Origin: Wenyingzhuangia marina
GTDB lineage: Bacteria; Bacteroidota; Bacteroidia; Flavobacteriales; Flavobacteriaceae
Direction of reading: 5' to 3'
NCBI RefSeq assembly: GCF_900130035.1
Contig: NZ_FQXQ01000001.1
Location: forward strand, 496,001-560,000
Length of the DNA: 64,000 nucleotides
Shown: piece by piece, positions 1 to 64,000 of the stretch
Position numbering within the stretch: the stretch's first letter is position 1
Layout of the letters: each line of letters starts with the position of its first letter
Program-made: the position numbers and the translations under genes
The notes under the pieces: model-generated
Told to the model about the DNA's origin: nothing
The model's input: the letters and a program-made list of their open reading frames with translations, nothing else
Databases searched by the model: none

Positions 1-1
1 T

Positions 2-1057
2 GTTCATACCTGTATTTTAGACAGCTCTAAAGACGCTCCTTGCGCACCTTACTGTAACGAGTTTTTTATTGGTAACCTACTAGATTACAACGATGTGTAT
101 CGTTTCGGTAAAAAAGTAGATGTATTAACCATAGAAATAGAACACGTAAACATTCAAGCCTTATACAAACTTGAAGAAGAAGGGGTTAAAGTTTATCCGC
201 AACCAAGCGTGATTGAGACCATTCAACACAAAGGAAAGCAAAAGGACTTTTACAAAGAAAAAAACATTCCTACTTCTCCTCATCAGCGTTTTGATTCTTT
301 AGCAGAATTAAAAGCAGCTAACTTGACTGAATTTCCATTTGTATGGAAATCTGCTCAATTTGGATATGACGGAATGGGGGTTAAAATAGTTCGTTCAGTT
401 GATGACATCAACAATTTACCAGATACAGAATGTATTACCGAAGATCTAATTCCTTTTAAAAATGAATTAGCGGTTATTGTTGCCAGAAATGCAGATGGAA
501 AAGTTAAAACGTATCCTGTGGTAGAAATGGAATTTCATCCAGAAGCCAACCAAGTAGAATATGTTATTTGCCCTGCTCGTATTAGCGATGAAGTAGCCGC
601 TAAAGCACGTAGAGTTGCTATGGATGTTGCCAATGCTTTTAAACACGTAGGCTTATTAGCCGTGGAAATGTTTCAAACAGAAAATGATGACATCATTATT
701 AACGAAGTAGCTCCAAGAACTCACAACAGTGGACATTATAGTATTGAAGCATCACACACCAGTCAATTTGAACAACATTTACGTACCATCTTAAATTTGC
801 CCCTAGGAAACACAGACAGTAAATTAGCCGGAATTATGGTTAACTTGGTAGGTGCTGAAGGTTACGAAGGAAATGTAGTATATGAAAACATTACCGATAT
901 TTTAAAAATAGACGGTGTTACACCTCATATTTATGGAAAAAAAATAACCAAACCTTTCCGTAAAATGGGACATGTAACCATTGTAAACAAAGACATCAAT
1001 ATTGCTCGTAAAACAGCAGAATTGGTTAAAAACACTGTAAAAGTAATATCAAAATAA
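2..1057 (+). CDS. purK: N5-carboxyaminoimidazole ribonucleotide synthase, 5' partial
   Basis: The frame is open back to the window edge, so the start lies outside; the internal GTG at 95 is not a real start, because the reading upstream of it is typical PurK N-terminal sequence leading into KKVDVLTIEIEHV. PurK is an ATP-grasp enzyme that carboxylates AIR with bicarbonate and ATP to N5-CAIR in purine synthesis. Visible ATP-grasp elements are FPFVWKSAQFGYDGMGV, a nucleotide-binding strand and loop, and the late metal/ATP segment INEVAPRTHNSGHYSIEA. It is followed after 151 bp by purE, the next enzyme of the pathway. Identification is firm. Confidence 0.95.
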   Translation, partial: VHTCILDSSKDAPCAPYCNEFFIGNLLDYNDVYRFGKKVDVLTIEIEHVNIQALYKLEEEGVKVYPQPSVIETIQHKGKQKDFYKEKNIPTSPHQRFDSLAELKAANLTEFPFVWKSAQFGYDGMGVKIVRSVDDINNLPDTECITEDLIPFKNELAVIVARNADGKVKTYPVVEMEFHPEANQVEYVICPARISDEVAAKARRVAMDVANAFKHVGLLAVEMFQTENDDIIINEVAPRTHNSGHYSIEASHTSQFEQHLRTILNLPLGNTDSKLAGIMVNLVGAEGYEGNVVYENITDILKIDGVTPHIYGKKITKPFRKMGHVTIVNKDINIARKTAELVKNTVKVISK

Positions 1058-1208
1058 GTAATAAAAGTTAGAAAGTTAAAAGTTTGTAAAGTTGTACAAA
1101 ACTTACTTTCAGAACAAAATCAGCAATAGTTACTACAAGATTAAAAAGTTTTATATAAACAACTACTTTTTAACTTTATAAACTATTCAACTTTAAAAAC
1201 TAAAAACA

Positions 1209-1706
1209 ATGAAAGTAGCAATCGTAATGGGGTCTGATTCAGATTTACCAGTAATGCAAGAAGCCATTGATATTTTAAAAGAATTTGAAATAGAAACTGA
1301 AGTAGATATTGTTTCTGCACACAGAACTCCAGAAAAATTATTTGACTTTTCTTCCAATGCTCACAAAAGAGGCATTTCTGTAATTATTGCAGGAGCTGGT
1401 GGTGCTGCACATTTACCAGGAATGGTAGCTAGTATGAGTCCATTACCTGTGATTGGAGTTCCAGTAAAATCTAGCAATTCTATTGATGGTTGGGATTCTG
1501 TATTGTCTATTCTACAAATGCCAGGGGGAGTTCCTGTGGCAACCGTTGCCTTAAACGGAGCAAAAAATGCAGGAATTTTAGCAGCTCAAATTATTGGAGC
1601 AAGCAACAGTACTGTTTTAGACAGCATAGTCGCTTACAAAGAAGGACTAAAAACCAAAGTAATTGAAGCTGCTGAAAGAGTAAAATCTTCTCAACAAGAA
1701 AAATAA
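1209..1706 (+). CDS. purE: N5-CAIR mutase
   Basis: Class I PurE converts N5-CAIR to CAIR in de novo purine synthesis. The 165-residue length is normal for the family. The N-terminal GSDSDLPVM loop, the SAHRTP segment carrying the catalytic histidine, and the AGGAAHLPGM and GVPVKS motifs are all present. It follows purK in the same direction, the usual bacterial arrangement; the 151-bp AT-rich spacer contains no obvious terminator, so co-transcription is likely. The ATG is preceded by an A-rich leader rather than a clear Shine-Dalgarno, as for most genes here. Confidence 0.96.
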   Translation: MKVAIVMGSDSDLPVMQEAIDILKEFEIETEVDIVSAHRTPEKLFDFSSNAHKRGISVIIAGAGGAAHLPGMVASMSPLPVIGVPVKSSNSIDGWDSVLSILQMPGGVPVATVALNGAKNAGILAAQIIGASNSTVLDSIVAYKEGLKTKVIEAAERVKSSQQEK

Positions 1707-1749
1707 AACTTTTTCATAAGTTTATACCTTAATAACGCCTCCTCACGGA

Positions 1750-2727
1750 ATGAAAATAACAGAACACATTCAACAACCTATTTATAAAGAAATGGCTGCC
1801 TTTGAAGATAAATTCAAAGAAGCCATGGCTACCAAAGTACCGTTGTTAAATCGTATTACCCACTACATTGTTCGTAGAAAAGGTAAACAAATGCGACCAA
1901 TGTTTGTGTTTCTTGTTGCTAAAATGGTTTCTAACGGAAACTTTAACGAAAGAACTTACAGAGGAGCTGCTGTTATTGAATTAATTCACACCGCAACCTT
2001 AGTACACGATGATGTGGTTGATGACAGTAATAAACGTAGAGGTTTCTTTTCTATCAACGCTTTGTGGAAAAATAAAATCGCTGTTTTAGTGGGTGATTTT
2101 TTGCTCTCTAAAGGATTGTTACTAAGCATAGACAATGATGATTTTGACATTCTAAAACTGATTTCTATCGCGGTGCGAGAAATGAGTGAAGGAGAATTGT
2201 TACAAATAGAAAAAGCCAGACGTTTAGATATTACGGAAGATGTTTATTTTGAAATCATCAGACAAAAAACCGCCACTTTAATTGCTGCTTGTTGTGGAAT
2301 TGGAGCAGCCTCTGTAGGAGCCAACAAAGAAGAGGTTGACAAAATGCGTTTGTTTGGTGAATACATCGGGATTGCTTTTCAAATAAAAGATGATTTGTTT
2401 GATTATTCTGAAGAACAAATCGGAAAACCTACTGGAATTGATATTAAAGAGCAAAAAATGACTTTGCCTTTAATTCACACCTTAAATAATTGTAGCGATA
2501 AAGACCGTAAATGGTTAATCAACTCTGTTAAAAATCATAATACAAATAAAAAGAGAGTGAAAGAGGTCATTCAATTTGTAAAAGACAATAATGGATTGGC
2601 TTACACCACTAAAAAAATGCACGATTATAAAAATAAAGCCTTAGATATTTTAAACACCTATCCAGATTCAGAATACAAAGAATCATTATTAACCATGATA
2701 GATTACGTGGTAGAACGTAAAAAATAA
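1750..2727 (+). CDS. Trans-polyprenyl diphosphate synthase (octaprenyl/heptaprenyl type)
   Basis: This 325-residue all-alpha isoprenyl synthase condenses isopentenyl diphosphate onto an allylic diphosphate, most likely to make the side chain of menaquinone. The first aspartate-rich motif is LVHDDVVDD followed by the RRG signature (residues about 83-98), and the second is QIKDDLFDYS (about 212-221). The region before the first aspartate motif has no bulky aromatic pair, which fits a long-chain synthase, but exact chain length cannot be read from sequence. It lies 43 bp after purE. IspB-like is the best family name. Confidence 0.88.
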   Translation: MKITEHIQQPIYKEMAAFEDKFKEAMATKVPLLNRITHYIVRRKGKQMRPMFVFLVAKMVSNGNFNERTYRGAAVIELIHTATLVHDDVVDDSNKRRGFFSINALWKNKIAVLVGDFLLSKGLLLSIDNDDFDILKLISIAVREMSEGELLQIEKARRLDITEDVYFEIIRQKTATLIAACCGIGAASVGANKEEVDKMRLFGEYIGIAFQIKDDLFDYSEEQIGKPTGIDIKEQKMTLPLIHTLNNCSDKDRKWLINSVKNHNTNKKRVKEVIQFVKDNNGLAYTTKKMHDYKNKALDILNTYPDSEYKESLLTMIDYVVERKK

Positions 2728-2809
2728 GGTGTTTTTTACTCCTTTATTCCTTACCATCGTTTTTTGACAAATAGTTCACTAAATTAGTTCTACAACGGTT
2801 TGTTAAATA

Positions 2810-5800
2810 ATGAAAGTATTCAAATTTATTTTCTTCTATTTTATCTGCTATAGTTCTTTTGGACAAATAGTAAACAAAAACCGTGTGACCAAAAATCTTA
2901 ATACTAGTCAAGACACCATTACACTAGAAAATGTTGCTATTAGCCCTATAAATTTTCAAGTTAAAGATGTTAATGGAAATATAATTTCAGCAGATCAATA
3001 TTATTTTAATCCGCAAAAAGGACAGCTTTATTTTTATAGTAAAACACCTCAACAAATAACTGTTAGCTATTTTAATTATCCTCCTTTTTTAACACAGACT
3101 TACAGTCCGTTTGATAAAAAAATAATTATCCCTAAAGCTACTCCCTCAGCAAACACTTATTCTTTGGAAAAAAGTTATGATAAAAGTGATTTTTTTGGAG
3201 ACTTAAATACTTACGGAAACATTACCAGAGGAATTACCGTAGGAAACAATCAAGGATCTGTATTAAACTCAGGATTAGATTTACAAATCACAGGAAATTT
3301 ATCAGAAAACTTAAAAATTAGAGCCAGTATTAAAGATTCTAATTTACCCATTCAAGAAAACGGAGTATCACAAAGTATTAATGAATTTGACCGTGTTTTT
3401 ATTGAATTATTTACAGACATCTGGAACATTAAAGCTGGAGATGTTGATTTATCAAATAAGGATAGTTACTTTTTAAATTTCACTAAAAAAATTAACGGAG
3501 CAAAGGTTGATGTTGTTTTAGATGATGGAGATCAAAAAACGTTTATCACCGCTTCTGGAGCTTTGGTAAAAGGAAAGTTTACGACACAAAACATTAGCGC
3601 TATAGAAGGAAATCAAGGAACTTATAAATTGTTTGGAATTAACGGAGAGCAAAATATTGTAGTAATTTCTGGTAGTGAAACCATTTATATAAATGGAATT
3701 ACCCTAAAAAGAGGTGAACAACACGATTACACCATTGACTATAATACGGCCGAAATTACTTTTACTCCTACCTTCCCCATCAACGCTTCTCAAAGAATTA
3801 TTATTGATTTTCAATACAGCGATAGAAATTATAATCGTTTTGTTACCCACGATGGAGCTACTTATCAAAATGAAAAATTTACAATTGGAACTTATTTTTA
3901 CAACGAAAATGATGTTAAAAGCCAACCTGTTCAACAAAACTTAAGTGATGAACAAAAACTAGTTTTACAACAAGCCGGAAACGATCCATCGCAAATGATT
4001 GCTAATAGTGCTGTTGAAGCAAGTTTTGATGAAAACAGAATTCAATATATTAAAAACAATGATGGTAATTTTGAGTTTAGCAACGATGAAAATGCTAATT
4101 TATTCAACATACAGTTTAGTTATGTAGGGAATAACAATGGAGATTATATCATCAATAAAACCACTGCTACCGGAACTATTTATGAATATGTAGGAACTAA
4201 TTTGGGTGATTATTCTCCCGTAACTTTACTAATTGCTCCTACTAAACTACAAATGGCAGTGGTAAAAGCAGGTTATCAAGTTAATGACAACTCCTTTATC
4301 AATTCAGAAGTTGCTTATAGTAATAACGATCGTAATTTATTTTCTACCATAGATGACAATCAAAATCAAGGGTTGGCCACTACCTTAACTTGGCAGCAAC
4401 AAATAAGTAACGGTGATTGGAAAATCAATAATTTATTTGATTTGGATTTTGTACAACAACAATTTAATAATGTAGAGGGTTTGTACAATGCTGAATTTAA
4501 TAGAGACTGGAATATTGATGTAAATTTAACCCCTAACTTTTTAGGAAATCAAACCTATATTAGAAATGCTTTGGTTACTGAAAACAACAATCAACATAAA
4601 ATTACTTTCAATACTGATTACTTAAAACTAGGAGATATTTTTACAGGGTATAAAGCAGGATTAAACTCTTATGACCATTTTGGAAAAGTTATTTTAAACA
4701 CACAAACCAGTTATTTAAAAAGTAACAACAATTCTGAAGAAGGATATTTTGCTAGAAACTTTTCTACATTAAAATATCAACTAAAAAAAGCTTGGATAAG
4801 TGGTTTGTTCAATTTTGAGGACAATCAACAAGAAAACATACAAACAAATACTTTAAATCTCAATAATCAAAAACTGATAAAAACGGGATTGGTTCTTGGT
4901 ATTGGAGATTCTACCAAAGTGTATTCTAAATTTGGTTTTGACATTACACAAATAGACAGTGTTCGCAACAATCAATCTGTAAAAGTTCAAAAAGCAAATA
5001 ATTACTCTATAGAGAGCCAACTAATTAAAACAGAAAAAACTTCATTAAAAACATTTGTCAACTACCGAAGAGTAAAACATTTTTACACTGATGACTTGGA
5101 TGTTTTTAATGGGAGAGCTCAATACACACAACAATTTTTTAAAAATATTTTACGTTGGGCTACGGTTTACGAAACCACATCGGGAAGTACCCCACAACAA
5201 AACTTTACTTATATAGAGGTGGAACCTGGACAAGGATATTATACTTATTTAGGCGATTTAAACAACAACGAAATTAAAGATTTTGATGAGTTTGAAGTAG
5301 CACAGTTTTCCGATCAGGCCAATTACTTACGTATAGTATTGCCAAATATCAACAGAGTGGCAACGCAAAAAGCAAAATTAAGTCAATCTGTATTTATCAA
5401 TTTTATTCAATTTAAGAACAACGCATCAAAATGGTTAAACACCCTTTCTCATTTTTCCAATCAGTCTAGTGTTCTCATCAATAAAGACCAATTAAAAGAT
5501 GGAAAAAAATTCAACATCAATCCTTTTGACATTAAAAACGACCAAATAATTGGATTGCAACAAAACATAAGAACCAGCTTCTTTTTTAACAGGGGATTAC
5601 AAAACTACAGCACTACTTATACTTTTCAGAACAACAAAAACACACAAAATATTAGTAGTGATTTTCAAACCTCAACCCAAAGAATGCACGAACTTAATTT
5701 TCAACACAATATTTTAAGTTCTTGGATTATTGCCACCACAGCAAATACAGCAATCAACAACAACACAAGTACAGGCTTTAGCAGTAGAAATTTTAATATT

Positions 5801-6196
5801 CTTTCTAAAGAAATCAACCCCTCTGTTAGCTTCTTAAAAGATGAATTTTCTAACATAGAAACCAAATATACTTATAGAGATGAGTATAATAATTTAGGAT
5901 TAGAATCGTTAAAAAGTCATGATTTTGGTTTAGAATACAATTATAACAATGCCAATAAAGGATCTATAATAGCCACTGTTAATATCATTGAAAACAATTA
6001 CAACGGACCTATTAACACCCCTGCATCGTATAGAATTTTAAAAGGATTACAACCCAACAGAAACTATACTTGGTCTTTAATTGTACAAAAAAAACTAACC
6101 CAATTGTTAGACCTTAGTATTAGCTACAATGGACGAAAAAATACCGCTAGTAATGCCATAAATACTGGGAGCATACAATTAAGAGCTAACTTTTAA
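2810..6196 (+). CDS. Large secreted/outer-membrane protein of unknown function
   Basis: An 1128-residue protein beginning with a signal peptide (MKVFKFIFFYFICYSSFGQ, about 19 residues). I do not recognise a named family. The N-terminal part (about 30-130) looks like a beta-sandwich, and a conserved-looking patch around residues 125-220 contains GNITRGITVGNNQG and a segment rich in Asp and Asn. From about residue 480 onward the sequence alternates polar and hydrophobic residues in long strands with Asn-rich turns and ends in Phe (QLRANF), the pattern of an outer-membrane beta-barrel. It could be a porin-like or assembly protein. It follows the polyprenyl synthase by 82 bp, with no obvious shared function. 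Confidence 0.6.
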   Translation: MKVFKFIFFYFICYSSFGQIVNKNRVTKNLNTSQDTITLENVAISPINFQVKDVNGNIISADQYYFNPQKGQLYFYSKTPQQITVSYFNYPPFLTQTYSPFDKKIIIPKATPSANTYSLEKSYDKSDFFGDLNTYGNITRGITVGNNQGSVLNSGLDLQITGNLSENLKIRASIKDSNLPIQENGVSQSINEFDRVFIELFTDIWNIKAGDVDLSNKDSYFLNFTKKINGAKVDVVLDDGDQKTFITASGALVKGKFTTQNISAIEGNQGTYKLFGINGEQNIVVISGSETIYINGITLKRGEQHDYTIDYNTAEITFTPTFPINASQRIIIDFQYSDRNYNRFVTHDGATYQNEKFTIGTYFYNENDVKSQPVQQNLSDEQKLVLQQAGNDPSQMIANSAVEASFDENRIQYIKNNDGNFEFSNDENANLFNIQFSYVGNNNGDYIINKTTATGTIYEYVGTNLGDYSPVTLLIAPTKLQMAVVKAGYQVNDNSFINSEVAYSNNDRNLFSTIDDNQNQGLATTLTWQQQISNGDWKINNLFDLDFVQQQFNNVEGLYNAEFNRDWNIDVNLTPNFLGNQTYIRNALVTENNNQHKITFNTDYLKLGDIFTGYKAGLNSYDHFGKVILNTQTSYLKSNNNSEEGYFARNFSTLKYQLKKAWISGLFNFEDNQQENIQTNTLNLNNQKLIKTGLVLGIGDSTKVYSKFGFDITQIDSVRNNQSVKVQKANNYSIESQLIKTEKTSLKTFVNYRRVKHFYTDDLDVFNGRAQYTQQFFKNILRWATVYETTSGSTPQQNFTYIEVEPGQGYYTYLGDLNNNEIKDFDEFEVAQFSDQANYLRIVLPNINRVATQKAKLSQSVFINFIQFKNNASKWLNTLSHFSNQSSVLINKDQLKDGKKFNINPFDIKNDQIIGLQQNIRTSFFFNRGLQNYSTTYTFQNNKNTQNISSDFQTSTQRMHELNFQHNILSSWIIATTANTAINNNTSTGFSSRNFNILSKEINPSVSFLKDEFSNIETKYTYRDEYNNLGLESLKSHDFGLEYNYNNANKGSIIATVNIIENNYNGPINTPASYRILKGLQPNRNYTWSLIVQKKLTQLLDLSISYNGRKNTASNAINTGSIQLRANF

Positions 6197-6226
6197 AAGG
6201 AATTAGGCGACCTCATAAAAATGACC

Positions 6227-6234
6227 TATTTTTG
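6227..6234 (+). promoter_or_regulatory. Candidate Bacteroidota -7 promoter box
   Basis: TATTTTTG fits the Bacteroidota sigma-A -7 consensus TAnnTTTG and lies 18 bp before the ATG at 6253. No clear -33 TTG is seen, so this is a pattern match only. Confidence 0.35.
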
Positions 6235-6252
6235 AACTATAAAAATTTACCC

Positions 6253-6750
6253 ATGAAAAAAGTATTATTTCTGTTTGTTTTGTTGTGTACACTAAATATT
6301 TCTGCACAAAACAGCGAAATTAAAGTTGACCTTTTAGATATTTTAGTCTTAAGAACTTTAGATGTTTCTTATGAGCATCAATTAAATGATGAAGCCTCTA
6401 TGGGACTTTCTGTATTCATCAACTTTGAGCCTAAAAGTAATGATTTCAGGTATAATGAAGATTTTCAAATCACCCCGTATTTTCGTCAATTTTTAACTGA
6501 TACAGGAGGGTTTGATGTTTTTGGTGAGCTATTTGGAACCTTTAATTTTGCAGAAACTGAAGAAGATGAATTTGGAGACACTAAAAATTACTCAGATTTT
6601 GCATTAGGCCTAGGAGCTGGAGCCAAACATATTTCTAGAAATGGCTATATTTTTGAAATCAATGCTGGAATTGGTAGAAATTTATTTAATTCTAGTGTTT
6701 CTAGACAATTTGTTCCAAGATTTGGAATTAGCGTAGGTAAACAATTCTAA
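6253..6750 (+). CDS. Small outer-membrane beta-barrel-like protein
   Basis: I start this gene at the ATG at 6253 because it gives a clean signal peptide (MKKVLFLFVLLCTLNISAQ); the frame also opens from a TTG 21 bp upstream, which would add a charged leader. The mature part, about 146 residues, has alternating strands with aromatic girdle residues and ends VSVGKQF, a terminal phenylalanine typical of outer-membrane barrels. Function is unknown; it resembles small OmpA-barrel-like proteins without a peptidoglycan domain. It is followed only 7 bp later by the CLC transporter, so the two are probably co-transcribed. Confidence 0.6.
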   Translation: MKKVLFLFVLLCTLNISAQNSEIKVDLLDILVLRTLDVSYEHQLNDEASMGLSVFINFEPKSNDFRYNEDFQITPYFRQFLTDTGGFDVFGELFGTFNFAETEEDEFGDTKNYSDFALGLGAGAKHISRNGYIFEINAGIGRNLFNSSVSRQFVPRFGISVGKQF

Positions 6751-6757
6751 AAAAATC

Positions 6758-8050
6758 ATGAACCGATTTCGTAAACAATACACTATTTCTGATTATCCAT
6801 CTATTACCAAAGAGTTTATCAAATGGTTAGGATTTTCTTTAGTGATTGGTACGTTGGTTGGTATTGCATCAGCAGCTTTATTAGTCTCTTTAAACTGGTC
6901 TACTCATTACCGTGAAGCACATAAAACAATTATTTGGCTATTGCCCATTGGAGGATTGTTTGTAGGACTTTTATATCATTATTATGGTCAATCTGTAGCC
7001 AAAGGAAATAATCAACTTTTAGAAGAACTTAATAGCCCTAAGGACATCATCCCTTTTAAAATGGCTCCGCTTATTTTTTTAGGAACCGTAGTTTCTCACT
7101 TATTGGGAGCCTCTGTAGGTCGAGAAGGTACCGCTGTACAAATTGGTGGGGCTATTGCCGATCAGTTTTCAGGTTGGTTTAAGATGAATAAACATAACAG
7201 AAGAATTATAATTCTAATGGGAATTAGTAGTGGTTTTGCTGGATTGTTTGGGACTCCCTTAGCAGGAGCTGTATTTGCCTTAGAGGTTTTATTGATTGGT
7301 AAAATAAAATACAATGCTATTCTACCTTGTTTATTAGTCGCTGTGGTTTCTAATTATGTTTCTAGAGAAGTTTCACATTATTTACACGTTCCTCATACCC
7401 ATTATCATATTGATGTAGTCCCTAAACTAAATACCCTAAACTTTTTTTGGAGCATTTTTGCAGGTATTTTATTCGGAATTGTGAGTACTTTTTTTTCCAA
7501 AGGCGTTAAGTTCTTTGGTCAATTTTCAAAGCACATTAAATACCCTCCGCTACGACCTGTTTTGGGAGGAATAGCCATCGCTATTTTGGTTTATTTTATT
7601 GGTACAAAATATATTGGTTTGGGAATTCCTACTATTCTAGAAGCTTTTAACACCACGATGAATAGTTACGATTTTGCTATTAAAATTATCTTAACTACTT
7701 TTTGTATCGCCTTTGGTTTTAAAGGTGGAGAAGTAACTCCTTTATTTTTTATTGGAGCCACTTTGGGTAGCGCTCTTTCTATGTTTGTTCCTTTGCCTAT
7801 TGGTTTGTTAGCAGGAATGGGATTTGTTGCTGTTTTTTCTGGAGCCACCAATACACCTATAGCTTGTACGTTAATGGGAATTGAATTGTTTGGAATGGAA
7901 GGTGGTGTTTATATAGCTATTGCCTGTGTAACTGCTTATATTTTTTCTGGACATACAGGAATATACACCTCTCAAATAGTTGGGGTTGCCAAAACTGATA
8001 AATATTCAAAAGAAGAAGGTGTTAAAATCAATCAAATTGACAGAAAATAA
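6758..8050 (+). CDS. CLC-family anion/proton antiporter, likely CLC-F (fluoride) type
   Basis: A 430-residue inner-membrane protein with the CLC fold of many hydrophobic helices. The gating-glutamate motif is GREGTAVQIG (about residues 122-131). The first anion-binding loop reads AKGNNQLLEEL instead of the GSGIP of chloride CLCs, and the third is KGGEVTPLFFIGATLG instead of GGxFxP. Those substitutions are what I know from the CLC-F clade, which exports fluoride in exchange for protons. It has no C-terminal CBS domains. Family membership is certain; fluoride selectivity is inferred. No room for a riboswitch exists in the 7-bp gap upstream. Confidence 0.85.
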   Translation: MNRFRKQYTISDYPSITKEFIKWLGFSLVIGTLVGIASAALLVSLNWSTHYREAHKTIIWLLPIGGLFVGLLYHYYGQSVAKGNNQLLEELNSPKDIIPFKMAPLIFLGTVVSHLLGASVGREGTAVQIGGAIADQFSGWFKMNKHNRRIIILMGISSGFAGLFGTPLAGAVFALEVLLIGKIKYNAILPCLLVAVVSNYVSREVSHYLHVPHTHYHIDVVPKLNTLNFFWSIFAGILFGIVSTFFSKGVKFFGQFSKHIKYPPLRPVLGGIAIAILVYFIGTKYIGLGIPTILEAFNTTMNSYDFAIKIILTTFCIAFGFKGGEVTPLFFIGATLGSALSMFVPLPIGLLAGMGFVAVFSGATNTPIACTLMGIELFGMEGGVYIAIACVTAYIFSGHTGIYTSQIVGVAKTDKYSKEEGVKINQIDRK

Positions 8051-8062
8051 CACCTCCACTTA

Positions 8063-10039
8063 TTATATTTTTTCTAATACGATTTGCTCTTTGTTTTTAG
8101 CTATCATTTGAGAGTAAAGTTCTTTTAATTCAGGATATTGATTAGGCAAAATCATTCCTGTATTAAATTCTTTTACAGACATTAAAATAATTTTATCGCC
8201 CATTTGCTGAATTAAATACTTATAACTTCCTTTGTTATCAGTCATTTTTGCATGTAATCCTTTAGGTAAAGAAACCACTTTATAACCTTTAGGAATGGTT
8301 ATATTAATAGACCTTGTTTCAGAGTAAGGAGCAACCAAATCAACAGGATATTTTCTAGTTTCTAACGTAAATGGATTTTCTGTTTCTTTGAAGAACAACA
8401 TAGGATTGATATATTTTTTCCCATTAATGGTTTCACAAAATTCACTCCCCTCTACTTCGGCTTTAAACATAATAGGTTTAGACAAATTATATTTATTCTT
8501 AATTTCATACGACACCACATTCATATGATAATCACTTTTTAATTTCTCCTTAAATTTATCATCACTTAATTGATTGTATTTTTTTCTAAAACTAAAAGCT
8601 TCTCTATCTGTAATTTTACTTTGTAAACTACATTTTAGATTAAAATCTTCATCAAAAACAGCATTAAGAATAAAGTTTTCTTGAGATTTTTTTGCCTTGG
8701 TTAAAGGAACACTAAAAGTTTGGCCTCTTTTATACAAAAGTCTACCTTCCCAGTTCATAGCTCTTGAAGGCACAAAATTAATAGCATGATAGGGATCACT
8801 TGCATCTAATAAAATCCTAAATCCTTGCTTACTTTCAACCGCTGCCATTACATAATTTAAACCATCTAATGTAGGATACAATGGTGTTCCATGTCCCTTG
8901 GTGCTAGACAAAACAGGATTTGCATTTATTCCTGCCTCTCTTAACATAGCCACCAACATTAAATTAATATCCGCAACACTTCCTGTTCCCTTTTTATAAG
9001 CATCTACAACTCCTTCATGTGTAAAAATACCGGTGTATTTATCCCAGGTAACTTTTGATTTTACGAAATTGAAAACAGCAGCTACAATCTCCTGTTCTGT
9101 TTCTTTACCAGCTATTACTTTTTCTAAATCTTCTGAGAAATATGAATGCTTTTTTAACTGAGATCCAAAACTACTATAATCGTATAATTTTTCACAAACT
9201 GATTCCCAAGAGGTTGAGTAATGCTCTATTACAGAGTTAGGGAAATCTACATAAGAAAGTTCATAACCTATAGTCCCTACATAGTCTTTGTAACTTGCTG
9301 TAAAAGGTTCATCATCTTTAAGAGCCAATATATTTTCACCTTTAAAAATTGTTTCCTCTTCATTATAATCTACACTAGATATTTCTGCTCCTTTTCCAAA
9401 TAAAATTCTATTGTATTTATTTTCAACCGTAGGAGATAATGACATGTATCCTTTAGAACTTTTCTTGAAACCAAAATATTCTGGAATTCTTGTACTATGG
9501 TAAATAAACTTAATAGGTATTTCCTCCTGAATTTTAAAATCATCAATATCCCAAAAAACAGATCTTAATTCATATGACAACTCAACAATACTTCCTTTTT
9601 TTACATTTGGAAAAGCAATTTTTTTATAATTGTAGTATTCATTGTTTTCATCTGTATACATTTCTTTTTTTTCTACATCAGTCTCTTCAATTTTACCATT
9701 CACTAAATTATAAGTAGTAGCTTTAATTCTACTCAATTTATCTTCAGTCCTATTGCTTTTTGCATAAAACCGAATGGATTGATTTCCATAATCAAAACCC
9801 TCTTCATTATATATTTTTATAATGTCGTGAACTTTTACAATTTTTTGAAATCCTTTTTCTTTATCATACTCAAAACTTACTTCTTTGGTTTTATACAAAT
9901 AAGCAGCTTCGGCAATAGAGTCTATAGAACATACTTCTTCTTTTAACTCTTCTTTGGTAATTTTTCCAAATTTGCGGTCTTGAGCCTTCATATTGTTAAG
10001 GCCTAAAACCATAATTATTAGTAATACTAGTTTTTTCAT
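8063..10039 (-). CDS. DUF3857 protein with degenerate transglutaminase-like domain
   Basis: A 658-residue exported protein (signal peptide MKKLVLLIIMVLGLNNMKAQ). The N-terminal half matches the DUF3857 beta-rich domain seen before transglutaminase-like domains in Bacteroidota. The central domain (about residues 300-420) follows the transglutaminase pattern, but the position where the catalytic cysteine is expected reads KGTGSVADINLMLVAML, with no Cys. It is therefore probably a non-catalytic binding or scaffold version. It overlaps the upstream paralogue by 4 bp (ATGA), so the pair is translated together. It converges on the CLC gene with only 12 bp between stops. Substrate unknown. Confidence 0.75.
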   Translation of the reverse strand: MKKLVLLIIMVLGLNNMKAQDRKFGKITKEELKEEVCSIDSIAEAAYLYKTKEVSFEYDKEKGFQKIVKVHDIIKIYNEEGFDYGNQSIRFYAKSNRTEDKLSRIKATTYNLVNGKIEETDVEKKEMYTDENNEYYNYKKIAFPNVKKGSIVELSYELRSVFWDIDDFKIQEEIPIKFIYHSTRIPEYFGFKKSSKGYMSLSPTVENKYNRILFGKGAEISSVDYNEEETIFKGENILALKDDEPFTASYKDYVGTIGYELSYVDFPNSVIEHYSTSWESVCEKLYDYSSFGSQLKKHSYFSEDLEKVIAGKETEQEIVAAVFNFVKSKVTWDKYTGIFTHEGVVDAYKKGTGSVADINLMLVAMLREAGINANPVLSSTKGHGTPLYPTLDGLNYVMAAVESKQGFRILLDASDPYHAINFVPSRAMNWEGRLLYKRGQTFSVPLTKAKKSQENFILNAVFDEDFNLKCSLQSKITDREAFSFRKKYNQLSDDKFKEKLKSDYHMNVVSYEIKNKYNLSKPIMFKAEVEGSEFCETINGKKYINPMLFFKETENPFTLETRKYPVDLVAPYSETRSINITIPKGYKVVSLPKGLHAKMTDNKGSYKYLIQQMGDKIILMSVKEFNTGMILPNQYPELKELYSQMIAKNKEQIVLEKI

Positions 10040-11949
10040 TTTTCTCGTTTTAGTACAATTTTTAAATTATCGTGTTTTCTAATAGCTTCTATAAAATCAC
10101 AATAAGCAGTATACTCTTCTTTGGGGTACCTTCCTTCTTTTAAATAAAAAGATCTTGTGTATTTTAAAGTATGTTCATCAACCTTTACAATAGATACTAT
10201 ATAGTTTCCAAACTTATTTTTAATAGTCTTTCTAGAAGGAATTCCATCTGCTATAAAGTTTTTGGGAAGGTTTACCAATGTGGTGTCAATATCAACAAAA
10301 CCTGTATTAATTTGAAAAGGCTGTTTTCTGTTTTCATATTTTTTCGTAGTCCTTCTGTACATGTTAAAAATATTCATCCTTAACATCATCTCTTTCCCCA
10401 TAAAGGGGGCAAATTTTTGAATATTAACCTTTAGTTTTTCAGTAAACTGAAGACTGTCTTTATTATTTAAAAATTCATAATTTTTAAGAGATAGATTGTT
10501 GTCATAACTCCACCTTGATGATTTATAATACTTATTTAAATCTCTTTCTGTTTCAGTATCAAAATGGTATTTATCACTATACTGAATTCCCTTAGAAACA
10601 ATTTTTAAATCGGCATTTATGTTTCCTAAACTATCTAAGTTAACAACAATATTAGACACCTGAGAGTTCTTTTCATCTGCATATTTAGGAGTATGTTTAA
10701 TTACGCCACCTTCTTTTTCTAACACAAGTACATCTCTATCATCTGTAAAATCACCCAAAAAACCAAAAGGAATGGTTTGACTAGTACATTCTAACCAAAC
10801 ATCTTTGCCATGATTTAATTTAGGGAGATTTAAAATCATATGATTTCCTTGAATACTGGTGAACTCCTCATCAAAATCTCTTTTATTTTTGGCATAAACC
10901 AATACCCAATTAGATTCTATTCCCACAACATTCAACAACGCTTTTGTATAGTTTGATAGTCCTTTACAATCTCCATAACCTAATCTATCCACATCACTAG
11001 CTGGTGTAGGCTGCCACCCTCCTACACCAATACCCACATAAACATATCTTGTTTTCTTTTGCATATATTCATAAATAAGTCTTGCTTTTTTAAGCGTATC
11101 TGGTTCGTTTAAAACTAAATCTTGAACTTCAGTTTTTGTAGCCTCATCTAACTCAATTTGAGAGTTGTATAAATTTTCTCTTAACCATTTTCCAAATTGA
11201 TTCCAATTATGAATATCAGATGCTGTAAACCCTTTTAAAGAAAACGTTGACAAACCTAATTTTACACTTGGTAAAATTTCCTCTAAACTCAAGGCATAAC
11301 TCTCCCTTTTGATAGCTTTCACATTTTCTAATAAATAGTGAATAACTCCATCTTCTGATAAATCTTGAACCTGACTATCTATGATGTTTCTTTCTTTTTT
11401 ATGAAGTTTAAAATTCTCAGGATTATTTAATATAAATTCGCTTCTTTCTACACTTACATTATACCCTTCAATAGGAAACCAATCAGGTATAAATGCTGTT
11501 GTCTTGGTTTTAAACTCGTATTGAAACTCTAATGTATATGGATATCTTCTCGGAGTAAAATCTAAAAACTTAACTCTATCATCAGAATAAAATCCTGATA
11601 CAGCACTTCTATCTTGAAATTGTTTTTTAGAATACTCTCGTGTCTCTATTCCAAAGGCGTTGTATTCCACAGCAGAAATATCAACTATCTTAGAATCATC
11701 ATTATAAGTTTTATAATAATCTACATGTTTATTCCCATCAGCATTAAGAACGGTAACCACCTTTGTGTATAACACCACCATACTTTTTTCGTCTTTTATA
11801 AGAATGTCGTACTTAGAAAGACGTATAATAGCATCGGCATTCTCTTTTAAATCTTTAGGAATTGAAGCAATAGAATAATCTTTTTTTTGACCAAACAAAA
11901 GTATTGGCGAACACAATAATAGTGTCGCAAGTTTGCACATCAATTTCAT
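10036..11949 (-). CDS. DUF3857 and transglutaminase-like domain protein
   Basis: A 637-residue exported protein with a signal peptide (about 20 residues, ending LLFGQ). DUF3857 occupies roughly residues 40-220 and a transglutaminase-like core about 265-390. The expected catalytic Cys is present in LGYGDCKGLSNYTKALL, with a following His in GNHMILNLP, so this member keeps an intact cysteine site, unlike its downstream partner. The function of these proteins is not established; peptide or cell-envelope processing in the periplasm is a guess. It is the first gene of the two-gene unit, and its coding sequence runs into the next by a 4-bp overlap. Confidence 0.78.
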   Translation of the reverse strand: MKLMCKLATLLLCSPILLFGQKKDYSIASIPKDLKENADAIIRLSKYDILIKDEKSMVVLYTKVVTVLNADGNKHVDYYKTYNDDSKIVDISAVEYNAFGIETREYSKKQFQDRSAVSGFYSDDRVKFLDFTPRRYPYTLEFQYEFKTKTTAFIPDWFPIEGYNVSVERSEFILNNPENFKLHKKERNIIDSQVQDLSEDGVIHYLLENVKAIKRESYALSLEEILPSVKLGLSTFSLKGFTASDIHNWNQFGKWLRENLYNSQIELDEATKTEVQDLVLNEPDTLKKARLIYEYMQKKTRYVYVGIGVGGWQPTPASDVDRLGYGDCKGLSNYTKALLNVVGIESNWVLVYAKNKRDFDEEFTSIQGNHMILNLPKLNHGKDVWLECTSQTIPFGFLGDFTDDRDVLVLEKEGGVIKHTPKYADEKNSQVSNIVVNLDSLGNINADLKIVSKGIQYSDKYHFDTETERDLNKYYKSSRWSYDNNLSLKNYEFLNNKDSLQFTEKLKVNIQKFAPFMGKEMMLRMNIFNMYRRTTKKYENRKQPFQINTGFVDIDTTLVNLPKNFIADGIPSRKTIKNKFGNYIVSIVKVDEHTLKYTRSFYLKEGRYPKEEYTAYCDFIEAIRKHDNLKIVLKREK

Positions 11950-12039
11950 AGCTTAGTTTTTTGCTACAAAATAAAAATTTTTAGGCTAATTAAAAATACA
12001 ATTGAATTTTATTATCTTTTAAAGAATATTCTTGATTAA

Positions 12040-12846
12040 TTATTCGTCTTTCTTTATTAACTCTAGATCTTTATCAAACGGGCTTTTTAATAAGTTTTTA
12101 AAATTATTACATTTTTCTTTATCCATATTAACATCTACTCCGTATACAATTTCAGAAGGTTCTTTTTTCATAAAAGTAGAAAAAATATGATCCCAAATAC
12201 TTAGCACATCTCCGTAATTACTATCTGTATAAGGCAGTTCATAGTGATGATGTACTTGATGTGTATTAGGCGTAATAAATACTAATGACACTATATTATT
12301 CAATTTATTTGGAAGCTTTAAAGTAATGTGTGAAATTAAATTAATTGCACTCTGAATAAATTGCCTTACAATTAAAATAGCAGGAGATACACCAACAACT
12401 AAAATCATTAAAATAGTATAAACCAACCTTAAAATACTTTCTCCAGGATGTTCCCTAACTGTGGTTGTAATATCTAAATCTCTATCGCTATGATGTACCT
12501 GATGAAATCTCCAAAAAAATGGAACTTTGTGCATCATTCTATGGTACAGGTATTCAAAAAAATCTAGTACAATAAACGCTAAAACAAAGCTCGGAATAAA
12601 ACTTAATTTAAACGGAAAAAGATGTAAAAGACCCCACCCTGAAACTTCGGTCCACTGGGCTGTCATAAATACTCCTAGAGAGAACACTATTTGTATAGGC
12701 AAAACAAACAGTAAAAACTTAATATTTAATAAACTATGTAATAACTTTTCTTTTACTTTTTGTTGACCTAGAACCAGTTCTAAAATCCAAAAACCAATTA
12801 ATACAGAAGCATAAATTAAAAACTGATTTGAAAATATTTTATTCAT
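12040..12846 (-). CDS. Fatty acid hydroxylase / sterol desaturase superfamily protein
   Basis: A 268-residue integral membrane di-iron protein. Several transmembrane segments (from about residues 8, 37, 70, 85 and 145) surround the histidine clusters of the family: HRMMH, then FHQVHHSD, and later NTHQVHHHYE. These histidines bind the two iron atoms used for O2-dependent hydroxylation or desaturation of a lipid chain. The substrate is not visible; bacterial members act on fatty acids, carotenoids or sterol-like lipids. It stands alone, 90 bp upstream of the DUF3857 pair on the same strand and divergent from tatD. Confidence 0.85.
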   Translation of the reverse strand: MNKIFSNQFLIYASVLIGFWILELVLGQQKVKEKLLHSLLNIKFLLFVLPIQIVFSLGVFMTAQWTEVSGWGLLHLFPFKLSFIPSFVLAFIVLDFFEYLYHRMMHKVPFFWRFHQVHHSDRDLDITTTVREHPGESILRLVYTILMILVVGVSPAILIVRQFIQSAINLISHITLKLPNKLNNIVSLVFITPNTHQVHHHYELPYTDSNYGDVLSIWDHIFSTFMKKEPSEIVYGVDVNMDKEKCNNFKNLLKSPFDKDLELIKKDE

Positions 12847-13003
12847 AGATTAATTATTATGCAGGATCATCTGTTTGTAAAACAGTCAAAACAGAAGAGC
12901 AATACTTTTAAGTATTAAATTACAAAAAAGCTATAAAAGAGGTAAAAAACCTTATAAACATACATTGTTTAATACCTAAATACGTTATCACAAAAACCTT
13001 ACC

Positions 13004-13011
13004 TATATTTG
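13004..13011 (+). promoter_or_regulatory. Candidate -7 promoter box for tatD
   Basis: TATATTTG matches TAnnTTTG exactly and lies 18 bp before the preferred tatD ATG at 13030, within the 183-bp divergent spacer. This also argues against the upstream TTG at 13009 as a start, since that codon lies inside the box. Confidence 0.45.
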
Positions 13012-13029
13012 TTTTATAATACATTAATT

Positions 13030-13797
13030 ATGATTTTTACAGATACCCATACACACTTAAACAGCGAACAATTTGATGAAGACAGAAATGAAATGATTCA
13101 ACGTGCCATTAAAGCTGGTGTAAAACGTTTGTTTATTCCTTCTGTTGACTCAAATTACACACAAAGCATGTTTGATGTTGCAGAAGCTTTCCCAGAAAAT
13201 GTTCATTTAATGATGGGCGTTCACCCCACCCATATTAAAGATAATTACAAAGAAGAATTGGCCATTGCTCGTGAGTGGTTAGAAACCGGAAAGTTTGTGG
13301 CTGTAGGAGAAATTGGAATTGATTTGTATTGGGATGATACTTATGTAAACCAGCAAAAAGAAGCCTTTAAAACCCAAATACAATGGGCAAAAGAATTAGA
13401 ACTTCCAATCAATATTCATTGTAGAAATGCTTTTAAAGAAGTTTTTGAGGTTTTAGAAGAAGAAAAATCTGATAAGCTATTTGGAATCTTTCATTGTTTC
13501 ACTGGAACACTAGAAGATGCTAAAAAAGCAATTGGATACAATTTAAAATTGGGAATTGGTGGAGTTGCTACCTTTAAAAATGGAAAAATAGATCAATTTT
13601 TAGCAGAAATTCCATTGGAGCATATTGTATTAGAAACCGATGCTCCTTATTTAGCTCCCACTCCTTTTAGAGGAAAAAGAAATGAATCTGTATATGTAGT
13701 TAATGTTGCTGAGAAGTTAGCTACTATCTATAACAAAAGTTTAGATGAAATTGCAGCCATTACCACACAAAATAGTTTGGATATTTTTGGTGTTTAA
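13030..13797 (+). CDS. tatD: TatD-family metal-dependent hydrolase
   Basis: A TIM-barrel DNase/hydrolase of 255 residues. The start at 13030 gives MIFTDTHTHLNSE, where the family N-terminal HxH motif sits right after the start. Other metal ligands are visible in order: VGEIGIDLYW, INIHCRN, IFHCFTGT and VLETDAPYLAP. TatD proteins are 3'-5' exonucleases acting on DNA ends; other members are D-aminoacyl-tRNA deacylase-like, so the cellular substrate stays open. It converges on the GNAT gene with only two bases between the stop codons and no hairpin. Confidence 0.93.
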   Translation: MIFTDTHTHLNSEQFDEDRNEMIQRAIKAGVKRLFIPSVDSNYTQSMFDVAEAFPENVHLMMGVHPTHIKDNYKEELAIAREWLETGKFVAVGEIGIDLYWDDTYVNQQKEAFKTQIQWAKELELPINIHCRNAFKEVFEVLEEEKSDKLFGIFHCFTGTLEDAKKAIGYNLKLGIGGVATFKNGKIDQFLAEIPLEHIVLETDAPYLAPTPFRGKRNESVYVVNVAEKLATIYNKSLDEIAAITTQNSLDIFGV

Positions 13798-13799
13798 TT

Positions 13800-14306
13800 T
13801 TACTTTAACACTTTTTCATAAGCTTCTCGTGGACTATTTCTAAAATAGACTTTGCCACAATAAGTATATCCTAATTTTTTAAAAATACTAAGCATAGCAG
13901 TATTATCAAAATTGGTATCTGCTTTTATGCTGTAGATATCATTCTCTAAAGCATACTCTTCTATAAATCGCATCATTTTTTTAGCCAAGCCTTTCCCTAA
14001 ATGATTTTCAGAAATAGCAACTCTATGAAAAACCACATAATCTTTGTTGGTTTTCCAAGTTCCTTCTATATTTTCATATTCAGGTTCATCATTTATTAAA
14101 ATAGCCACATAACCAGCAATTTCTCCTTGTTCAATTAACACAAAAGCAACCTCTTTTTCAACATCCTTTTTAATCACTTCAGGATTTGGATATCCATCTT
14201 GCCATTGATTACTCCCCTCTTGTTTTCTTCTTTCTATAGCTTGTTGTAAAATACTCCATATAGCATTCACATCAGATAACGTCGCTTTTCTAAATTGATT
14301 CTTCAT
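13800..14306 (-). CDS. GNAT-family N-acetyltransferase
   Basis: A 168-residue acetyltransferase of the GNAT fold. The acetyl-CoA pyrophosphate loop is recognisable as ENHLGKGLAKKMMRFIEEYA (about 106-125), and a terminal strand (TMLSIFKKLGYTYCGKVYF) completes the fold. The acceptor substrate cannot be told. It starts directly after the stop of comB with no intervening base, so both are almost certainly one transcript and may be translationally coupled. Confidence 0.88.
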   Translation of the reverse strand: MKNQFRKATLSDVNAIWSILQQAIERRKQEGSNQWQDGYPNPEVIKKDVEKEVAFVLIEQGEIAGYVAILINDEPEYENIEGTWKTNKDYVVFHRVAISENHLGKGLAKKMMRFIEEYALENDIYSIKADTNFDNTAMLSIFKKLGYTYCGKVYFRNSPREAYEKVLK

Positions 14307-15011
14307 TTACAATACAAAAGTTTTAGAGATGGCATTATATTTAGGAATAATAGTATACAAATCTTTCTCAACACAAAAATCTATATTCTCCTGTTTATTT
14401 AATTTTTTTAAACGAAAAGCATGTTCACAAGTGTCTAATTTATCTTTATAATTCAATGCATATTTTAAAAAATAACTCTTTGCAATATCTGCACTATCTG
14501 TGGAGCAATATTCTTCTGGCAAAGTTGCTATTACCGCTCCTGCAAACATCAAATCTTCGGTACTCATTTTGCCTTTCCAACCTGCGCAAACCATTAAAAC
14601 ATCTAAATCAGATTGAGCAATATATTCACACACAGCTGTAAGATTAGCAAAAGTTCCTATAATTATTTCATTGGCGTCTAATGACGTTTCAACTGCTTTG
14701 GTTCCATTCGTAGTAGAAATAGCAAACTTTTTATCGGCATATTTTCCATCTAAAAATGACAAAGGAGAATTGTCTACGTCCATTCCATCAACTTTAACAC
14801 CATCTCTTTCACCCCCCACCAAATAACCTTGTTTTTTTAAAGCAATAGCCTCATCAACTTCTAAACAAGTTTTCACTTCCTTTACACCATTAGCCATGGC
14901 AGTAACAATGGTTGTTGTCGCCCTAAAAACATCAATAATCACTACCAACTTTCCTTTTGCTTGATAACATGATGTAAGTTCTGGAGCAACTACTACTTCT
15001 ATATTTTTCAT
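14307..15011 (-). CDS. comB: ComB-family 2-phosphosulfolactate phosphatase
   Basis: A 234-residue protein with the ComB hallmarks: VVIIDVFRATTTIVTAMANG near the N-terminus, GGERDGVKVDGMDVDNSPL and the STTNGTKAV motif. In archaea ComB hydrolyses 2-phosphosulfolactate to sulfolactate for coenzyme M synthesis. Bacteroidota do not make coenzyme M, so a role in sulfonate metabolism or on another phosphoester is possible; I infer none. It is first in a two-gene unit with the GNAT enzyme and sits downstream of the sdh operon terminator. Confidence 0.88.
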   Translation of the reverse strand: MKNIEVVVAPELTSCYQAKGKLVVIIDVFRATTTIVTAMANGVKEVKTCLEVDEAIALKKQGYLVGGERDGVKVDGMDVDNSPLSFLDGKYADKKFAISTTNGTKAVETSLDANEIIIGTFANLTAVCEYIAQSDLDVLMVCAGWKGKMSTEDLMFAGAVIATLPEEYCSTDSADIAKSYFLKYALNYKDKLDTCEHAFRLKKLNKQENIDFCVEKDLYTIIPKYNAISKTFVL

Positions 15012-15038
15012 ATAAATTTTTATCTATCAAAAATAAAA

Positions 15039-15067
15039 ATCCCCTTTGATATTTTTCAAAGGGGATT
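15039..15067. terminator. Bidirectional rho-independent terminator after sdhB
   Basis: A perfect hairpin with arms AATCCCCTTTGA and TCAAAGGGGATT and a 5-6 base T-rich loop. On the minus strand, the strand of sdhCAB, it is followed by an T-rich run, so it ends the sdh transcript 23 bp after sdhB. Confidence 0.9.
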
Positions 15068-15089
15068 ATATATTTTAGGGTTTTAAATC

Positions 15090-15830
15090 TTAAATATTTG
15101 CTTTAAAGAATTCACGGTTCATGCGAGCAATGTTGTCTAAAGAAATTCCTTTAGGACATTCAACCTCACAAGCTCCAGTGTTTGTACAGTTACCAAAACC
15201 TTCAGCATCCATTTGCGCAACCATGTTACGTACACGGTCAGCAGCCTCTACTTGACCTTGAGGCAACAATGCATATTGAGATACTTTAGCTCCTACAAAT
15301 AACATTGCAGATGAGTTTTTACAAGTAGCCACACAAGCACCACAACCAATACAAGTTGCAGCATCCATCGCTTCATCAGCAGCATGCTTAGAAATTGGTA
15401 ATGAGTTTGCATCTTGAGTATTTCCTGAAGTATTTACAGAAATAAATCCTCCTTGGTGTTGAATTCTATCAAAAGCAGAACGGTCTACCACTAAATCTTT
15501 AATTACTGGAAATGCTTTTGCACGGAAAGGCTCTATATAAATAGTGTCTCCATCTTTAAACTTTCTCATGTGTAACTGACAAGTAGTAATTCCTCTATCT
15601 GGTCCATGTGCTTCTCCATTAATAAACAATGAACACATTCCACAAATTCCTTCTCTACAATCGTGATCAAAAGCTACAGGCTCACCACCTTCATTAATGA
15701 TTTGTTCGTTTAATACATCTAACATTTCTAAGAAAGACATATCTGGTGAAACATCATTAATATTATAATCAACCATTTGACCCTTATCGTTAGCATCTTT
15801 TTGACGCCAAATTTTTAAAGTAAGTTTCAT
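15090..15830 (-). CDS. sdhB: Succinate dehydrogenase / fumarate reductase iron-sulfur subunit
   Basis: A 246-residue subunit that passes electrons from the flavoprotein to the quinone site. All three cluster motifs are visible: the plant-type 2Fe-2S ligands in [20 protein letters not shown] plus a following TTC, the 4Fe-4S set in [11 protein letters not shown], and the 3Fe-4S set in [14 protein letters not shown]. It lies 8 bp after sdhA and is the last gene of sdhCAB, ended by a strong hairpin. The three-gene layout with one large cytochrome b subunit is the Bacteroidota/epsilon-type B arrangement. Confidence 0.97.
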
Positions 15831-15838
15831 ATTCTTTC

Positions 15839-17854
15839 TTATTTGTATGATCTCGTTTTCAACTCGATATCGTTAAACTCTAATTGTTCTTTATGTAACA
15901 CTGCATCGGCAGGCTCTCCTTTATATTCCCAAGCTGAAACAAATGCAAAGTTTACATCATCACGTTTAGCTTCTCCTTCTTGTGGTCCTTCAGTTTCGGC
16001 AGATTCTTCACGGAAGTGACCTCCACATGATTCCTCTCTAACCAAAGCATCTTTTGCAAACAACTCTCCTAATTCTAAGAAATCTGCTACACGTCCAGCT
16101 TTTGCTAATTCTTCATTGTAAGTATCTGCAGCACCTGGAACTTTTACTTCTTTCCAGAACTCTTCACGTAAAGCTTTAATTTCAGCCATCGCTTCTGTTA
16201 AACCTTTTGCATTACGAGCCATACCTACTTTATCCCACATAATTTTACCTAAACGTTTGTGGAAATGGTCAACAGATTTTGTTCCGTTGTTATTAACAAA
16301 GAAGTTAATTTGATCTTTAACTGATTTTTCAGCTTCTTCAAATTCTGGTAAATCTGTTGGAATCTTACCTGTTCTAATATCTTTAGATAAATAATCCCCA
16401 ATAGTATAAGGCAATACAAAATATCCATCAGCCAATCCTTGCATTAATGCAGATGCTCCTAAACGGTTCGCACCATGATCAGAGAAGTTTGCCTCTCCAA
16501 TACAGTAACATCCAGGAATTGTGGTCATTAAATTATAATCAACCCATGTTCCACCCATGGTATAATGTACTGCAGGATAAATCATCATAGGAGTTTCGTA
16601 AGGATTCTCATCTACAATTTTATCATACATTTGGAATAAGTTACCATACTTAGCTTTTACAACCTCTTTTCCTAATTTGTCTATTTTTTCAGCAGTAGGG
16701 TTATGATCTCCATGAATTAAAGCTTGTTCTCTTCCGTAACGCTTAATAGCATCAGCAAAATCTAAATAAACAGCTTCTCCTGTTGCATTTACTCCAAAAC
16801 CAGCATCACAACGTTCTTTTGCAGCTCTCGATGCAACATCACGTGGTACTAAGTTTCCAAATGCAGGATATCTTCTTTCTAAATAATAATCTCTTTCAGC
16901 TTCAGACAAATCAGTAGGTTTTTTCTTTCCTTCTCTAATTGCTTTAGCATCTTCTAATTTTGCAGGAACCCAAATACGTCCATCGTTACGTAAAGATTCA
17001 GACATCAATGTTAACTTAGACTGATGATCTCCAGAAACTGGAATACATGTTGGGTGAATTTGTGTGTAACATGGGTTTGCAAAGAAAGCTCCTTTTTTGT
17101 GGATTTTCCATGATGCAGAAACGTTAGATCCCATTGCATTTGTAGATAAGAAGAATACATTTCCGTAACCTCCTGATGCAATTACTACAGCGTGTGCCGA
17201 ATGTCTTTCTATTTCTCCTGTAACCAAGTTACGAGTAATAATTCCTCTTGCTTTTCCATCAACCAAAACAACATCCATCATTTCATGACGGTTGTACATT
17301 TTAATTTTTCCACGTCCAATTTGACGGTTCATTGCAGAATAAGCTCCTAATAATAATTGTTGACCTGTTTGTCCTTTTGCGTAAAAAGTACGAGATACTA
17401 ATACTCCCCCAAAAGAACGGTTGTCTAACAATCCTCCATAATCACGAGCAAAAGGCACTCCTTGAGCCACACATTGGTCAATAATATTTGCCGATACTTC
17501 TGCCAAACGATATACGTTTGCCTCACGAGCACGGTAATCTCCTCCTTTTACAGTATCGTAAAACAATCTGTAAGTAGAATCTCCATCTCCTTGATAATTT
17601 TTTGCTGCATTAATTCCCCCTTGAGCTGCAATTGAGTGGGCTCTACGAGGTGAATCTTGATAAGCAAATGCTTTTACATTATATCCTAACTCAGCCAAAG
17701 TTGCAGCGGCAGAACCTCCTGCCAAACCTGTTCCCACTACTATAACATCAATATTACGTTTGTTTGCTGGGTTTACTAAGTCGATATGATTTTTATAACT
17801 AGTCCATTTCTCTGCGATAGGACCTTTAGGTACTTTAGAATCTAAAACTGCCAT
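15839..17854 (-). CDS. sdhA: Succinate dehydrogenase / fumarate reductase flavoprotein subunit
   Basis: A 671-residue flavoprotein. The FAD-binding dinucleotide fold reads [19 protein letters not shown] (about residues 40-58), and the histidine for covalent FAD attachment lies in [15 protein letters not shown]. The capping and C-terminal helical domains are complete, with the family C-terminal RSYK-type end. It oxidises succinate to fumarate in the TCA cycle and delivers electrons through sdhB and sdhC to menaquinone. It begins 12 bp after sdhC. Confidence 0.97.
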
Positions 17855-17866
17855 AGTCTTTATATT

Positions 17867-18562
17867 TTATTGATTGAAATGGTGAAACAAAGCAATGATG
17901 ATAAATCCTACAGGAATACCAATTGCATAAATTTTTGAAATCGTTTCTAATTTAGCGGCACGCTTAGCACTCATTCCGCTAGATTGGAATGCAGATTTAA
18001 ATCCGTGTAATAAGTGTAATGCTAAAAATGCAAATGCTGCTACGTAAGCTCCAGTTCTTATTGGACTGTGAAACTTGTGTACCAACTCACCATAATATCT
18101 ATTTGGATCTTCTGGTAACATCGCTATGTATTTGTGATTGATTTCAGGAAACCAAAAATCAATAAAGTGCAATACAATAAAAGCCAAAATTGCCAAACCA
18201 GAATAAATCATGTTTCTACTTACCCAAGTAGAATTGGCCGCACCATTGTTTTTCACATATTTAACACTACGAGCAGCTTTGTTTCTAGCCTCTAGAACAA
18301 ACCCCATTACGAAGTGAAAAACAACTCCAAAAATTAAAATTGGTTGTAGCGCAAATTGAACTGCTGGGTTTGTTCCCATAAAATGAGACAACTCATTAAA
18401 TACATCTGCACTAAAAATTGATGTTAAATTGATTGCAAAGTGTTGCAACAAGAAAAACATTAAAAAGAAAGCAGAAGCAGCCATTGCTACTTTCCTTCCT
18501 ATCGAAGAAGATAAAACTCCACTCATTAGTTTTAAAATTAATTTGTTAATAACCGAAGACAA
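17867..18562 (-). CDS. sdhC: Succinate dehydrogenase cytochrome b subunit
   Basis: A 231-residue membrane anchor of the b558 type with about five transmembrane helices, starting at residues about 24, 70, 115, 160 and 210. Conserved histidines suited to two hemes b are in LQHFAINL, VVFHFVMG, IVLHFIDFW and LALHLLHGFKS. It is the first gene of sdhCAB; a 148-bp leader separates it from the araC-like gene upstream, where the operon promoter must lie. Confidence 0.95.
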   Translation of the reverse strand: MSSVINKLILKLMSGVLSSSIGRKVAMAASAFFLMFFLLQHFAINLTSIFSADVFNELSHFMGTNPAVQFALQPILIFGVVFHFVMGFVLEARNKAARSVKYVKNNGAANSTWVSRNMIYSGLAILAFIVLHFIDFWFPEINHKYIAMLPEDPNRYYGELVHKFHSPIRTGAYVAAFAFLALHLLHGFKSAFQSSGMSAKRAAKLETISKIYAIGIPVGFIIIALFHHFNQ

Positions 18563-18710
18563 ATTTAAACGATTTGATTTATTATTAGGTGCTATTCCCT
18601 TATTTCATTCTTTATTTAGATAGATTACAATCTAAAATTTAAAGAATTATCAAATCTGTGCTTTTGATTTAAATATTTAACAAGAAAAAAGAATATTTTA
18701 AGTATTAAAT

Positions 18711-19571
18711 CTATCTTTTTTGCTCTTTTAAATAATTTGAAGGAGCAGAACCCGTAATTAACTTAAACTGCCTATTAAAGTTAGACAAATTGTTAAATCC
18801 GCATTCAAAACAAACATCAATAATGGCATACTTATTATCTAAAATTAATTTACAAGCGTAATTAATTCGTAGTTCATTTACATATTTAATAAAATTTTTT
18901 CCATGTGCTTTTTTAAAATATCTACTGAAAGCAGATGGATTCATGCAGGCCACTTCAGCCACTTTTTCCAAAGAAATATCTGTATTAAAATGATTGTAGA
19001 TATATTCGTAAACAACCTCTAATTTTTTAAGTTTATTATCCGAAAAACTTTGCACAAAATTTTGACTAGATAACAAATCAATAGCCTCCCATTTAGCCAA
19101 AAGATTTAATATTTTTAATAGTTCTATAACTCTACTAAATCCTGAAAACTTTTTTAATGACTGAATTCTTTTATTAATGACTGAAGTATCTCCTTTGAAA
19201 ACAATTCCTCTTCTGGCATTTATAAAAAGTGTTTTAATTTCTGCCATTTCTGGTTGTTTTAAAAACTCTTCTCCTAAAAACTCTTCAGTAAAATGGACCA
19301 CACAAGCCTCAGCAAACAAATCATTTTCTTCAATAAAATACTCTTCGCTGTTTACCCACATATGTGGTAGGTTTTTTCCCAAAAGAACCAAATTTCCTTC
19401 TGAAAATTTTCCGATATAATCTCCTGCAAATAAAGTTCCTGAACTAGAACTAATTAAATCCAACTCTAATTCCTTATGGAAATGCCATACTTTTAAAAAA
19501 TGGTTTTCTTTTTTTATTTGAACATTAAAACAACTATGTGATGGGGTTCTGTCGAGGTACTTTGGTTTCAA
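18711..19571 (-). CDS. AraC-family transcriptional regulator with N-terminal cupin
   Basis: A 286-residue regulator. The N-terminal half is a cupin-like sensing domain (about residues 20-110, with KVWHFHKELELDLI). Two helix-turn-helix motifs form the C-terminal DNA-binding domain from about 190: ISLEKVAEVACMNPSAFSRY and IIDVCFECGFNNLSNFNRQF, ending in the family SAPSNYLKEQ. Such proteins usually control sugar or stress genes. Its target cannot be read; it lies divergently from asd and just upstream of sdhC. Confidence 0.88.
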   Translation of the reverse strand: MKPKYLDRTPSHSCFNVQIKKENHFLKVWHFHKELELDLISSSSGTLFAGDYIGKFSEGNLVLLGKNLPHMWVNSEEYFIEENDLFAEACVVHFTEEFLGEEFLKQPEMAEIKTLFINARRGIVFKGDTSVINKRIQSLKKFSGFSRVIELLKILNLLAKWEAIDLLSSQNFVQSFSDNKLKKLEVVYEYIYNHFNTDISLEKVAEVACMNPSAFSRYFKKAHGKNFIKYVNELRINYACKLILDNKYAIIDVCFECGFNNLSNFNRQFKLITGSAPSNYLKEQKR

Positions 19572-19857
19572 GGGAGTATTTTTTTAATAAATTTAACAAA
19601 TTAGTTTTAACAAGCAAATAAAATGCAAAAATAGTATTAATAAATAATAAAAACATCAGATCAAAACTACTTACACAAAACTCTACAAAACAAACAGTTA
19701 ACAATATAATATCGTTTAATTATCACGTGAAAGACTTAAATTAGATAAAAATTTAACAAATCGTGTATATTTTAACCATCGCACTATTTTACAACATACA
19801 TTTTTATCATATTTGCAGTCTTAAAAATAAAAAAACTAGAAACTTAAAATTAATCAT
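19572..19857. promoter_or_regulatory. Divergent spacer araC-like / asd
   Basis: A 286-bp AT-rich spacer with no gene. CATATTTG at 19808-19815 is a seven-of-eight match to TAnnTTTG and sits 43 bp before the asd ATG, a likely asd promoter. I saw no terminator, riboswitch or RNA gene in it. Confidence 0.4.
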
Positions 19858-20853
19858 ATGAAAGTAGCAGTAGTAGGAGCTACCGGAATGGTAGGTACGG
19901 TAATGTTAAAAGTATTAGCAGAAAGAAACTTTCCAGTAACAGAATTAATCCCTGTTGCATCGGCACGCTCTGCTGGTAAACAATTAGAATATAAAGGAAA
20001 AAATTACACAGTAGTTACTTTAGAAGATGCTGTAAAAATGGCTCCTGATGTAGCTTTATTTTCTGCAGGTGGAGACACTTCTTTAGAATGGGCTCCTAAA
20101 TTTGCTGAAGTTGGAACCACTGTAGTTGATAACTCGTCTGCATGGAGAATGGATCCTACTAAAAAATTAGTAGTTCCTGAAATTAATGGTGATGTATTAA
20201 CTGCTGAAGATAAAATTATTGCCAACCCAAACTGTTCTACCATTCAGTTAGTAATGGCTTTAGCTCCTTTACACAAAAAATATAAAATGAAACGTTTAAT
20301 CATCTCTACTTACCAATCTGTTTCTGGTACAGGAGTAAAAGCGGTTCAACAGTTAGAAAACGAACAAAACGGAATCACTAACGGAGAAATGGCGTACAAC
20401 TACCCAATTAACCGTAATGCAATTCCTCATTGTGATGTTTTTCTAGAAAATGGATACACTAAAGAAGAAATGAAATTGGTAAAAGAACCTAAGAAAATTT
20501 TAGGTGATGATTCTTTTGCTGTTACAGCAACTGCAGTTCGTATTCCTACAGCAGGTGGACATTCAGAAGCTGTAAATGTTGAGTTTGCTAATGATTTTGA
20601 CTTGGCTGAAGTTCGCACTATTTTATCTGCAACTCCTGGAGTAATTGTACAAGATGATTTAGACAATAACGTATACCCAATGCCAATGTTTGCAAATGAT
20701 AAAGATGAAGTTTTTGTTGGACGTATCCGTAGAGATGAATCTTTACCAAACACTTTAAACATGTGGATTGTTGCTGACAACTTACGTAAAGGTGCTGCAA
20801 CTAACACAGTACAAATTGCCGAGTATTTAGTAGCTCAAGGATTATTAGGATAA
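19858..20853 (+). CDS. asd: Aspartate-semialdehyde dehydrogenase
   Basis: A 331-residue enzyme that reduces aspartyl phosphate to aspartate semialdehyde with NADPH, the branch step to lysine/diaminopimelate, threonine and methionine. The NADP-binding VGATGMVGTVML, the VDNSSAWRMD segment, the catalytic cysteine in IIANPNCSTIQ (about residue 126) and the active-site His in RIPTAGGHSEAV are all present. It stands alone and ends in a strong terminator. The ATG is preceded by an A-rich leader. Confidence 0.97.
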   Translation: MKVAVVGATGMVGTVMLKVLAERNFPVTELIPVASARSAGKQLEYKGKNYTVVTLEDAVKMAPDVALFSAGGDTSLEWAPKFAEVGTTVVDNSSAWRMDPTKKLVVPEINGDVLTAEDKIIANPNCSTIQLVMALAPLHKKYKMKRLIISTYQSVSGTGVKAVQQLENEQNGITNGEMAYNYPINRNAIPHCDVFLENGYTKEEMKLVKEPKKILGDDSFAVTATAVRIPTAGGHSEAVNVEFANDFDLAEVRTILSATPGVIVQDDLDNNVYPMPMFANDKDEVFVGRIRRDESLPNTLNMWIVADNLRKGAATNTVQIAEYLVAQGLLG

Positions 20854-20892
20854 TCATGAATTTTGGTTAAAACCACCAAATATTTTTACATA

Positions 20893-20922
20893 AAAAAACC
20901 TCATCGACTGATGAGGTTTTTT
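20893..20922. terminator. Rho-independent terminator after asd
   Basis: Hairpin with arms CCTCATC and GATGAGG, loop GACT, flanked by an A-run on the left and a T-run on the right. It can serve asd and the convergent MTHFR-like gene. Confidence 0.9.
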
Positions 20923-20943
20923 GTTTTTTATATGATTTTGTAT

Positions 20944-21870
20944 TTAAGCCATCATTTCTTTAATGGTTTTTACCAATTCTATAGAAGCATCAATTTCTGC
21001 TTTTCTAATGGCTACAGATTCTATATTAAAACCAATAGGCATATTTTTTTCTTGGGCAAACTTTATCAAATCATTGGCAATGTACTTACAAATTCCAATC
21101 GATGCATTTAAAATATCTGGAGATACTTTTAACTCATTTTCTAACCATTTCTGAATATCAATCCCCAACCATTTAGTAAACTCTAATGTTTTTAAAGATC
21201 CTATGGGAGTTAAAGTAAAAATAACAGGCATCGGTTTGATTCCTTTTTCTTGCGTGTAGAAGTAATAATCAGACAACATATCTTTAGCATTGTCTAAATT
21301 ATACACACATTGAGACACAAAAAAAGTACATCCATTCGCTATTTTATTAGTCAAACGAATGTGTTCATCTCCTTTTACAAAGTGTCTTTCAGGAATGGTT
21401 ACTCCTCCTAATTTTATGGTAGATGCCGATTCTTTTTTAATTCTATATGCATCTTGTAAAGACAAATTAGCTGGTTGATCTTTAGATGGGTTTCCAACAA
21501 ATACCGTTAAGTCAATTTTATCTTCATTATCAATCAACCATTGTTTTAAAGATTCTTCTGTAAATTTCCCAACACTTTTGTAGATGATTTTAGGAACTTT
21601 TAAATCCTTTAAATACGTATTAGCATATTCATCTGGAGCCCAAGTGTACATAAAAGGAAATGGTCTTGGATTGTTATTTCTAGAAGATTCATCTTGTATG
21701 TCATACAAAATTAATCCATCAATATCTAATCCCTCTAATCGATCCATTTGTCGTTTAGCAATTCCTTCAATCTTATCTTTATCAGTAGAAGTTTTAGGAG
21801 GTGTTAAACCGTAAAATAAATACCCTCCTTCTTTATTCTCTATTTTTTTCTTTAATTCTTGTGAATTCAT
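20944..21870 (-). CDS. Methylenetetrahydrofolate reductase-like protein
   Basis: A 308-residue TIM-barrel protein of the MTHFR/FAD-linked reductase superfamily. Recognisable features are the N-terminal YLFYGLTPPKTSTDKDKI, the GLILYDIQDESSRN segment and CTFFVSQCVYNLDNAKDML, equivalent to the FTQ/YDxD region of MetF. It is not a typical MetF, since the N-terminal substrate motif and the FAD-binding stretch diverge. It may be a substitute methylenetetrahydrofolate reductase or a related folate enzyme. asd and metE in the same window supply other methionine-related steps, but no operon link exists. Confidence 0.65.
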   Translation of the reverse strand: MNSQELKKKIENKEGGYLFYGLTPPKTSTDKDKIEGIAKRQMDRLEGLDIDGLILYDIQDESSRNNNPRPFPFMYTWAPDEYANTYLKDLKVPKIIYKSVGKFTEESLKQWLIDNEDKIDLTVFVGNPSKDQPANLSLQDAYRIKKESASTIKLGGVTIPERHFVKGDEHIRLTNKIANGCTFFVSQCVYNLDNAKDMLSDYYFYTQEKGIKPMPVIFTLTPIGSLKTLEFTKWLGIDIQKWLENELKVSPDILNASIGICKYIANDLIKFAQEKNMPIGFNIESVAIRKAEIDASIELVKTIKEMMA

Positions 21871-21938
21871 TGTCTTTCCTTATTATCAGAATTTTGTTCT
21901 TAACTATACTGAATTGAACAACTATATTTTTATGGTCA

Positions 21939-22009
21939 TCGAGCGGAGTCGAGATATTATTTATAACTAAATCTTTTACTGTTTTAAACAAGCTCTCGAC
22001 TCCACTCGA
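21939..22009. repeat. Palindromic intergenic repeat (TCGA-type)
   Basis: An inverted pair in the MTHFR-like/DUF1569 spacer: TCGAGCGGAGTCGAGA at 21939-21954 and TCTCGACTCCACTCGA at 21994-22009, separated by 39 bp. A related, less exact pair lies at 39706-39751. This motif family is common between genes in Flavobacteriia; its role is unknown. Confidence 0.75.
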
Positions 22010-22018
22010 ATACCTTTA

Positions 22019-22477
22019 CTATACACCAAATTGTTTAAAATGATGATCTAAATGTTTTTGGAATAAATTGCTCCATTCTTTTGAAGTTAATTTCCCAAAA
22101 GATTCTGTAGGTCGTCCTTCAAAAAAAGTTTCTCCTTTGTTAAACACCCACTTCATATTTTCCAACAATTTCTTTTTTTCACCCTCAAAATCTCTTTCAT
22201 CAACTACTAAAAAATAAGGAGCTGTTCTTCCATTTTTAGGATATGGTTTGTTTCCCACGACTCCTTTTTTAATAAAAGTCTTTAAAAAAAAACGCATCAA
22301 CGGATTCATTTTAACTTTTGTTTTTCCTTGAGCAACATCATAAGAAACACTTAAGTGAGCTAACATTTGAGCCACATTCATTTTACCCCACAAAGGTTGA
22401 GTGTCTTTAGTTAAAGCATCTAAGCGAACCTTATTTTGCTCAAGTGTATCAGCATCAAAAATATATGGATAAGACAT
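22019..22477 (-). CDS. DUF1569 (DinB-like) protein
   Basis: A 152-residue cytosolic protein with the DUF1569 pattern: TQPLWGKMNVAQMLAHLSVSYD near the N-terminus and a C-terminal EWSNLFQKHLDHHFKQFGV helix, whose histidines fit the metal-binding triad of the DinB/YfiT four-helix bundle. Members may be thiol-dependent transferases, but no reaction is established for this family. It sits 32 bp downstream of sufS in the same direction, probably in the same transcript. Confidence 0.82.
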   Translation of the reverse strand: MSYPYIFDADTLEQNKVRLDALTKDTQPLWGKMNVAQMLAHLSVSYDVAQGKTKVKMNPLMRFFLKTFIKKGVVGNKPYPKNGRTAPYFLVVDERDFEGEKKKLLENMKWVFNKGETFFEGRPTESFGKLTSKEWSNLFQKHLDHHFKQFGV

Positions 22478-22509
22478 AAAAATTATTTTTTACTAAAATA
22501 TAAACTTCT

Positions 22510-23724
22510 TTAAGACAACATCATGGTTGCTTTTTCTAACGCAGCTACCAAAACATCAATCTCTTCTTTAGTATTGTAAAAAGCAAAAGAAGCTCTAATG
22601 GTTCCAGGAACATTAAAACGAGCCATAATTGGCTGGGTACAATGATGACCTGTTCTTACCGCAATTCCTAATTTATCAACAATAGTTCCTACATCAAAAG
22701 GGTGAATTTCTCCTATATTAAAAGAAATAACACTTGCCTTATTTTTAGCAGTACCATAAATTTTAAGTCCTGGTATTTTACTTAATTGCTCTGTTCCATA
22801 AACTAACAATTCACGTTCAGCAGCTTCTATATTTTCTATTCCAATAGTATTGATATAATCTACAGCTGTTCCAAAAGCAATTACATCAGCAATGTTTGGG
22901 GTTCCCGCTTCAAACTTATGAGGCAATTCTGCATAAGTAGTTTTTTCAAACGTACAATCCTTAATCATTTCTCCTCCTCCATGGTAAGGTGGTAATTCAT
23001 TTAAAATGGCTTCTTTACCATATAAAAATCCAATTCCTGTAGGTCCAAACATTTTATGAGCAGAACAAGTATAAAAATCACAATCTAGCGCTTGTAAATC
23101 TACCTTCATATGCGGAGTAGATTGTGCTCCATCTATCAATACCCATGCACCAACTTTATGTGCTTTTTCAATAATTTCTTCTACAGGATTAATAGTTCCT
23201 AAAGCATTCGAAATATGATTAACGGCTACTATTTTTGTGTTTTCAGAAAATAATTCATCATACACATCCATCAACAATTCTCCCTCATCATTCATAGGGA
23301 TTACTTTTAACGTAGCTCCTGTTCGCTCGCATAACATTTGCCAAGGCACAATATTAGAGTGATGTTCTAAAGCAGAAATAATAATTTCATCTGTACTTTT
23401 TATCAATGAAGTTAAAGTAGTTGCTACCAAATTAATAGACTCAGTAGTCCCACGAGTAAATATAATTTCGTGCTCATGCTTAGGATTAAAATGAGCTTTT
23501 AATTTACGCCTTGTTGCTTCAAAAGCATCTGTAGCAACCTGACTTAAGGTATGAACTCCTCTGTGAACATTTGCATTTATAGTAGTGTAATAATTTGTAA
23601 TTGCATCAATCACCACTTGTGGTTTCTGACTTGTGGCTGCATTGTCAAAATACACCAAGGGTTTTCCATTTACTTGTTCATCTAAAATGGGAAAATCTGC
23701 TCTTACTTTATCGATATGAATCAT
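22510..23724 (-). CDS. sufS: Cysteine desulfurase, SufS type
   Basis: A 404-residue group II cysteine desulfurase dependent on pyridoxal phosphate. The PLP lysine lies in CSAHKMFGPTGIGFLYG (about residue 225), and the persulfide cysteine in RTGHHCTQPIM (about 362). It supplies sulfur for Fe-S cluster assembly. Partner genes (sufB, C, D, E) are not adjacent here. A TACCTTTG box on the minus strand 19 bp before the ATG is a good promoter candidate. Confidence 0.93.
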   Translation of the reverse strand: MIHIDKVRADFPILDEQVNGKPLVYFDNAATSQKPQVVIDAITNYYTTINANVHRGVHTLSQVATDAFEATRRKLKAHFNPKHEHEIIFTRGTTESINLVATTLTSLIKSTDEIIISALEHHSNIVPWQMLCERTGATLKVIPMNDEGELLMDVYDELFSENTKIVAVNHISNALGTINPVEEIIEKAHKVGAWVLIDGAQSTPHMKVDLQALDCDFYTCSAHKMFGPTGIGFLYGKEAILNELPPYHGGGEMIKDCTFEKTTYAELPHKFEAGTPNIADVIAFGTAVDYINTIGIENIEAAERELLVYGTEQLSKIPGLKIYGTAKNKASVISFNIGEIHPFDVGTIVDKLGIAVRTGHHCTQPIMARFNVPGTIRASFAFYNTKEEIDVLVAALEKATMMLS

Positions 23725-23742
23725 AGATATAAATCTTTGTTA

Positions 23743-23750
23743 CAAAGGTA
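23743..23750 (-). promoter_or_regulatory. Candidate -7 promoter box for sufS
   Basis: TACCTTTG on the minus strand matches TAnnTTTG exactly, 19 bp upstream of the sufS ATG. No convincing -33 TTG is visible. Confidence 0.45.
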
Positions 23751-23844
23751 CTTCTTTAAGCTTAAAATCTAAAAAGCTTAATCAAACTCTTTTCATTCTT
23801 TACAATCAAAAAATTAGTACCTTGTTATAAACAAATTTCACCTC

Positions 23845-25203
23845 ATGAAACTCTTTAAAATGATAAGCTTCTCGCTACTTTTTATCATGATTGTATTGGT
23901 TGTTTTAAATGCTCCCAAACTAAAATTAATATCTGGTTTTGCAGCTAAAAACCTTGCCAGCAGCTATTTTATAGCACACAGATCCGTTGAAATGACTAAT
24001 AAAACGGATAATCATGGTCCATTAACCAAACTTGCTAACAGCAATATTGATGAAAAAAGTAAAACCGCTTTTTCAACTGTTTTTGGTTTTGCCAAGGAAA
24101 CAGCAGTGTATCGTGAAGGAGTTGGAGCTATTTTAATTAATAAAGATACCATTCTTGGTGATGATTATTTAAGACCCAAAAGAGATTTTACTCCCATTCA
24201 AGTTCAATACCCATACGGGAATTTAGCTCCGAAAGATTCGGTTTTTAACAATGTTAATTATCAATCAATAAAAGAAGTAATTAACAACTGTTTTACCGAA
24301 AACCACGATCATCATATCAAAAACACTCGTGCTGTTTTAGTACTTTACAAAGGAAAAATCATTGCAGAAAAATATGCAGATGGCTTTAACGAAAACTCAC
24401 TATTACAAGGTTGGTCTATCACCAAAAGCTTACTAACAACCTGTTTCGGAATTTTAGAGAAAGAAAATAAATTTGATATTTACAAACCCATAAAAGCTTT
24501 TCCAGAATGGTTAAAAGATGACAGAAAAAACATCACCACCAATCATTTACTAAGAATGGAAAGTGGATTGGAATGGGAAGAAAACTATTCAACTATTTGC
24601 GATGCTACAAGAATGTTGTTTGAAGATAGTGACTTAACAAAAAGACCTTTATCTAAAAAGCAAACTCAACCTGCTGAAACCGAATTCAACTACTCTTCTG
24701 GAACTAGTAATATTTTATCAGCCTTGTTAAGAAAACAATTTAATACCCATCAAGAGTATTTAGACTTTCCTTATAGAGAATTTATTGATAAAATTGGAAT
24801 GCACTCTATGATTATGGAAACTGATATTATGGGAAATTATGTAGCCTCCTCATATAGTTGGGCAACTACAAGAGACTGGGCTAAGTTTGGACAATTAATG
24901 CTAGACAACGGAAAATGGAATAACGAACAAATAGTTACTAAAAAATGGATTGACTACATTAAAACTCCTAATAAAACTTCTTTGGGAGAATATGGGGGAC
25001 ATTGGTGGTTAAACCAAGGTAATTATATGCCTAACGTTCCTAAAGATTGTTTTTATGCTGATGGCTTTCAAGGCCAACGAATTTTTGTCATTCCATCCAA
25101 AGATTTAGTTGTAGTTCGTTTTGGCGTTACAGAATTACAAAGAATAGGTTTTTATACTATGTTTGATCATTTATTAGGAACCATTTGCAAAAGCATTCAA
25201 TAA
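23845..25203 (+). CDS. Serine hydrolase (beta-lactamase / penicillin-binding protein fold)
   Basis: A 452-residue protein with one N-terminal hydrophobic segment (about residues 4-22), either a signal anchor or an uncleaved signal. The SxxK nucleophile motif is SITKSLL (about residue 192), the second motif is YSSGTSN, and a late GxxGxGG-like element is GGHWWLNQG. This is the class C beta-lactamase/esterase fold used by many periplasmic esterases and D-peptidases. The substrate is unknown. The thrE-type gene starts two bases after its stop, indicating one transcript. Confidence 0.85.
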   Translation: MKLFKMISFSLLFIMIVLVVLNAPKLKLISGFAAKNLASSYFIAHRSVEMTNKTDNHGPLTKLANSNIDEKSKTAFSTVFGFAKETAVYREGVGAILINKDTILGDDYLRPKRDFTPIQVQYPYGNLAPKDSVFNNVNYQSIKEVINNCFTENHDHHIKNTRAVLVLYKGKIIAEKYADGFNENSLLQGWSITKSLLTTCFGILEKENKFDIYKPIKAFPEWLKDDRKNITTNHLLRMESGLEWEENYSTICDATRMLFEDSDLTKRPLSKKQTQPAETEFNYSSGTSNILSALLRKQFNTHQEYLDFPYREFIDKIGMHSMIMETDIMGNYVASSYSWATTRDWAKFGQLMLDNGKWNNEQIVTKKWIDYIKTPNKTSLGEYGGHWWLNQGNYMPNVPKDCFYADGFQGQRIFVIPSKDLVVVRFGVTELQRIGFYTMFDHLLGTICKSIQ

Positions 25204-25205
25204 AA

Positions 25206-25982
25206 ATGATTACCTCATTAAACTCAAATACTTCTCTTAAAGAAACAGGCAATAACTTATTAGAAATAGGTTGTTTACTTATGACTTCTGGAGCAAGTAC
25301 CAATAGAATTAGAGTAACTCTAGAACGCATAAGCGATGGTCTTGGTTATGATACCGAAATATTAATTACCCATAGAACCGTTTTTTTAGTTCTAAAAGAC
25401 GAAAAGACCCAAGATGTATTTAACAGTTTTAAAAAAACACCCCCACATGGAGCTAATTTTACCTTGGTGTCTGGAATTAGTAAAATGAGCTGGCATGTTA
25501 TTGAGAACAATTGGACTTTAAATCAAATAAAAGAAGAGGTTAACAGGTTAAAAAAATTACCTAGATATTCACTATTAACAACAATGATTTTTGTAAGTCT
25601 TGCTGATGCAGGTTTTTGTAGATTATTTGGAGGAGAATATATTGATATGTCCACCACTTTTGTAGCTACATTTATTGCTTTCTTGGTTAGACATAATGCT
25701 ATCAAACTACAATTTAATATTTATTTAAGTATTTTATTTGCCTCCTTTACCGCTTGTATTATTGCTTGTTTTGCTAAAATATTCGGAATTGGAAACCACC
25801 CTGATTTAGCCCTAGCAACAGCTGTTTTATTTTTAGTTCCTGGAGTTCCGTTAATCAATTCCTTTTCTGATTTAATGGATGGCTATGTAATGAATGGAGT
25901 TGTAAGAGGTACGCACGCCATGTTGATTGCCTTTTCAATTGCCTTAGGAATGCTAATCAGTATGTTAATTTGTAATTTTTAA
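25206..25982 (+). CDS. Threonine/serine exporter family protein, ThrE N-terminal part
   Basis: A 258-residue membrane protein. I start it at ATG 25206, immediately after the serine hydrolase stop; a TTG at 25185 would overlap that gene. The N-terminal cytosolic domain of ThrE (LLEIGCLLMTSGASTNRIRVTLERI) is followed by about five transmembrane helices, with the FLVPGVPLINSFSDLMDG signature near the end. In split exporters this half pairs with the smaller membrane subunit encoded 3 bp downstream. Substrate assignment to threonine/serine is by family only. Confidence 0.85.
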   Translation: MITSLNSNTSLKETGNNLLEIGCLLMTSGASTNRIRVTLERISDGLGYDTEILITHRTVFLVLKDEKTQDVFNSFKKTPPHGANFTLVSGISKMSWHVIENNWTLNQIKEEVNRLKKLPRYSLLTTMIFVSLADAGFCRLFGGEYIDMSTTFVATFIAFLVRHNAIKLQFNIYLSILFASFTACIIACFAKIFGIGNHPDLALATAVLFLVPGVPLINSFSDLMDGYVMNGVVRGTHAMLIAFSIALGMLISMLICNF

Positions 25983-25985
25983 GAG

Positions 25986-26465
25986 ATGAACATCATACAC
26001 CAAATAGAAATGGCGTTATGGTTGGCAGTTGCAGCCATAGGATTTGCCATTTTATTCAACGTTCCAAAAAGAACACTTTTTACCATTGCCATTCTTGCTG
26101 CCTTGGGAGGTTCTTGCAAACTAATACTAATGCAATTTGGAATTCACATTATAGTGGGTTCTTTGGTTGGAGCCACTCTTATTGGATTGTTAAGCATTCC
26201 TGCTGCTCACGGAAAACATGCCCCTCCTTTGGTTTTTTCTATCCCAGCAGTTATTCCTATGATTCCTGGAGCTTTTGCCTATAAAGCCATGTTAGGCTTT
26301 ATAAAACTAACAGGTAATATTTCTACGGAAGCTTATCAACTTGCATTAGAACAAACCGTAAACAATAGCTTAAAAGCAATATTTATTATTCTTGCCTTAA
26401 CGGCAGGAGTATCATTTCCAATGCTAATGAGTAGAAAAGAATCTGCTAAAGAAATTAAAATATAA
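25986..26465 (+). CDS. Threonine/serine exporter family protein, ThrE C-terminal-type subunit
   Basis: A 159-residue protein with about four transmembrane helices and the ThrE_2/DUF3815 signature: HAPPLVFSIPAVIPMIPGAFAYKAMLGF. It completes the two-subunit exporter with the gene 3 bp upstream, forming an inner-membrane amino-acid efflux pump. It converges on the zinc-ribbon gene with two bases between the stops. Confidence 0.85.
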   Translation: MNIIHQIEMALWLAVAAIGFAILFNVPKRTLFTIAILAALGGSCKLILMQFGIHIIVGSLVGATLIGLLSIPAAHGKHAPPLVFSIPAVIPMIPGAFAYKAMLGFIKLTGNISTEAYQLALEQTVNNSLKAIFIILALTAGVSFPMLMSRKESAKEIKI

Positions 26466-26467
26466 TC

Positions 26468-26815
26468 TTATTTTTTAACCAAAAGTACTTGGTCTGCTTC
26501 TAGCAATAAATACCCTTCATCGTAGCAATAGTTGTATCTATTTCCTGTTTTGGTTTCATATATGTTTGTATAAAGATTAAAATTAAACCCTTTTTCTTCT
26601 AAAATACTTTTAGACACTTTAGTTTTTCCTGTAGTATTTAACTCGCACAAAATTTTATAATTCTTTTTTAAGGCATTATTAATGTTCCTTACCAAACTTT
26701 TATTCCCTACTTCTAACTTATTGTTAAAGGCATTTCTACATTGGTCATTACAAAACTTTTTATCAGATCTACCGACTACCTTTTCCCCACACTCTAAACA
26801 GAATTTTTCTTCCAT
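26468..26815 (-). CDS. Small zinc-ribbon protein of unknown function
   Basis: A 115-residue cytosolic protein. The N-terminus carries a treble-clef style zinc site, CLECGEKVVGRSDKKFCNDQC (residues about 5-25), similar to the FCNDxCRN pattern of DUF2116-type proteins. The rest has a lysine-rich helix and a C-terminal beta hairpin. Role unknown; homologues are common single genes in Flavobacteriia. It reads away from ssb. Confidence 0.8.
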   Translation of the reverse strand: MEEKFCLECGEKVVGRSDKKFCNDQCRNAFNNKLEVGNKSLVRNINNALKKNYKILCELNTTGKTKVSKSILEEKGFNFNLYTNIYETKTGNRYNYCYDEGYLLLEADQVLLVKK

Positions 26816-26987
26816 AATTATTTTCTTTTCTTTTTCTAAAGATAATAAAAAACCGATTGTAAACGACTACAACCGTTTATATACGAAAGCAAATATTTAG
26901 CAACCGAGTAAAACTTTTAAAGTATTACATCTTTGCCTTGTCAAACAACGACAACAAAATAATTAATAAACTTTAAAAATTTACGTT

Positions 26988-27323
26988 ATGAACAATTTAA
27001 GAAACAAAGTACAATTAATCGGACATTTAGGAGCAACTCCAATTGTTAAAGGATTTGGGAAAGACAAAAAGGTAGCTAATTTTTCTATTGCCACTACGGA
27101 CACGTATTACAATAATGAAGGAGAAAAAGTTACAGATACTCAATGGCACAACTTAGTTTGCTGGAACAAGACAGCAGATATTGTAGAAAAATATTTAGAC
27201 AAAGGAAGTCACATTGCTATTGAAGGAAAGTTAACCAACGATAGTTGGGAAGACAAAGAAGGGAAAAAACGTTACACTACCCGAATTGTAGTCAATGAAT
27301 TAATGATGTTGGGAAGCAAATAA
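26988..27323 (+). CDS. ssb: Short single-stranded DNA-binding protein
   Basis: A 111-residue OB-fold protein. The N-terminal NNLRNKVQLIGHLGATP and WHNLVCWNKTADIVEKYL are standard SSB strands. The protein ends right after the OB domain (NELMMLGSK) and has no disordered linker or acidic DDDLPF-type tip, the partner-docking tail of housekeeping SSB. It is therefore likely a second, specialised SSB, as seen in many Bacteroidota. CATCTTTG at 26928-26935 is a near-consensus promoter box. It ends in a strong terminator. Confidence 0.92.
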   Translation: MNNLRNKVQLIGHLGATPIVKGFGKDKKVANFSIATTDTYYNNEGEKVTDTQWHNLVCWNKTADIVEKYLDKGSHIAIEGKLTNDSWEDKEGKKRYTTRIVVNELMMLGSK

Positions 27324-27345
27324 AACTCAACAATTAATTATAAAT

Positions 27346-27377
27346 AAAAAAGCCTCAACAAATGCTGAGGCTTTTTT
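27346..27377. terminator. Rho-independent terminator, ssb / lldD convergent
   Basis: Hairpin with arms AGCCTCA and TGAGGCT, an 8-base loop, an A-run on the left and a T-run on the right. It lies between the convergent ssb and 2-hydroxyacid oxidase genes and can terminate both. Confidence 0.9.
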
Positions 27378-27382
27378 TGTAT

Positions 27383-28531
27383 TTATTTTATCAAGTGTGG
27401 TTTAAATGCTCCTGTATGTTGACAACAGATTTGCTCCATTACTTGTTGTAATTCTCTTTTCATTAAAGAAATTGTATGATTTCCTCCTTCTTTTCCTAAA
27501 GCACCAACACCATACATAAAACTACGTCCCATAAAAGTGAATTCTGCTCCACTTGCCATGGCTCTAGCAATGTCTGGTCCTCCTCTCAATCCAGAGTCTA
27601 CCATAATTTTAATTTGATCTCCATATTTTTCAGCCAAATTCGTCATTGGAACAATAGAAGATTGTCCCGCATCTAACTGACGACCTCCATGGTTAGATAC
27701 AATTAATCCATCAACTCCTAGTTTGATTGCTTTTTCAGTATCTTCTTCACTTACCACTCCTTTAATCACCAATTTCCCTTTCCATTGTTCACGAATAGAA
27801 GCAATTCTTTCTTCATTTAATCTACCGCTAAAAGTAGCATCCATAAACTGAGCTAATTGCTGTAAATTCATTCCCTTAGGCATGTATTGAGCCATGGTTT
27901 CAAAATTTGGCTGACCATATTTTAAAGTTTGTAATGCCCAATGCGGATGTGTTAACACCTCCATGATGTTTTTAAATGTCATCCTAGGCGGCATTCCCAA
28001 ACCATTACGAGTATCTCTAGGTCTTACTCCAAACGTCGGCACATCGGCCAAAATTACCAATACATCAGCTCCTGCTTTTGCAGCTCTATCAATTACATCT
28101 TTCTTAATAGCTTCATCAGATGGATGATATAATTGAAACCAAAAGTTTCCTTCAGTAATTTCAGAAATACGCTCTATACTAGTAGTGGTTACCGTACTTA
28201 AAATAAAAGGAATGTTATGATCTTTTGCTGCTTTCGCTAAGATTTCTGGAGCATTTGGCCACATCAATCCTTGTAAACCAACAGGTGCAATACCAAATGG
28301 AGCTGCATATGTTTTTCCAAACAACTCAGTTTCCATACTAGATTTATCAAACTTAGACAAATACTGAGGCATCAACTCTATCTTTTGAAGATCTGTTCTG
28401 TTTTTATCAAGATTGATATCTTCATTACATCCTCCATCTAAATACTCAAAAGCGAATTTTGGCATTTTTACCATCGCTCTTTTTCTTAAGTCATCCATAG
28501 AAGGATATTTGGTATTGATTTTTATTTCCAT
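27383..28531 (-). CDS. FMN-dependent L-lactate / alpha-hydroxyacid oxidase
   Basis: A 382-residue member of the FMN-dependent alpha-hydroxyacid dehydrogenase family (LldD, glycolate oxidase). The FMN barrel is complete, with the active-site histidine in LIVSNHGGRQLDAG and the preceding lysine in KLVIKGVVSEEDTEKA. It oxidises a 2-hydroxy acid to its keto acid and passes electrons to the chain or O2. In this operon the fitting substrate is L-lactate, one product of non-phosphorylative L-fucose breakdown, yielding pyruvate. It is the last gene, 35 bp after the FAH-family hydrolase. Confidence 0.9.
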   Translation of the reverse strand: MEIKINTKYPSMDDLRKRAMVKMPKFAFEYLDGGCNEDINLDKNRTDLQKIELMPQYLSKFDKSSMETELFGKTYAAPFGIAPVGLQGLMWPNAPEILAKAAKDHNIPFILSTVTTTSIERISEITEGNFWFQLYHPSDEAIKKDVIDRAAKAGADVLVILADVPTFGVRPRDTRNGLGMPPRMTFKNIMEVLTHPHWALQTLKYGQPNFETMAQYMPKGMNLQQLAQFMDATFSGRLNEERIASIREQWKGKLVIKGVVSEEDTEKAIKLGVDGLIVSNHGGRQLDAGQSSIVPMTNLAEKYGDQIKIMVDSGLRGGPDIARAMASGAEFTFMGRSFMYGVGALGKEGGNHTISLMKRELQQVMEQICCQHTGAFKPHLIK

Positions 28532-28566
28532 CTTAAATTAAAATTTTGCGATAAATATAATACTCT

Positions 28567-29427
28567 TTATTTTTTTGAGTATCCTTTACAAACCTGCTTA
28601 GAAGTTCCTAAACCTTCAATACCTAATTCCATTACATCTCCTGGTTTTAAATACTTTGGAGGATTGAATCCTAAACCAACTCCAGACGGTGTTCCTGTAG
28701 AGATAACATCTCCTGGCAACAATGTCATAAATTGGCTAATATAAGATACTACTTCTTGTACATTGAAAATAAAATCATTGGTAGATGAATGCTGTAAACG
28801 CTCTCCGTTTAACTCTAACCACAATTCTAAATCGTTAGGATTTTTAACTTCATCTTTGGTTGCAATAAAAGGTCCTAACGGAGCAAAAGTATCGCATCCT
28901 TTACCTTTACACCACTGTCCTCCTTTTTCTATTTGGAAAGCTCTTTCAGAAATATCGTTATGTAAAGCATATCCTGCAATATGATCATTTGCATCTTCTA
29001 ACTCCACATAAGAAGCTTTTTTCCCGATGATTATTGCCAATTCTACTTCCCAATCTGTTTTTTCAGAATTTTTAGGAATCATTACTTCGTCATTAGGACC
29101 ACACAAAGCTGTAGTACTCTTAAAGAATAATATTGGTTCCTCAGGAATAGCAGCTCCTGTTTCTTCGGCATGTTTGGCATAATTTAAACCTACACAAACA
29201 ATTTTAGAAGGTCTTGTTAATGGTGCTCCTAAACGAACATCATCTCCAATTTCTGGACAAGATGCTTCATTTTTTTCTAACCAAGCTGATAATCTTTCTA
29301 TTCCATCTCCTCCAAAAAAATCTTCATTATAATCTTGCCCAAAAGCAGACACATCAATCTTTTTTCCTGATGCAGTAATTATACCTGGTTGTTCAGCACC
29401 CTCTGCTCCAAATCTTATTAATTTCAT
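28567..29427 (-). CDS. FAH-family hydrolase, probable 2,4-diketo-3-deoxy-L-fuconate hydrolase
   Basis: A 286-residue fumarylacetoacetate hydrolase superfamily protein. The fold motifs are CVGLNYAKHAEE, the metal site in KTDWEVELAIIIGKKASYV, the ligand-side DISERAFQ and the GQWCKGKGCDTFAPLGP loop, ending with DVISTGTPSGVG. In the non-phosphorylative L-fucose pathway an enzyme of this family splits 2,4-diketo-3-deoxy-L-fuconate into pyruvate and L-lactate. The neighbouring dehydrogenase and lactate oxidase support that role, which I infer from context. Confidence 0.85.
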   Translation of the reverse strand: MKLIRFGAEGAEQPGIITASGKKIDVSAFGQDYNEDFFGGDGIERLSAWLEKNEASCPEIGDDVRLGAPLTRPSKIVCVGLNYAKHAEETGAAIPEEPILFFKSTTALCGPNDEVMIPKNSEKTDWEVELAIIIGKKASYVELEDANDHIAGYALHNDISERAFQIEKGGQWCKGKGCDTFAPLGPFIATKDEVKNPNDLELWLELNGERLQHSSTNDFIFNVQEVVSYISQFMTLLPGDVISTGTPSGVGLGFNPPKYLKPGDVMELGIEGLGTSKQVCKGYSKK

Positions 29428-29445
29428 CTTTTTATTTTTTAAATA

Positions 29446-30225
29446 TTATCCGTTTAGTTTTATAAATCCTCCATCTATTGGGTAGTCTGTTCCTGTAATA
29501 AAAGAAGCCTCATCTGAAACCAGATACAAAGCTAAATTACCAATTTCTTCTGGTTTAGCCATTCTACCAATAGGTTGCGTTGCCGATAATTTCTCGAACA
29601 TCTCTGCTTCTTTTCCAGGATAGTTTTTTGAAATAAAACCATCAACAAAAGGCGTATGTACTCTTGCAGGCGAAATGCAATTACAACGAATTCCATCTTT
29701 TACATAATCTTTTGCAATAGAATAAGTCATGGTTAATACCGCTCCTTTAGTCATGGAGTAAGCAAAACGATCATCAATTCCTACAGAAGAAGCAATAGAA
29801 GCCATATTAATAATAGCCCCACCTCCATTTTGTTTCATCAATGGAATGGTTGCATGCAATGCATTGTAAACTCCTTTTACATTAACGTTGTACAACTTAT
29901 CTAAATCTTCAGGATTACAAGCTTCAATATTTCCTACATGTGCAATTCCTGCATTGTTTACTAAAATATTAATTGGTTGATTATCATTAATCGTTTTGAT
30001 GGTATTTTTAATCCCTTCATGATCTACAACATTTGCTTGATGTACAATTGCTTTTCCTCCTTTGGCTATAATTTCATCGGCTACTCTTTGAGCACCTTCT
30101 ACTGTTAAATCCAAAATATTTACCAATGCTCCTGCTCCAGCCAAAGCTTTAGAAATGGCTTCACCAATTCCGCTACCACCACCAGTAACCACAGCACATT
30201 TTCCTGTTAAATTAAATAATGACAT
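29446..30225 (-). CDS. SDR oxidoreductase, probable 2-keto-3-deoxy-L-fuconate dehydrogenase
   Basis: A 259-residue short-chain dehydrogenase. The cofactor loop is VTGGGSGIGEAI (about residues 13-24), the NNAGIAHVG motif follows, and the catalytic Ser-Tyr-Lys set is in NMASIASSV and FAYSMTKGAVL. Genomic position between a UxaA-type dehydratase and a FAH-family hydrolase suggests NAD-dependent oxidation of 2-keto-3-deoxy-L-fuconate to its 2,4-diketo form. An L-fucose 1-dehydrogenase role is the alternative and is less favoured by the gene order. Confidence 0.87.
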   Translation of the reverse strand: MSLFNLTGKCAVVTGGGSGIGEAISKALAGAGALVNILDLTVEGAQRVADEIIAKGGKAIVHQANVVDHEGIKNTIKTINDNQPINILVNNAGIAHVGNIEACNPEDLDKLYNVNVKGVYNALHATIPLMKQNGGGAIINMASIASSVGIDDRFAYSMTKGAVLTMTYSIAKDYVKDGIRCNCISPARVHTPFVDGFISKNYPGKEAEMFEKLSATQPIGRMAKPEEIGNLALYLVSDEASFITGTDYPIDGGFIKLNG

Positions 30226-30237
30226 ATTTTTCTGTTT

Positions 30238-31893
30238 TTATAATGACATTCCTCTTTTCCAAGGAATAAAATCGTTTTGACCTAATTTCATGGCTTTGGT
30301 TTTTTCTCCACTAGCCACTTTAATTACATATTCTAATAATTCTTCTCCTTTGGATGATAAAGTATCTCCTTCAATTACTCCACCTGTATTAAAATCAATG
30401 ATATCATTCATCTTATTAAAAAGCTTTGTATTACTAGATACTTTTATGACTGGAACTACAGGATTTCCTGTTGGAGTTCCCAACCCAGTTGTAAATAAAA
30501 TAATATTACATCCAGACCCTGCTAATCCTGTGGTAGATTCTACATCATTTCCTGGTGTACACAACAAATTTAATCCTGTTTTGGTAATTTGTTCTGTATA
30601 ATCTAGCACATCAGTTATAGGAGAACTTCCGCCTTTTTTTGCAGCCCCTGCAGATTTAATAGCATCGGTAATTAATCCATCTTTAATATTTCCTGGTGAT
30701 GGATTGGCATGAAAACCTCCTCCTAATAATTCTGCCTTAGCATTATAGGTAGACATAATATTAGAAAATTTATTGGCATTTTCCTTAGAATTACATCTAT
30801 TAATTAACTCTTGCTCCACTCCGTTTAGTTCAGGAAACTCAGCCAACACGGTAGTTCCTCCTAATCCCACAATTAAATCAGACACATAACCCAAAGTAGG
30901 GTTAGCAGAAATACCAGAAAATCCATCAGACCCTCCGCATTCTAACCCAATAGTTAGTTTACTTAAAGGAGCTGCTTGCCTTTCAAATTTATTAGCTTTT
31001 ATTAAACCTACAAAGGTTTTTTTAATGGCTTCCTCTATAAAATCTCTTTCTGAGGTACTGTCTTGTTGAGTTAACACATACAAAGGCTTCTTGTTTTCTT
31101 TTGAAAAACTGTTTAAAGCATCTTCTAAAATTTTTGCCTGTGCATGTTGACATCCTAAACTTAATACCGTTGCTCCTGCTACGTTTGGATTGTTAATATA
31201 CCCTGCTAATAAATGGCATAAAGTAACTGAATCGGGAGTAGATCCTCCACAACCTCCATCGTGTCTCAAGAAATGGATTCCATCTACATTTGGAAACAAT
31301 TTATTGGTTTTAACTTCTTCTTTGCTTGTTTGGATAGAAGTACTTAAAACTTCTTCTTCAGAAGCTCCTTGTTTATAAACATTTACCAGTTTATCAACAG
31401 CAAAGCCTGATTCTTCTTTTTGATTAAAGCCTAATTGATCAACAATGGCTTTTTCTATGACCGTTACATTTCTATTTTCACAAAAAACCAATGGAATTAC
31501 CAACCAATTGTTTTGTGTTCCCACCTTACCATCAGCTCTATGATAACCTTGAAATGTTTTGTCTTTAAATTTTGAAATATCTGGAGCTTTCCAAATTTCT
31601 TTGTCATTTTTTTGAACCGAATACTCCTCCGCTTTATGGATTACATTATGGGTATGAATAAGTTCTCCTTTTACAATGGTTTGTGTAGCCGCTCCAACCA
31701 ACACTCCGTACATGTAAATTAAATCTCCTTCCTTTAAATCTTCTGAAGCAAACTTATGTTTTGCAGACACATCAGTTTTTAATTTATATTTATCTCCTTC
31801 ATAATGAACAACATCTCCTTTGTTAAGATCTGTTAGTGCAACAATTACATTGTCTTTTGTGTGTATCCTTAACACTGAATTTTTTTGAGACAT
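30238..31893 (-). CDS. UxaA-family (altronate dehydratase-like) sugar-acid dehydratase, candidate L-fuconate dehydratase
   Basis: A 551-residue UxaA-family hydro-lyase. The N-terminal SAF-type domain (about residues 1-90) is joined to the large dehydratase core, where HFLRHDGGCGGS, GLECGGSDGFSGISANP and the late GSGCNIILFTTGLGTPTGNP are visible; several Cys could hold an iron-sulfur centre. Family members dehydrate altronate, galactarate or related sugar acids. Here the downstream SDR, FAH-family hydrolase and lactate oxidase make L-fuconate the most coherent substrate. That would be a non-orthologous stand-in for the enolase-superfamily FucD. It is the first gene of the operon. Confidence 0.85.
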   Translation of the reverse strand: MSQKNSVLRIHTKDNVIVALTDLNKGDVVHYEGDKYKLKTDVSAKHKFASEDLKEGDLIYMYGVLVGAATQTIVKGELIHTHNVIHKAEEYSVQKNDKEIWKAPDISKFKDKTFQGYHRADGKVGTQNNWLVIPLVFCENRNVTVIEKAIVDQLGFNQKEESGFAVDKLVNVYKQGASEEEVLSTSIQTSKEEVKTNKLFPNVDGIHFLRHDGGCGGSTPDSVTLCHLLAGYINNPNVAGATVLSLGCQHAQAKILEDALNSFSKENKKPLYVLTQQDSTSERDFIEEAIKKTFVGLIKANKFERQAAPLSKLTIGLECGGSDGFSGISANPTLGYVSDLIVGLGGTTVLAEFPELNGVEQELINRCNSKENANKFSNIMSTYNAKAELLGGGFHANPSPGNIKDGLITDAIKSAGAAKKGGSSPITDVLDYTEQITKTGLNLLCTPGNDVESTTGLAGSGCNIILFTTGLGTPTGNPVVPVIKVSSNTKLFNKMNDIIDFNTGGVIEGDTLSSKGEELLEYVIKVASGEKTKAMKLGQNDFIPWKRGMSL

Positions 31894-31915
31894 ATTTAAC
31901 GATTTAATATCACTA

Positions 31916-31923
31916 CAAATTTA
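31916..31923 (-). promoter_or_regulatory. Candidate promoter of the fucose-type catabolic operon
   Basis: TAAATTTG on the minus strand matches TAnnTTTG and lies 22 bp before the UxaA-family ATG. A TTTGAC element 23 bp further upstream could be the -33 box, with slightly long spacing. The 132-bp spacer (31894-32025) shows no terminator hairpin I can support. Confidence 0.4.
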
Positions 31924-32025
31924 GGATAGCTTAGTAGTCTAAAAGTCAAATATTAAGTCCAAAACTTATACTTTTTTTGCAATAAAGTATCGAAAAAGCA
32001 AATATGATCTATTTTATGTATATAA

Positions 32026-33300
32026 TTAAGATGATTCAACTGTACCTACAGAACCATTTTTAGTAGGTGTTAATTGATATACTTTATCAGGATGTAAACC
32101 TTGCAACATTCTATGAGAAACGTACAAAATAGCCGTATCTGTTTCTTGGTGAATTTTATTGATGAAGGCTGTTAACATAGAAGTGGCATAATCATCCAAT
32201 TCATTAGTAGGTTCATCCAAAATAAGTAAAGGCGGGTGTTTTACCATGGCACGAATAATTAACACAATTCGCTGCATTTCTGCAGACAAACGAACAAAAT
32301 ACATTTGTTTTTTTTCTTTTAGACCAACCAAATCTAACCATTTATCAGCTTCGTGAATTTGATGACCTGTAGGATTTTCGTACAAACCAATAGAGTCATA
32401 AAAGCCTGACAACACCATGTGTTGCACAGTAAATAACTTCCCAAAAAACTGGGTTAAACTTGGAGAAAAATATCCAATCTTTTTTTTGAGTTCCCAAACC
32501 GTTTCACCACTCCCTTTTTTACGACCAAACAACATAATATCTTCTCCAAACGCTTTGGCATTATCACCCGTTATCATGGTTAACAAACTGGTTTTTCCAG
32601 CACCATTTGGTCCTTTTAAATGCCAGAATTCTCCTTTATTAATTGTCCAATTAATGTTATTTACAATTTGCCTTGTTTCTTCATAAAAAATATTGACATC
32701 CGTAAATTTCACAAGTGGATTCTCAACTTCTATTTTTTGCAAATTATCAGGAAGATTTCCTTTAAACTCATAGGGTTTTAACTGTTGGTAAAAAGCCTTA
32801 TCATATTCTTCTGGAGTACCCGAAAACTCAATTTTATCATTATTGACCAAATAGATTTTTTTAACCAAAGGCAACACTTCATCTCTTATTTTAAATATTT
32901 GAACTAGTGTAATCTTTTTTCCGATCTCCATTAAATCTTTAGCCAAAGATTCTTGTTTTTCTATATCTAAACAATCATATGGCTTGTCTAAAATCAAAAA
33001 ATCAATCCCTTCTTTTTCATTTTTATGTACCAAAAAATCTAATAACAGTTTTTTTTGCTGGCCACTAGAATAAGAAGTTAAACTTCTGATATTTCCATTT
33101 CCATCAATGCAATTTTTTGTTAATGTAAAATCATCATGGTTTAACTCCTCGGTGATATATTTTTCTAATACCGAAGTACTAAACAAGGCACCTTTTTTAC
33201 CATTAAATTCAGGAAACAAATTGTGTTCATTTCCAGCCAACAAATGATTGATAAAATTATTTTGTGATGTTGATTTATTAAAAATGGCAATGTGATTCAT
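32026..33300 (-). CDS. ModF-like tandem ABC ATPase with degenerate first half
   Basis: A 424-residue protein of two fused ATP-binding halves and no membrane segment. The C-terminal half has a complete Walker A (LKGPNGAGKTSLL), Walker B (LLILDEPTNELDDY) and an odd signature, LSAEMQR, in place of LSGGQ. The N-terminal half keeps a signature-like SSGQQKK and a Walker B (FLILDKPYD), but its Walker A is gone (LAGNEHNLFPEF). The start is ATG 33300, one base after the alpha/beta hydrolase stop; an in-frame TTG at 33318 would overlap it. ModF is the closest named relative; function unproven. Confidence 0.8.
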   Translation of the reverse strand: MNHIAIFNKSTSQNNFINHLLAGNEHNLFPEFNGKKGALFSTSVLEKYITEELNHDDFTLTKNCIDGNGNIRSLTSYSSGQQKKLLLDFLVHKNEKEGIDFLILDKPYDCLDIEKQESLAKDLMEIGKKITLVQIFKIRDEVLPLVKKIYLVNNDKIEFSGTPEEYDKAFYQQLKPYEFKGNLPDNLQKIEVENPLVKFTDVNIFYEETRQIVNNINWTINKGEFWHLKGPNGAGKTSLLTMITGDNAKAFGEDIMLFGRKKGSGETVWELKKKIGYFSPSLTQFFGKLFTVQHMVLSGFYDSIGLYENPTGHQIHEADKWLDLVGLKEKKQMYFVRLSAEMQRIVLIIRAMVKHPPLLILDEPTNELDDYATSMLTAFINKIHQETDTAILYVSHRMLQGLHPDKVYQLTPTKNGSVGTVESS

Positions 33301-33301
33301 A

Positions 33302-34087
33302 TTAATTTCTTTTAACAAATTCTAAAATAGCCTGTTCTGCACCTTCTCTATCTTCAATCAAACTCATATGTCCGTTTTCTAATTCTACCACTTCTGTATT
33401 GGCATCTTTGGTCTGTGCTATTAAATCTTCATAATTTAAAACCGGATCTTTTTTTCCTAAAATCATTAGCGATGGATAAGGTCCAAAATGCAATAACACT
33501 TCTCTATCCAATCTAATTTTCATTCCTTCTAAAGCCGCAATAATTCCTTGTCTTGAGGTTTTTAAAGCTTCTTTTTTCACCTTCGCAATTTCATCAGCAT
33601 ATATCTTTCTGCACTTAGAACGGAACAACATAGGAATAGAAGTTCTAATAAAAGATTTATGATTTTCTTTTACTACAGCAATCGCTCGATCTCTTCCTAT
33701 TTTTTTCTCTTCAGAATCTGGTCTAGCAGTTGAGTTTAGTAAGACCAAGCCTTTAACATTGTCTGGATATAAATCTGCAAAGGCCAAAGCTACATATCCT
33801 CCCATGGAATGTCCTACAAAAAAAGATCTACGAATATTTAATGCATCTAAAACTGCTTTTACAGCTTCAGCCATTTCTGTCATAGTATGCACATAGCCTA
33901 AACTTTCAGTTTGTCCGTGCCCTAACAAATCAATACAAACCACTCTAAATTTAGAATTTAATACTTTTTCTAAACTTTCCCACATGGTGGTATTTTCTAA
34001 AAAACCATGCAACAACACTATGGCAGTTCCTTTTCCAGATTCAGTATAATGAATTGGTGTATTTTTATAAGTAATAAATGCGCTCAT
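33302..34087 (-). CDS. Alpha/beta hydrolase
   Basis: A 261-residue cytosolic hydrolase. The oxyanion segment is VLLHGFLENTTMW, the nucleophile elbow FVGHSMGGYVALAFAD (Ser about residue 95), the acid lies near LGKKDPVLNYED and the histidine in LENGHMSLIED. It fits the BioH/MenH-like ester or C-C hydrolase group, substrate unknown. The ModF-like ATPase begins one base after its stop, so the two are one transcription unit and probably coupled in translation. Confidence 0.88.
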   Translation of the reverse strand: MSAFITYKNTPIHYTESGKGTAIVLLHGFLENTTMWESLEKVLNSKFRVVCIDLLGHGQTESLGYVHTMTEMAEAVKAVLDALNIRRSFFVGHSMGGYVALAFADLYPDNVKGLVLLNSTARPDSEEKKIGRDRAIAVVKENHKSFIRTSIPMLFRSKCRKIYADEIAKVKKEALKTSRQGIIAALEGMKIRLDREVLLHFGPYPSLMILGKKDPVLNYEDLIAQTKDANTEVVELENGHMSLIEDREGAEQAILEFVKRN

Positions 34088-34220
34088 GTTGCAAAAATAA
34101 GGAGTTGATGGGATGAGAGCAATTTATAATTTATGTTTATTTTATGATAAAATAGTAGCATAATTTTTAGGTTTTATAAAACAACGGATAACCCTACATT
34201 TGTAATAAAATATTTCGGTC

Positions 34221-37200
34221 TTGAAAATTCAATCACTTCTAGAAAAGTATCAAAACGCTAGTGCTACACAACAATTGGTAGCACAAGTTTCTCAAGAAAA
34301 AACACACGCTGTTTTAAGCAAATTTAACGGAGCTGCCTTATCCATTATTGTGGTAGAGACCTTTAAACAAACTGATAAAACTTTTTTACTCATTTTTGAT
34401 GATAAAGAACAAGCTGCTTATCACTTAAACGATTTAGAAAGATTGTTAAATGATAAAGATGTGTTGTTTTACCCTGGTTCTTACCGAAGACCTTATGAAA
34501 TTGAGGATGTAGACAATGCCAATGTTTTGATGCGTGCCGAGGTTTTAAACCGATTAAATTCAAGAAAAAAACCAGCCATAATTGTTACTTATCCAAACGC
34601 TTTATTTGAAAAAGTAGTTACTAAAAAAGACCTAAACAGCAATACTTTAAAAATTACCACAGGTGATGAATTTAGCCTAGATTTTATTAACGAAGTATTG
34701 TTTGAATATAAATTTAATCGTGTTGATTTTGTTACAGAACCTGGAGAATTTGCAGTCCGTGGTGGAATTGTAGATGTGTTTTCTTTTGCCAACGATGAAC
34801 CTTACCGTTTAGAGTTTTTTGGAGATGAAGTAGATAGCATTAGAACTTTTGATGTGGAAACACAACTATCTACAGGAAAGCCTAACAAAATTCATATCAT
34901 GCCCAATGTGGAAAACAAACAATTTTCCGAAAAAAGAGAATCTTTTTTAAAATTTATTCCCAACAATAGCGTAGTTTTTACCAAAAGCACGGACATTCTT
35001 CAAAACGATTTAAACACTTTGTTTGAAAAAGCAACTACTCGTTTTGAAACATTATCCGAAAATTTAAATCATACTTTACCTAGTGAATTGTTTTTAGATG
35101 GAATTCAAATCAAAGAGCAATTAAAGGGTTATAGTAGAGTTTCCGTAAACAACAGCACTTCTACAGACAGCATCAACGGAAATACAGAACCTCAACCTTC
35201 TTTTAACAAACATTTTGATTTGTTAATAGAAAATCTACAACAGAATTCTAAAAAAGGATATTCCAATTATTTATTCTGTGCTAACGAAAAACAAGCAAAA
35301 CGCTTTCACGATATTTTTGATGAAAGTGAAGAAGAAATAATATATGAAACCATAGTTTTTCAAATTCACGAAGGATTTGTAGACCATGAACACAAAATTG
35401 TTTGTTATACCGATCATCAGATTTTTGAGCGATACAATAAATTTCAGCTAAAAAATGGATTCGCTAAAAAACAGGCCGTTACTTTAAAAGAAATCAACAA
35501 TTTAGAAATTGGAGATTTTGTAACTCATATAGATCACGGAATTGGGAAATTTGGTGGATTGCAAAAAATTGATGTCAACGGTAAAAAACAAGAAGCCATC
35601 AAACTAATTTATGGAGATTCTGATGTGCTTTACATCAGCATTCACTCTTTACATAAAATATCCAAATTCAACGGAAAAGATGGAAAAGTTCCTAAAGTTC
35701 ACAAACTAGGATCTCCAGCTTGGAAAAAAGCCAAACAAACTGCCAAAGCCAAAGTAAAACAAATTGCTTTTGATTTGATTCAGCTTTACGCAAAACGTAA
35801 AAATCAAAAAGGATTTGCTTTCGATCCGGATAGTTATTTACAACATGAGTTGGAAGCTAGTTTTATGTACGAAGATACACCAGACCAAAACACTGCTACA
35901 CAAGATGTAAAAGCAGATATGGAAAGTGACAAACCTATGGACAGATTGGTTTGTGGGGATGTTGGTTTTGGAAAAACAGAAGTTGCCATTCGTGCTGCTT
36001 TTAAAGCCGTAGACAATGGAAAGCAAGTAGCAGTGCTTGTTCCTACTACTATTTTGGCTTTTCAGCATTTTAAATCTTTTAAAAAAAGGTTAGAAGATTT
36101 TCCTGTAAACATCAACTATCTTAACCGTTTTAAAACGGCTAAACAAAAGAAAATAGTGATGGATGATTTGGCCGAAGGAAGATTAGATATTGTCATCGGA
36201 ACCCATCAATTAGTTTCTGATAAAATTAAATACAAAGACTTAGGATTATTAATTATTGATGAGGAACAAAAATTTGGAGTAGCTGCCAAAGACAAGTTAA
36301 AAACCATTAAAGAAAATGTAGATACTTTAACTTTAACCGCAACACCTATTCCTAGAACTTTACAATTTAGTTTAATGGCTGCTAGAGATTTGTCGGTCAT
36401 TGCTACACCTCCACCTAACCGTCATCCTATAGAAAGTAATGTAATTGGTTTTAGCGAAGAAGCCATTAGAGATGCTGTGATGTATGAAATTTCTCGTGGT
36501 GGCCAAATATTCTTTATTCACAACCGTGTAGACAATATTAAAGAAGTAGCAGGAATGTTACAGCGTTTGGTTCCTGATGCTAGAATTGGAATTGGTCACG
36601 GTCAGCTAGAAGGAAGAAAACTAGAAGAGGTGATGGTGAATTTTATGGAAGGAAACTACGATATTTTAGTAGCCACTACCATTATTGAATCCGGTTTAGA
36701 TGTACCAAATGCTAACACTATTTTTATCAATCATGCTAATAATTTTGGATTATCCGATTTACACCAGATGCGTGGACGTGTAGGTCGTTCTAACAAAAAA
36801 GCCTTCTGTTATTTTATTTGTCCTCCTTACCACATGATGACTGAAGAAGCTCGCAAACGTATTCAAGCACTTGAAATGTTTAGCGAATTGGGTAGCGGAA
36901 TTAACATTGCCATGAAGGATTTAGAAATTCGTGGAGCGGGAGATTTATTAGGAGGAGAACAAAGCGGATTCATCACCGATATTGGTTTTGATACTTATCA
37001 AAAAATATTAGAAGAAGCTGTTAAGGAATTAAAAGAAAAAGAGTTTAAAGATTTATATGATGAGGAAGATGCAGAGAGCAAAGAGTATGTTTCAGACATT
37101 CAAATAGATACTGATTTTGAAATTTTATTTCCTGATGACTACATCAACGCCATTGCAGAGCGATTGAATTTATATAAAAAATTAGGAGAGCTAACCGAAG

Positions 37201-37547
37201 AAAAAGAATTACAAGAATTTGAACAACAATTGGTAGATAGATTTGGGGAATTGCCAACCCAAGTGATTGATTTATTAGATTCAGTCAGAATTAAATGGTT
37301 GGCTAAAAAATTAGGATTAGAAAAAATTGTCTTAAAACAAAAACGCATGATTGGTTACTTTGTTTCCGATCAGCAAAGTGGATATTATAACACGCAAGCG
37401 TTTACCAATGTTTTAAAATATGTACAACAAAATTCTAAAATGTGTGTAATGAAAGAAAAAGAGACCAAAAACGGATTGCGTTTATTAATCACTTTTATCA
37501 GAATTGACAGCATTCAAAAAGCCTTAGAAACATTGAGAAATATTTAA
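34221..37547 (+). CDS. mfd: Transcription-repair coupling factor
   Basis: An 1108-residue Mfd protein. The N-terminal UvrB-homology module (about 1-330) contains VLFYPGSYRRPYEI and GGIVDVFSFANDEPYRLEFFGDEVDSIR. The RNA polymerase-interacting CarD-like domain is near residue 430 (IGDFVTHIDHGIGKFGG). The helicase has Walker A GDVGFGKTEVA and the DEEQ box in LIIDEEQKFGV, then QMRGRVGRSNKKAFCY. It releases stalled RNA polymerase and recruits UvrA to lesions. It starts at TTG 34221; the first internal Met is about 95 residues later, too late, so a TTG start is the best reading. Confidence 0.95.
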   Translation: MKIQSLLEKYQNASATQQLVAQVSQEKTHAVLSKFNGAALSIIVVETFKQTDKTFLLIFDDKEQAAYHLNDLERLLNDKDVLFYPGSYRRPYEIEDVDNANVLMRAEVLNRLNSRKKPAIIVTYPNALFEKVVTKKDLNSNTLKITTGDEFSLDFINEVLFEYKFNRVDFVTEPGEFAVRGGIVDVFSFANDEPYRLEFFGDEVDSIRTFDVETQLSTGKPNKIHIMPNVENKQFSEKRESFLKFIPNNSVVFTKSTDILQNDLNTLFEKATTRFETLSENLNHTLPSELFLDGIQIKEQLKGYSRVSVNNSTSTDSINGNTEPQPSFNKHFDLLIENLQQNSKKGYSNYLFCANEKQAKRFHDIFDESEEEIIYETIVFQIHEGFVDHEHKIVCYTDHQIFERYNKFQLKNGFAKKQAVTLKEINNLEIGDFVTHIDHGIGKFGGLQKIDVNGKKQEAIKLIYGDSDVLYISIHSLHKISKFNGKDGKVPKVHKLGSPAWKKAKQTAKAKVKQIAFDLIQLYAKRKNQKGFAFDPDSYLQHELEASFMYEDTPDQNTATQDVKADMESDKPMDRLVCGDVGFGKTEVAIRAAFKAVDNGKQVAVLVPTTILAFQHFKSFKKRLEDFPVNINYLNRFKTAKQKKIVMDDLAEGRLDIVIGTHQLVSDKIKYKDLGLLIIDEEQKFGVAAKDKLKTIKENVDTLTLTATPIPRTLQFSLMAARDLSVIATPPPNRHPIESNVIGFSEEAIRDAVMYEISRGGQIFFIHNRVDNIKEVAGMLQRLVPDARIGIGHGQLEGRKLEEVMVNFMEGNYDILVATTIIESGLDVPNANTIFINHANNFGLSDLHQMRGRVGRSNKKAFCYFICPPYHMMTEEARKRIQALEMFSELGSGINIAMKDLEIRGAGDLLGGEQSGFITDIGFDTYQKILEEAVKELKEKEFKDLYDEEDAESKEYVSDIQIDTDFEILFPDDYINAIAERLNLYKKLGELTEEKELQEFEQQLVDRFGELPTQVIDLLDSVRIKWLAKKLGLEKIVLKQKRMIGYFVSDQQSGYYNTQAFTNVLKYVQQNSKMCVMKEKETKNGLRLLITFIRIDSIQKALETLRNI

Positions 37548-37590
37548 AAAACTGAGTGATGACACAGGCGTGTTTTTTATCTTTTTTAAT

Positions 37591-37598
37591 TATGTTTG
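37591..37598 (+). promoter_or_regulatory. Candidate -7 promoter box
   Basis: TATGTTTG matches TAnnTTTG exactly and lies 22 bp before the lipoprotein ATG at 37621. It also supports that start over the in-frame upstream start at 37570. Confidence 0.45.
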
Positions 37599-37620
37599 CA
37601 ACTCAACTAAAAACATTATT

Positions 37621-38247
37621 ATGAAAAAAATTGCAATGCTAAGCGGGGTTATAATTGCCTTGTTTTTAACAAGCTGTGCCAGTACTTACAAAAACTTAAA
37701 TCCTGAAACGGCTAATTTTTCTTCTACAGAAAAAAATGAAAATGGAATTAATGTCTCATACGAGTACTTAACTCTAAAGAAAAAATATGCTAAAAAAGCA
37801 AACAAAAAAGATATTAGAACTGTTGCCATAAAAATTGAAAACACTACTGACAAAACAATTACTTATAATTCTGATTTTAAATTAGCAACAACTGGTAATG
37901 AATACTTATCAGTATTGCATCCTAATGATACATATGACAACATTAGACAAAAACCAGGAACACATTTTTGGTATTTACTGCTCTCATTTATTCAACTACA
38001 AAAAACCTCCACAAATTCTTATGGTTATACTGAAACAGAAAATATTTTCCCAATTGGACTAATAATAGGACCTGGAATTGCTTTAGGTAACTTTTTCACA
38101 GCAAAAAGTGCCAATACCAAATTTAAGAATGAAATTGATCAGTACAATATTTATAATACTCCTATTGCTCCTGGAGAAAGTAAAACTTTCCTAATTGCCA
38201 TAAGACACTCTAACTACCCTAGTATTAAAGCCCAGGTTATTAATTAA
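37621..38247 (+). CDS. Predicted lipoprotein of unknown function
   Basis: A 208-residue lipoprotein. The start at 37621 gives a classic lipoprotein signal with lipobox LTSC (residues about 16-19: MKKIAMLSGVIIALFLTSC). The mature part is a beta-rich domain with a hydrophobic patch (FPIGLIIGPGIALGNFFTA) around residues 140-160 and a C-terminal APGESKTFLIAIRHSNYP segment, typical of a beta-sandwich edge. I do not recognise the family. It stands alone between mfd and a strong terminator. Confidence 0.75.
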   Translation: MKKIAMLSGVIIALFLTSCASTYKNLNPETANFSSTEKNENGINVSYEYLTLKKKYAKKANKKDIRTVAIKIENTTDKTITYNSDFKLATTGNEYLSVLHPNDTYDNIRQKPGTHFWYLLLSFIQLQKTSTNSYGYTETENIFPIGLIIGPGIALGNFFTAKSANTKFKNEIDQYNIYNTPIAPGESKTFLIAIRHSNYPSIKAQVIN

Positions 38248-38344
38248 CTATAAACTAACCTCCTAGAGATTTTACTCCATTTGGAGGAAACATTGTAAAG
38301 TATTTTTCAAAAAAAAATAAAATCCAGACAATTTCAATAACCAC

Positions 38345-38376
38345 AAAACCTCTTCCTCACCGAAGAGGTTTTTTTG
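38345..38376. terminator. Rho-independent terminator after the lipoprotein gene
   Basis: Hairpin with arms AACCTCTTC and GAAGAGGTT around a short CTCACC-type loop, followed by a T-run. It lies just before the aminopeptidase gene, so a fresh promoter or readthrough must drive that gene. Confidence 0.85.
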
Positions 38377-38400
38377 TGTCTTTTTCATAACTTTATGTCC

Positions 38401-39693
38401 ATGAAATACAACCCAATCAACCCACAATTATTTATAGAAAATAGAAAACGCTTTACCCAACAAATGGAACCAAATTCCATTGCGTTTTTCAATTCCAATG
38501 ACATTTATTTAACTGGAGCAGACAGCACCTTACCTTTTCATCAGCACCGAGATATTTTTTATTTAAGTGGTGTAGATCAAGAAGAAGCTGTTTTGGTTTT
38601 GTTTCCAGATGCCAAAAATCCAAATCATAGAGAAATGTTGTTCACCAAAGAAACCAGTGAATTGATTGCTATTTGGGAAGGAGAAAAATTAAATAAAAAA
38701 ACAGCAACAGAAACCTCTGGAATTCAAACCATTTATTGGTTAACCGAAATGGAATCCATTTTAAAAGAATTAATTTCTGAAGCCAAAAACATTTATGTAA
38801 ATCAAAACCCCCACAAAAGAGCAGTTCGAGAAATGGAAACTCGCGAGGATCGTTTTATAAAAAAGCTAAAAGAAAAATATCCCAATCACAATTATTTAAA
38901 AGCTTCAGATATTCTTTTTCCACTAAGAGGGATCAAGTCTCAAATTGAAATTGATTTGATTCAAAACGCTTGCGACATCACCAAAAAAGGATTTAACAGA
39001 GTCCTAAATTTTGTAAAACCTGATGTATGGGAATATGAAATTGAAGCAGAATTGATGCATGAATTTTTAAGGAATAGATCTAAAGGTTTTGCCTATACCC
39101 CTATTGTAGCCTCTGGATATTCTGCTTGTGTGTTACATTATATAGAAAACAACAAACAGTGTAAATCTGGTGATTTAATTTTAATGGATACTGCAGCTGA
39201 ATATGCTAATTATTCTAGTGATTTAACCAGAACGATTCCTGTAAATGGTAGGTATACCGAAAGACAAAAAGCTGTTTATCAATCTGTTTTACATGTAAAA
39301 AAAGAAGCCACCAAAATGCTTAAAGAAGGTACGCTTTGGAAAGAATACAACAAAGAAGTGGGTAAATTAATGACCTCTGAATTACTTTCTTTAAAACTAT
39401 TAGACAAAGCTGATATTCAGAATGAAACGGAAGAAAAACCCGCTTATAAAAAGTATTTTATGCATGGAACTTCTCACCATTTAGGACTAGACACTCACGA
39501 TTACGGAGATTTTGAAAATGAAATGAAAGCCAACATGGTATTAACCGTAGAACCTGGTATTTATATTCCAAAAGAAAATTTAGGAATTAGATTAGAAGAT
39601 GATTTGGTGATTCAAAAAAATGCAGAACCAATCAATCTAATGAGAGATATTCCTATTGAAATAGAAGAAATTGAAAGTATAATGAATGCTTAG
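38401..39693 (+). CDS. pepP: Aminopeptidase P family protein (Xaa-Pro aminopeptidase)
   Basis: A 430-residue cytosolic metallopeptidase that removes an N-terminal residue preceding proline. The N-terminal AMP_N domain (about 1-130) is followed by the pita-bread catalytic fold. The dinuclear metal ligands are in LMDTAAEYANYSSDLTRT (two Asp), HGTSHHLGLDTHD (His), TVEPGIYI (Glu) and LEDDLV (Glu). Start: ATG 38401 (MKYNP) is preferred; ATG 38395 is possible, and the upstream in-frame TTG lies inside the terminator. Confidence 0.93.
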   Translation: MKYNPINPQLFIENRKRFTQQMEPNSIAFFNSNDIYLTGADSTLPFHQHRDIFYLSGVDQEEAVLVLFPDAKNPNHREMLFTKETSELIAIWEGEKLNKKTATETSGIQTIYWLTEMESILKELISEAKNIYVNQNPHKRAVREMETREDRFIKKLKEKYPNHNYLKASDILFPLRGIKSQIEIDLIQNACDITKKGFNRVLNFVKPDVWEYEIEAELMHEFLRNRSKGFAYTPIVASGYSACVLHYIENNKQCKSGDLILMDTAAEYANYSSDLTRTIPVNGRYTERQKAVYQSVLHVKKEATKMLKEGTLWKEYNKEVGKLMTSELLSLKLLDKADIQNETEEKPAYKKYFMHGTSHHLGLDTHDYGDFENEMKANMVLTVEPGIYIPKENLGIRLEDDLVIQKNAEPINLMRDIPIEIEEIESIMNA

Positions 39694-39705
39694 ATTTATT
39701 TAGGT

Positions 39706-39751
39706 TCTCGACTCCGATGGAACACCAAAATGATCATCGAGGAGGTCGAGA
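39706..39751. repeat. Imperfect TCGA-type palindromic repeat
   Basis: TCTCGACTCCGATG at 39706-39719 faces CATCGAGGAGGTCGAGA at 39735-39751. It is the same family as the pair at 21939-22009 but with mismatches in the arms, suggesting a decayed copy. Confidence 0.6.
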
Positions 39752-39779
39752 TGAAAATTTATCATAATTATACTCAATA

Positions 39780-39820
39780 AAAAAATCCCAGATTCCATAA
39801 TTGGAATCTGGGATTTTAAA
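39780..39820. terminator. Rho-independent terminator between pepP and metE
   Basis: Long hairpin with arms AATCCCAGATTCC and GGAATCTGGGATT around a short AT loop. An A-run on one side and T's on the other make it usable by both convergent genes. Confidence 0.92.
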
Positions 39821-39821
39821 C

Positions 39822-42137
39822 TTAACAACTAATTGCTACTTTTTCTCTTATCTGTTGTGTGGCATTCACCATCACTTCCAAAGCCTTTTTTGTTTCTGGC
39901 CATTTTCTTGTTTTTAAACCACAATCTGGATTGATCCAAATATTTTCTTTTGGAATATATTTTTCTGCTTTTTCAATCAAATCAATTACTTCTTGTGTAG
40001 ATGGAACTCTAGGGGAATGAATATCATAAACTCCAGGTCCAATTTCATTTGGATAATTAAACTCCGCAAAAACATCTAACAATTCCATTTGAGAACGAGA
40101 ACATTCAATGGTAATCACATCGGCATCCATATCTGCAATAGATTTGATAATATCATTAAATTCTGAATAGCACATGTGAGTATGAATTTGTGTTTCATCT
40201 TTCACACCACTTGCAGACAATTTAAACGCATTTACCGCCCAAGTTAAGTAATCATTCCATTGCTCTTTTTTTAATGGCAATCCTTCTCTAATAGCAGGTT
40301 CATCTATCTGAATAATTTTGATTCCCGCTGCTTCTAAATCTACCACCTCATCTCTAATGGCCAAAGCAATTTGATTACAAGTGGTTTTTCTTGGCTGATC
40401 ATCTCTTACAAATGACCATTGTAAAATAGTTACAGGCCCTGTTAACATTCCTTTTACATATTTATTTGTTAAGGATTGCGCATATTTTATCCACTCTAAA
40501 GTCATCGGGTTTAAACGCTCTACATCCCCAAAAATAATAGGTGGCTTTACACAACGAGTTCCGTAACTCTGCACCCATCCAAATTGAGTAAAAGCAAAAC
40601 CTTCTAACTGCTCACCAAAATATTCAACCATATCATTTCTTTCAAACTCTCCATGCACTAAAACATCCAGTCCCACGTTTTCTTGAAACTCGATAGATTC
40701 TTTGGTTTCTTGAGCTAGCAAAGCATTGTATTCCTCGTTGCTAATTAATCCTTTTTTATGCTTGGCTCTCCAACTTCTTACTTCTGGAGTTTGGGGAAAA
40801 GAACCTATGGTAGTGGTAGGATACAATGGTAATTGTAATACTGCTGTTTGAATGATTTTTCTTGTTCTAAAAGAACTTTTACGATGTAAATGCTTCTCTT
40901 TAATAAAACATTCACGATTTTTCACCTTGAATTTGTGAATTCTACCAGACTCTCTTCTTTCTTGAATGTCTTTTTTATTGTTTTCAAAAGACAATAAATC
41001 AGCATGAGTAGGATGGGTACTTAATTTTTGTAACAACACTACTTCTTCTAATTTTTGAGCAGCAAAACTTAACCATGATTTTAATTCCTCATCTAATTTT
41101 TCTTCGCTTTCTAAATCAACTGGAACGTGCAATAAAGAACTTGAAGTAGCTACCCAAACTCTATCGGCTCCTAAAACTTCTTTGGCTTTGTTGATTTTTG
41201 TAATAGATTTGGTAATATCATTCTTCCAAATATTACGTCCATCTACCAATCCTAAAGACAATATTTTTGATTGATTTTTAAAATCAGATTGTAATATTTT
41301 ATCCAATTGAGTTTCATTTCCTCTGGTTAAATCAACATGTAATACAGCTCCTGGTAATTGATTAATCAATACTAAATTATCTAAAACATCATCAAAATAA
41401 GTAGCAGTAATGAACTTTACCTTGGGAAATTCCTTACTTAAAAACTGATGTGTTTTCTGAATGGTAAATTGTTCCTTATCAGTTAAATTTAATGCTAAAA
41501 AAGGTTCATCAATTTGGATATAAGTAGCTCCTAATTGCTCTAATTCAGTAATAACTTCTTTATAAACAACTAACAAGTCATTCAACAAATCCAGCTTATC
41601 AAACCCTGCTTCTTTTTCTTTACCCAACAATAAATACGATGCCGGACTAATTAATACTGGCTTTGCATTAATTCCTAGCGCAACGGCTTCTTTATATTCA
41701 TTAATTATTTTTTTTGATAAAAACTGAAAAGTCTGATTTTTTACAAACTCTGGAACAATATAATGATAATTGGTATCGAACCACTTGGTCATCTCCATAG
41801 CCGTTATATCGTAATTTTCTGTTTGTAATCCTCTTGCCATGGCAAAATAGACCTCTAACTCAGAAAAATTTTTGTTATTCAATAATTCTTGATAACGTTC
41901 TGGCACCGCACCAACTAACAAGGTGGTATCTAGTACCTGATCGTAAAAAGAAAAATCGTTAACAGGAATTAAATCTATGCCTGCTTCTTGTTGTTTTTTC
42001 CAGTTTTCTTTTCTAATTTCATACGCAACAAACTCTAAAGTCTCTTGATTACTGTTTTTAGCCCAATAACTTTCTGTTGCTTTTTTTAATTCTCTTTTTG
42101 CTCCTACTCTAGGATATCCTAAAACATGATTTTTCAT
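39822..42137 (-). CDS. metE: Cobalamin-independent methionine synthase
   Basis: A 771-residue two-barrel enzyme that transfers a methyl group from methyl-tetrahydropteroyltriglutamate to homocysteine. Both halves are present: the N-terminal GYPRVGAKRELKKA and the C-terminal zinc site, with HMCYSEF (His and Cys, about 652-654) and the distal Cys in NPDCGLKTR (about 740). Length is normal. It is transcribed away from the accessory island. The decayed lrp promoter segment lies directly upstream, so the ancestral regulator probably faced it head to head. Confidence 0.96.
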   Translation of the reverse strand: MKNHVLGYPRVGAKRELKKATESYWAKNSNQETLEFVAYEIRKENWKKQQEAGIDLIPVNDFSFYDQVLDTTLLVGAVPERYQELLNNKNFSELEVYFAMARGLQTENYDITAMEMTKWFDTNYHYIVPEFVKNQTFQFLSKKIINEYKEAVALGINAKPVLISPASYLLLGKEKEAGFDKLDLLNDLLVVYKEVITELEQLGATYIQIDEPFLALNLTDKEQFTIQKTHQFLSKEFPKVKFITATYFDDVLDNLVLINQLPGAVLHVDLTRGNETQLDKILQSDFKNQSKILSLGLVDGRNIWKNDITKSITKINKAKEVLGADRVWVATSSSLLHVPVDLESEEKLDEELKSWLSFAAQKLEEVVLLQKLSTHPTHADLLSFENNKKDIQERRESGRIHKFKVKNRECFIKEKHLHRKSSFRTRKIIQTAVLQLPLYPTTTIGSFPQTPEVRSWRAKHKKGLISNEEYNALLAQETKESIEFQENVGLDVLVHGEFERNDMVEYFGEQLEGFAFTQFGWVQSYGTRCVKPPIIFGDVERLNPMTLEWIKYAQSLTNKYVKGMLTGPVTILQWSFVRDDQPRKTTCNQIALAIRDEVVDLEAAGIKIIQIDEPAIREGLPLKKEQWNDYLTWAVNAFKLSASGVKDETQIHTHMCYSEFNDIIKSIADMDADVITIECSRSQMELLDVFAEFNYPNEIGPGVYDIHSPRVPSTQEVIDLIEKAEKYIPKENIWINPDCGLKTRKWPETKKALEVMVNATQQIREKVAISC

Positions 42138-42162
42138 AGTATTTTAGATTAAAATTCTACCA

Positions 42163-42170
42163 CAAAACTA
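42163..42170 (-). promoter_or_regulatory. Candidate metE promoter box
   Basis: TAGTTTTG on the minus strand matches TAnnTTTG and lies 26 bp before the metE ATG. It is just metE-proximal to the lrp-type repeat that starts near 42190, so a regulator binding in that repeat could act on it. Confidence 0.4.
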
Positions 42171-42189
42171 CAACACAACAAAATACATC

Positions 42190-42462
42190 TAAAAAAACAG
42201 TCTAAATACAGATAAAAAACCTTTTAAAAATAATTAAACAGAAAAATACACTATCTTAGTTTTTGAAAAAGCTAAAAAAAGAAAAAAATACTATTTATAC
42301 ACCAGACAAAACATACTTGACATTATTAAAACAGTTACAAAAAATGCTAGAATTACTATAAAAGAACTGGCTAACATTACCAACTTACCTAATACATCCA
42401 TTCATGAAAGAATTAAAAAACTTGAAAAAAACGGTTATATTACCAAACACTTTGCTATATTA
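42190..42462. repeat. Direct repeat, left copy (lrp promoter and 5' end)
   Basis: This stretch matches 51655-51929 in the same orientation. By manual alignment of the 42241-42462 part there are about 20 differences in about 220 bases, roughly 90 percent identity, including a one-base loss in an A-tract. Homology covers the promoter region and the first 50-odd codons of the Lrp/AsnC gene, then stops abruptly where transposase sequence begins. Confidence 0.9.
42293..42462 (+). pseudogene. Decayed 5' fragment of an Lrp/AsnC regulator
   Basis: The counterpart of the first 57 codons of the intact gene at 51759. The start codon is ATT instead of ATG, the A-tract near codon 20 has six rather than seven As (frameshift), and the sequence is cut off within the first wing of the DNA-binding domain. 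Remaining readable parts match NARITIKELANIT and ERIKKLEKNGYITKH of the intact protein. Differences include both silent and amino-acid-changing sites, so decay is not very recent. It cannot make a functional regulator. Confidence 0.85.
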
Positions 42463-42463
42463 A

Positions 42464-42631
42464 CATGTTAACAGCATTCTGGAAGACGAGTTTTATCTAC
42501 ACCAAACCTTTGATAGCTTGCAAAAAACAAAAAAAGCAAGTAAAAATACAATCAAATCATATAACTCTAAAAAATTACATTTATGTTTAAAATATAAAAC
42601 ACCTAATCACGTACACCAAAACGTAGCTTAA
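42464..42631 (+). pseudogene. 3' remnant of an IS3-family transposase (orfB)
   Basis: An uninterrupted 55-codon frame with no start reads the C-terminal end of an IS3-type DDE integrase: VNSILEDEFYLHQTF, then KNTIKSYNSKKLHLCLKYKT, and PNHVHQN before the stop. Known IS3 transposases have the equivalent ERVNGILKxEFYLD...YNxxRLHxSLxYKTPNxVH pattern. Everything upstream, including the D and D of the catalytic triad, is missing, and the fragment begins one base after the lrp fragment ends. It is a scar of IS activity at the island border. Confidence 0.72.
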
Positions 42632-42921
42632 CTTTAATCAATCATATGTAGATCTATTTTAGTACTAAAAAAAGAGATCCATCAAATCAACACATTGATA
42701 CGATAAAAGAAAATTAAATTGATTATCAAAAACGAATTAACTGGATAGGTGCTTCGTTAAAAGTACAGTACGAGGAAATTTATTTTGTTTATTCTCCCCC
42801 ACGCTATGAAGAGAGAAATCCAACTCTACAAACCAAATATTTAAATAAACTATTCTTTTTGAAGTCAGTACATCCAAACAATATATTTCAAATATCTTTG
42901 GATCAAAATAAAGTTTAATTA
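42632..42921. other. Spacer between IS remnant and HTCS gene
   Basis: At 42647-42670 there is a stretch (TGTAGATCTATTTTAGTAC) resembling the terminal inverted repeat of IS3 elements, which often read TGTCAACCTATTT, a likely right end. At 42718-42918 a 66-codon frame without a start (INWIGASLKVQYEEIYFVYS, then PPRYEERNP) runs to a TAA three bases before the HTCS start; I do not recognise it and it may be a gene remnant or chance. No clear TAnnTTTG promoter for the HTCS was found. Confidence 0.4.
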
Positions 42922-45900
42922 ATGTTATATAAGTTTCATACAAAACGACAATTGCTTCATAATAAATACGACTCACAGCAATTACATAACTTATTAAAAA
43001 AAATATCACTCCTATTTGCGAGTTTTCTGTTTTGTGTGTCTTCTGCGTATACTCAAAACTTTGATGTCCGTTTTAATCACATAACCAGTGATAATGGTCT
43101 TTCACAAAATACAATCGAAGATATTCTTAAAGACAGTAGAGGTTTTGTTTGGTTCGCTACACGAAATGGACTAAATAGATATGATGGATATTCCTTTAAA
43201 GTTTATAAAGCAGGAAACTCCGAACATGATTTATCGAGTAATTTTATTCATTCTATTTGTGAAGATTTAGAAGGAAATTTATGGATTGGAACAGAAAATG
43301 GGTTGAATATATTTGACACCAAAACCAATACCTTCTCCGTTCTGTTTCAGAATCCTGAAGATACCAATAGCATTTCCGACAATAACATTTCCGATATTGT
43401 GTGTGATAAAAACGGCATTATTTGGGCAGGCACATACACTCAGGGTTTGATTCGTATTCAAAAAACTACGAACGCAAAATATATTTTCAAACGATATCAA
43501 TACACACCAAACGAACCAACAGGTATATTAAGCAATACAATTCATACATTGTTTATCGACAAAGAAAACAACCTTTGGATAGGAACAGACAATGGTATTA
43601 ATAAATTAGATAACAGCACCAATTCTTTTGAACCATACCGAAACATTTCAGATGAAATAAATCCTTTAAGCCATAATTCTGTTTCAGTCATTTTTGAAGA
43701 TTCATTTGGATATATCTGGATTGGAACCTGGAATGGATTAAACCAGATGAATAAGGCAACTGGTGAAATTAAATATTTCTTGTTTGATACTAAAAACCAG
43801 TCAAATAGTTCAAATTCCGCAATAAATACGATTGACGAAGATATAGAAGGCAATCTGCTAATAGGTTCTATAAATGGTTTATACAAGTTTGTCAGGAAAG
43901 AAAGCAGATTCTATCAATTTTCTGTGAAAAGCAATAGTGACTATGCATTGAGCAATGAATTGATTTCATGTATTGAAACCGATAGTTTAGGTAATGTTTG
44001 GATCGGAACTCACATGGGAGGCGTTAATCACTATAATGTACATCAAAAAAAATTTAAGCACATTGTTATTGAACCATTGCCCGAAGAAACAAACAACAAT
44101 AATATAATCAACTCAATATACACAGATCCAAAAACATTATGGATTGGCACAGCAGGAAGCGGCCTTTATTGTTTAGATAAGCTAACAGGTAAATACAATC
44201 ATTTCAAAAACATACCTGGCGATTTGCAAAGCATAAACGGAAATTATGTTTCTGCAATTAAAAAAGATAACATTGGTAATTTATGGATTGGTACCTGGGA
44301 AAGCGGTTTAAATAGAGTCCATTTAAATTCAAAACCCATTCGTTTTGAAAGAATCTCAGAGAAAAACGGCTGGAACAGCATGCTAAACAAATCCATTACC
44401 AGTATCCATATTGATAGTAGTTTTGTGCTGATTGGAGGCGAATATGGATTAGACAAACTGATTACAGAGAACAAAAATATAACACCAGTTGCTAATAATC
44501 AGAACTGGACAAACAACATTAGTCAGGTACGCTGTATTCTTAAGGACAAGCAAGGCTTTTTCTGGATCGGAACAAGACTAGGACTGTATTGCTTTCATGA
44601 GTCAAAACTGAAAACCAGTTTGTCTGATGTTGATATAACCTATTATCGCTCAAATGCAGATCAGCCTAATTCATTGCCATGCAATTTTATTGAAACACTT
44701 TGCGAAGATCACATCGGGAACATCTGGGCAGGAACTTTTGGTCACGGAATCTGCCAGATCCAACGAAAAAATAATGACGAAGTTATATTTAGAAGCTTCA
44801 ACGAAAAGGATGAACTATCGAACAATGTAATTTACAGCATACAAACAGATAAAAATGGTGACTTGTGGATAGGTACCGATTACGGATTGTCAAGGTTCGA
44901 TATTACAACGAAGAAATTCAGCAACTATTATGCATCCGATGGTTTACAAAGTAACCAGTTTTTTTGGGGGGCAAGTACCAAAGGAGAAGATGGGACACTC
45001 TATTTTGGCGGAACAAATGGGGTTAACTATTTTGTGCCAATTGAAATAAAAGACATCGATCCTATGACGAATGTAACCTTCACCGACTTTAAACTATTCA
45101 ATAAATCTGTTAATGTTGGCGAGGAGGAACACAAAAAAAACATCCTTAGTAAGGATATTTCTATGGCTTCTGAAGTCCGTTTAACTTACAAAGAAGACAT
45201 ATTCTCAATTGAATTTTCTGCGCTTACTTATTTTCAACCACAAAAAATCAACTATGCATACAAACTGGAAGGAGTTGATGATGAATGGATACATACTTCT
45301 TCGACCCAACGATTTGCAAATTACAGAAACCTTGATGGAGGAAAATATACCTTTCTTGTAAAAGCATCTAACAGTAATGGAGAATGGAGCCAGCATCCTA
45401 CAAAACTTGATATTATTATTACACCTCCGTTTTGGGACACCCTGTTGTTTAAAATATTTGGTATTTCGTTACTGGCATTTTTTATTGCATTCTATTTCAG
45501 GTATCGAACAAGAATATTGATCATTCAAAAACAAAGTCTCGAGGAAATAGTAAAAAACAGAACCAATGAAATTGCACTACAAAAAGAACAACTTACCATT
45601 CAGAACAAAGAGATTACAGCACAACATAATGAATTAATGGATCTGAATAAAAAAGTTCAACATGTCAATCAATTAAAGCTTCGTTTTTTTACCAATATTT
45701 CACACGAATTCCGAACCCCGTTAACACTTATTGCCGGTCCGGTTAAAAAATTACTCACAACCAACCCTGAACCTGATGAAACAAAGAAATCGCTTCAAAT
45801 CATTGATCGTAATGTACAACGATTAATTCATCTTATAAACCAATTACTAGACTTCAGAAAAGTGGAGACCAACAAGTTAGAGCTAAAAGTTTCGAGAGGA

Positions 45901-47274
45901 GACCTATTATCATTTATAAACGAGATATGCACTTCATTTGAACAGCTGGCACAAGAAAAACAAATCAATTTTACTTTTACGCACGAACAAATTAATGATG
46001 ATCAATGGTTTGATTATGAAAAACTAGAAAATATTCTTTTCAACCTGCTTTCAAACGCTTTTAAGCATACTCCTGCAAATGGGGAAATTAGTATCTCTCT
46101 AAAGGTAAATTCGAAAATAGCAGATTTAAACCTGCAGGCCTCAACCGTAATCATAAAAGTTGTCGATACAGGTATCGGGATACCTGCCGAACATCTTGGC
46201 AATATCTTTAAACGTTTCTATCAAATAGACACGCCTGAGAATATAAAGAATAGGGGATCTGGTATTGGCTTATCGCTTACCAAGGACTTGGTAATTGCAC
46301 ATCATGGAACTATTCACGTTAAAAGTGAAGTAGGCAAAGGATCTACTTTTACTGTAATTATTCCTTTTCAAAAAGAATCATTCAGCTCCAATGAAATTTC
46401 GGATGAGACAATGATTTGGGATAACAGCGGTTTAAAACATAAAATGGATTCTAGTGAATTATCTGTTGAAACTAACACCAAAAAAAACACCTCCACAAAA
46501 AATACTTTAAAAAGTACCGATAAACCTACGATTCTAATCGTTGAAGATAATTTTGACCTAAGAGAATTTGTAATCAACAGTCTTGTATACAACTATAATA
46601 TTCTGGAAGCAGAAAATGGAAAAACAGCATATGAAATTGCAAAAGTCCATAATCCTGAACTTATCATTAGCGACATAATGATGCCAGTTATGGATGGTTT
46701 AGAATTATGTACCCGTATTAAAAACAACCTGCTTACAAGCCATATTCCTGTTATACTTTTAACGGCACGTTCTTTAGTCGAAAATTGGATAGAAGGCCTA
46801 GAATCTGGTGCCGACGATTATGTTCCAAAACCATTCGACCTTGATTTACTTAAGGCTAAAATAAAGAACCTGCTTGAGTCCCGTGAAAAATTAAGGAAAC
46901 ATTTTAGTGGTGATGTTAGTATATCTTCTTCTGAAATTACTACAACGAAAGCCGATAGCGATTTTATTAATAAAGCCTTTGAAATTGTAGAAGAGAACTA
47001 TACAAATCCTGAGTTTGGTGTCAAAGAATTGGTTGATAAAATGAATGTAAGCCATAGTCTGCTTCACAAAAAATTAAAGGTAATTGTGAACAAGTCGGCG
47101 GGTGATTTTATTACTATAATTCGTTTAAAAAGAGCCGCCGAGCTGCTGAACAATTCAGCTAAAAATATTAGTGAAGTTGCATACGAAGTAGGTTTCAATG
47201 ACCCAAAATACTTTAGTCAAAAATTCAAGAGATATTTTGGAATACTCCCTTCTAACTATATAAAAAACAAATAA
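42922..47274 (+). CDS. Hybrid two-component system sensor-regulator (HTCS)
   Basis: A 1450-residue one-protein signalling system. After a signal sequence (about residues 24-45), Reg_prop repeats form two seven-bladed propellers (about 50-740; repeated GNLWIGTxxGL), then a Y_Y_Y domain (768-834) and one transmembrane helix (about 841-861). Cytoplasmic modules follow: HisKA with His928 in SHEFRTPLTL, HATPase (FNLLSNAFKHTP about 1040; DTGIGIP; GSGIGLSLTK), a receiver with Asp1251 in SDIMMPVMDG, and an AraC-type DNA-binding domain (1351-1450). HTCSs sense glycan fragments in the periplasm and activate nearby genes; the adjacent GH29 is the obvious target. All catalytic residues appear intact. Confidence 0.95.
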   Translation: MLYKFHTKRQLLHNKYDSQQLHNLLKKISLLFASFLFCVSSAYTQNFDVRFNHITSDNGLSQNTIEDILKDSRGFVWFATRNGLNRYDGYSFKVYKAGNSEHDLSSNFIHSICEDLEGNLWIGTENGLNIFDTKTNTFSVLFQNPEDTNSISDNNISDIVCDKNGIIWAGTYTQGLIRIQKTTNAKYIFKRYQYTPNEPTGILSNTIHTLFIDKENNLWIGTDNGINKLDNSTNSFEPYRNISDEINPLSHNSVSVIFEDSFGYIWIGTWNGLNQMNKATGEIKYFLFDTKNQSNSSNSAINTIDEDIEGNLLIGSINGLYKFVRKESRFYQFSVKSNSDYALSNELISCIETDSLGNVWIGTHMGGVNHYNVHQKKFKHIVIEPLPEETNNNNIINSIYTDPKTLWIGTAGSGLYCLDKLTGKYNHFKNIPGDLQSINGNYVSAIKKDNIGNLWIGTWESGLNRVHLNSKPIRFERISEKNGWNSMLNKSITSIHIDSSFVLIGGEYGLDKLITENKNITPVANNQNWTNNISQVRCILKDKQGFFWIGTRLGLYCFHESKLKTSLSDVDITYYRSNADQPNSLPCNFIETLCEDHIGNIWAGTFGHGICQIQRKNNDEVIFRSFNEKDELSNNVIYSIQTDKNGDLWIGTDYGLSRFDITTKKFSNYYASDGLQSNQFFWGASTKGEDGTLYFGGTNGVNYFVPIEIKDIDPMTNVTFTDFKLFNKSVNVGEEEHKKNILSKDISMASEVRLTYKEDIFSIEFSALTYFQPQKINYAYKLEGVDDEWIHTSSTQRFANYRNLDGGKYTFLVKASNSNGEWSQHPTKLDIIITPPFWDTLLFKIFGISLLAFFIAFYFRYRTRILIIQKQSLEEIVKNRTNEIALQKEQLTIQNKEITAQHNELMDLNKKVQHVNQLKLRFFTNISHEFRTPLTLIAGPVKKLLTTNPEPDETKKSLQIIDRNVQRLIHLINQLLDFRKVETNKLELKVSRGDLLSFINEICTSFEQLAQEKQINFTFTHEQINDDQWFDYEKLENILFNLLSNAFKHTPANGEISISLKVNSKIADLNLQASTVIIKVVDTGIGIPAEHLGNIFKRFYQIDTPENIKNRGSGIGLSLTKDLVIAHHGTIHVKSEVGKGSTFTVIIPFQKESFSSNEISDETMIWDNSGLKHKMDSSELSVETNTKKNTSTKNTLKSTDKPTILIVEDNFDLREFVINSLVYNYNILEAENGKTAYEIAKVHNPELIISDIMMPVMDGLELCTRIKNNLLTSHIPVILLTARSLVENWIEGLESGADDYVPKPFDLDLLKAKIKNLLESREKLRKHFSGDVSISSSEITTTKADSDFINKAFEIVEENYTNPEFGVKELVDKMNVSHSLLHKKLKVIVNKSAGDFITIIRLKRAAELLNNSAKNISEVAYEVGFNDPKYFSQKFKRYFGILPSNYIKNK

Positions 47275-47582
47275 CAGAAAAGTTTCAGCAATAATTTTTT
47301 TTTAATTGAGGTATAGTGCTCAATTGATAAACTTTCTTACACCTATTTGCGATACATATCTGATGATTGATTACAAATCAGACTCATTTTGTCATGATTA
47401 AAAGTTGTTTGAGTAGTTCATCTTCAATCTAAAGATAACAGCGTTAATGCATGTTTGATGGTCAATCATATGCCATTAATATTCCAAATTCTTCATCCTT
47501 TATTCCAGATTCATTAACCTCCAACTTATTCTTTATTAATAATATTACACCCTATTATTTAAAGAATCAAAAAAAATATACA
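47275..47582. promoter_or_regulatory. Spacer HTCS / GH29, presumed HTCS target region
   Basis: A 308-bp AT-rich spacer. I found no exact TAnnTTTG box, terminator or RNA gene. A frame continuous with the GH29 runs back to 47451 but encodes no plausible signal peptide, so it is treated as leader. If the HTCS controls the fucosidase, its operator should be here. Confidence 0.35.
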
Positions 47583-50500
47583 ATGAAACAACTACAAAAT
47601 TACCTTTTAATCATTGTCTTTGCGTTGGCAAATTTGACATTACCAAATGTGGTTTCAGCACAGTCACTGGATTACGAACTTGAACCTATCCCCGATATTC
47701 AGGATCCATTAACTGAAAATTCTGTTGAAATGGATAACTCCAAAACATTTGAAGAGGTGAAACTGGATCTTCCTATTTCCTCCGGTCCTTTTGAACCCAC
47801 ATGGGAGTCGATTGAAGCTAATTATCCTGGAACCCCCGACTGGCTGAGGGAAGCCAAATTTGGAATTTGGATTCATTTTGGGCCACAAGCTGCAGGTGAA
47901 AGCGGCGACTGGTATGCTAGAAGACTTTATACACAAGGTACAACTGCTTATAATAACCACCTTAGTAACTACGGACATCCATCAGAAGTTGGTTATAAAG
48001 AGGTGCTTCGCGACTGGAATCCTGACAAACTAGATCCTGCGGGACTAGTTGAATTATTCAAAAATGCAGGAGTGAAATACCTAATAATCCAAGGAGTTCA
48101 CCACGATCAGTTTGATATGTGGGATTCAAAATACCAGCCATGGAATTCAACAAATATGGGACCCAAACGCGATTTAGTTGGTGAGTGGGTAACTGCAGCT
48201 AAAAATGCAGATATGCGTTTCGGTATTACTTTTCATCATGAATATTCATGGTGGTGGTGGCAAACTGCCTTTCAGAGTGATGTAACCGGCGGTAAAGCGG
48301 GGGTACCATACGATGGTAATTTAACTCTTGCCGATGGTGTCGGACAATGGTGGGAAGGTATGGATCCACGATACTTATATGGCGTTAACTTACGCGAATA
48401 CAAAGGAGTTGCAAGTGCTGCCAATAGTAATTGGTCCCCTCCTCCAGCAGGTATCTTTAGCAATCATTTAGAATTCAGTGAGTGGTATGCCAAATGGTGG
48501 GCACTGCGTATGATGGATGCTGTTGATAAATACAACCCTGACTTTATATATACTGATGGAACCGACCAACAACCTTTTAGTGGATTTGGTACCGGTACAG
48601 GATATAAGAGCGATGCTATGCAGCGTGTTATAGCTGACTTTTACAATAAAACATTGAATCGTCGTGGTGAAGTTGATGTGTTTAGTATTGTCAAATTCCG
48701 AAACAAAACCAATGGTACGGTTAATACTGAAGAAGGTAGTATTCCAGGAAATATAAAAACCGATCAGGCATGGATTGCAGAAACTCCAGTAGGTGATTGG
48801 TTTTATGCTCCAAACTTTACATATAGCTCTAATGCTGTGATTCGATACTTACTGGAACAAGTTGCCCGCGATGGTAATGTTGGCTTATGCGTTTCGCCCC
48901 TACCTGATGGATCGTTTGATGCAGGAAGCACAACAATGCTTACGCAAATTGGTGAGTGGTTATCAATTAACGGAGAAGGAATATATGGAAGTCATGCCTG
49001 GGAGGTGCTAGGAGAAGGTGCAGGCGGTAATCTAAATGTGCTTCCAGGTGGAAAAATTGGTAGTAATCAAGCAAATCACACTTTTTATACAACTGATTTC
49101 CGCTTTACTGTTGGTAAGAACGACAGCTTGTATGCATGGTGTATGAAAGTGCCTCAAGCAAATGAAGAACTTACAATAACTTCATTAGGTACATCAAGCG
49201 ATCTGTTGGCAGCACCAATTAGCTCTGTAAAACTTTTAGGCTATGATGGAGTACTTACATGGAATCAGGATGCTGATGGTTTACATATAACCTGTCCTGC
49301 TTCGATGAATTATAAAACCGCTGTAGGCTTTAAAATTGGTCCAAGTATATATAATTATTCAAGTCTTTCTCAATTAATAAACGAAGCTCAGGCTGAAGTT
49401 ACATCAGCTGAACAGAATATTGGTCTTAATACCGGACAGTATATTCAGGATTCTATTAATACATTAAATGATGCAATCATTGTTGCTCAGTCCATTGAAC
49501 AAACCAGCAATGATTCTACTATTAAAACAGGCATCTTAACATTAAAGGAAGCGATAAACAACTTTAATGAATATGGTCAAAATAAAGGTGGAAAACTGTC
49601 TTTTGCAAACACTCAGAACATTACACGTGTAGCATTGCAGGAGGCTCGCAACTTTGACAGGTCGGATGAAGGTGTCTCCGGAACCGGACGATGGGGATTA
49701 CTAGCAGAGCCCTGGAAGTATACCAGCAATATTGTGAATCAAGAAGGGAATTCCAGAGGAGGTTTCGATAATTATAGTAACAGTCGATCTGTGGGTATTC
49801 AAAAGTGGTTCTCGTCTGATCCAGTAATTGAGAATGGAATGATATATCAAACCACAACACTACCTGCTGGCAGTTATAAGCTTAAAATTAAGGTGCATGA
49901 ACAATATGGTTTAAAAGCAGGAGAGATATACATGAATGTTGCTGCTGGTGATGTTTTGCCATTAACAACAGACGTGCCAACAAATGCATTGGCTTATTAC
50001 GATATGCAAAATTCTTCAACAGGAAGTCAGATTTCAGCTTGTGCATTTTCATTGTCAGAAGAAACAAAAGTAAGCATTGGATGGACTACAACCATTGCAT
50101 CAGAAGCTGCTACCAGAAGTATGAGGGTTAATGAAATATTACTTCTAGATGGAAATGATAATGATATTTCATCGACATACCTGGGTAATTACACAAGTAT
50201 TCAACGTAAAGATGCTTCTTATAGCAGGTTCGGGACACCGAAAAACTGGACGGTAGAAAATTTTAACTGTCAGACAAGTTCAGAAGGGCTTAGAAATGGA
50301 ATTGATAAATGGTCTGGCTATAATTCTTTAATGATGGGTTTTTGGGGAGATGTTGCAAATGCTGTTGGTGATCCATCGAATGCCAAATTGTACAAAAAAA
50401 TTACACTACCTGCTGGAAAATACGTTTTTACAGCAGCTTACGATGCAAATTTCAATATGTCTGAAATGTATTTGTTTGTGTCAAAATCAGTTCCCAATCT

Positions 50501-51365
50501 TTCAAATATGAAGGAGACTGCTTTAGCCTTTTACCCCATTTCAGGGGCTCCTACAAATGGAGAGCATTATGGTTTAACATTTACAATCGAAGAAGAGTCT
50601 ACAATTTATTTAGGATGGATTGGAGATTTAACTACGAGTTCTAACTTGGAATTTAGGGCAACAGAAATCAATCTATTACGAGTTATATCTGAAGAAGGCA
50701 ATTATTTAAACGAAGGAGCCTTTGATGCAACTGTTGCTGATGAACTATACACTATTGGTTCCAGTGAATTTGATTTACTTACAAATTTAAGTTGGCACGT
50801 CTCAGCGGACAACTTTAGATATATTGAAGGAAATGCTAATGGAAGCATTATAATTGGCGATATCGATTTTGGGGCCAGCAGTCATAGAAAGTTTTCTATA
50901 CATACTGCATTAAACGGCACTATTCCTAAAAACTCAATGTATGATTTCTACAAAGATGACGAAACGACTCCATTTGTTTCTCTATCGCCCATTTCCACAT
51001 CAAGTTCATTGCTTTTTGATACTTCTGAATCCGATCCTTTTTTAATAGATGGAAATCATAAAATCACAGTAAAATACAATAATCATATATCAAATATTGA
51101 ATCGATAGAAATTAAACCAAAAACTTCGTTGAGTATTAAAGATGTTAAAAACACAGAGAATGATATTAATCCTTATGATATTTACTCTGAAAAAAACACC
51201 ATAATGATAAATGGTCTAAATGGTGAGTTGGTTCGTGTTTATACGTTAGATGGTAAATCTATTTATAAAGAAAAAGCTACTATGACTTCTCTGTCTATAC
51301 CTGTTAAACAAGGATTATATTTTATCATTATTGATAGATATGCATATAAAATTGTTTGTCATTAA
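47583..51365 (+). CDS. Multidomain secreted alpha-L-fucosidase (GH29) with T9SS tail
   Basis: A 1260-residue exported glycosidase. I choose ATG 47583, which gives a clean signal peptide (27 residues, ending VVSAQ); the longer frame from 47451 adds 44 residues with no signal. The GH29 barrel spans about 73-583, with AKFGIWIHFGPQA, the HHDQFDMWDSK pair and the probable nucleophile Asp325 in FIYTDGTDQQ. Then come a FIVAR-like helical region (about 590-664), two DUF5013-like beta-sandwiches (about 679-858 and 874-1033), another beta domain (1038-1180) and a T9SS sorting domain (about 1187-1260, with VYTLDGKSIYK). It should release L-fucose from glycans at the cell surface. GC content and codon use differ from neighbouring genes. 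Confidence 0.92.
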   Translation: MKQLQNYLLIIVFALANLTLPNVVSAQSLDYELEPIPDIQDPLTENSVEMDNSKTFEEVKLDLPISSGPFEPTWESIEANYPGTPDWLREAKFGIWIHFGPQAAGESGDWYARRLYTQGTTAYNNHLSNYGHPSEVGYKEVLRDWNPDKLDPAGLVELFKNAGVKYLIIQGVHHDQFDMWDSKYQPWNSTNMGPKRDLVGEWVTAAKNADMRFGITFHHEYSWWWWQTAFQSDVTGGKAGVPYDGNLTLADGVGQWWEGMDPRYLYGVNLREYKGVASAANSNWSPPPAGIFSNHLEFSEWYAKWWALRMMDAVDKYNPDFIYTDGTDQQPFSGFGTGTGYKSDAMQRVIADFYNKTLNRRGEVDVFSIVKFRNKTNGTVNTEEGSIPGNIKTDQAWIAETPVGDWFYAPNFTYSSNAVIRYLLEQVARDGNVGLCVSPLPDGSFDAGSTTMLTQIGEWLSINGEGIYGSHAWEVLGEGAGGNLNVLPGGKIGSNQANHTFYTTDFRFTVGKNDSLYAWCMKVPQANEELTITSLGTSSDLLAAPISSVKLLGYDGVLTWNQDADGLHITCPASMNYKTAVGFKIGPSIYNYSSLSQLINEAQAEVTSAEQNIGLNTGQYIQDSINTLNDAIIVAQSIEQTSNDSTIKTGILTLKEAINNFNEYGQNKGGKLSFANTQNITRVALQEARNFDRSDEGVSGTGRWGLLAEPWKYTSNIVNQEGNSRGGFDNYSNSRSVGIQKWFSSDPVIENGMIYQTTTLPAGSYKLKIKVHEQYGLKAGEIYMNVAAGDVLPLTTDVPTNALAYYDMQNSSTGSQISACAFSLSEETKVSIGWTTTIASEAATRSMRVNEILLLDGNDNDISSTYLGNYTSIQRKDASYSRFGTPKNWTVENFNCQTSSEGLRNGIDKWSGYNSLMMGFWGDVANAVGDPSNAKLYKKITLPAGKYVFTAAYDANFNMSEMYLFVSKSVPNLSNMKETALAFYPISGAPTNGEHYGLTFTIEEESTIYLGWIGDLTTSSNLEFRATEINLLRVISEEGNYLNEGAFDATVADELYTIGSSEFDLLTNLSWHVSADNFRYIEGNANGSIIIGDIDFGASSHRKFSIHTALNGTIPKNSMYDFYKDDETTPFVSLSPISTSSSLLFDTSESDPFLIDGNHKITVKYNNHISNIESIEIKPKTSLSIKDVKNTENDINPYDIYSEKNTIMINGLNGELVRVYTLDGKSIYKEKATMTSLSIPVKQGLYFIIIDRYAYKIVCH

Positions 51366-51654
51366 TTGAGTTTGTGTATTTTTTAGTATTTAAGAAACCT
51401 AAATTTTCATATATAAGAGGTTGTTAGTCTCAAATAAATATTTAACAATCAAAAGCTCACTCTATTTGTAAGTATATTGGCAAGTCACACGAGCTACGCT
51501 CAGACCAAAACTTGCCAATATCTTACAAATGCCAACCCAAGTACCGCCTTTAAGGGCCGTCTAGGGTTTCCCTTCCATAAAAAAAAATGAATTCGTGCTT
51601 CATAGCTAGGTCAGTAGGAATTGATCAAGATATAAGATTAGATATGTAAAAAAA
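51366..51654. other. Right-border spacer of the accessory island
   Basis: Between the GH29 stop and the right copy of the lrp repeat. It holds the nested hairpin at 51465-51529 and then a GC-richer stretch (about 51531-51575, containing AAGGGCCGTCTAGGGTTTCC) unlike the surrounding AT-rich spacers. No ORF or RNA family was recognised. Confidence 0.5.
51465..51529. repeat. Long nested hairpin
   Basis: Arms at 51465-51485 and 51510-51529 (TTTGTAAG...TTGGCAAGT against its complement) pair over 20 bases with a single bulged T. The 24-base loop holds a second small stem, GAGC-TAC-GCTC. There is no T-run after it, so it is not an ordinary terminator. Possible readings are an IS200/IS605-type end, a recombination site or a structured RNA. 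Confidence 0.8.
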
Positions 51655-51929
51655 ACCAAAAAACAATCTATATACAGAGTAAAAAACCTTTTAAAGATAG
51701 TTAAACAGAAAAAAACACTATCTTAGTTTTTGAAAAAGCTAAAAAAGAAAAAAACACCATGTATATACCCGACAAAACAGACTTAACACTTTTAAAACAG
51801 TTACAAAAAAATGCTAGAATTACTATAAAAGAACTGGCTAACATTACCAACTTATCTAACACACCCGTTCACGAAAGGATTAAAAAACTTGAAAAAAACG
51901 GTTATATTACCAAACACGTTGCCTTATTA
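51655..51929. repeat. Direct repeat, right copy (lrp promoter and 5' end)
   Basis: Partner of 42190-42462. Here the sequence continues into an intact gene, so this is the functional copy. The two copies bracket about 9.2 kb containing the IS scar, HTCS and GH29. Confidence 0.9.
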
Positions 51930-52220
51930 GATAGAACTCTTTTAGGTAAAAAGTTAATTGTGTTTTGCAATATAAAACTGAAAGAACATACCATGGAAAT
52001 TGGAAATCAGTTTGTAAAAGATATTACTGCTTTAAAACAAGTAACTGAATGTTATAACATTTCTGGAGATTATGACTTTTTATTAAAAGTAATGGTAAAT
52101 GACATGGAAGGCTATCAGAACTTTGTTCTAAATCATTTAGGAAATGTAAAGAATATTGGAAGTACTCAAAGCACCTTTGTAATGGGAGAAATTAAAAACT
52201 CTACCGAAATCCCTATTTAA
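51759..52220 (+). CDS. Lrp/AsnC-family transcriptional regulator
   Basis: A 153-residue regulator. The N-terminal helix-turn-helix (about 5-60: LLKQLQKNARITIKELANIT, VHERIKKLEKNGYI) is followed by the RAM/AsnC ligand-binding domain (about 65-145, with ECYNISGDYDFLLKVMVNDM). Such proteins bind amino acids and control amino-acid genes. Its 5' region was once present beside metE, pointing to metE and methionine supply as an ancestral target; that is inference. The next gene starts 78 bp downstream. Confidence 0.93.
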   Translation: MYIPDKTDLTLLKQLQKNARITIKELANITNLSNTPVHERIKKLEKNGYITKHVALLDRTLLGKKLIVFCNIKLKEHTMEIGNQFVKDITALKQVTECYNISGDYDFLLKVMVNDMEGYQNFVLNHLGNVKNIGSTQSTFVMGEIKNSTEIPI

Positions 52221-52298
52221 CAAAACAAATAACAACAAAGCTATTGTTTTGATAAAAAATAAACACTATATTAGGTATTCAACTAAAAAATACTCAAT

Positions 52299-52751
52299 AT
52301 GGCTATCAAAAACTTTAGATCACCCGATACACGAGCAGGAACTGTAGTAGACAAAATATTAGTTTCGGATTATATGGTTCCTAGAAATAGGTTGATAACC
52401 TTTTCTCCCAAATTAAGTATTGGGGAAGCAATGCAAATACTGGTTACTAACAATATTGCTGGTGCATGTGTTTTGGATGAAAATGACATGATTTTAGGAA
52501 TGATTTCCGAAGGAGACTGTATGAAAAAAATTGCTCATAGTAGATATTACAATATTCCTTTACACGACCAAACGGTTGAAGAATACATGGAAACCATTGT
52601 AGAAACTATTGTGGGAGATACCAATATTTTTGATGCAGCACATATGTTTTGTACCTCAAGAAGAAACCGTTTTCCTGTAACCGAGGGAGGTAAAATTATT
52701 GGTCAAATTAGTAGAAAAGATGTTTTAAAAGCTGCTTTGGAAATGAGATAA
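52299..52751 (+). CDS. CBS-domain pair protein
   Basis: A 150-residue cytosolic protein made of two CBS domains (about 22-80 and 95-150), with VSDYMVPRNRLITFSPKLSI, GMISEGDCMKKI and the matching GQISRKDVLKAAL in the second. CBS pairs bind adenosine nucleotides and regulate partner proteins; the partner is unknown. It follows lrp by 78 bp, with an AT-rich spacer that may hold its own promoter. Confidence 0.9.
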   Translation: MAIKNFRSPDTRAGTVVDKILVSDYMVPRNRLITFSPKLSIGEAMQILVTNNIAGACVLDENDMILGMISEGDCMKKIAHSRYYNIPLHDQTVEEYMETIVETIVGDTNIFDAAHMFCTSRRNRFPVTEGGKIIGQISRKDVLKAALEMR

Positions 52752-52773
52752 AAACTATACTAGCTAAACTACG

Positions 52774-52807
52774 AAGAGCGTTATTATATAAATATAATAA
52801 CGCTCTT
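52774..52807. terminator. Rho-independent terminator between CBS gene and tamL
   Basis: Near-perfect hairpin with arms AGAGCGTTATTATA and TATAATAACGCTCT, placed between two convergent genes and followed by T-rich sequence. It probably ends both. Confidence 0.88.
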
Positions 52808-52812
52808 TATAT

Positions 52813-55095
52813 TTAAAAAGGATATCCTATAGCAAAATTTAAAATAGTGTTGCTTAACTTAATTGTACTTAAAGAATTTGATATGGGTTGTTTAACGGGC
52901 GTTGCCAAATCAAACCTAATGACAAAGCTTTGAATATCTACTCTTACTCCAGCTCCTACACTTGCCGCTAATTCATTGATGAAATTAGAAGAGAACTGAC
53001 CTCCTTCAAGCGACAAACTATTATCTTCTTCTAATGACGAGCTATTATTATATAACCAAACATTTCCTGCATCGGCAAATAAAGCTCCTTTTATTAAAGA
53101 ATAAATAGGGAATCGATATTCTAAATTGGCCTCCAAACGAATATCTCCAGAGCTATCAAAATAAGTACTATTGGTTGTACTACCATTATATCTTCCTGGT
53201 CCAATTGACCTTGAAGCAAAACCTCTAACGCTATAAGGCCCCCCAGCAAAAAATTGTTTTGTAAATGGTAAAACAGATGAGTTTCCATAAGGAATTCCCA
53301 AACCACCATACAATCTTGTAATCAAAGTTTGTTCTTTTCCCAACCCTAAATAATATCTAAAATCTATATCTACCTTGGCATACTGTGCATATTCTAATCC
53401 TAAAAAAGTCTTCTTTCCAGCAGAAGTATTTTGACTCAATAGACTTAATGCTCCACCAGCAATGTCAAGATTAGAAGCGAAGAATATCTGATTTTTCTTG
53501 GAACTTCTTCCCAACTCACTATAAGTTAAATTATATGTAAATCCAGCAATAAATTGTTGATCAAAGCTACTTTGTAAAAAAGCATTTTTTTCTAAAATAT
53601 CTTTAAAATCAGAAGTTGTATTAAACAACTTTACATAATTAATATTGATAGGGTTGATTTGATGACTTAAATATTTATTAGCATCCCAATGATATCCAAA
53701 ACTACTAGTAAAAGAAGACAATCCGTACAAATTAGATCTACTTAAATATTCTGAATCAAAAGAAATTTTAGTTTTTGGAACACCATATTTAAAACGACCT
53801 GTTAAATCCCAAGGAAAAATTAATCTAGGAAACGTTAAACTTGCTCCCAACCCTACTTTTAAACCATTTAAATTCTGAGTATTGTTCCCAATTTGAGTTT
53901 CATAAGCAACGGTTCCAGTAAGACTTAACAATTCTCCTCCACTAAACAAATTTCTATTTCGGTAATTAATAGACAATCCTGGACCTGCAAAATTGTTGGA
54001 TTTGGTAACCGCCTGCAATTCCAATCCTAAAGATCTTTTGTTCAAAGGAGACAAATAAATATTAGCTTCTAAGCTACCAAGACTATCATTTTCTTGATAA
54101 CTTTTTTCATCAAATTGAATATTTACATATTTATACGTTCCAATTGAGGACAATCTTTTACTAGTAATTTTTGAATTTTGTGGGTTGTAAAAATCATCCT
54201 TGTTTAGTAACAAATAATTATGGAGTCTTTTTGGTTTAAAAAACACAGTGTCTTGTATAAAGTAAACTCCTTTATATTCTGTACTGTCTAAAACTTTATT
54301 TTTTTGATCTAAATTATGATTTGGATAAACAGTGATTTTATTTATTTGATAAGGAATCAATGCTTTTTTAGGGGTTTCTTTTTTTATTCTTAAATACAAA
54401 TCAAAACGCTTGTTCTTGTATTGATTGGTATCTGCCTCAAAAATGATAAAATCTTGATTGAAATTGTAATATCCTCTGGCCTTTAAACTTTCATCAATTT
54501 TAATTCTTTCTTGCTTAAAAGATTCCAAACTATACCTAGTTCCTTTTTTTAATAAAGTGGTTTTTAATTCCTCTTTAATTTCTTTATAAAAAGGCAAGGT
54601 ATCATTTTCTAACTGATACGTTTCTAACACATAAGGCTCTGTTAAATCTATAGTATAGACAATACTTTTAGTATACTTTTTTTCTTTAACCGAAGCCGTG
54701 ACTTTACTATTAAAAAAACCTCGATTATCTAATCGGTTCTTAATTAAATTAATGACTTTATTTTGAGAAACGTTTGAATAATACATGGGGTTTTCTCCAA
54801 ATTTTTTATTCATGTATTTGGTTAAAAACCCTTTTTTTCCTTGCTCTGTTTTATAGTGATAATACAAACCAATTCTAGATCCTAAAAATTTACTATTAGG
54901 TTCTGGTCTTAATAATTCTTGTAACTCCTCTTCTAAGCTGGAAAGTCCTTTAATTTTATTTATGTTGTTTATTTTAATAGTGGCTCCACTATATAATTTT
55001 TCATCTTTAGGTATAAAACGTTTTACACTACAAGCACTTAACACAGTAACAACTATGAACAATAAACAAACCTTTAAAAAAATTACCTGCTTCAT
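52813..55095 (-). CDS. tamL: TamL: TamA/BamA-like outer-membrane lipoprotein
   Basis: A 760-residue outer-membrane protein. The start at 55095 (MKQVIFLK) overlaps the tamB stop by 4 bp and gives a lipoprotein signal with lipobox LSAC; a longer frame to 55131 only adds a charged leader inside tamB. POTRA-like repeats (about 30-330) precede an Omp85 barrel (about 340-760), with the conserved FFAGGPYSVRGFASRSIGPG loop and terminal NFAIGYPF. Together with TamB it moves proteins or lipids to the outer membrane. The Bacteroidota version is lipidated, hence TamL. Confidence 0.92.
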   Translation of the reverse strand: MKQVIFLKVCLLFIVVTVLSACSVKRFIPKDEKLYSGATIKINNINKIKGLSSLEEELQELLRPEPNSKFLGSRIGLYYHYKTEQGKKGFLTKYMNKKFGENPMYYSNVSQNKVINLIKNRLDNRGFFNSKVTASVKEKKYTKSIVYTIDLTEPYVLETYQLENDTLPFYKEIKEELKTTLLKKGTRYSLESFKQERIKIDESLKARGYYNFNQDFIIFEADTNQYKNKRFDLYLRIKKETPKKALIPYQINKITVYPNHNLDQKNKVLDSTEYKGVYFIQDTVFFKPKRLHNYLLLNKDDFYNPQNSKITSKRLSSIGTYKYVNIQFDEKSYQENDSLGSLEANIYLSPLNKRSLGLELQAVTKSNNFAGPGLSINYRNRNLFSGGELLSLTGTVAYETQIGNNTQNLNGLKVGLGASLTFPRLIFPWDLTGRFKYGVPKTKISFDSEYLSRSNLYGLSSFTSSFGYHWDANKYLSHQINPININYVKLFNTTSDFKDILEKNAFLQSSFDQQFIAGFTYNLTYSELGRSSKKNQIFFASNLDIAGGALSLLSQNTSAGKKTFLGLEYAQYAKVDIDFRYYLGLGKEQTLITRLYGGLGIPYGNSSVLPFTKQFFAGGPYSVRGFASRSIGPGRYNGSTTNSTYFDSSGDIRLEANLEYRFPIYSLIKGALFADAGNVWLYNNSSSLEEDNSLSLEGGQFSSNFINELAASVGAGVRVDIQSFVIRFDLATPVKQPISNSLSTIKLSNTILNFAIGYPF

Positions 55096-58000
55096 TCCTT
55101 TGTCGTTTTTTCTGTATTCTCTTTCTGCCAAAGCTCTTTAAACTTATTAAACTCTCTGTTGAATAAAAAAGCTATTCCAGTTACAATTACCTGACCATCA
55201 ATCACACTTTGATATTCATTTTTACGGAAACCTTTTAATCTATATCTTCTATTTTCCGTTAAAGCATATTCAATATTTACGTTCCCTATAATAGGCGTTT
55301 TATCATTTTGATCTTTAGATGTATTTTCAATTTCAAAACCACTACCTACTTGCACGGTTAATCTATCATTAAACAAACTTTTTTGAGCACTTACATTTAA
55401 CTGTGTGTTATTTTGCTCTCCTTCATCAGTATAATCTGTATAACTATCTAATTCAAACCCTAGCTCTACTCCAGTTTTTCCAACCAATTTATTTGAATAA
55501 TTATTTAATTGATTAGACAAAGCTTTGTTTACGTTATCTCTAGCCATAGAAAGAGATCCCCCATTACTACCATCACTTGTACTCGATGGAAAGAACTGAT
55601 TTAACACTAATAAAGAAAATACCTGTTTGTTTAAATCTTCTTCTCTATTATTTAATTGTTGTACTTGCGTATAAACTTGTCCACCCAATTCTCCTCTGGA
55701 TTCTTCAGGTACTTCTAAATTAAAACTGATTTCAGGTTTTAACAATTCTCCATTTAAATTTAAATACACCCAAAATGGCATCTTTTTTCTGTACTTATTA
55801 AGCTCTTCTGCATTCATTCCTGAAGTTACAGATGACATTAAACCACTTGCCGATGCTTTTACTTTGTATATAGCACTAATATCCATTTTGGCTTCTAAAG
55901 GATCTCCTTGCCAAAGTATGCTACTTCCTTTGGCAATTTCAAATTTACGATTCACCAAATTATACAAACTAGCTTCATAATGTCCGCTACTTACTTCGTA
56001 TTTTCCAGAAAGTGTGGTTCTACCATTTGGAGTCATTCCAAAATTTAAATCTGCTTCTCCCGAAACCTGTAAATTATCTCCTGTTTTTTTATCGATGACA
56101 ACATTTAAAATAGCCGATTTATCAACCTTTAAAATGGTTTTAATATCTAATCCTGTAACAACACCTGTAGATGTTTCTGAGTTCCCATCAGCTGTTAAAA
56201 TATCATTGGTTTGTTTTTTATTTACAAAAACAACCACACCTTCTCTTTCTACCGCTTCTATTTCCGATTCTGGAATAACATAAGTAAAATCGGTATTATC
56301 ATTAATTTTAATGGTTCCTGTTACTTTAGGAATATTTAAATCTCCTTCTATTTTTACATCTGTATCTAAAAATAATTGACCATAATACAAATCGTTATCT
56401 TCTTCGGTAGAGTTTAAAACTTGTAAATTTTCTGAATTTAATGTCAAATTAAATTTAGGATTCGAAAAATCGCTTGTGATTATTTCACCATCTAACACAA
56501 AAGAATTTTGTTCTTTATCTAAAATAGTAAACTTATTTAACAAAATGCTTGAGTTGTCTATTTTGATAGATTCTTCGGGAAAAGTAAAAGAAGTATTAAA
56601 ACTATTTACCTCTAATTTGGCATTGTTAAAATTTAAATCACCATTATAAATGGGAGCATCCATTTTACCATTCATATTAAAATTGGCAGATATACTTCCC
56701 GATGCATTAGAAATATATTGTTTACCAAAAGCTTCTATTTTACTTAAACTTAGTTTGTTTAAATTCACTTTTAAATTTAATGGCGATTTACTTTCTTCGG
56801 TATTATAACTACCTTCTACCAACAAATCAATGTTGTTTTGTTCTTGTAAAGAAAGAGCTACATCGTAATTTTTATTGTTAATGGTTTTGGCATTTAATTT
56901 TAAAGTTCCTAAAGCATTTTCAAGTACATTTAATTCTTCAATTTTTACATCAGAAACAAGATTTTGTTCTTTGTTAAAACGATTTATTTCCACACTTCCA
57001 CCAACAATTCCACTCGCTATATTTTGTTCTGGGTTTAAAAAAGCCATTAAATTTAACAAATCAAAACGCTGAAAATTGATTAACAAATTGTTGTTATTTT
57101 CTTCTTTTACCTGTGCCTCAAAACTTAAAGTTTGATTGTTTCTAGACAATTCAAAATCCGTAGAAGTAATATTTCCGTTAAACAGAATAGCATTACTCTC
57201 TGGTATTTTCCATAACTTACTATTCAAAATTAAATTCTTTGGATTGATATGAAATTTAACCAATGAGTCACTGGCTTTTATTTCTGAATTGATATTGATA
57301 ATTTTTTCCGCTTCATCAGAAGTAGAAAAATCTAACATCACCACGCCATCAATTACCTTTCCTTGTAAATTGATATTTTGAATGTTAATAGGATCATATT
57401 TTACATTGTCTATTTTTAAATCTAAATCAAATTTATCAGCCAAACTGTTTAAATAAAACTGTCCGTTTTTAATACTACTTCCTTGGTATTCTATAAAAGG
57501 AATATTAAAAGATGAAACTAATTTCTTTTCTGATTCGTTAAAAGACAAAGCTAATTTTATCGGTTCAAATTCATTTAACCCTTTAAAAAACACTTGATCC
57601 AAAACAGGATCTTGACTAATGCTTAACTCCGCTTTTAAATTGGTATTACCCAACACAGTATCTAATTTCTTTTTTGAAAAATAAGCGCTAATATGTTTAT
57701 TAATAGCAGCAGTAGTTTGCTCTGGATTGGCATTGGCGTTTAATTTTAAATTTAACAACCCGCTCGCTACACTTACACTTGTAGAGTCTTTAGCAATATT
57801 GCTTTTGATTATAAAATTACCTAATGGAAAAGACTCTTCGTTGTACACCAACAAACCATTTTCCGTTTGTGCATTTACAGAAAATTCATCTTGATTTGTT
57901 TTATAATTAACACGAACGCGAAGTCTTGCTTTTAAATTTTCTGAAGTTAAATTTAAAGCCTGAAGATTAATTCCTTTGATATTAATATCAGATTTTATAC

Positions 58001-60080
58001 TAGAAATTAAAGAATCTAGTTTAATGTTTGTTTCTGTATCAAAATCTAAATTTTCATCTTTAAAAGTAGTATTTACAACTCCAGCTCCTTGTTTAATATT
58101 TGCATTTATTTGCAAAGGATTGTAATTGTAATTATCAAAAATTAAGTCTTTAAAGTTAGTGCTTAAACTTGCATTTAAAGTCTCTATTTCTTTCCAATCT
58201 GCCTGTACGTTTGTTTCAAAATCTAACAAACCTATTTGATCATTATTAATAATACTTCCTAGATTTATCTGGGTCACTTTTAACGTTCCTTTTACACTAG
58301 TAGTATTATTGTTTTTAAAACTTCCATCCACCGCAATTTTACCTTTCGGTAATTTTAGAACGGTGCTAGTTTTAATATCCTTTAAAGTTCCTCTGGTACT
58401 TGAATTTAATACTATTGTATTTGGAATTCGAACGCCAAATTCTTTCTCATTAACTAAACTTAAAACAGATTTTCTATCCGTTTTAAAACGGATATTTGGC
58501 AAGTCAAAACTCAGATTATTTTCTGATAAAACTTCTTTAATATTTCCAGATAAATTAACCGATGTTTTTGCTCCCCATTGTAAGTTTAAACTAGCAATAT
58601 CAAGATTTTTTAAGTTTCCTTTGGCTTTAATATTTCCTGTAATTGATTGCTTAGAAAATTTATTTACATATTCGTTTTCTTTTAATTCCTCATTAAAATA
58701 ATAAGCATCTTTTATGTTGATATTTAAGTCACTAACATCAATATTAAAAGAGGTGTTTTTAGGCTGATTGATAAAATCATCCATAGAACGATATCCAATC
58801 TTTCCATTAGTCTGTATAGCACTATGGTTGGTTGCTATTTTGAATGTTGAAAGATTAATTTGTTGATTGTTAACCGTCCCTTTTAAAGCCAATTCTTTTA
58901 AATGAAAACCGCTTTTCTCTATAAATGATATCTCTTTTAAATCTATAGACAAATCCTCTTTTAACAAGCTAAAATCATTCAATAAAATATTGGTCTTACT
59001 GATTTTAAAATTCTCTGGATTGAACACATTTTTTGGCGTAATGGTATTCCCTGTTTTTAAAGCAATGCTATTATTTTTAAAAGTTAATTCCTCAACATTT
59101 ACTTGCCAATCTGGCCATTCAAATTTTGTGCTTTCAACTATTTGAGTGGTATTTTGATTCATAACTTTTTCATCGCTAACAAAAGACAAATCTGCAAGTG
59201 TATTGTTTAAACCGACCTTCTTAATTTTTATGTTTTGAGCTGCTAAATCAACCAAAGCATCTTTAATAGTAAACAAACCAAGATCTACATTGGCTAATTG
59301 ATTCTCTACTTGATTATCATAAATCGCTTTTATGTTTTCTAAGTGCACTTCCTCTATTTCTATAATTGGAGAAGGTGATTCCTCTTGATTTTCTTCGGTT
59401 TCTGGTAAAGGTTTACTTTGTGTATAATTGACCTTGACATTTGCCAAAGCCAATTTTTCAATTGGAAAACGATAAGTATTGATGTTAAATTTATTTCCAA
59501 ATTCTAGCCCTAAACTTCCTAGTTTTAAGTGTGTATTTATGCCTAAAACCTCATCATTAAAAAGCAAATCAAAATTAGTAAAATCAACAGTACCTACTTT
59601 TATATCTAGTGGAGATGAATTAGGCTCTTGCACAGGTTTTTCTGAGGCATTTGGATCTACAAAAGCATTGATGATGTAATCAAAATTATATTTCTTGGTT
59701 GTTTCTGGTTTATAGACCTTGGCTTTTAAACCTGTCCAATCCACCGATTTTATATTAATTTTATTTTGAGTAAAAATGGGCAAAAGAGCTACAGAAACTT
59801 CAAGTTCTTTACTGTATAATAAGGTATCCTTTTGCTGATCTTCTAAATAGAGTTCTTTAATAATTAAATTACCTGAAAAACTTAAATATAACTTTTCTAT
59901 GTTAAACTTGGTTTCAATTTTTTCAGCAATAAATTCAGTTACTTTATTCTTAATAATATTTTGCCCCCAAGAACTACGGATTAACAAAACCACGGCAATA
60001 AACAAAACCAATAGCCCTAAAAACATCCATTTAAAAAAATGAATGGCCTTTTTTAAGAATTGTTGAATGGTTTTAAACAT
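55092..60080 (-). CDS. tamB: TamB: inner-membrane-anchored translocation/assembly protein
   Basis: A 1662-residue protein with one N-terminal transmembrane anchor (about residues 16-34, FFKWMFLGLLVLFIAVVLLI) and a very long beta-rich, taco-shaped periplasmic body. The C-terminal DUF490 domain (about 1230-1600) has LNFGMTPNGRTTLSGKYEV and PFWVYLNLNGELLKPEISF. It spans the periplasm and partners the TamL barrel encoded immediately after with a 4-bp overlap. It is first in the two-gene unit; roles in lipid transport and barrel assembly are known for the family. Confidence 0.93.
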   Translation of the reverse strand: MFKTIQQFLKKAIHFFKWMFLGLLVLFIAVVLLIRSSWGQNIIKNKVTEFIAEKIETKFNIEKLYLSFSGNLIIKELYLEDQQKDTLLYSKELEVSVALLPIFTQNKINIKSVDWTGLKAKVYKPETTKKYNFDYIINAFVDPNASEKPVQEPNSSPLDIKVGTVDFTNFDLLFNDEVLGINTHLKLGSLGLEFGNKFNINTYRFPIEKLALANVKVNYTQSKPLPETEENQEESPSPIIEIEEVHLENIKAIYDNQVENQLANVDLGLFTIKDALVDLAAQNIKIKKVGLNNTLADLSFVSDEKVMNQNTTQIVESTKFEWPDWQVNVEELTFKNNSIALKTGNTITPKNVFNPENFKISKTNILLNDFSLLKEDLSIDLKEISFIEKSGFHLKELALKGTVNNQQINLSTFKIATNHSAIQTNGKIGYRSMDDFINQPKNTSFNIDVSDLNINIKDAYYFNEELKENEYVNKFSKQSITGNIKAKGNLKNLDIASLNLQWGAKTSVNLSGNIKEVLSENNLSFDLPNIRFKTDRKSVLSLVNEKEFGVRIPNTIVLNSSTRGTLKDIKTSTVLKLPKGKIAVDGSFKNNNTTSVKGTLKVTQINLGSIINNDQIGLLDFETNVQADWKEIETLNASLSTNFKDLIFDNYNYNPLQINANIKQGAGVVNTTFKDENLDFDTETNIKLDSLISSIKSDINIKGINLQALNLTSENLKARLRVRVNYKTNQDEFSVNAQTENGLLVYNEESFPLGNFIIKSNIAKDSTSVSVASGLLNLKLNANANPEQTTAAINKHISAYFSKKKLDTVLGNTNLKAELSISQDPVLDQVFFKGLNEFEPIKLALSFNESEKKLVSSFNIPFIEYQGSSIKNGQFYLNSLADKFDLDLKIDNVKYDPINIQNINLQGKVIDGVVMLDFSTSDEAEKIININSEIKASDSLVKFHINPKNLILNSKLWKIPESNAILFNGNITSTDFELSRNNQTLSFEAQVKEENNNNLLINFQRFDLLNLMAFLNPEQNIASGIVGGSVEINRFNKEQNLVSDVKIEELNVLENALGTLKLNAKTINNKNYDVALSLQEQNNIDLLVEGSYNTEESKSPLNLKVNLNKLSLSKIEAFGKQYISNASGSISANFNMNGKMDAPIYNGDLNFNNAKLEVNSFNTSFTFPEESIKIDNSSILLNKFTILDKEQNSFVLDGEIITSDFSNPKFNLTLNSENLQVLNSTEEDNDLYYGQLFLDTDVKIEGDLNIPKVTGTIKINDNTDFTYVIPESEIEAVEREGVVVFVNKKQTNDILTADGNSETSTGVVTGLDIKTILKVDKSAILNVVIDKKTGDNLQVSGEADLNFGMTPNGRTTLSGKYEVSSGHYEASLYNLVNRKFEIAKGSSILWQGDPLEAKMDISAIYKVKASASGLMSSVTSGMNAEELNKYRKKMPFWVYLNLNGELLKPEISFNLEVPEESRGELGGQVYTQVQQLNNREEDLNKQVFSLLVLNQFFPSSTSDGSNGGSLSMARDNVNKALSNQLNNYSNKLVGKTGVELGFELDSYTDYTDEGEQNNTQLNVSAQKSLFNDRLTVQVGSGFEIENTSKDQNDKTPIIGNVNIEYALTENRRYRLKGFRKNEYQSVIDGQVIVTGIAFLFNREFNKFKELWQKENTEKTTKE

Positions 60081-60371
60081 TGTTTTTCACAGCTTTATTT
60101 GTTTAATAGTCAATTCTGTATTTATTAACAAATATAATGCCTATGGAGGATTAAAATCAATAATCCTGACTTTTTAAATAATTGATCTCAATAAAAAAAA
60201 TTACTCTTTTTATTTATTTTATTGTTTTTTAAAAAATATTACTATATTCGCAATCAAATCTATAATTTATTATAGATAAACTAACTAAACTATGTAACAA
60301 AAAAGGTCTGTATATTCTACAGACCTTTTTATTTATGATGTGTTTTTAAAGAAAAAAATCTTCTGAGTTTA
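60081..60371. other. Spacer between tamB and metG
   Basis: A 291-bp spacer. A strong hairpin ends metG at 60303-60333. On the plus strand a promoter-like TATATTCG (about 60243-60250) precedes it, so a short transcript of about 80 bases is possible but unproven. The tamB promoter should also lie here. No ORF or tRNA was seen. Confidence 0.45.
60303..60333. terminator. Rho-independent terminator after metG
   Basis: Palindromic hairpin AAAAAGGTCTGTA...TACAGACCTTTTT, able to act on both strands. It lies about 40 bp past the metG stop. Confidence 0.9.
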
Positions 60372-62453
60372 TTAACTCACAAACTCTCCGTTTGCTACAT
60401 TGTCTTCAGAAGGAGCTATAAAAGATAATTTTCCGTCTTTAGTATCTGTCATTAAAATCATTCCATTGCTTTCTACCCCTCTTAATACTCTTGGAGCTAA
60501 GTTTACTAGAACCGATACTTTTTGTCCCACAATATCTTCTGGCTTGTAACTTTCTGCAATTCCAGAAACAATGGTTCTTACATCAATACCTGTATCAACC
60601 TTTAATACCAATAACTTTTTAGCCTTTGGCATTTTTGTAGCTTCAACAATGGTTCCTGTTCTGATATCTAATTTGGTAAAATCCTCAAAACCTATGGTTT
60701 CTTTTTCTGGCTCTACCACTTTAGCCTCTGCAGCATTGGCTAATTTGGTTGCTTCTAGTTTATCTATTTGAGCTTGGATTTCTGCATCTTCTATTTTTGC
60801 AAATAACAATTCTGCTGCTCCAATCACATGACCCGATGGCATTAATTCTTCTTTATTTTCAACATCATCCCAAATTAGTTCATCTAGCTTCTCTACTCCG
60901 CTCGAAGATCCTAATTTTAAAATTCCTTTTAACTTGTTTGAGCTAAACGGTAAAAATGGCTCTGATAAAACTGCCAAAGCAGAAGCTATTTGCAATGCAA
61001 CATACATAATAGTTTTGGTACGTTCTTCATCTGTCTTTACCAATTTCCAAGGCTCTTCATCTGCCAAGTATTTATTTCCTAAACGAGCCAAATTCATCAT
61101 TTCTGACAAACCTTCTCTAAAACGATAACGCTCTAAAGATTTAGAAATAATGTTTGGATATTCTTTTACTTGTGCTAAAGTGTCTTCATCTAATTCAGAC
61201 AATACTCCAGGTGTTGGAACTTCTCCATTGTAGTATTTGTTTGTTAACACTACTACTCTATTGATAAAGTTTCCAAAAATAGCCACCAACTCATTATTAT
61301 TTCTTGCTTGAAAATCTTTCCAAGTAAAGTCATTATCTTTGGTTTCTGGTGCATTGGCTGTTAAAGCATAACGTAATACATCTTGTTTCCCTGGAAAATC
61401 TTCTAAATATTCATGTAACCAAACTGCCCAGTTTTTAGAAGTTGATAATTTATTTCCTTCTAAATTTAAGAATTCATTTGCTGGTACATTGTCTGGCAAA
61501 ATATAATCTCCATGTGCTTTTAACATGGCAGGGAAAATAATACAGTGGAATACAATATTGTCTTTTCCAATAAAATGTACCAATTTGGTGTCTTTATCTT
61601 TCCAATATAATTCCCAATCTTTTCCATTTTGAGCAGCCCATTCTTTGGTTGATGAAATGTATCCAATAGGAGCATCAAACCAAACATATAACACTTTTCC
61701 ATCTGCTCCTTCTACAGGAACTGGAATTCCCCAATCCAAATCACGTGTTACGGCTCTAGGACGTAATCCGTCATCTATCCAAGATTTTACTTGTCCATAT
61801 ACATTTGGTTTCCAATCTTCTTTATGTCCTTCTAAAATCCATTCTTTTAAAAATGCTTCGTGTTTGTCTAAAGGTAAAAACCAGTGTTTGGTTTCTTTTA
61901 CAGTAGGTATATTTCCTGTAATAGTAGATTTAGGATTGATTAAATCTGTAGCATTGTGAGAAGTTCCACATTTTTCACATTGATCTCCATAAGAATTTTC
62001 ATCACCACATTTAGGACAAGTTCCTACTACAAATCTATCTGCCAAAAATTGATTGGCTTCCTCATCAAATAATTGAGATTCTACTTTTTCTATAAACTCT
62101 CCTTTTTCGTACAACTTGGTAAAAAAACCAGAAGCTGTATCGTGGTGTATAGGTGCAGATGTTCTTGAGTAGTTATCATAAGAAATTCCAAAATCTTCAA
62201 AAGATTTTTTAATAATTCCATGATATTTATCTACCACATCTTGCGGGGTTACTCCTTCTTTTTTTGCCTTAATGGTAATTGGCACCCCATGTTCATCAGA
62301 ACCACCAACAAAAGCAACATCTTTTCCTTTGTTACGCAAGTAACGCACATAAATATCTGCAGGCACATAAACACCCGCCAAATGCCCAATATGTATAGGT
62401 CCGTTGGTATATGGCAAAGCCGTTGTAATGGTATATCTTTTAGGATTGTTCAT
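60372..62453 (-). CDS. metG: Methionyl-tRNA synthetase
   Basis: A 693-residue class I synthetase that charges tRNA-Met. The HIGH motif reads HIGH inside [10 protein letters not shown] (residues about 16-24), the KMSKS loop is KLSTS in [11 protein letters not shown], and the zinc knuckle CPKCG...CEKCG is near 150-165. A C-terminal tRNA-binding domain (about 590-693, [20 protein letters not shown]) is attached. This is the long, zinc-containing form usual in Bacteroidota. It stands alone and has its own terminator. Confidence 0.97.
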
Positions 62454-62615
62454 CAGTTACATAAATTTAGACCGCAAAAATACAATTCTGTTGTCAAACA
62501 TTATAACATTGATTTATAGAATATAAAATGATTCTTCATTCATTTACAACAGATTATGCAGAACGCCGTTTACTCTAAATATTAAATCCTTATTTTTGAA
62601 TACCAAATCAACTTT

Positions 62616-63593
62616 ATGAAATCCTTTTTTAGGCTCATTTTTTTCTTTGTGATTACTACCATGAACAGTCAAAACATCACTTTTACCCAACCCTCTTTTT
62701 TACAACAGGGAGATACTATTTTAATTGTGGCTCCGGCAGGAATTGTAAAACAACCTACCGCTATTGAAAAAGCCAAAGAAACTTTTGAAAACTGGGGATA
62801 TACCGTTATTATTGGAGATGCTGTTTTTAACGAACATTATCATTTTGCAGGAACGGATGCACAACGTAAAAATGATATGCAATGGGCTTTGGATCACCCC
62901 ACAGCCAAAGCTATTTGGTGTGCTCGTGGCGGATATGGTTCTGTAAGAATTGTAGATGATTTAGATTTTAGCAAATTTGCTAAACATCCTAAATGGGTGG
63001 TTGGTTATTCTGATATTACCGTTTTTCACAACAAATTACACAATTTAGGTTTTCAGAGTATTCATGCTCCAATGCCTATAAATTTTAAGGAACCTTGGCC
63101 TGCAATTGATGAAAGTATGCAGCAGTTAAATTATATTTTAAAGGGAGATTTACCCAACTATAGCATTCCTTCAAACCCATACAATCAGACAGGGAAAGTC
63201 TCTGGAATTGTAGTTGGTGGAAATTTAACCATACTAGAAAATATGATTGGAACCAGCACTTGTTTTTCTACAAAAGACAAAATCCTTTTTATAGAAGAAA
63301 TTGGCGAATATAAATACCATATTGACAGATTGTTAAGAGCCCTTGAGAGAAAAGGATATTTTAAAGATTGTGCAGGATTAATTTTAGGTGATTTTACAGA
63401 CACCAAACAAAATTATCCTGAATTTGGGCAAAGTATTGAAGAGATTGTATTGAGCATTGTAGAAAAATACAACATTCCAGTACTTTTTGATTTTCCTGCT
63501 GGACATGAAGACAAAAATATGGGATTGATTTTTGGTCATGAAATCCTTATGACTGTTGGCAATAACTCATCTTCCGTTAAATTTTCTAATTAA
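62616..63593 (+). CDS. LD-carboxypeptidase (peptidase family S66)
   Basis: A 325-residue exported enzyme with a signal peptide of about 19 residues (ending TTMNSQ). The S66 fold is clear: IVAPAGIVKQP near the start, WCARGGYGSVRIVDDLDF, SDITVFHNKL and the late GLILGDFTD and DFPAGHEDKNMGLIFG segments. Family S66 uses a Ser-His-Glu set; the Glu is probably in FIEEIGEYKYHIDR, the His in PAGHED. It trims the terminal D-Ala from peptidoglycan tetrapeptides in recycling. It ends in a strong hairpin. Confidence 0.92.
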   Translation: MKSFFRLIFFFVITTMNSQNITFTQPSFLQQGDTILIVAPAGIVKQPTAIEKAKETFENWGYTVIIGDAVFNEHYHFAGTDAQRKNDMQWALDHPTAKAIWCARGGYGSVRIVDDLDFSKFAKHPKWVVGYSDITVFHNKLHNLGFQSIHAPMPINFKEPWPAIDESMQQLNYILKGDLPNYSIPSNPYNQTGKVSGIVVGGNLTILENMIGTSTCFSTKDKILFIEEIGEYKYHIDRLLRALERKGYFKDCAGLILGDFTDTKQNYPEFGQSIEEIVLSIVEKYNIPVLFDFPAGHEDKNMGLIFGHEILMTVGNNSSSVKFSN

Positions 63594-63632
63594 AAATTAC
63601 GACTACCTACAACTAAGCAGTCGTAATTTTTA
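63593..63632. terminator. Bidirectional rho-independent terminator
   Basis: Hairpin AAAAATTACGACT...AGTCGTAATTTTT overlapping the end of the LD-carboxypeptidase gene. It can terminate that gene and the small leftward ORF next to it. Confidence 0.9.
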
Positions 63633-63639
63633 GCACTAT

Positions 63640-63786
63640 TTATATAAACAGAATAGGCTCATCATCTCCCCCATTTTCTTTTTCCAAAAAATATGGTCTT
63701 GGATACAATCTTCTTGCAACTATTTCTGCATTGCTTATAAATCTGTTTTCTATAATTCCGTTGATTCTATTTATTATTTTGTTCAT
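63640..63786 (-). CDS. Small ORF, 48 residues, unknown
   Basis: An ATG-started frame (MNKIINRINGIIENRFIS, then NAEIVARRLYPRPYFLEKEN) ends in an acidic GGDDEPILFI. It is basic in the first half and acidic in the second, with no signal or membrane segment. It lies between two terminators and has an A-rich leader like real genes here. I do not recognise it. A short frame can occur by chance in AT-rich DNA, hence the moderate confidence. Confidence 0.5.
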   Translation of the reverse strand: MNKIINRINGIIENRFISNAEIVARRLYPRPYFLEKENGGDDEPILFI

Positions 63787-63812
63787 TTTATTTAAATTTT
63801 GCTCAATAAAAA

Positions 63813-63833
63813 AGACACTTTAAAAAGTGCCTT
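63813..63833 (-). terminator. Terminator between two small leftward ORFs
   Basis: On the minus strand GGCACTTTTTAAAGTGTC forms a hairpin followed by a T-run. It sits between the 40-residue and 48-residue frames, so they appear to be separate transcripts or attenuated. Confidence 0.7.
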
Positions 63834-63861
63834 TATAAATATTGAATATGTTGATAATTAA

Positions 63862-63984
63862 CTATCTGTTATCATTTTTATAAAGGACTACGGTTCTCGA
63901 TTTGACCTGTTGTAAAGCCATCATAAACTTTACTGCTAAAGCCTGTTTTGATTTTAAAATGGAAATGTTAGAATGTGTGTTCAT
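63862..63984 (-). CDS. Small ORF, 40 residues, unknown
   Basis: ATG-started frame (MNTHSNISILKSKQALAVKF, then MMALQQVKSRTVVLYKNDNR). It is basic, with an amphipathic central helix. It is followed by a hairpin terminator on the same strand, which favours a real transcript. No family recognised; it could be a small regulatory protein or chance. Confidence 0.42.
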   Translation of the reverse strand: MNTHSNISILKSKQALAVKFMMALQQVKSRTVVLYKNDNR

Positions 63985-64000
63985 GATATTAAAATTTATG

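Follow-up and report, generated by a model that had tools for sequence, protein, structure and literature searches.

An HTCS-GH29 segment bracketed by a direct repeat within the metE-lrp pair of Wenyingzhuangia marina

In the sections of PMC3240628 that deal with incoming plasmids carrying chromosomal homology, 56 of 60 Escherichia coli clones gave a PCR product for a flanking duplication; the duplications, 109-950 bp long in 14 sequenced clones, were explained by a single crossover of a circular molecule, and the other 4 of the 60 fitted homology-facilitated illegitimate recombination with deletion. The locus analyzed here resembles such single-crossover (Campbell-type) integration, as those sections describe it, in that the foreign DNA lies between two direct copies of part of the target. 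It differs from the system of those sections, engineered lacZ homology in E. coli conjugation, in that the intermediate is one that we infer and the event is old.

Three other kinds of system bear comparison. As in polysaccharide utilisation loci of Bacteroidota, a hybrid two-component sensor/regulator (HTCS) gene stands beside a gene for a secreted glycosidase, whereas no SusC/SusD pair was recognised between mfd and the Omp85 gene. The catalytic domain of this glycosidase aligns with those of GH29 fucosidases and exo-alpha-L-galactosidases (7ljj, 7snk, 7lnp and 4ni3), which differ from it in lacking its extra C-terminal DUF5013 domains and its tail, only weakly DUF6383-like (E 0.0026, under the cut-off and thus only a hint). 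A congener, G002, has a locus like an integron-like gene-cassette array, in which five repeats lie between accessory genes on one strand; unlike in such an array, none of those repeats was found in our insert at E <= 1e-3, and a simple regular expression detected no tyrosine recombinase in about 80 kb of G002 contig 23. Nothing on this particular locus was found in the literature on repeat-flanked insertions or on lrp with metE, which does not prove its absence there.

Locus layout and the direct repeat

The window, i.e. the whole stretch of 64,000 nucleotides analyzed (C1:496001-560000 of a 3.24 Mb genome), contains metE and an intact lrp gene separated by an insert of 9195 bp with the HTCS and GH29 genes (Table 1), an arrangement claimed in an earlier note on this DNA and borne out by open reading frames and Pfam domains. 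Besides these two genes, the insert has only three short antisense frames that reach 80 aa; the genes around it encode Mfd, aminopeptidase P, CBS and Omp85 proteins. Elsewhere in the window, an ORF at 55092-60080 is TamB-like (named by eye) and one at 37621-38244 had no Pfam match.

Table 1. Features in and around the insert (window coordinates)
Feature	Position	Strand	Basis
metE, cobalamin-independent methionine synthase, intact	39822..42137	-	Pfam PF01717, PF08267; 81-91% identity in four congeners
Native metE/lrp intergenic region, metE side, 155 bp	42138..42292		Aligned to 53 metE-lrp intergenic regions
Left arm of target duplication: lrp upstream region and codons 1-57, dead	42192..42462	+	
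Left edge of insert	42463..42686		No convincing homologue
Edge segment L, apparently non-coding	42687..42842	+	Homology to the region that precedes SDR-AraC in congener G002
HTCS, hybrid two-component sensor/regulator, intact	42922..47274	+	Pfam domains, codon usage
GH29 glycosidase with DUF5013 domains	47451..51365	+	PF01120, PF16757, PF16405; PDB relatives 7ljj, 7snk, 4ni3
Edge segment Rr, apparently non-coding	51465..51652	+	Homologous to DNA downstream of AraC in G002
Right arm of target duplication: lrp upstream region and codons 1-57, live	51658..51929	+	
lrp, Lrp/AsnC-family regulator, intact	51759..52220	+	PF01037, PF13412; 85-94% identity in four congeners

The direct repeat of about 270 bp that had been described as bracketing 9.2 kb is present: its arms are 90% identical over 273 aligned columns, start 9466-9467 bp apart, and each cover about 271 bp from ~100 bp upstream of the lrp start to codon 57. 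When the organism's own genome was searched with 42138-42921, the right arm came second after the query itself (E 3.4e-101) and the next match had E 6e-4. An assembly duplicate is disfavoured by the 7-10% difference between the arms. The left arm runs on into native metE-side intergenic DNA (42138-42191) that can be aligned with congeners, whereas the right arm is preceded by other sequence; in the left arm ATT replaces the lrp ATG, one base is deleted in an A run and several amino acids are changed. Because the full upstream region of metE survives on the left and the promoter region of lrp on the right, the border repeat is, judged from the sequence, a target duplication that preserves both genes and not merely a scar. 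The decayed lrp start had earlier been read as just such a scar; its decay is evident, but it also includes lrp upstream DNA and forms one arm of the duplication.

The arms are closer to each other (93% identity upstream, 90% in the coding part) than either is to G002 (upstream/coding: left 91/80%, right 86/82%) or G003 (left 84/82%, right 81/87%), with a small margin upstream, 93 vs 91%. Since they are, the duplication would most simply have arisen within this lineage, or within an unsampled one very close to it, and would not be recent. When changes inside the repeat were polarised with G002 and G003 as outgroups, the left arm had 1 clear upstream and 8 clear coding changes (by eye, the start codon, five other amino-acid changes and two silent ones), and the right arm 4 upstream and 3 coding changes, the latter all at third positions. 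This pattern is only a hint of complementary decay of the arms, as it is not significant (Fisher p 0.11 for clear sites, 0.057 including ambiguous sites).

In four of six congeners (G002, G003, G004 and G006) the site is empty, with metE and lrp adjacent and divergent across a gap of about 155 bp, and the congener stretches showed no lrp fragment next to the gap. The best Lrp of G001 is only 62% identical, and G005 (85% complete) gave no Lrp match at E <= 1e-40. Examination of 84 loci (80 from a search plus the four congener stretches; 82 distinct after allowing for two repeat genomes) gave the divergent pair with a gap of 152-166 bp in 53, corresponding to 51 of the 82 distinct loci; metE lay elsewhere in the locus in 2 of the 84, and 29 of the 84 had no qualifying metE match, some of these being short contigs or giving a partial metE match only. 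The comparison of the metE-lrp interval proposed in the earlier note thus found the adjacent pair to be common, and no relative among those searched had HTCS-GH29 there. In Ochrovirga pacifica (L030), lrp lies beside a pepP homologue with no metE between them. A CAAA..TA column block is conserved across the 53 aligned metE-lrp intergenic regions; this block, which here includes CAAAACTA (42163-42170, minus strand), we take to be a Bacteroidota -7 box for metE, and the native flank next to the left arm retains the -7-like block. The pairing of metE with this lrp in many Flavobacteriaceae, and in some records labelled Cytophagales, suggests that lrp is a dedicated methionine regulator.

The HTCS and GH29 genes

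The HTCS combines sensor, kinase, receiver and AraC-type HTH in one protein, with Reg_prop repeats, Y_Y_Y, HisKA, HATPase_c, Response_reg and HTH_18 domains all over the Pfam cut-offs. The glycosidase carries the Alpha_L_fucos catalytic domain of GH29 (PF01120, E 1.3e-69), its true start is likelier at 47583, before a signal peptide (by eye), and an Asp aligns, again by eye, with what we take to be the nucleophile position. Since its top PDB relatives include exo-alpha-L-galactosidases, the substrate sugar is uncertain and may be alpha-L-fucose or a related sugar.

In genome searches that scored two candidates per genome, so that matches can be missed, GH29 matches at E <= 1e-100 occurred in 5 of 299 family genomes, own included, and at E <= 1e-180 in 2 of 395 class genomes (own and G492); HTCS matches at E <= 1e-180 occurred in 22 of the 299 family genomes, own included, with identities among the matches listed of up to 38% near full length and 43% over part, and at E <= 1e-230 only the own genome was found among the 395 class genomes. 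Sixteen plasmid records matched the GH29, none over 80% of the query, and nothing was found for it in IMG/VR. Of six stretches around HTCS relatives (L178-L183), three adjoin SusC/SusD-like genes, a fourth contains a SusD-like gene with a SusC-like fragment, and two have neither by this test; no ORF of at least 180 aa in any of them matched this GH29, which speaks against an inherited HTCS-GH29 pair.

A GH29 paralogue on contig 3 of the same genome, 64% identical to the window copy, is clustered with SusC, SusD, GH31, GH97 and FecR genes. This paralogue shares 75-78% identity with G255 and G325, but the window GH29 only 60-65% with the five nearer relatives and 36% with a sixth; the contrast argues against a recent local copy of the paralogue, and by these identities the window GH29 is a divergent lineage. 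A GH29 tree of seven rows, which takes up the earlier proposal to place the genes among homologues, had no starred branch and did not place the donor lineage; the nearest row by path was the own paralogue (1.04 vs 1.05 for G325). The earlier description as an unusual minimal locus holds in that the SusC/SusD pair is absent locally, but since the pair is absent here and the other GH29 of the genome is clustered with SusC/SusD, 'minimal polysaccharide utilisation locus' is only a name and a weak reading.

Composition was compared with 50 genes of >200 aa, taken partly from the window and partly from contig 3 (39.8 kb), HTCS and GH29 being left out of both this set and the codon reference, which favours a difference. 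Both cargo genes are atypical in codon usage (GC3 0.301 for HTCS and 0.270 for GH29 vs a mean of 0.218, sd 0.023, n=50 genes; codon adaptation 0.539 and 0.589 vs a mean of 0.696, sd 0.029, n=50, the lowest value among the other listed genes being 0.621), and these are stronger signals than overall GC, which is clearly raised only in GH29 (0.374, with parts up to 0.427). The claim of a higher GC inside the insert, illustrated by a correct count of 29 G+C in the 60 bases at 48301-48360, therefore applies to GH29 but not to HTCS, whose value of 0.338 is near the comparison mean of 0.327; the whole 9195-base insert has 0.349. Empty sites and atypical codon usage together support the proposed horizontal acquisition into a divergent metE-lrp locus.

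Insert edges shared with an array in a sister species

Compared with the six congeners, the insert gave further matches in coding parts and two non-coding ones, both on G002 contig 23, where they are separated by only 2.1 kb and follow the order seen in the window. Segment L matches the upstream region of an SDR gene (~68-70% identity) and segment Rr the region downstream of the next gene, AraC (70%). Against 2.17 Mb of comparison DNA their E-values were 2e-7 for L and 1e-14 for Rr, the only other edge match being one weak place in the own genome (E 0.001), and 0 of 300 shuffles reached the score of either segment. Neither between these shared edges nor at metE/lrp does G002 have HTCS-GH29, and no match of the insert to G002 beyond about 190 bp was seen among 40 of 108 candidates scored. 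The SDR-AraC unit sits between two of the five repeats (135-215 bp in pairwise matches), which separate plus-strand genes (AbiJ-like; lipoprotein; epoxide hydrolase and propeller protein; SDR and AraC; one unknown) in an array flanked by ligA and trkA homologues (ligA, trkA and the lipoprotein named by eye). Ten comparisons of 42463-42686 with G002-type repeat units gave at best 1 of 300 shuffles reaching the score (repeat D), with 6 of 300 for an overlapping stretch and 28-278 of 300 for the rest. Since L and Rr flank a different gene pair in the same order in G002, the segment may derive from an accessory-gene region of the Wenyingzhuangia type, where the non-coding edges are shared but the cargo between them changes; that the homology ends at 51652 follows necessarily from the junction and does not in itself prove that an element ends there.

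A strong hairpin at 51464-51530 lies mostly within Rr (fold z -5.47 for 51420-51600). It matched nothing in Rfam at E <= 1, in phages or in plasmids, and its exact pattern was not found in IMG/VR; a search of 299 family genomes that scored two candidates in each recovered the hairpin alone. A pattern for edge L likewise found nothing in IMG/VR. A 66-residue frame at 42720-42918, considered as a gene remnant, belonged to no family in Pfam or PHROGs and had no relative but itself in 60 genomes, own included; the idea was dropped because the frame overlaps segment L, judged by eye to be non-coding in G002.

Routes of entry and their meaning

We somewhat favour a route in which HTCS-GH29 was gained as circular or re-circularised DNA carrying a short lrp stretch, which entered the chromosome by a single homologous crossover. 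One such crossover would give, in order, metE, the native gap, lrp codons 1-57, the cargo, an lrp upstream copy and full lrp; neither gene would be lost, a truncated lrp standing beside metE and a complete lrp with its promoter region at the far side, and later the left fragment would have decayed as the right copy stayed intact. A direct target repeat on both sides with one copy truncated, as such a crossover leaves it, is what we found, and the empty sites in relatives, the similarity of the arms, the codon usage of the cargo, the divergence of GH29 and the ordered edge matches in G002 all speak for gain and crossover. Against it count the ~220 bp at the left edge (42463-42686), which homology does not explain, and the failure to find a donor with the cargo beside an lrp fragment; the circular intermediate is only something we infer, as among the genes of the insert none was recognised as having a role in plasmid maintenance, conjugation or integration. 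The non-significant decay pattern, the small upstream margin between the arms and the place of the own paralogue as nearest GH29 row also count against it. At the right junction, which is in an A run, a template switch or another illegitimate event would look the same. Illegitimate integration, clearly less probable than the crossover yet the most serious rival, would take the form either of a template switch, the copying strand leaving lrp at codon 57, running along foreign DNA and returning 271 bp upstream, or of foreign DNA joined into a break with long staggered ends. It would produce exactly the same structure in one event and would need no lrp homology in the foreign DNA, and the right junction does fall in an A run common to both partners, but 9 kb is long for a templated insertion. 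Classical bacterial end joining requires Ku, for which a search of the genome came up empty at E <= 0.001 (Bacillus subtilis alone was positive among 14 control genomes); this weighs against that form of joining only. Selection may explain why a duplication is seen, since a survivor by any route would have duplicated the shared control region.

The recurrence of L and Rr around different cargo in G002 would also suit a mobile element with its own, later lost, recombinase, the 271 bp being an attachment-site or target duplication; this is improbable, as the insert has no terminal inverted repeat (90 of 300 shuffles score at least as high), none of its ORFs of at least 80 aa resembles a recombinase or transposase, neither edge has a second good copy in the own genome (only matches of 30 to 50 bases come next, E 6e-4 to 0.01), and transposon target duplications are generally far shorter than 271 bp. 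Least credible by a wide margin is vertical inheritance of an ancestral metE-HTCS-GH29-lrp order with loss of the cargo in relatives: GH29 relatives do exist in the five family genomes counted above, but the near-constant gap of relatives, the congener stretches, in which no lrp fragment was seen at the gap, and the closeness of the arms to each other all oppose it. The edges could conceivably, although we would give this little weight, be the ends of an exchangeable unit without a recombinase that Wenyingzhuangia species share with differing regulator-enzyme pairs (HTCS-GH29 here, SDR-AraC in G002); such a unit could leave a cassette-like array for ordinary loci, where a few hundred target bases would be duplicated and a divergent pair would go on working.

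In function, the HTCS would sense a periplasmic breakdown sugar and activate the secreted GH29 exo-glycosidase, with uptake of the sugar left to SusC/SusD systems elsewhere. The insertion itself is real, old and mechanistically ordinary, and it illustrates well a kind of event that is already familiar; what is added to the earlier note is that the repeat is a target duplication and that the edges are shared with the G002 array around different cargo. Most likely, a two-gene sugar-sensing and sugar-cutting segment was gained inside a gene pair that is kept together in many relatives. The locus thereby offers a clean case, with empty sites, of a regulator-enzyme pair entering a chromosome with the target unbroken: the duplication gave each of the two divergent genes its own copy of the shared control region, and an insert for sugar degradation is linked to the variable array of genes that a sister species carries.

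The metE-lrp intergenic region

Among the 82 distinct loci, 51 carried metE and lrp divergently with a near-constant gap of 152-166 bp; the pairing occurs in Flavobacteriaceae and extends to certain records that bear the label Cytophagales. In the relatives' metE-lrp intergenic regions (L028-L107), AG...CT blocks were conserved close to lrp, and these may be operators.

Hairpin and long ORF in the window

DNA folding of window 51420-51600 gave a z of −5.47, and the counterpart of the hairpin found there was recognisable in the congener G002 (~70% identity). Neither the hairpin in Rfam nor the 1128-aa ORF in Pfam (E ≤ 0.001) had any match.

Features located in the window and in congeners
Feature	Stretch	Position	Remark
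1128-aa ORF	window	2810-6193	
Strong hairpin, long arms	window	51464-51530	downstream of GH29; DNA fold
Direct repeats (five)	L173 (G002 contig 23, 40000-59900)	~4870-5055, 6101-6276, 7254-7480, 10063-10286, 12838-13012	
Additional ORFs	L116 (G003)	8971-10211	metE 3' end to pepP
Additional ORFs	L119 (G006)	7450-15431	metE 3' end to pepP

Variable regions in congeners

In G002, the five repeats (85-91% alike) set apart plus-strand accessory genes, one encoding an AbiJ-like protein, between bounding ligA and trkA homologues; the arrangement is that of a cassette-like array. Scanning ~80 kb of contig 23 with a simple tyrosine-recombinase pattern gave no match. Since G003 and G006 carry extra ORFs between the metE 3' end and pepP (an aminopeptidase P homologue), both flanks of metE are variable within the genus.
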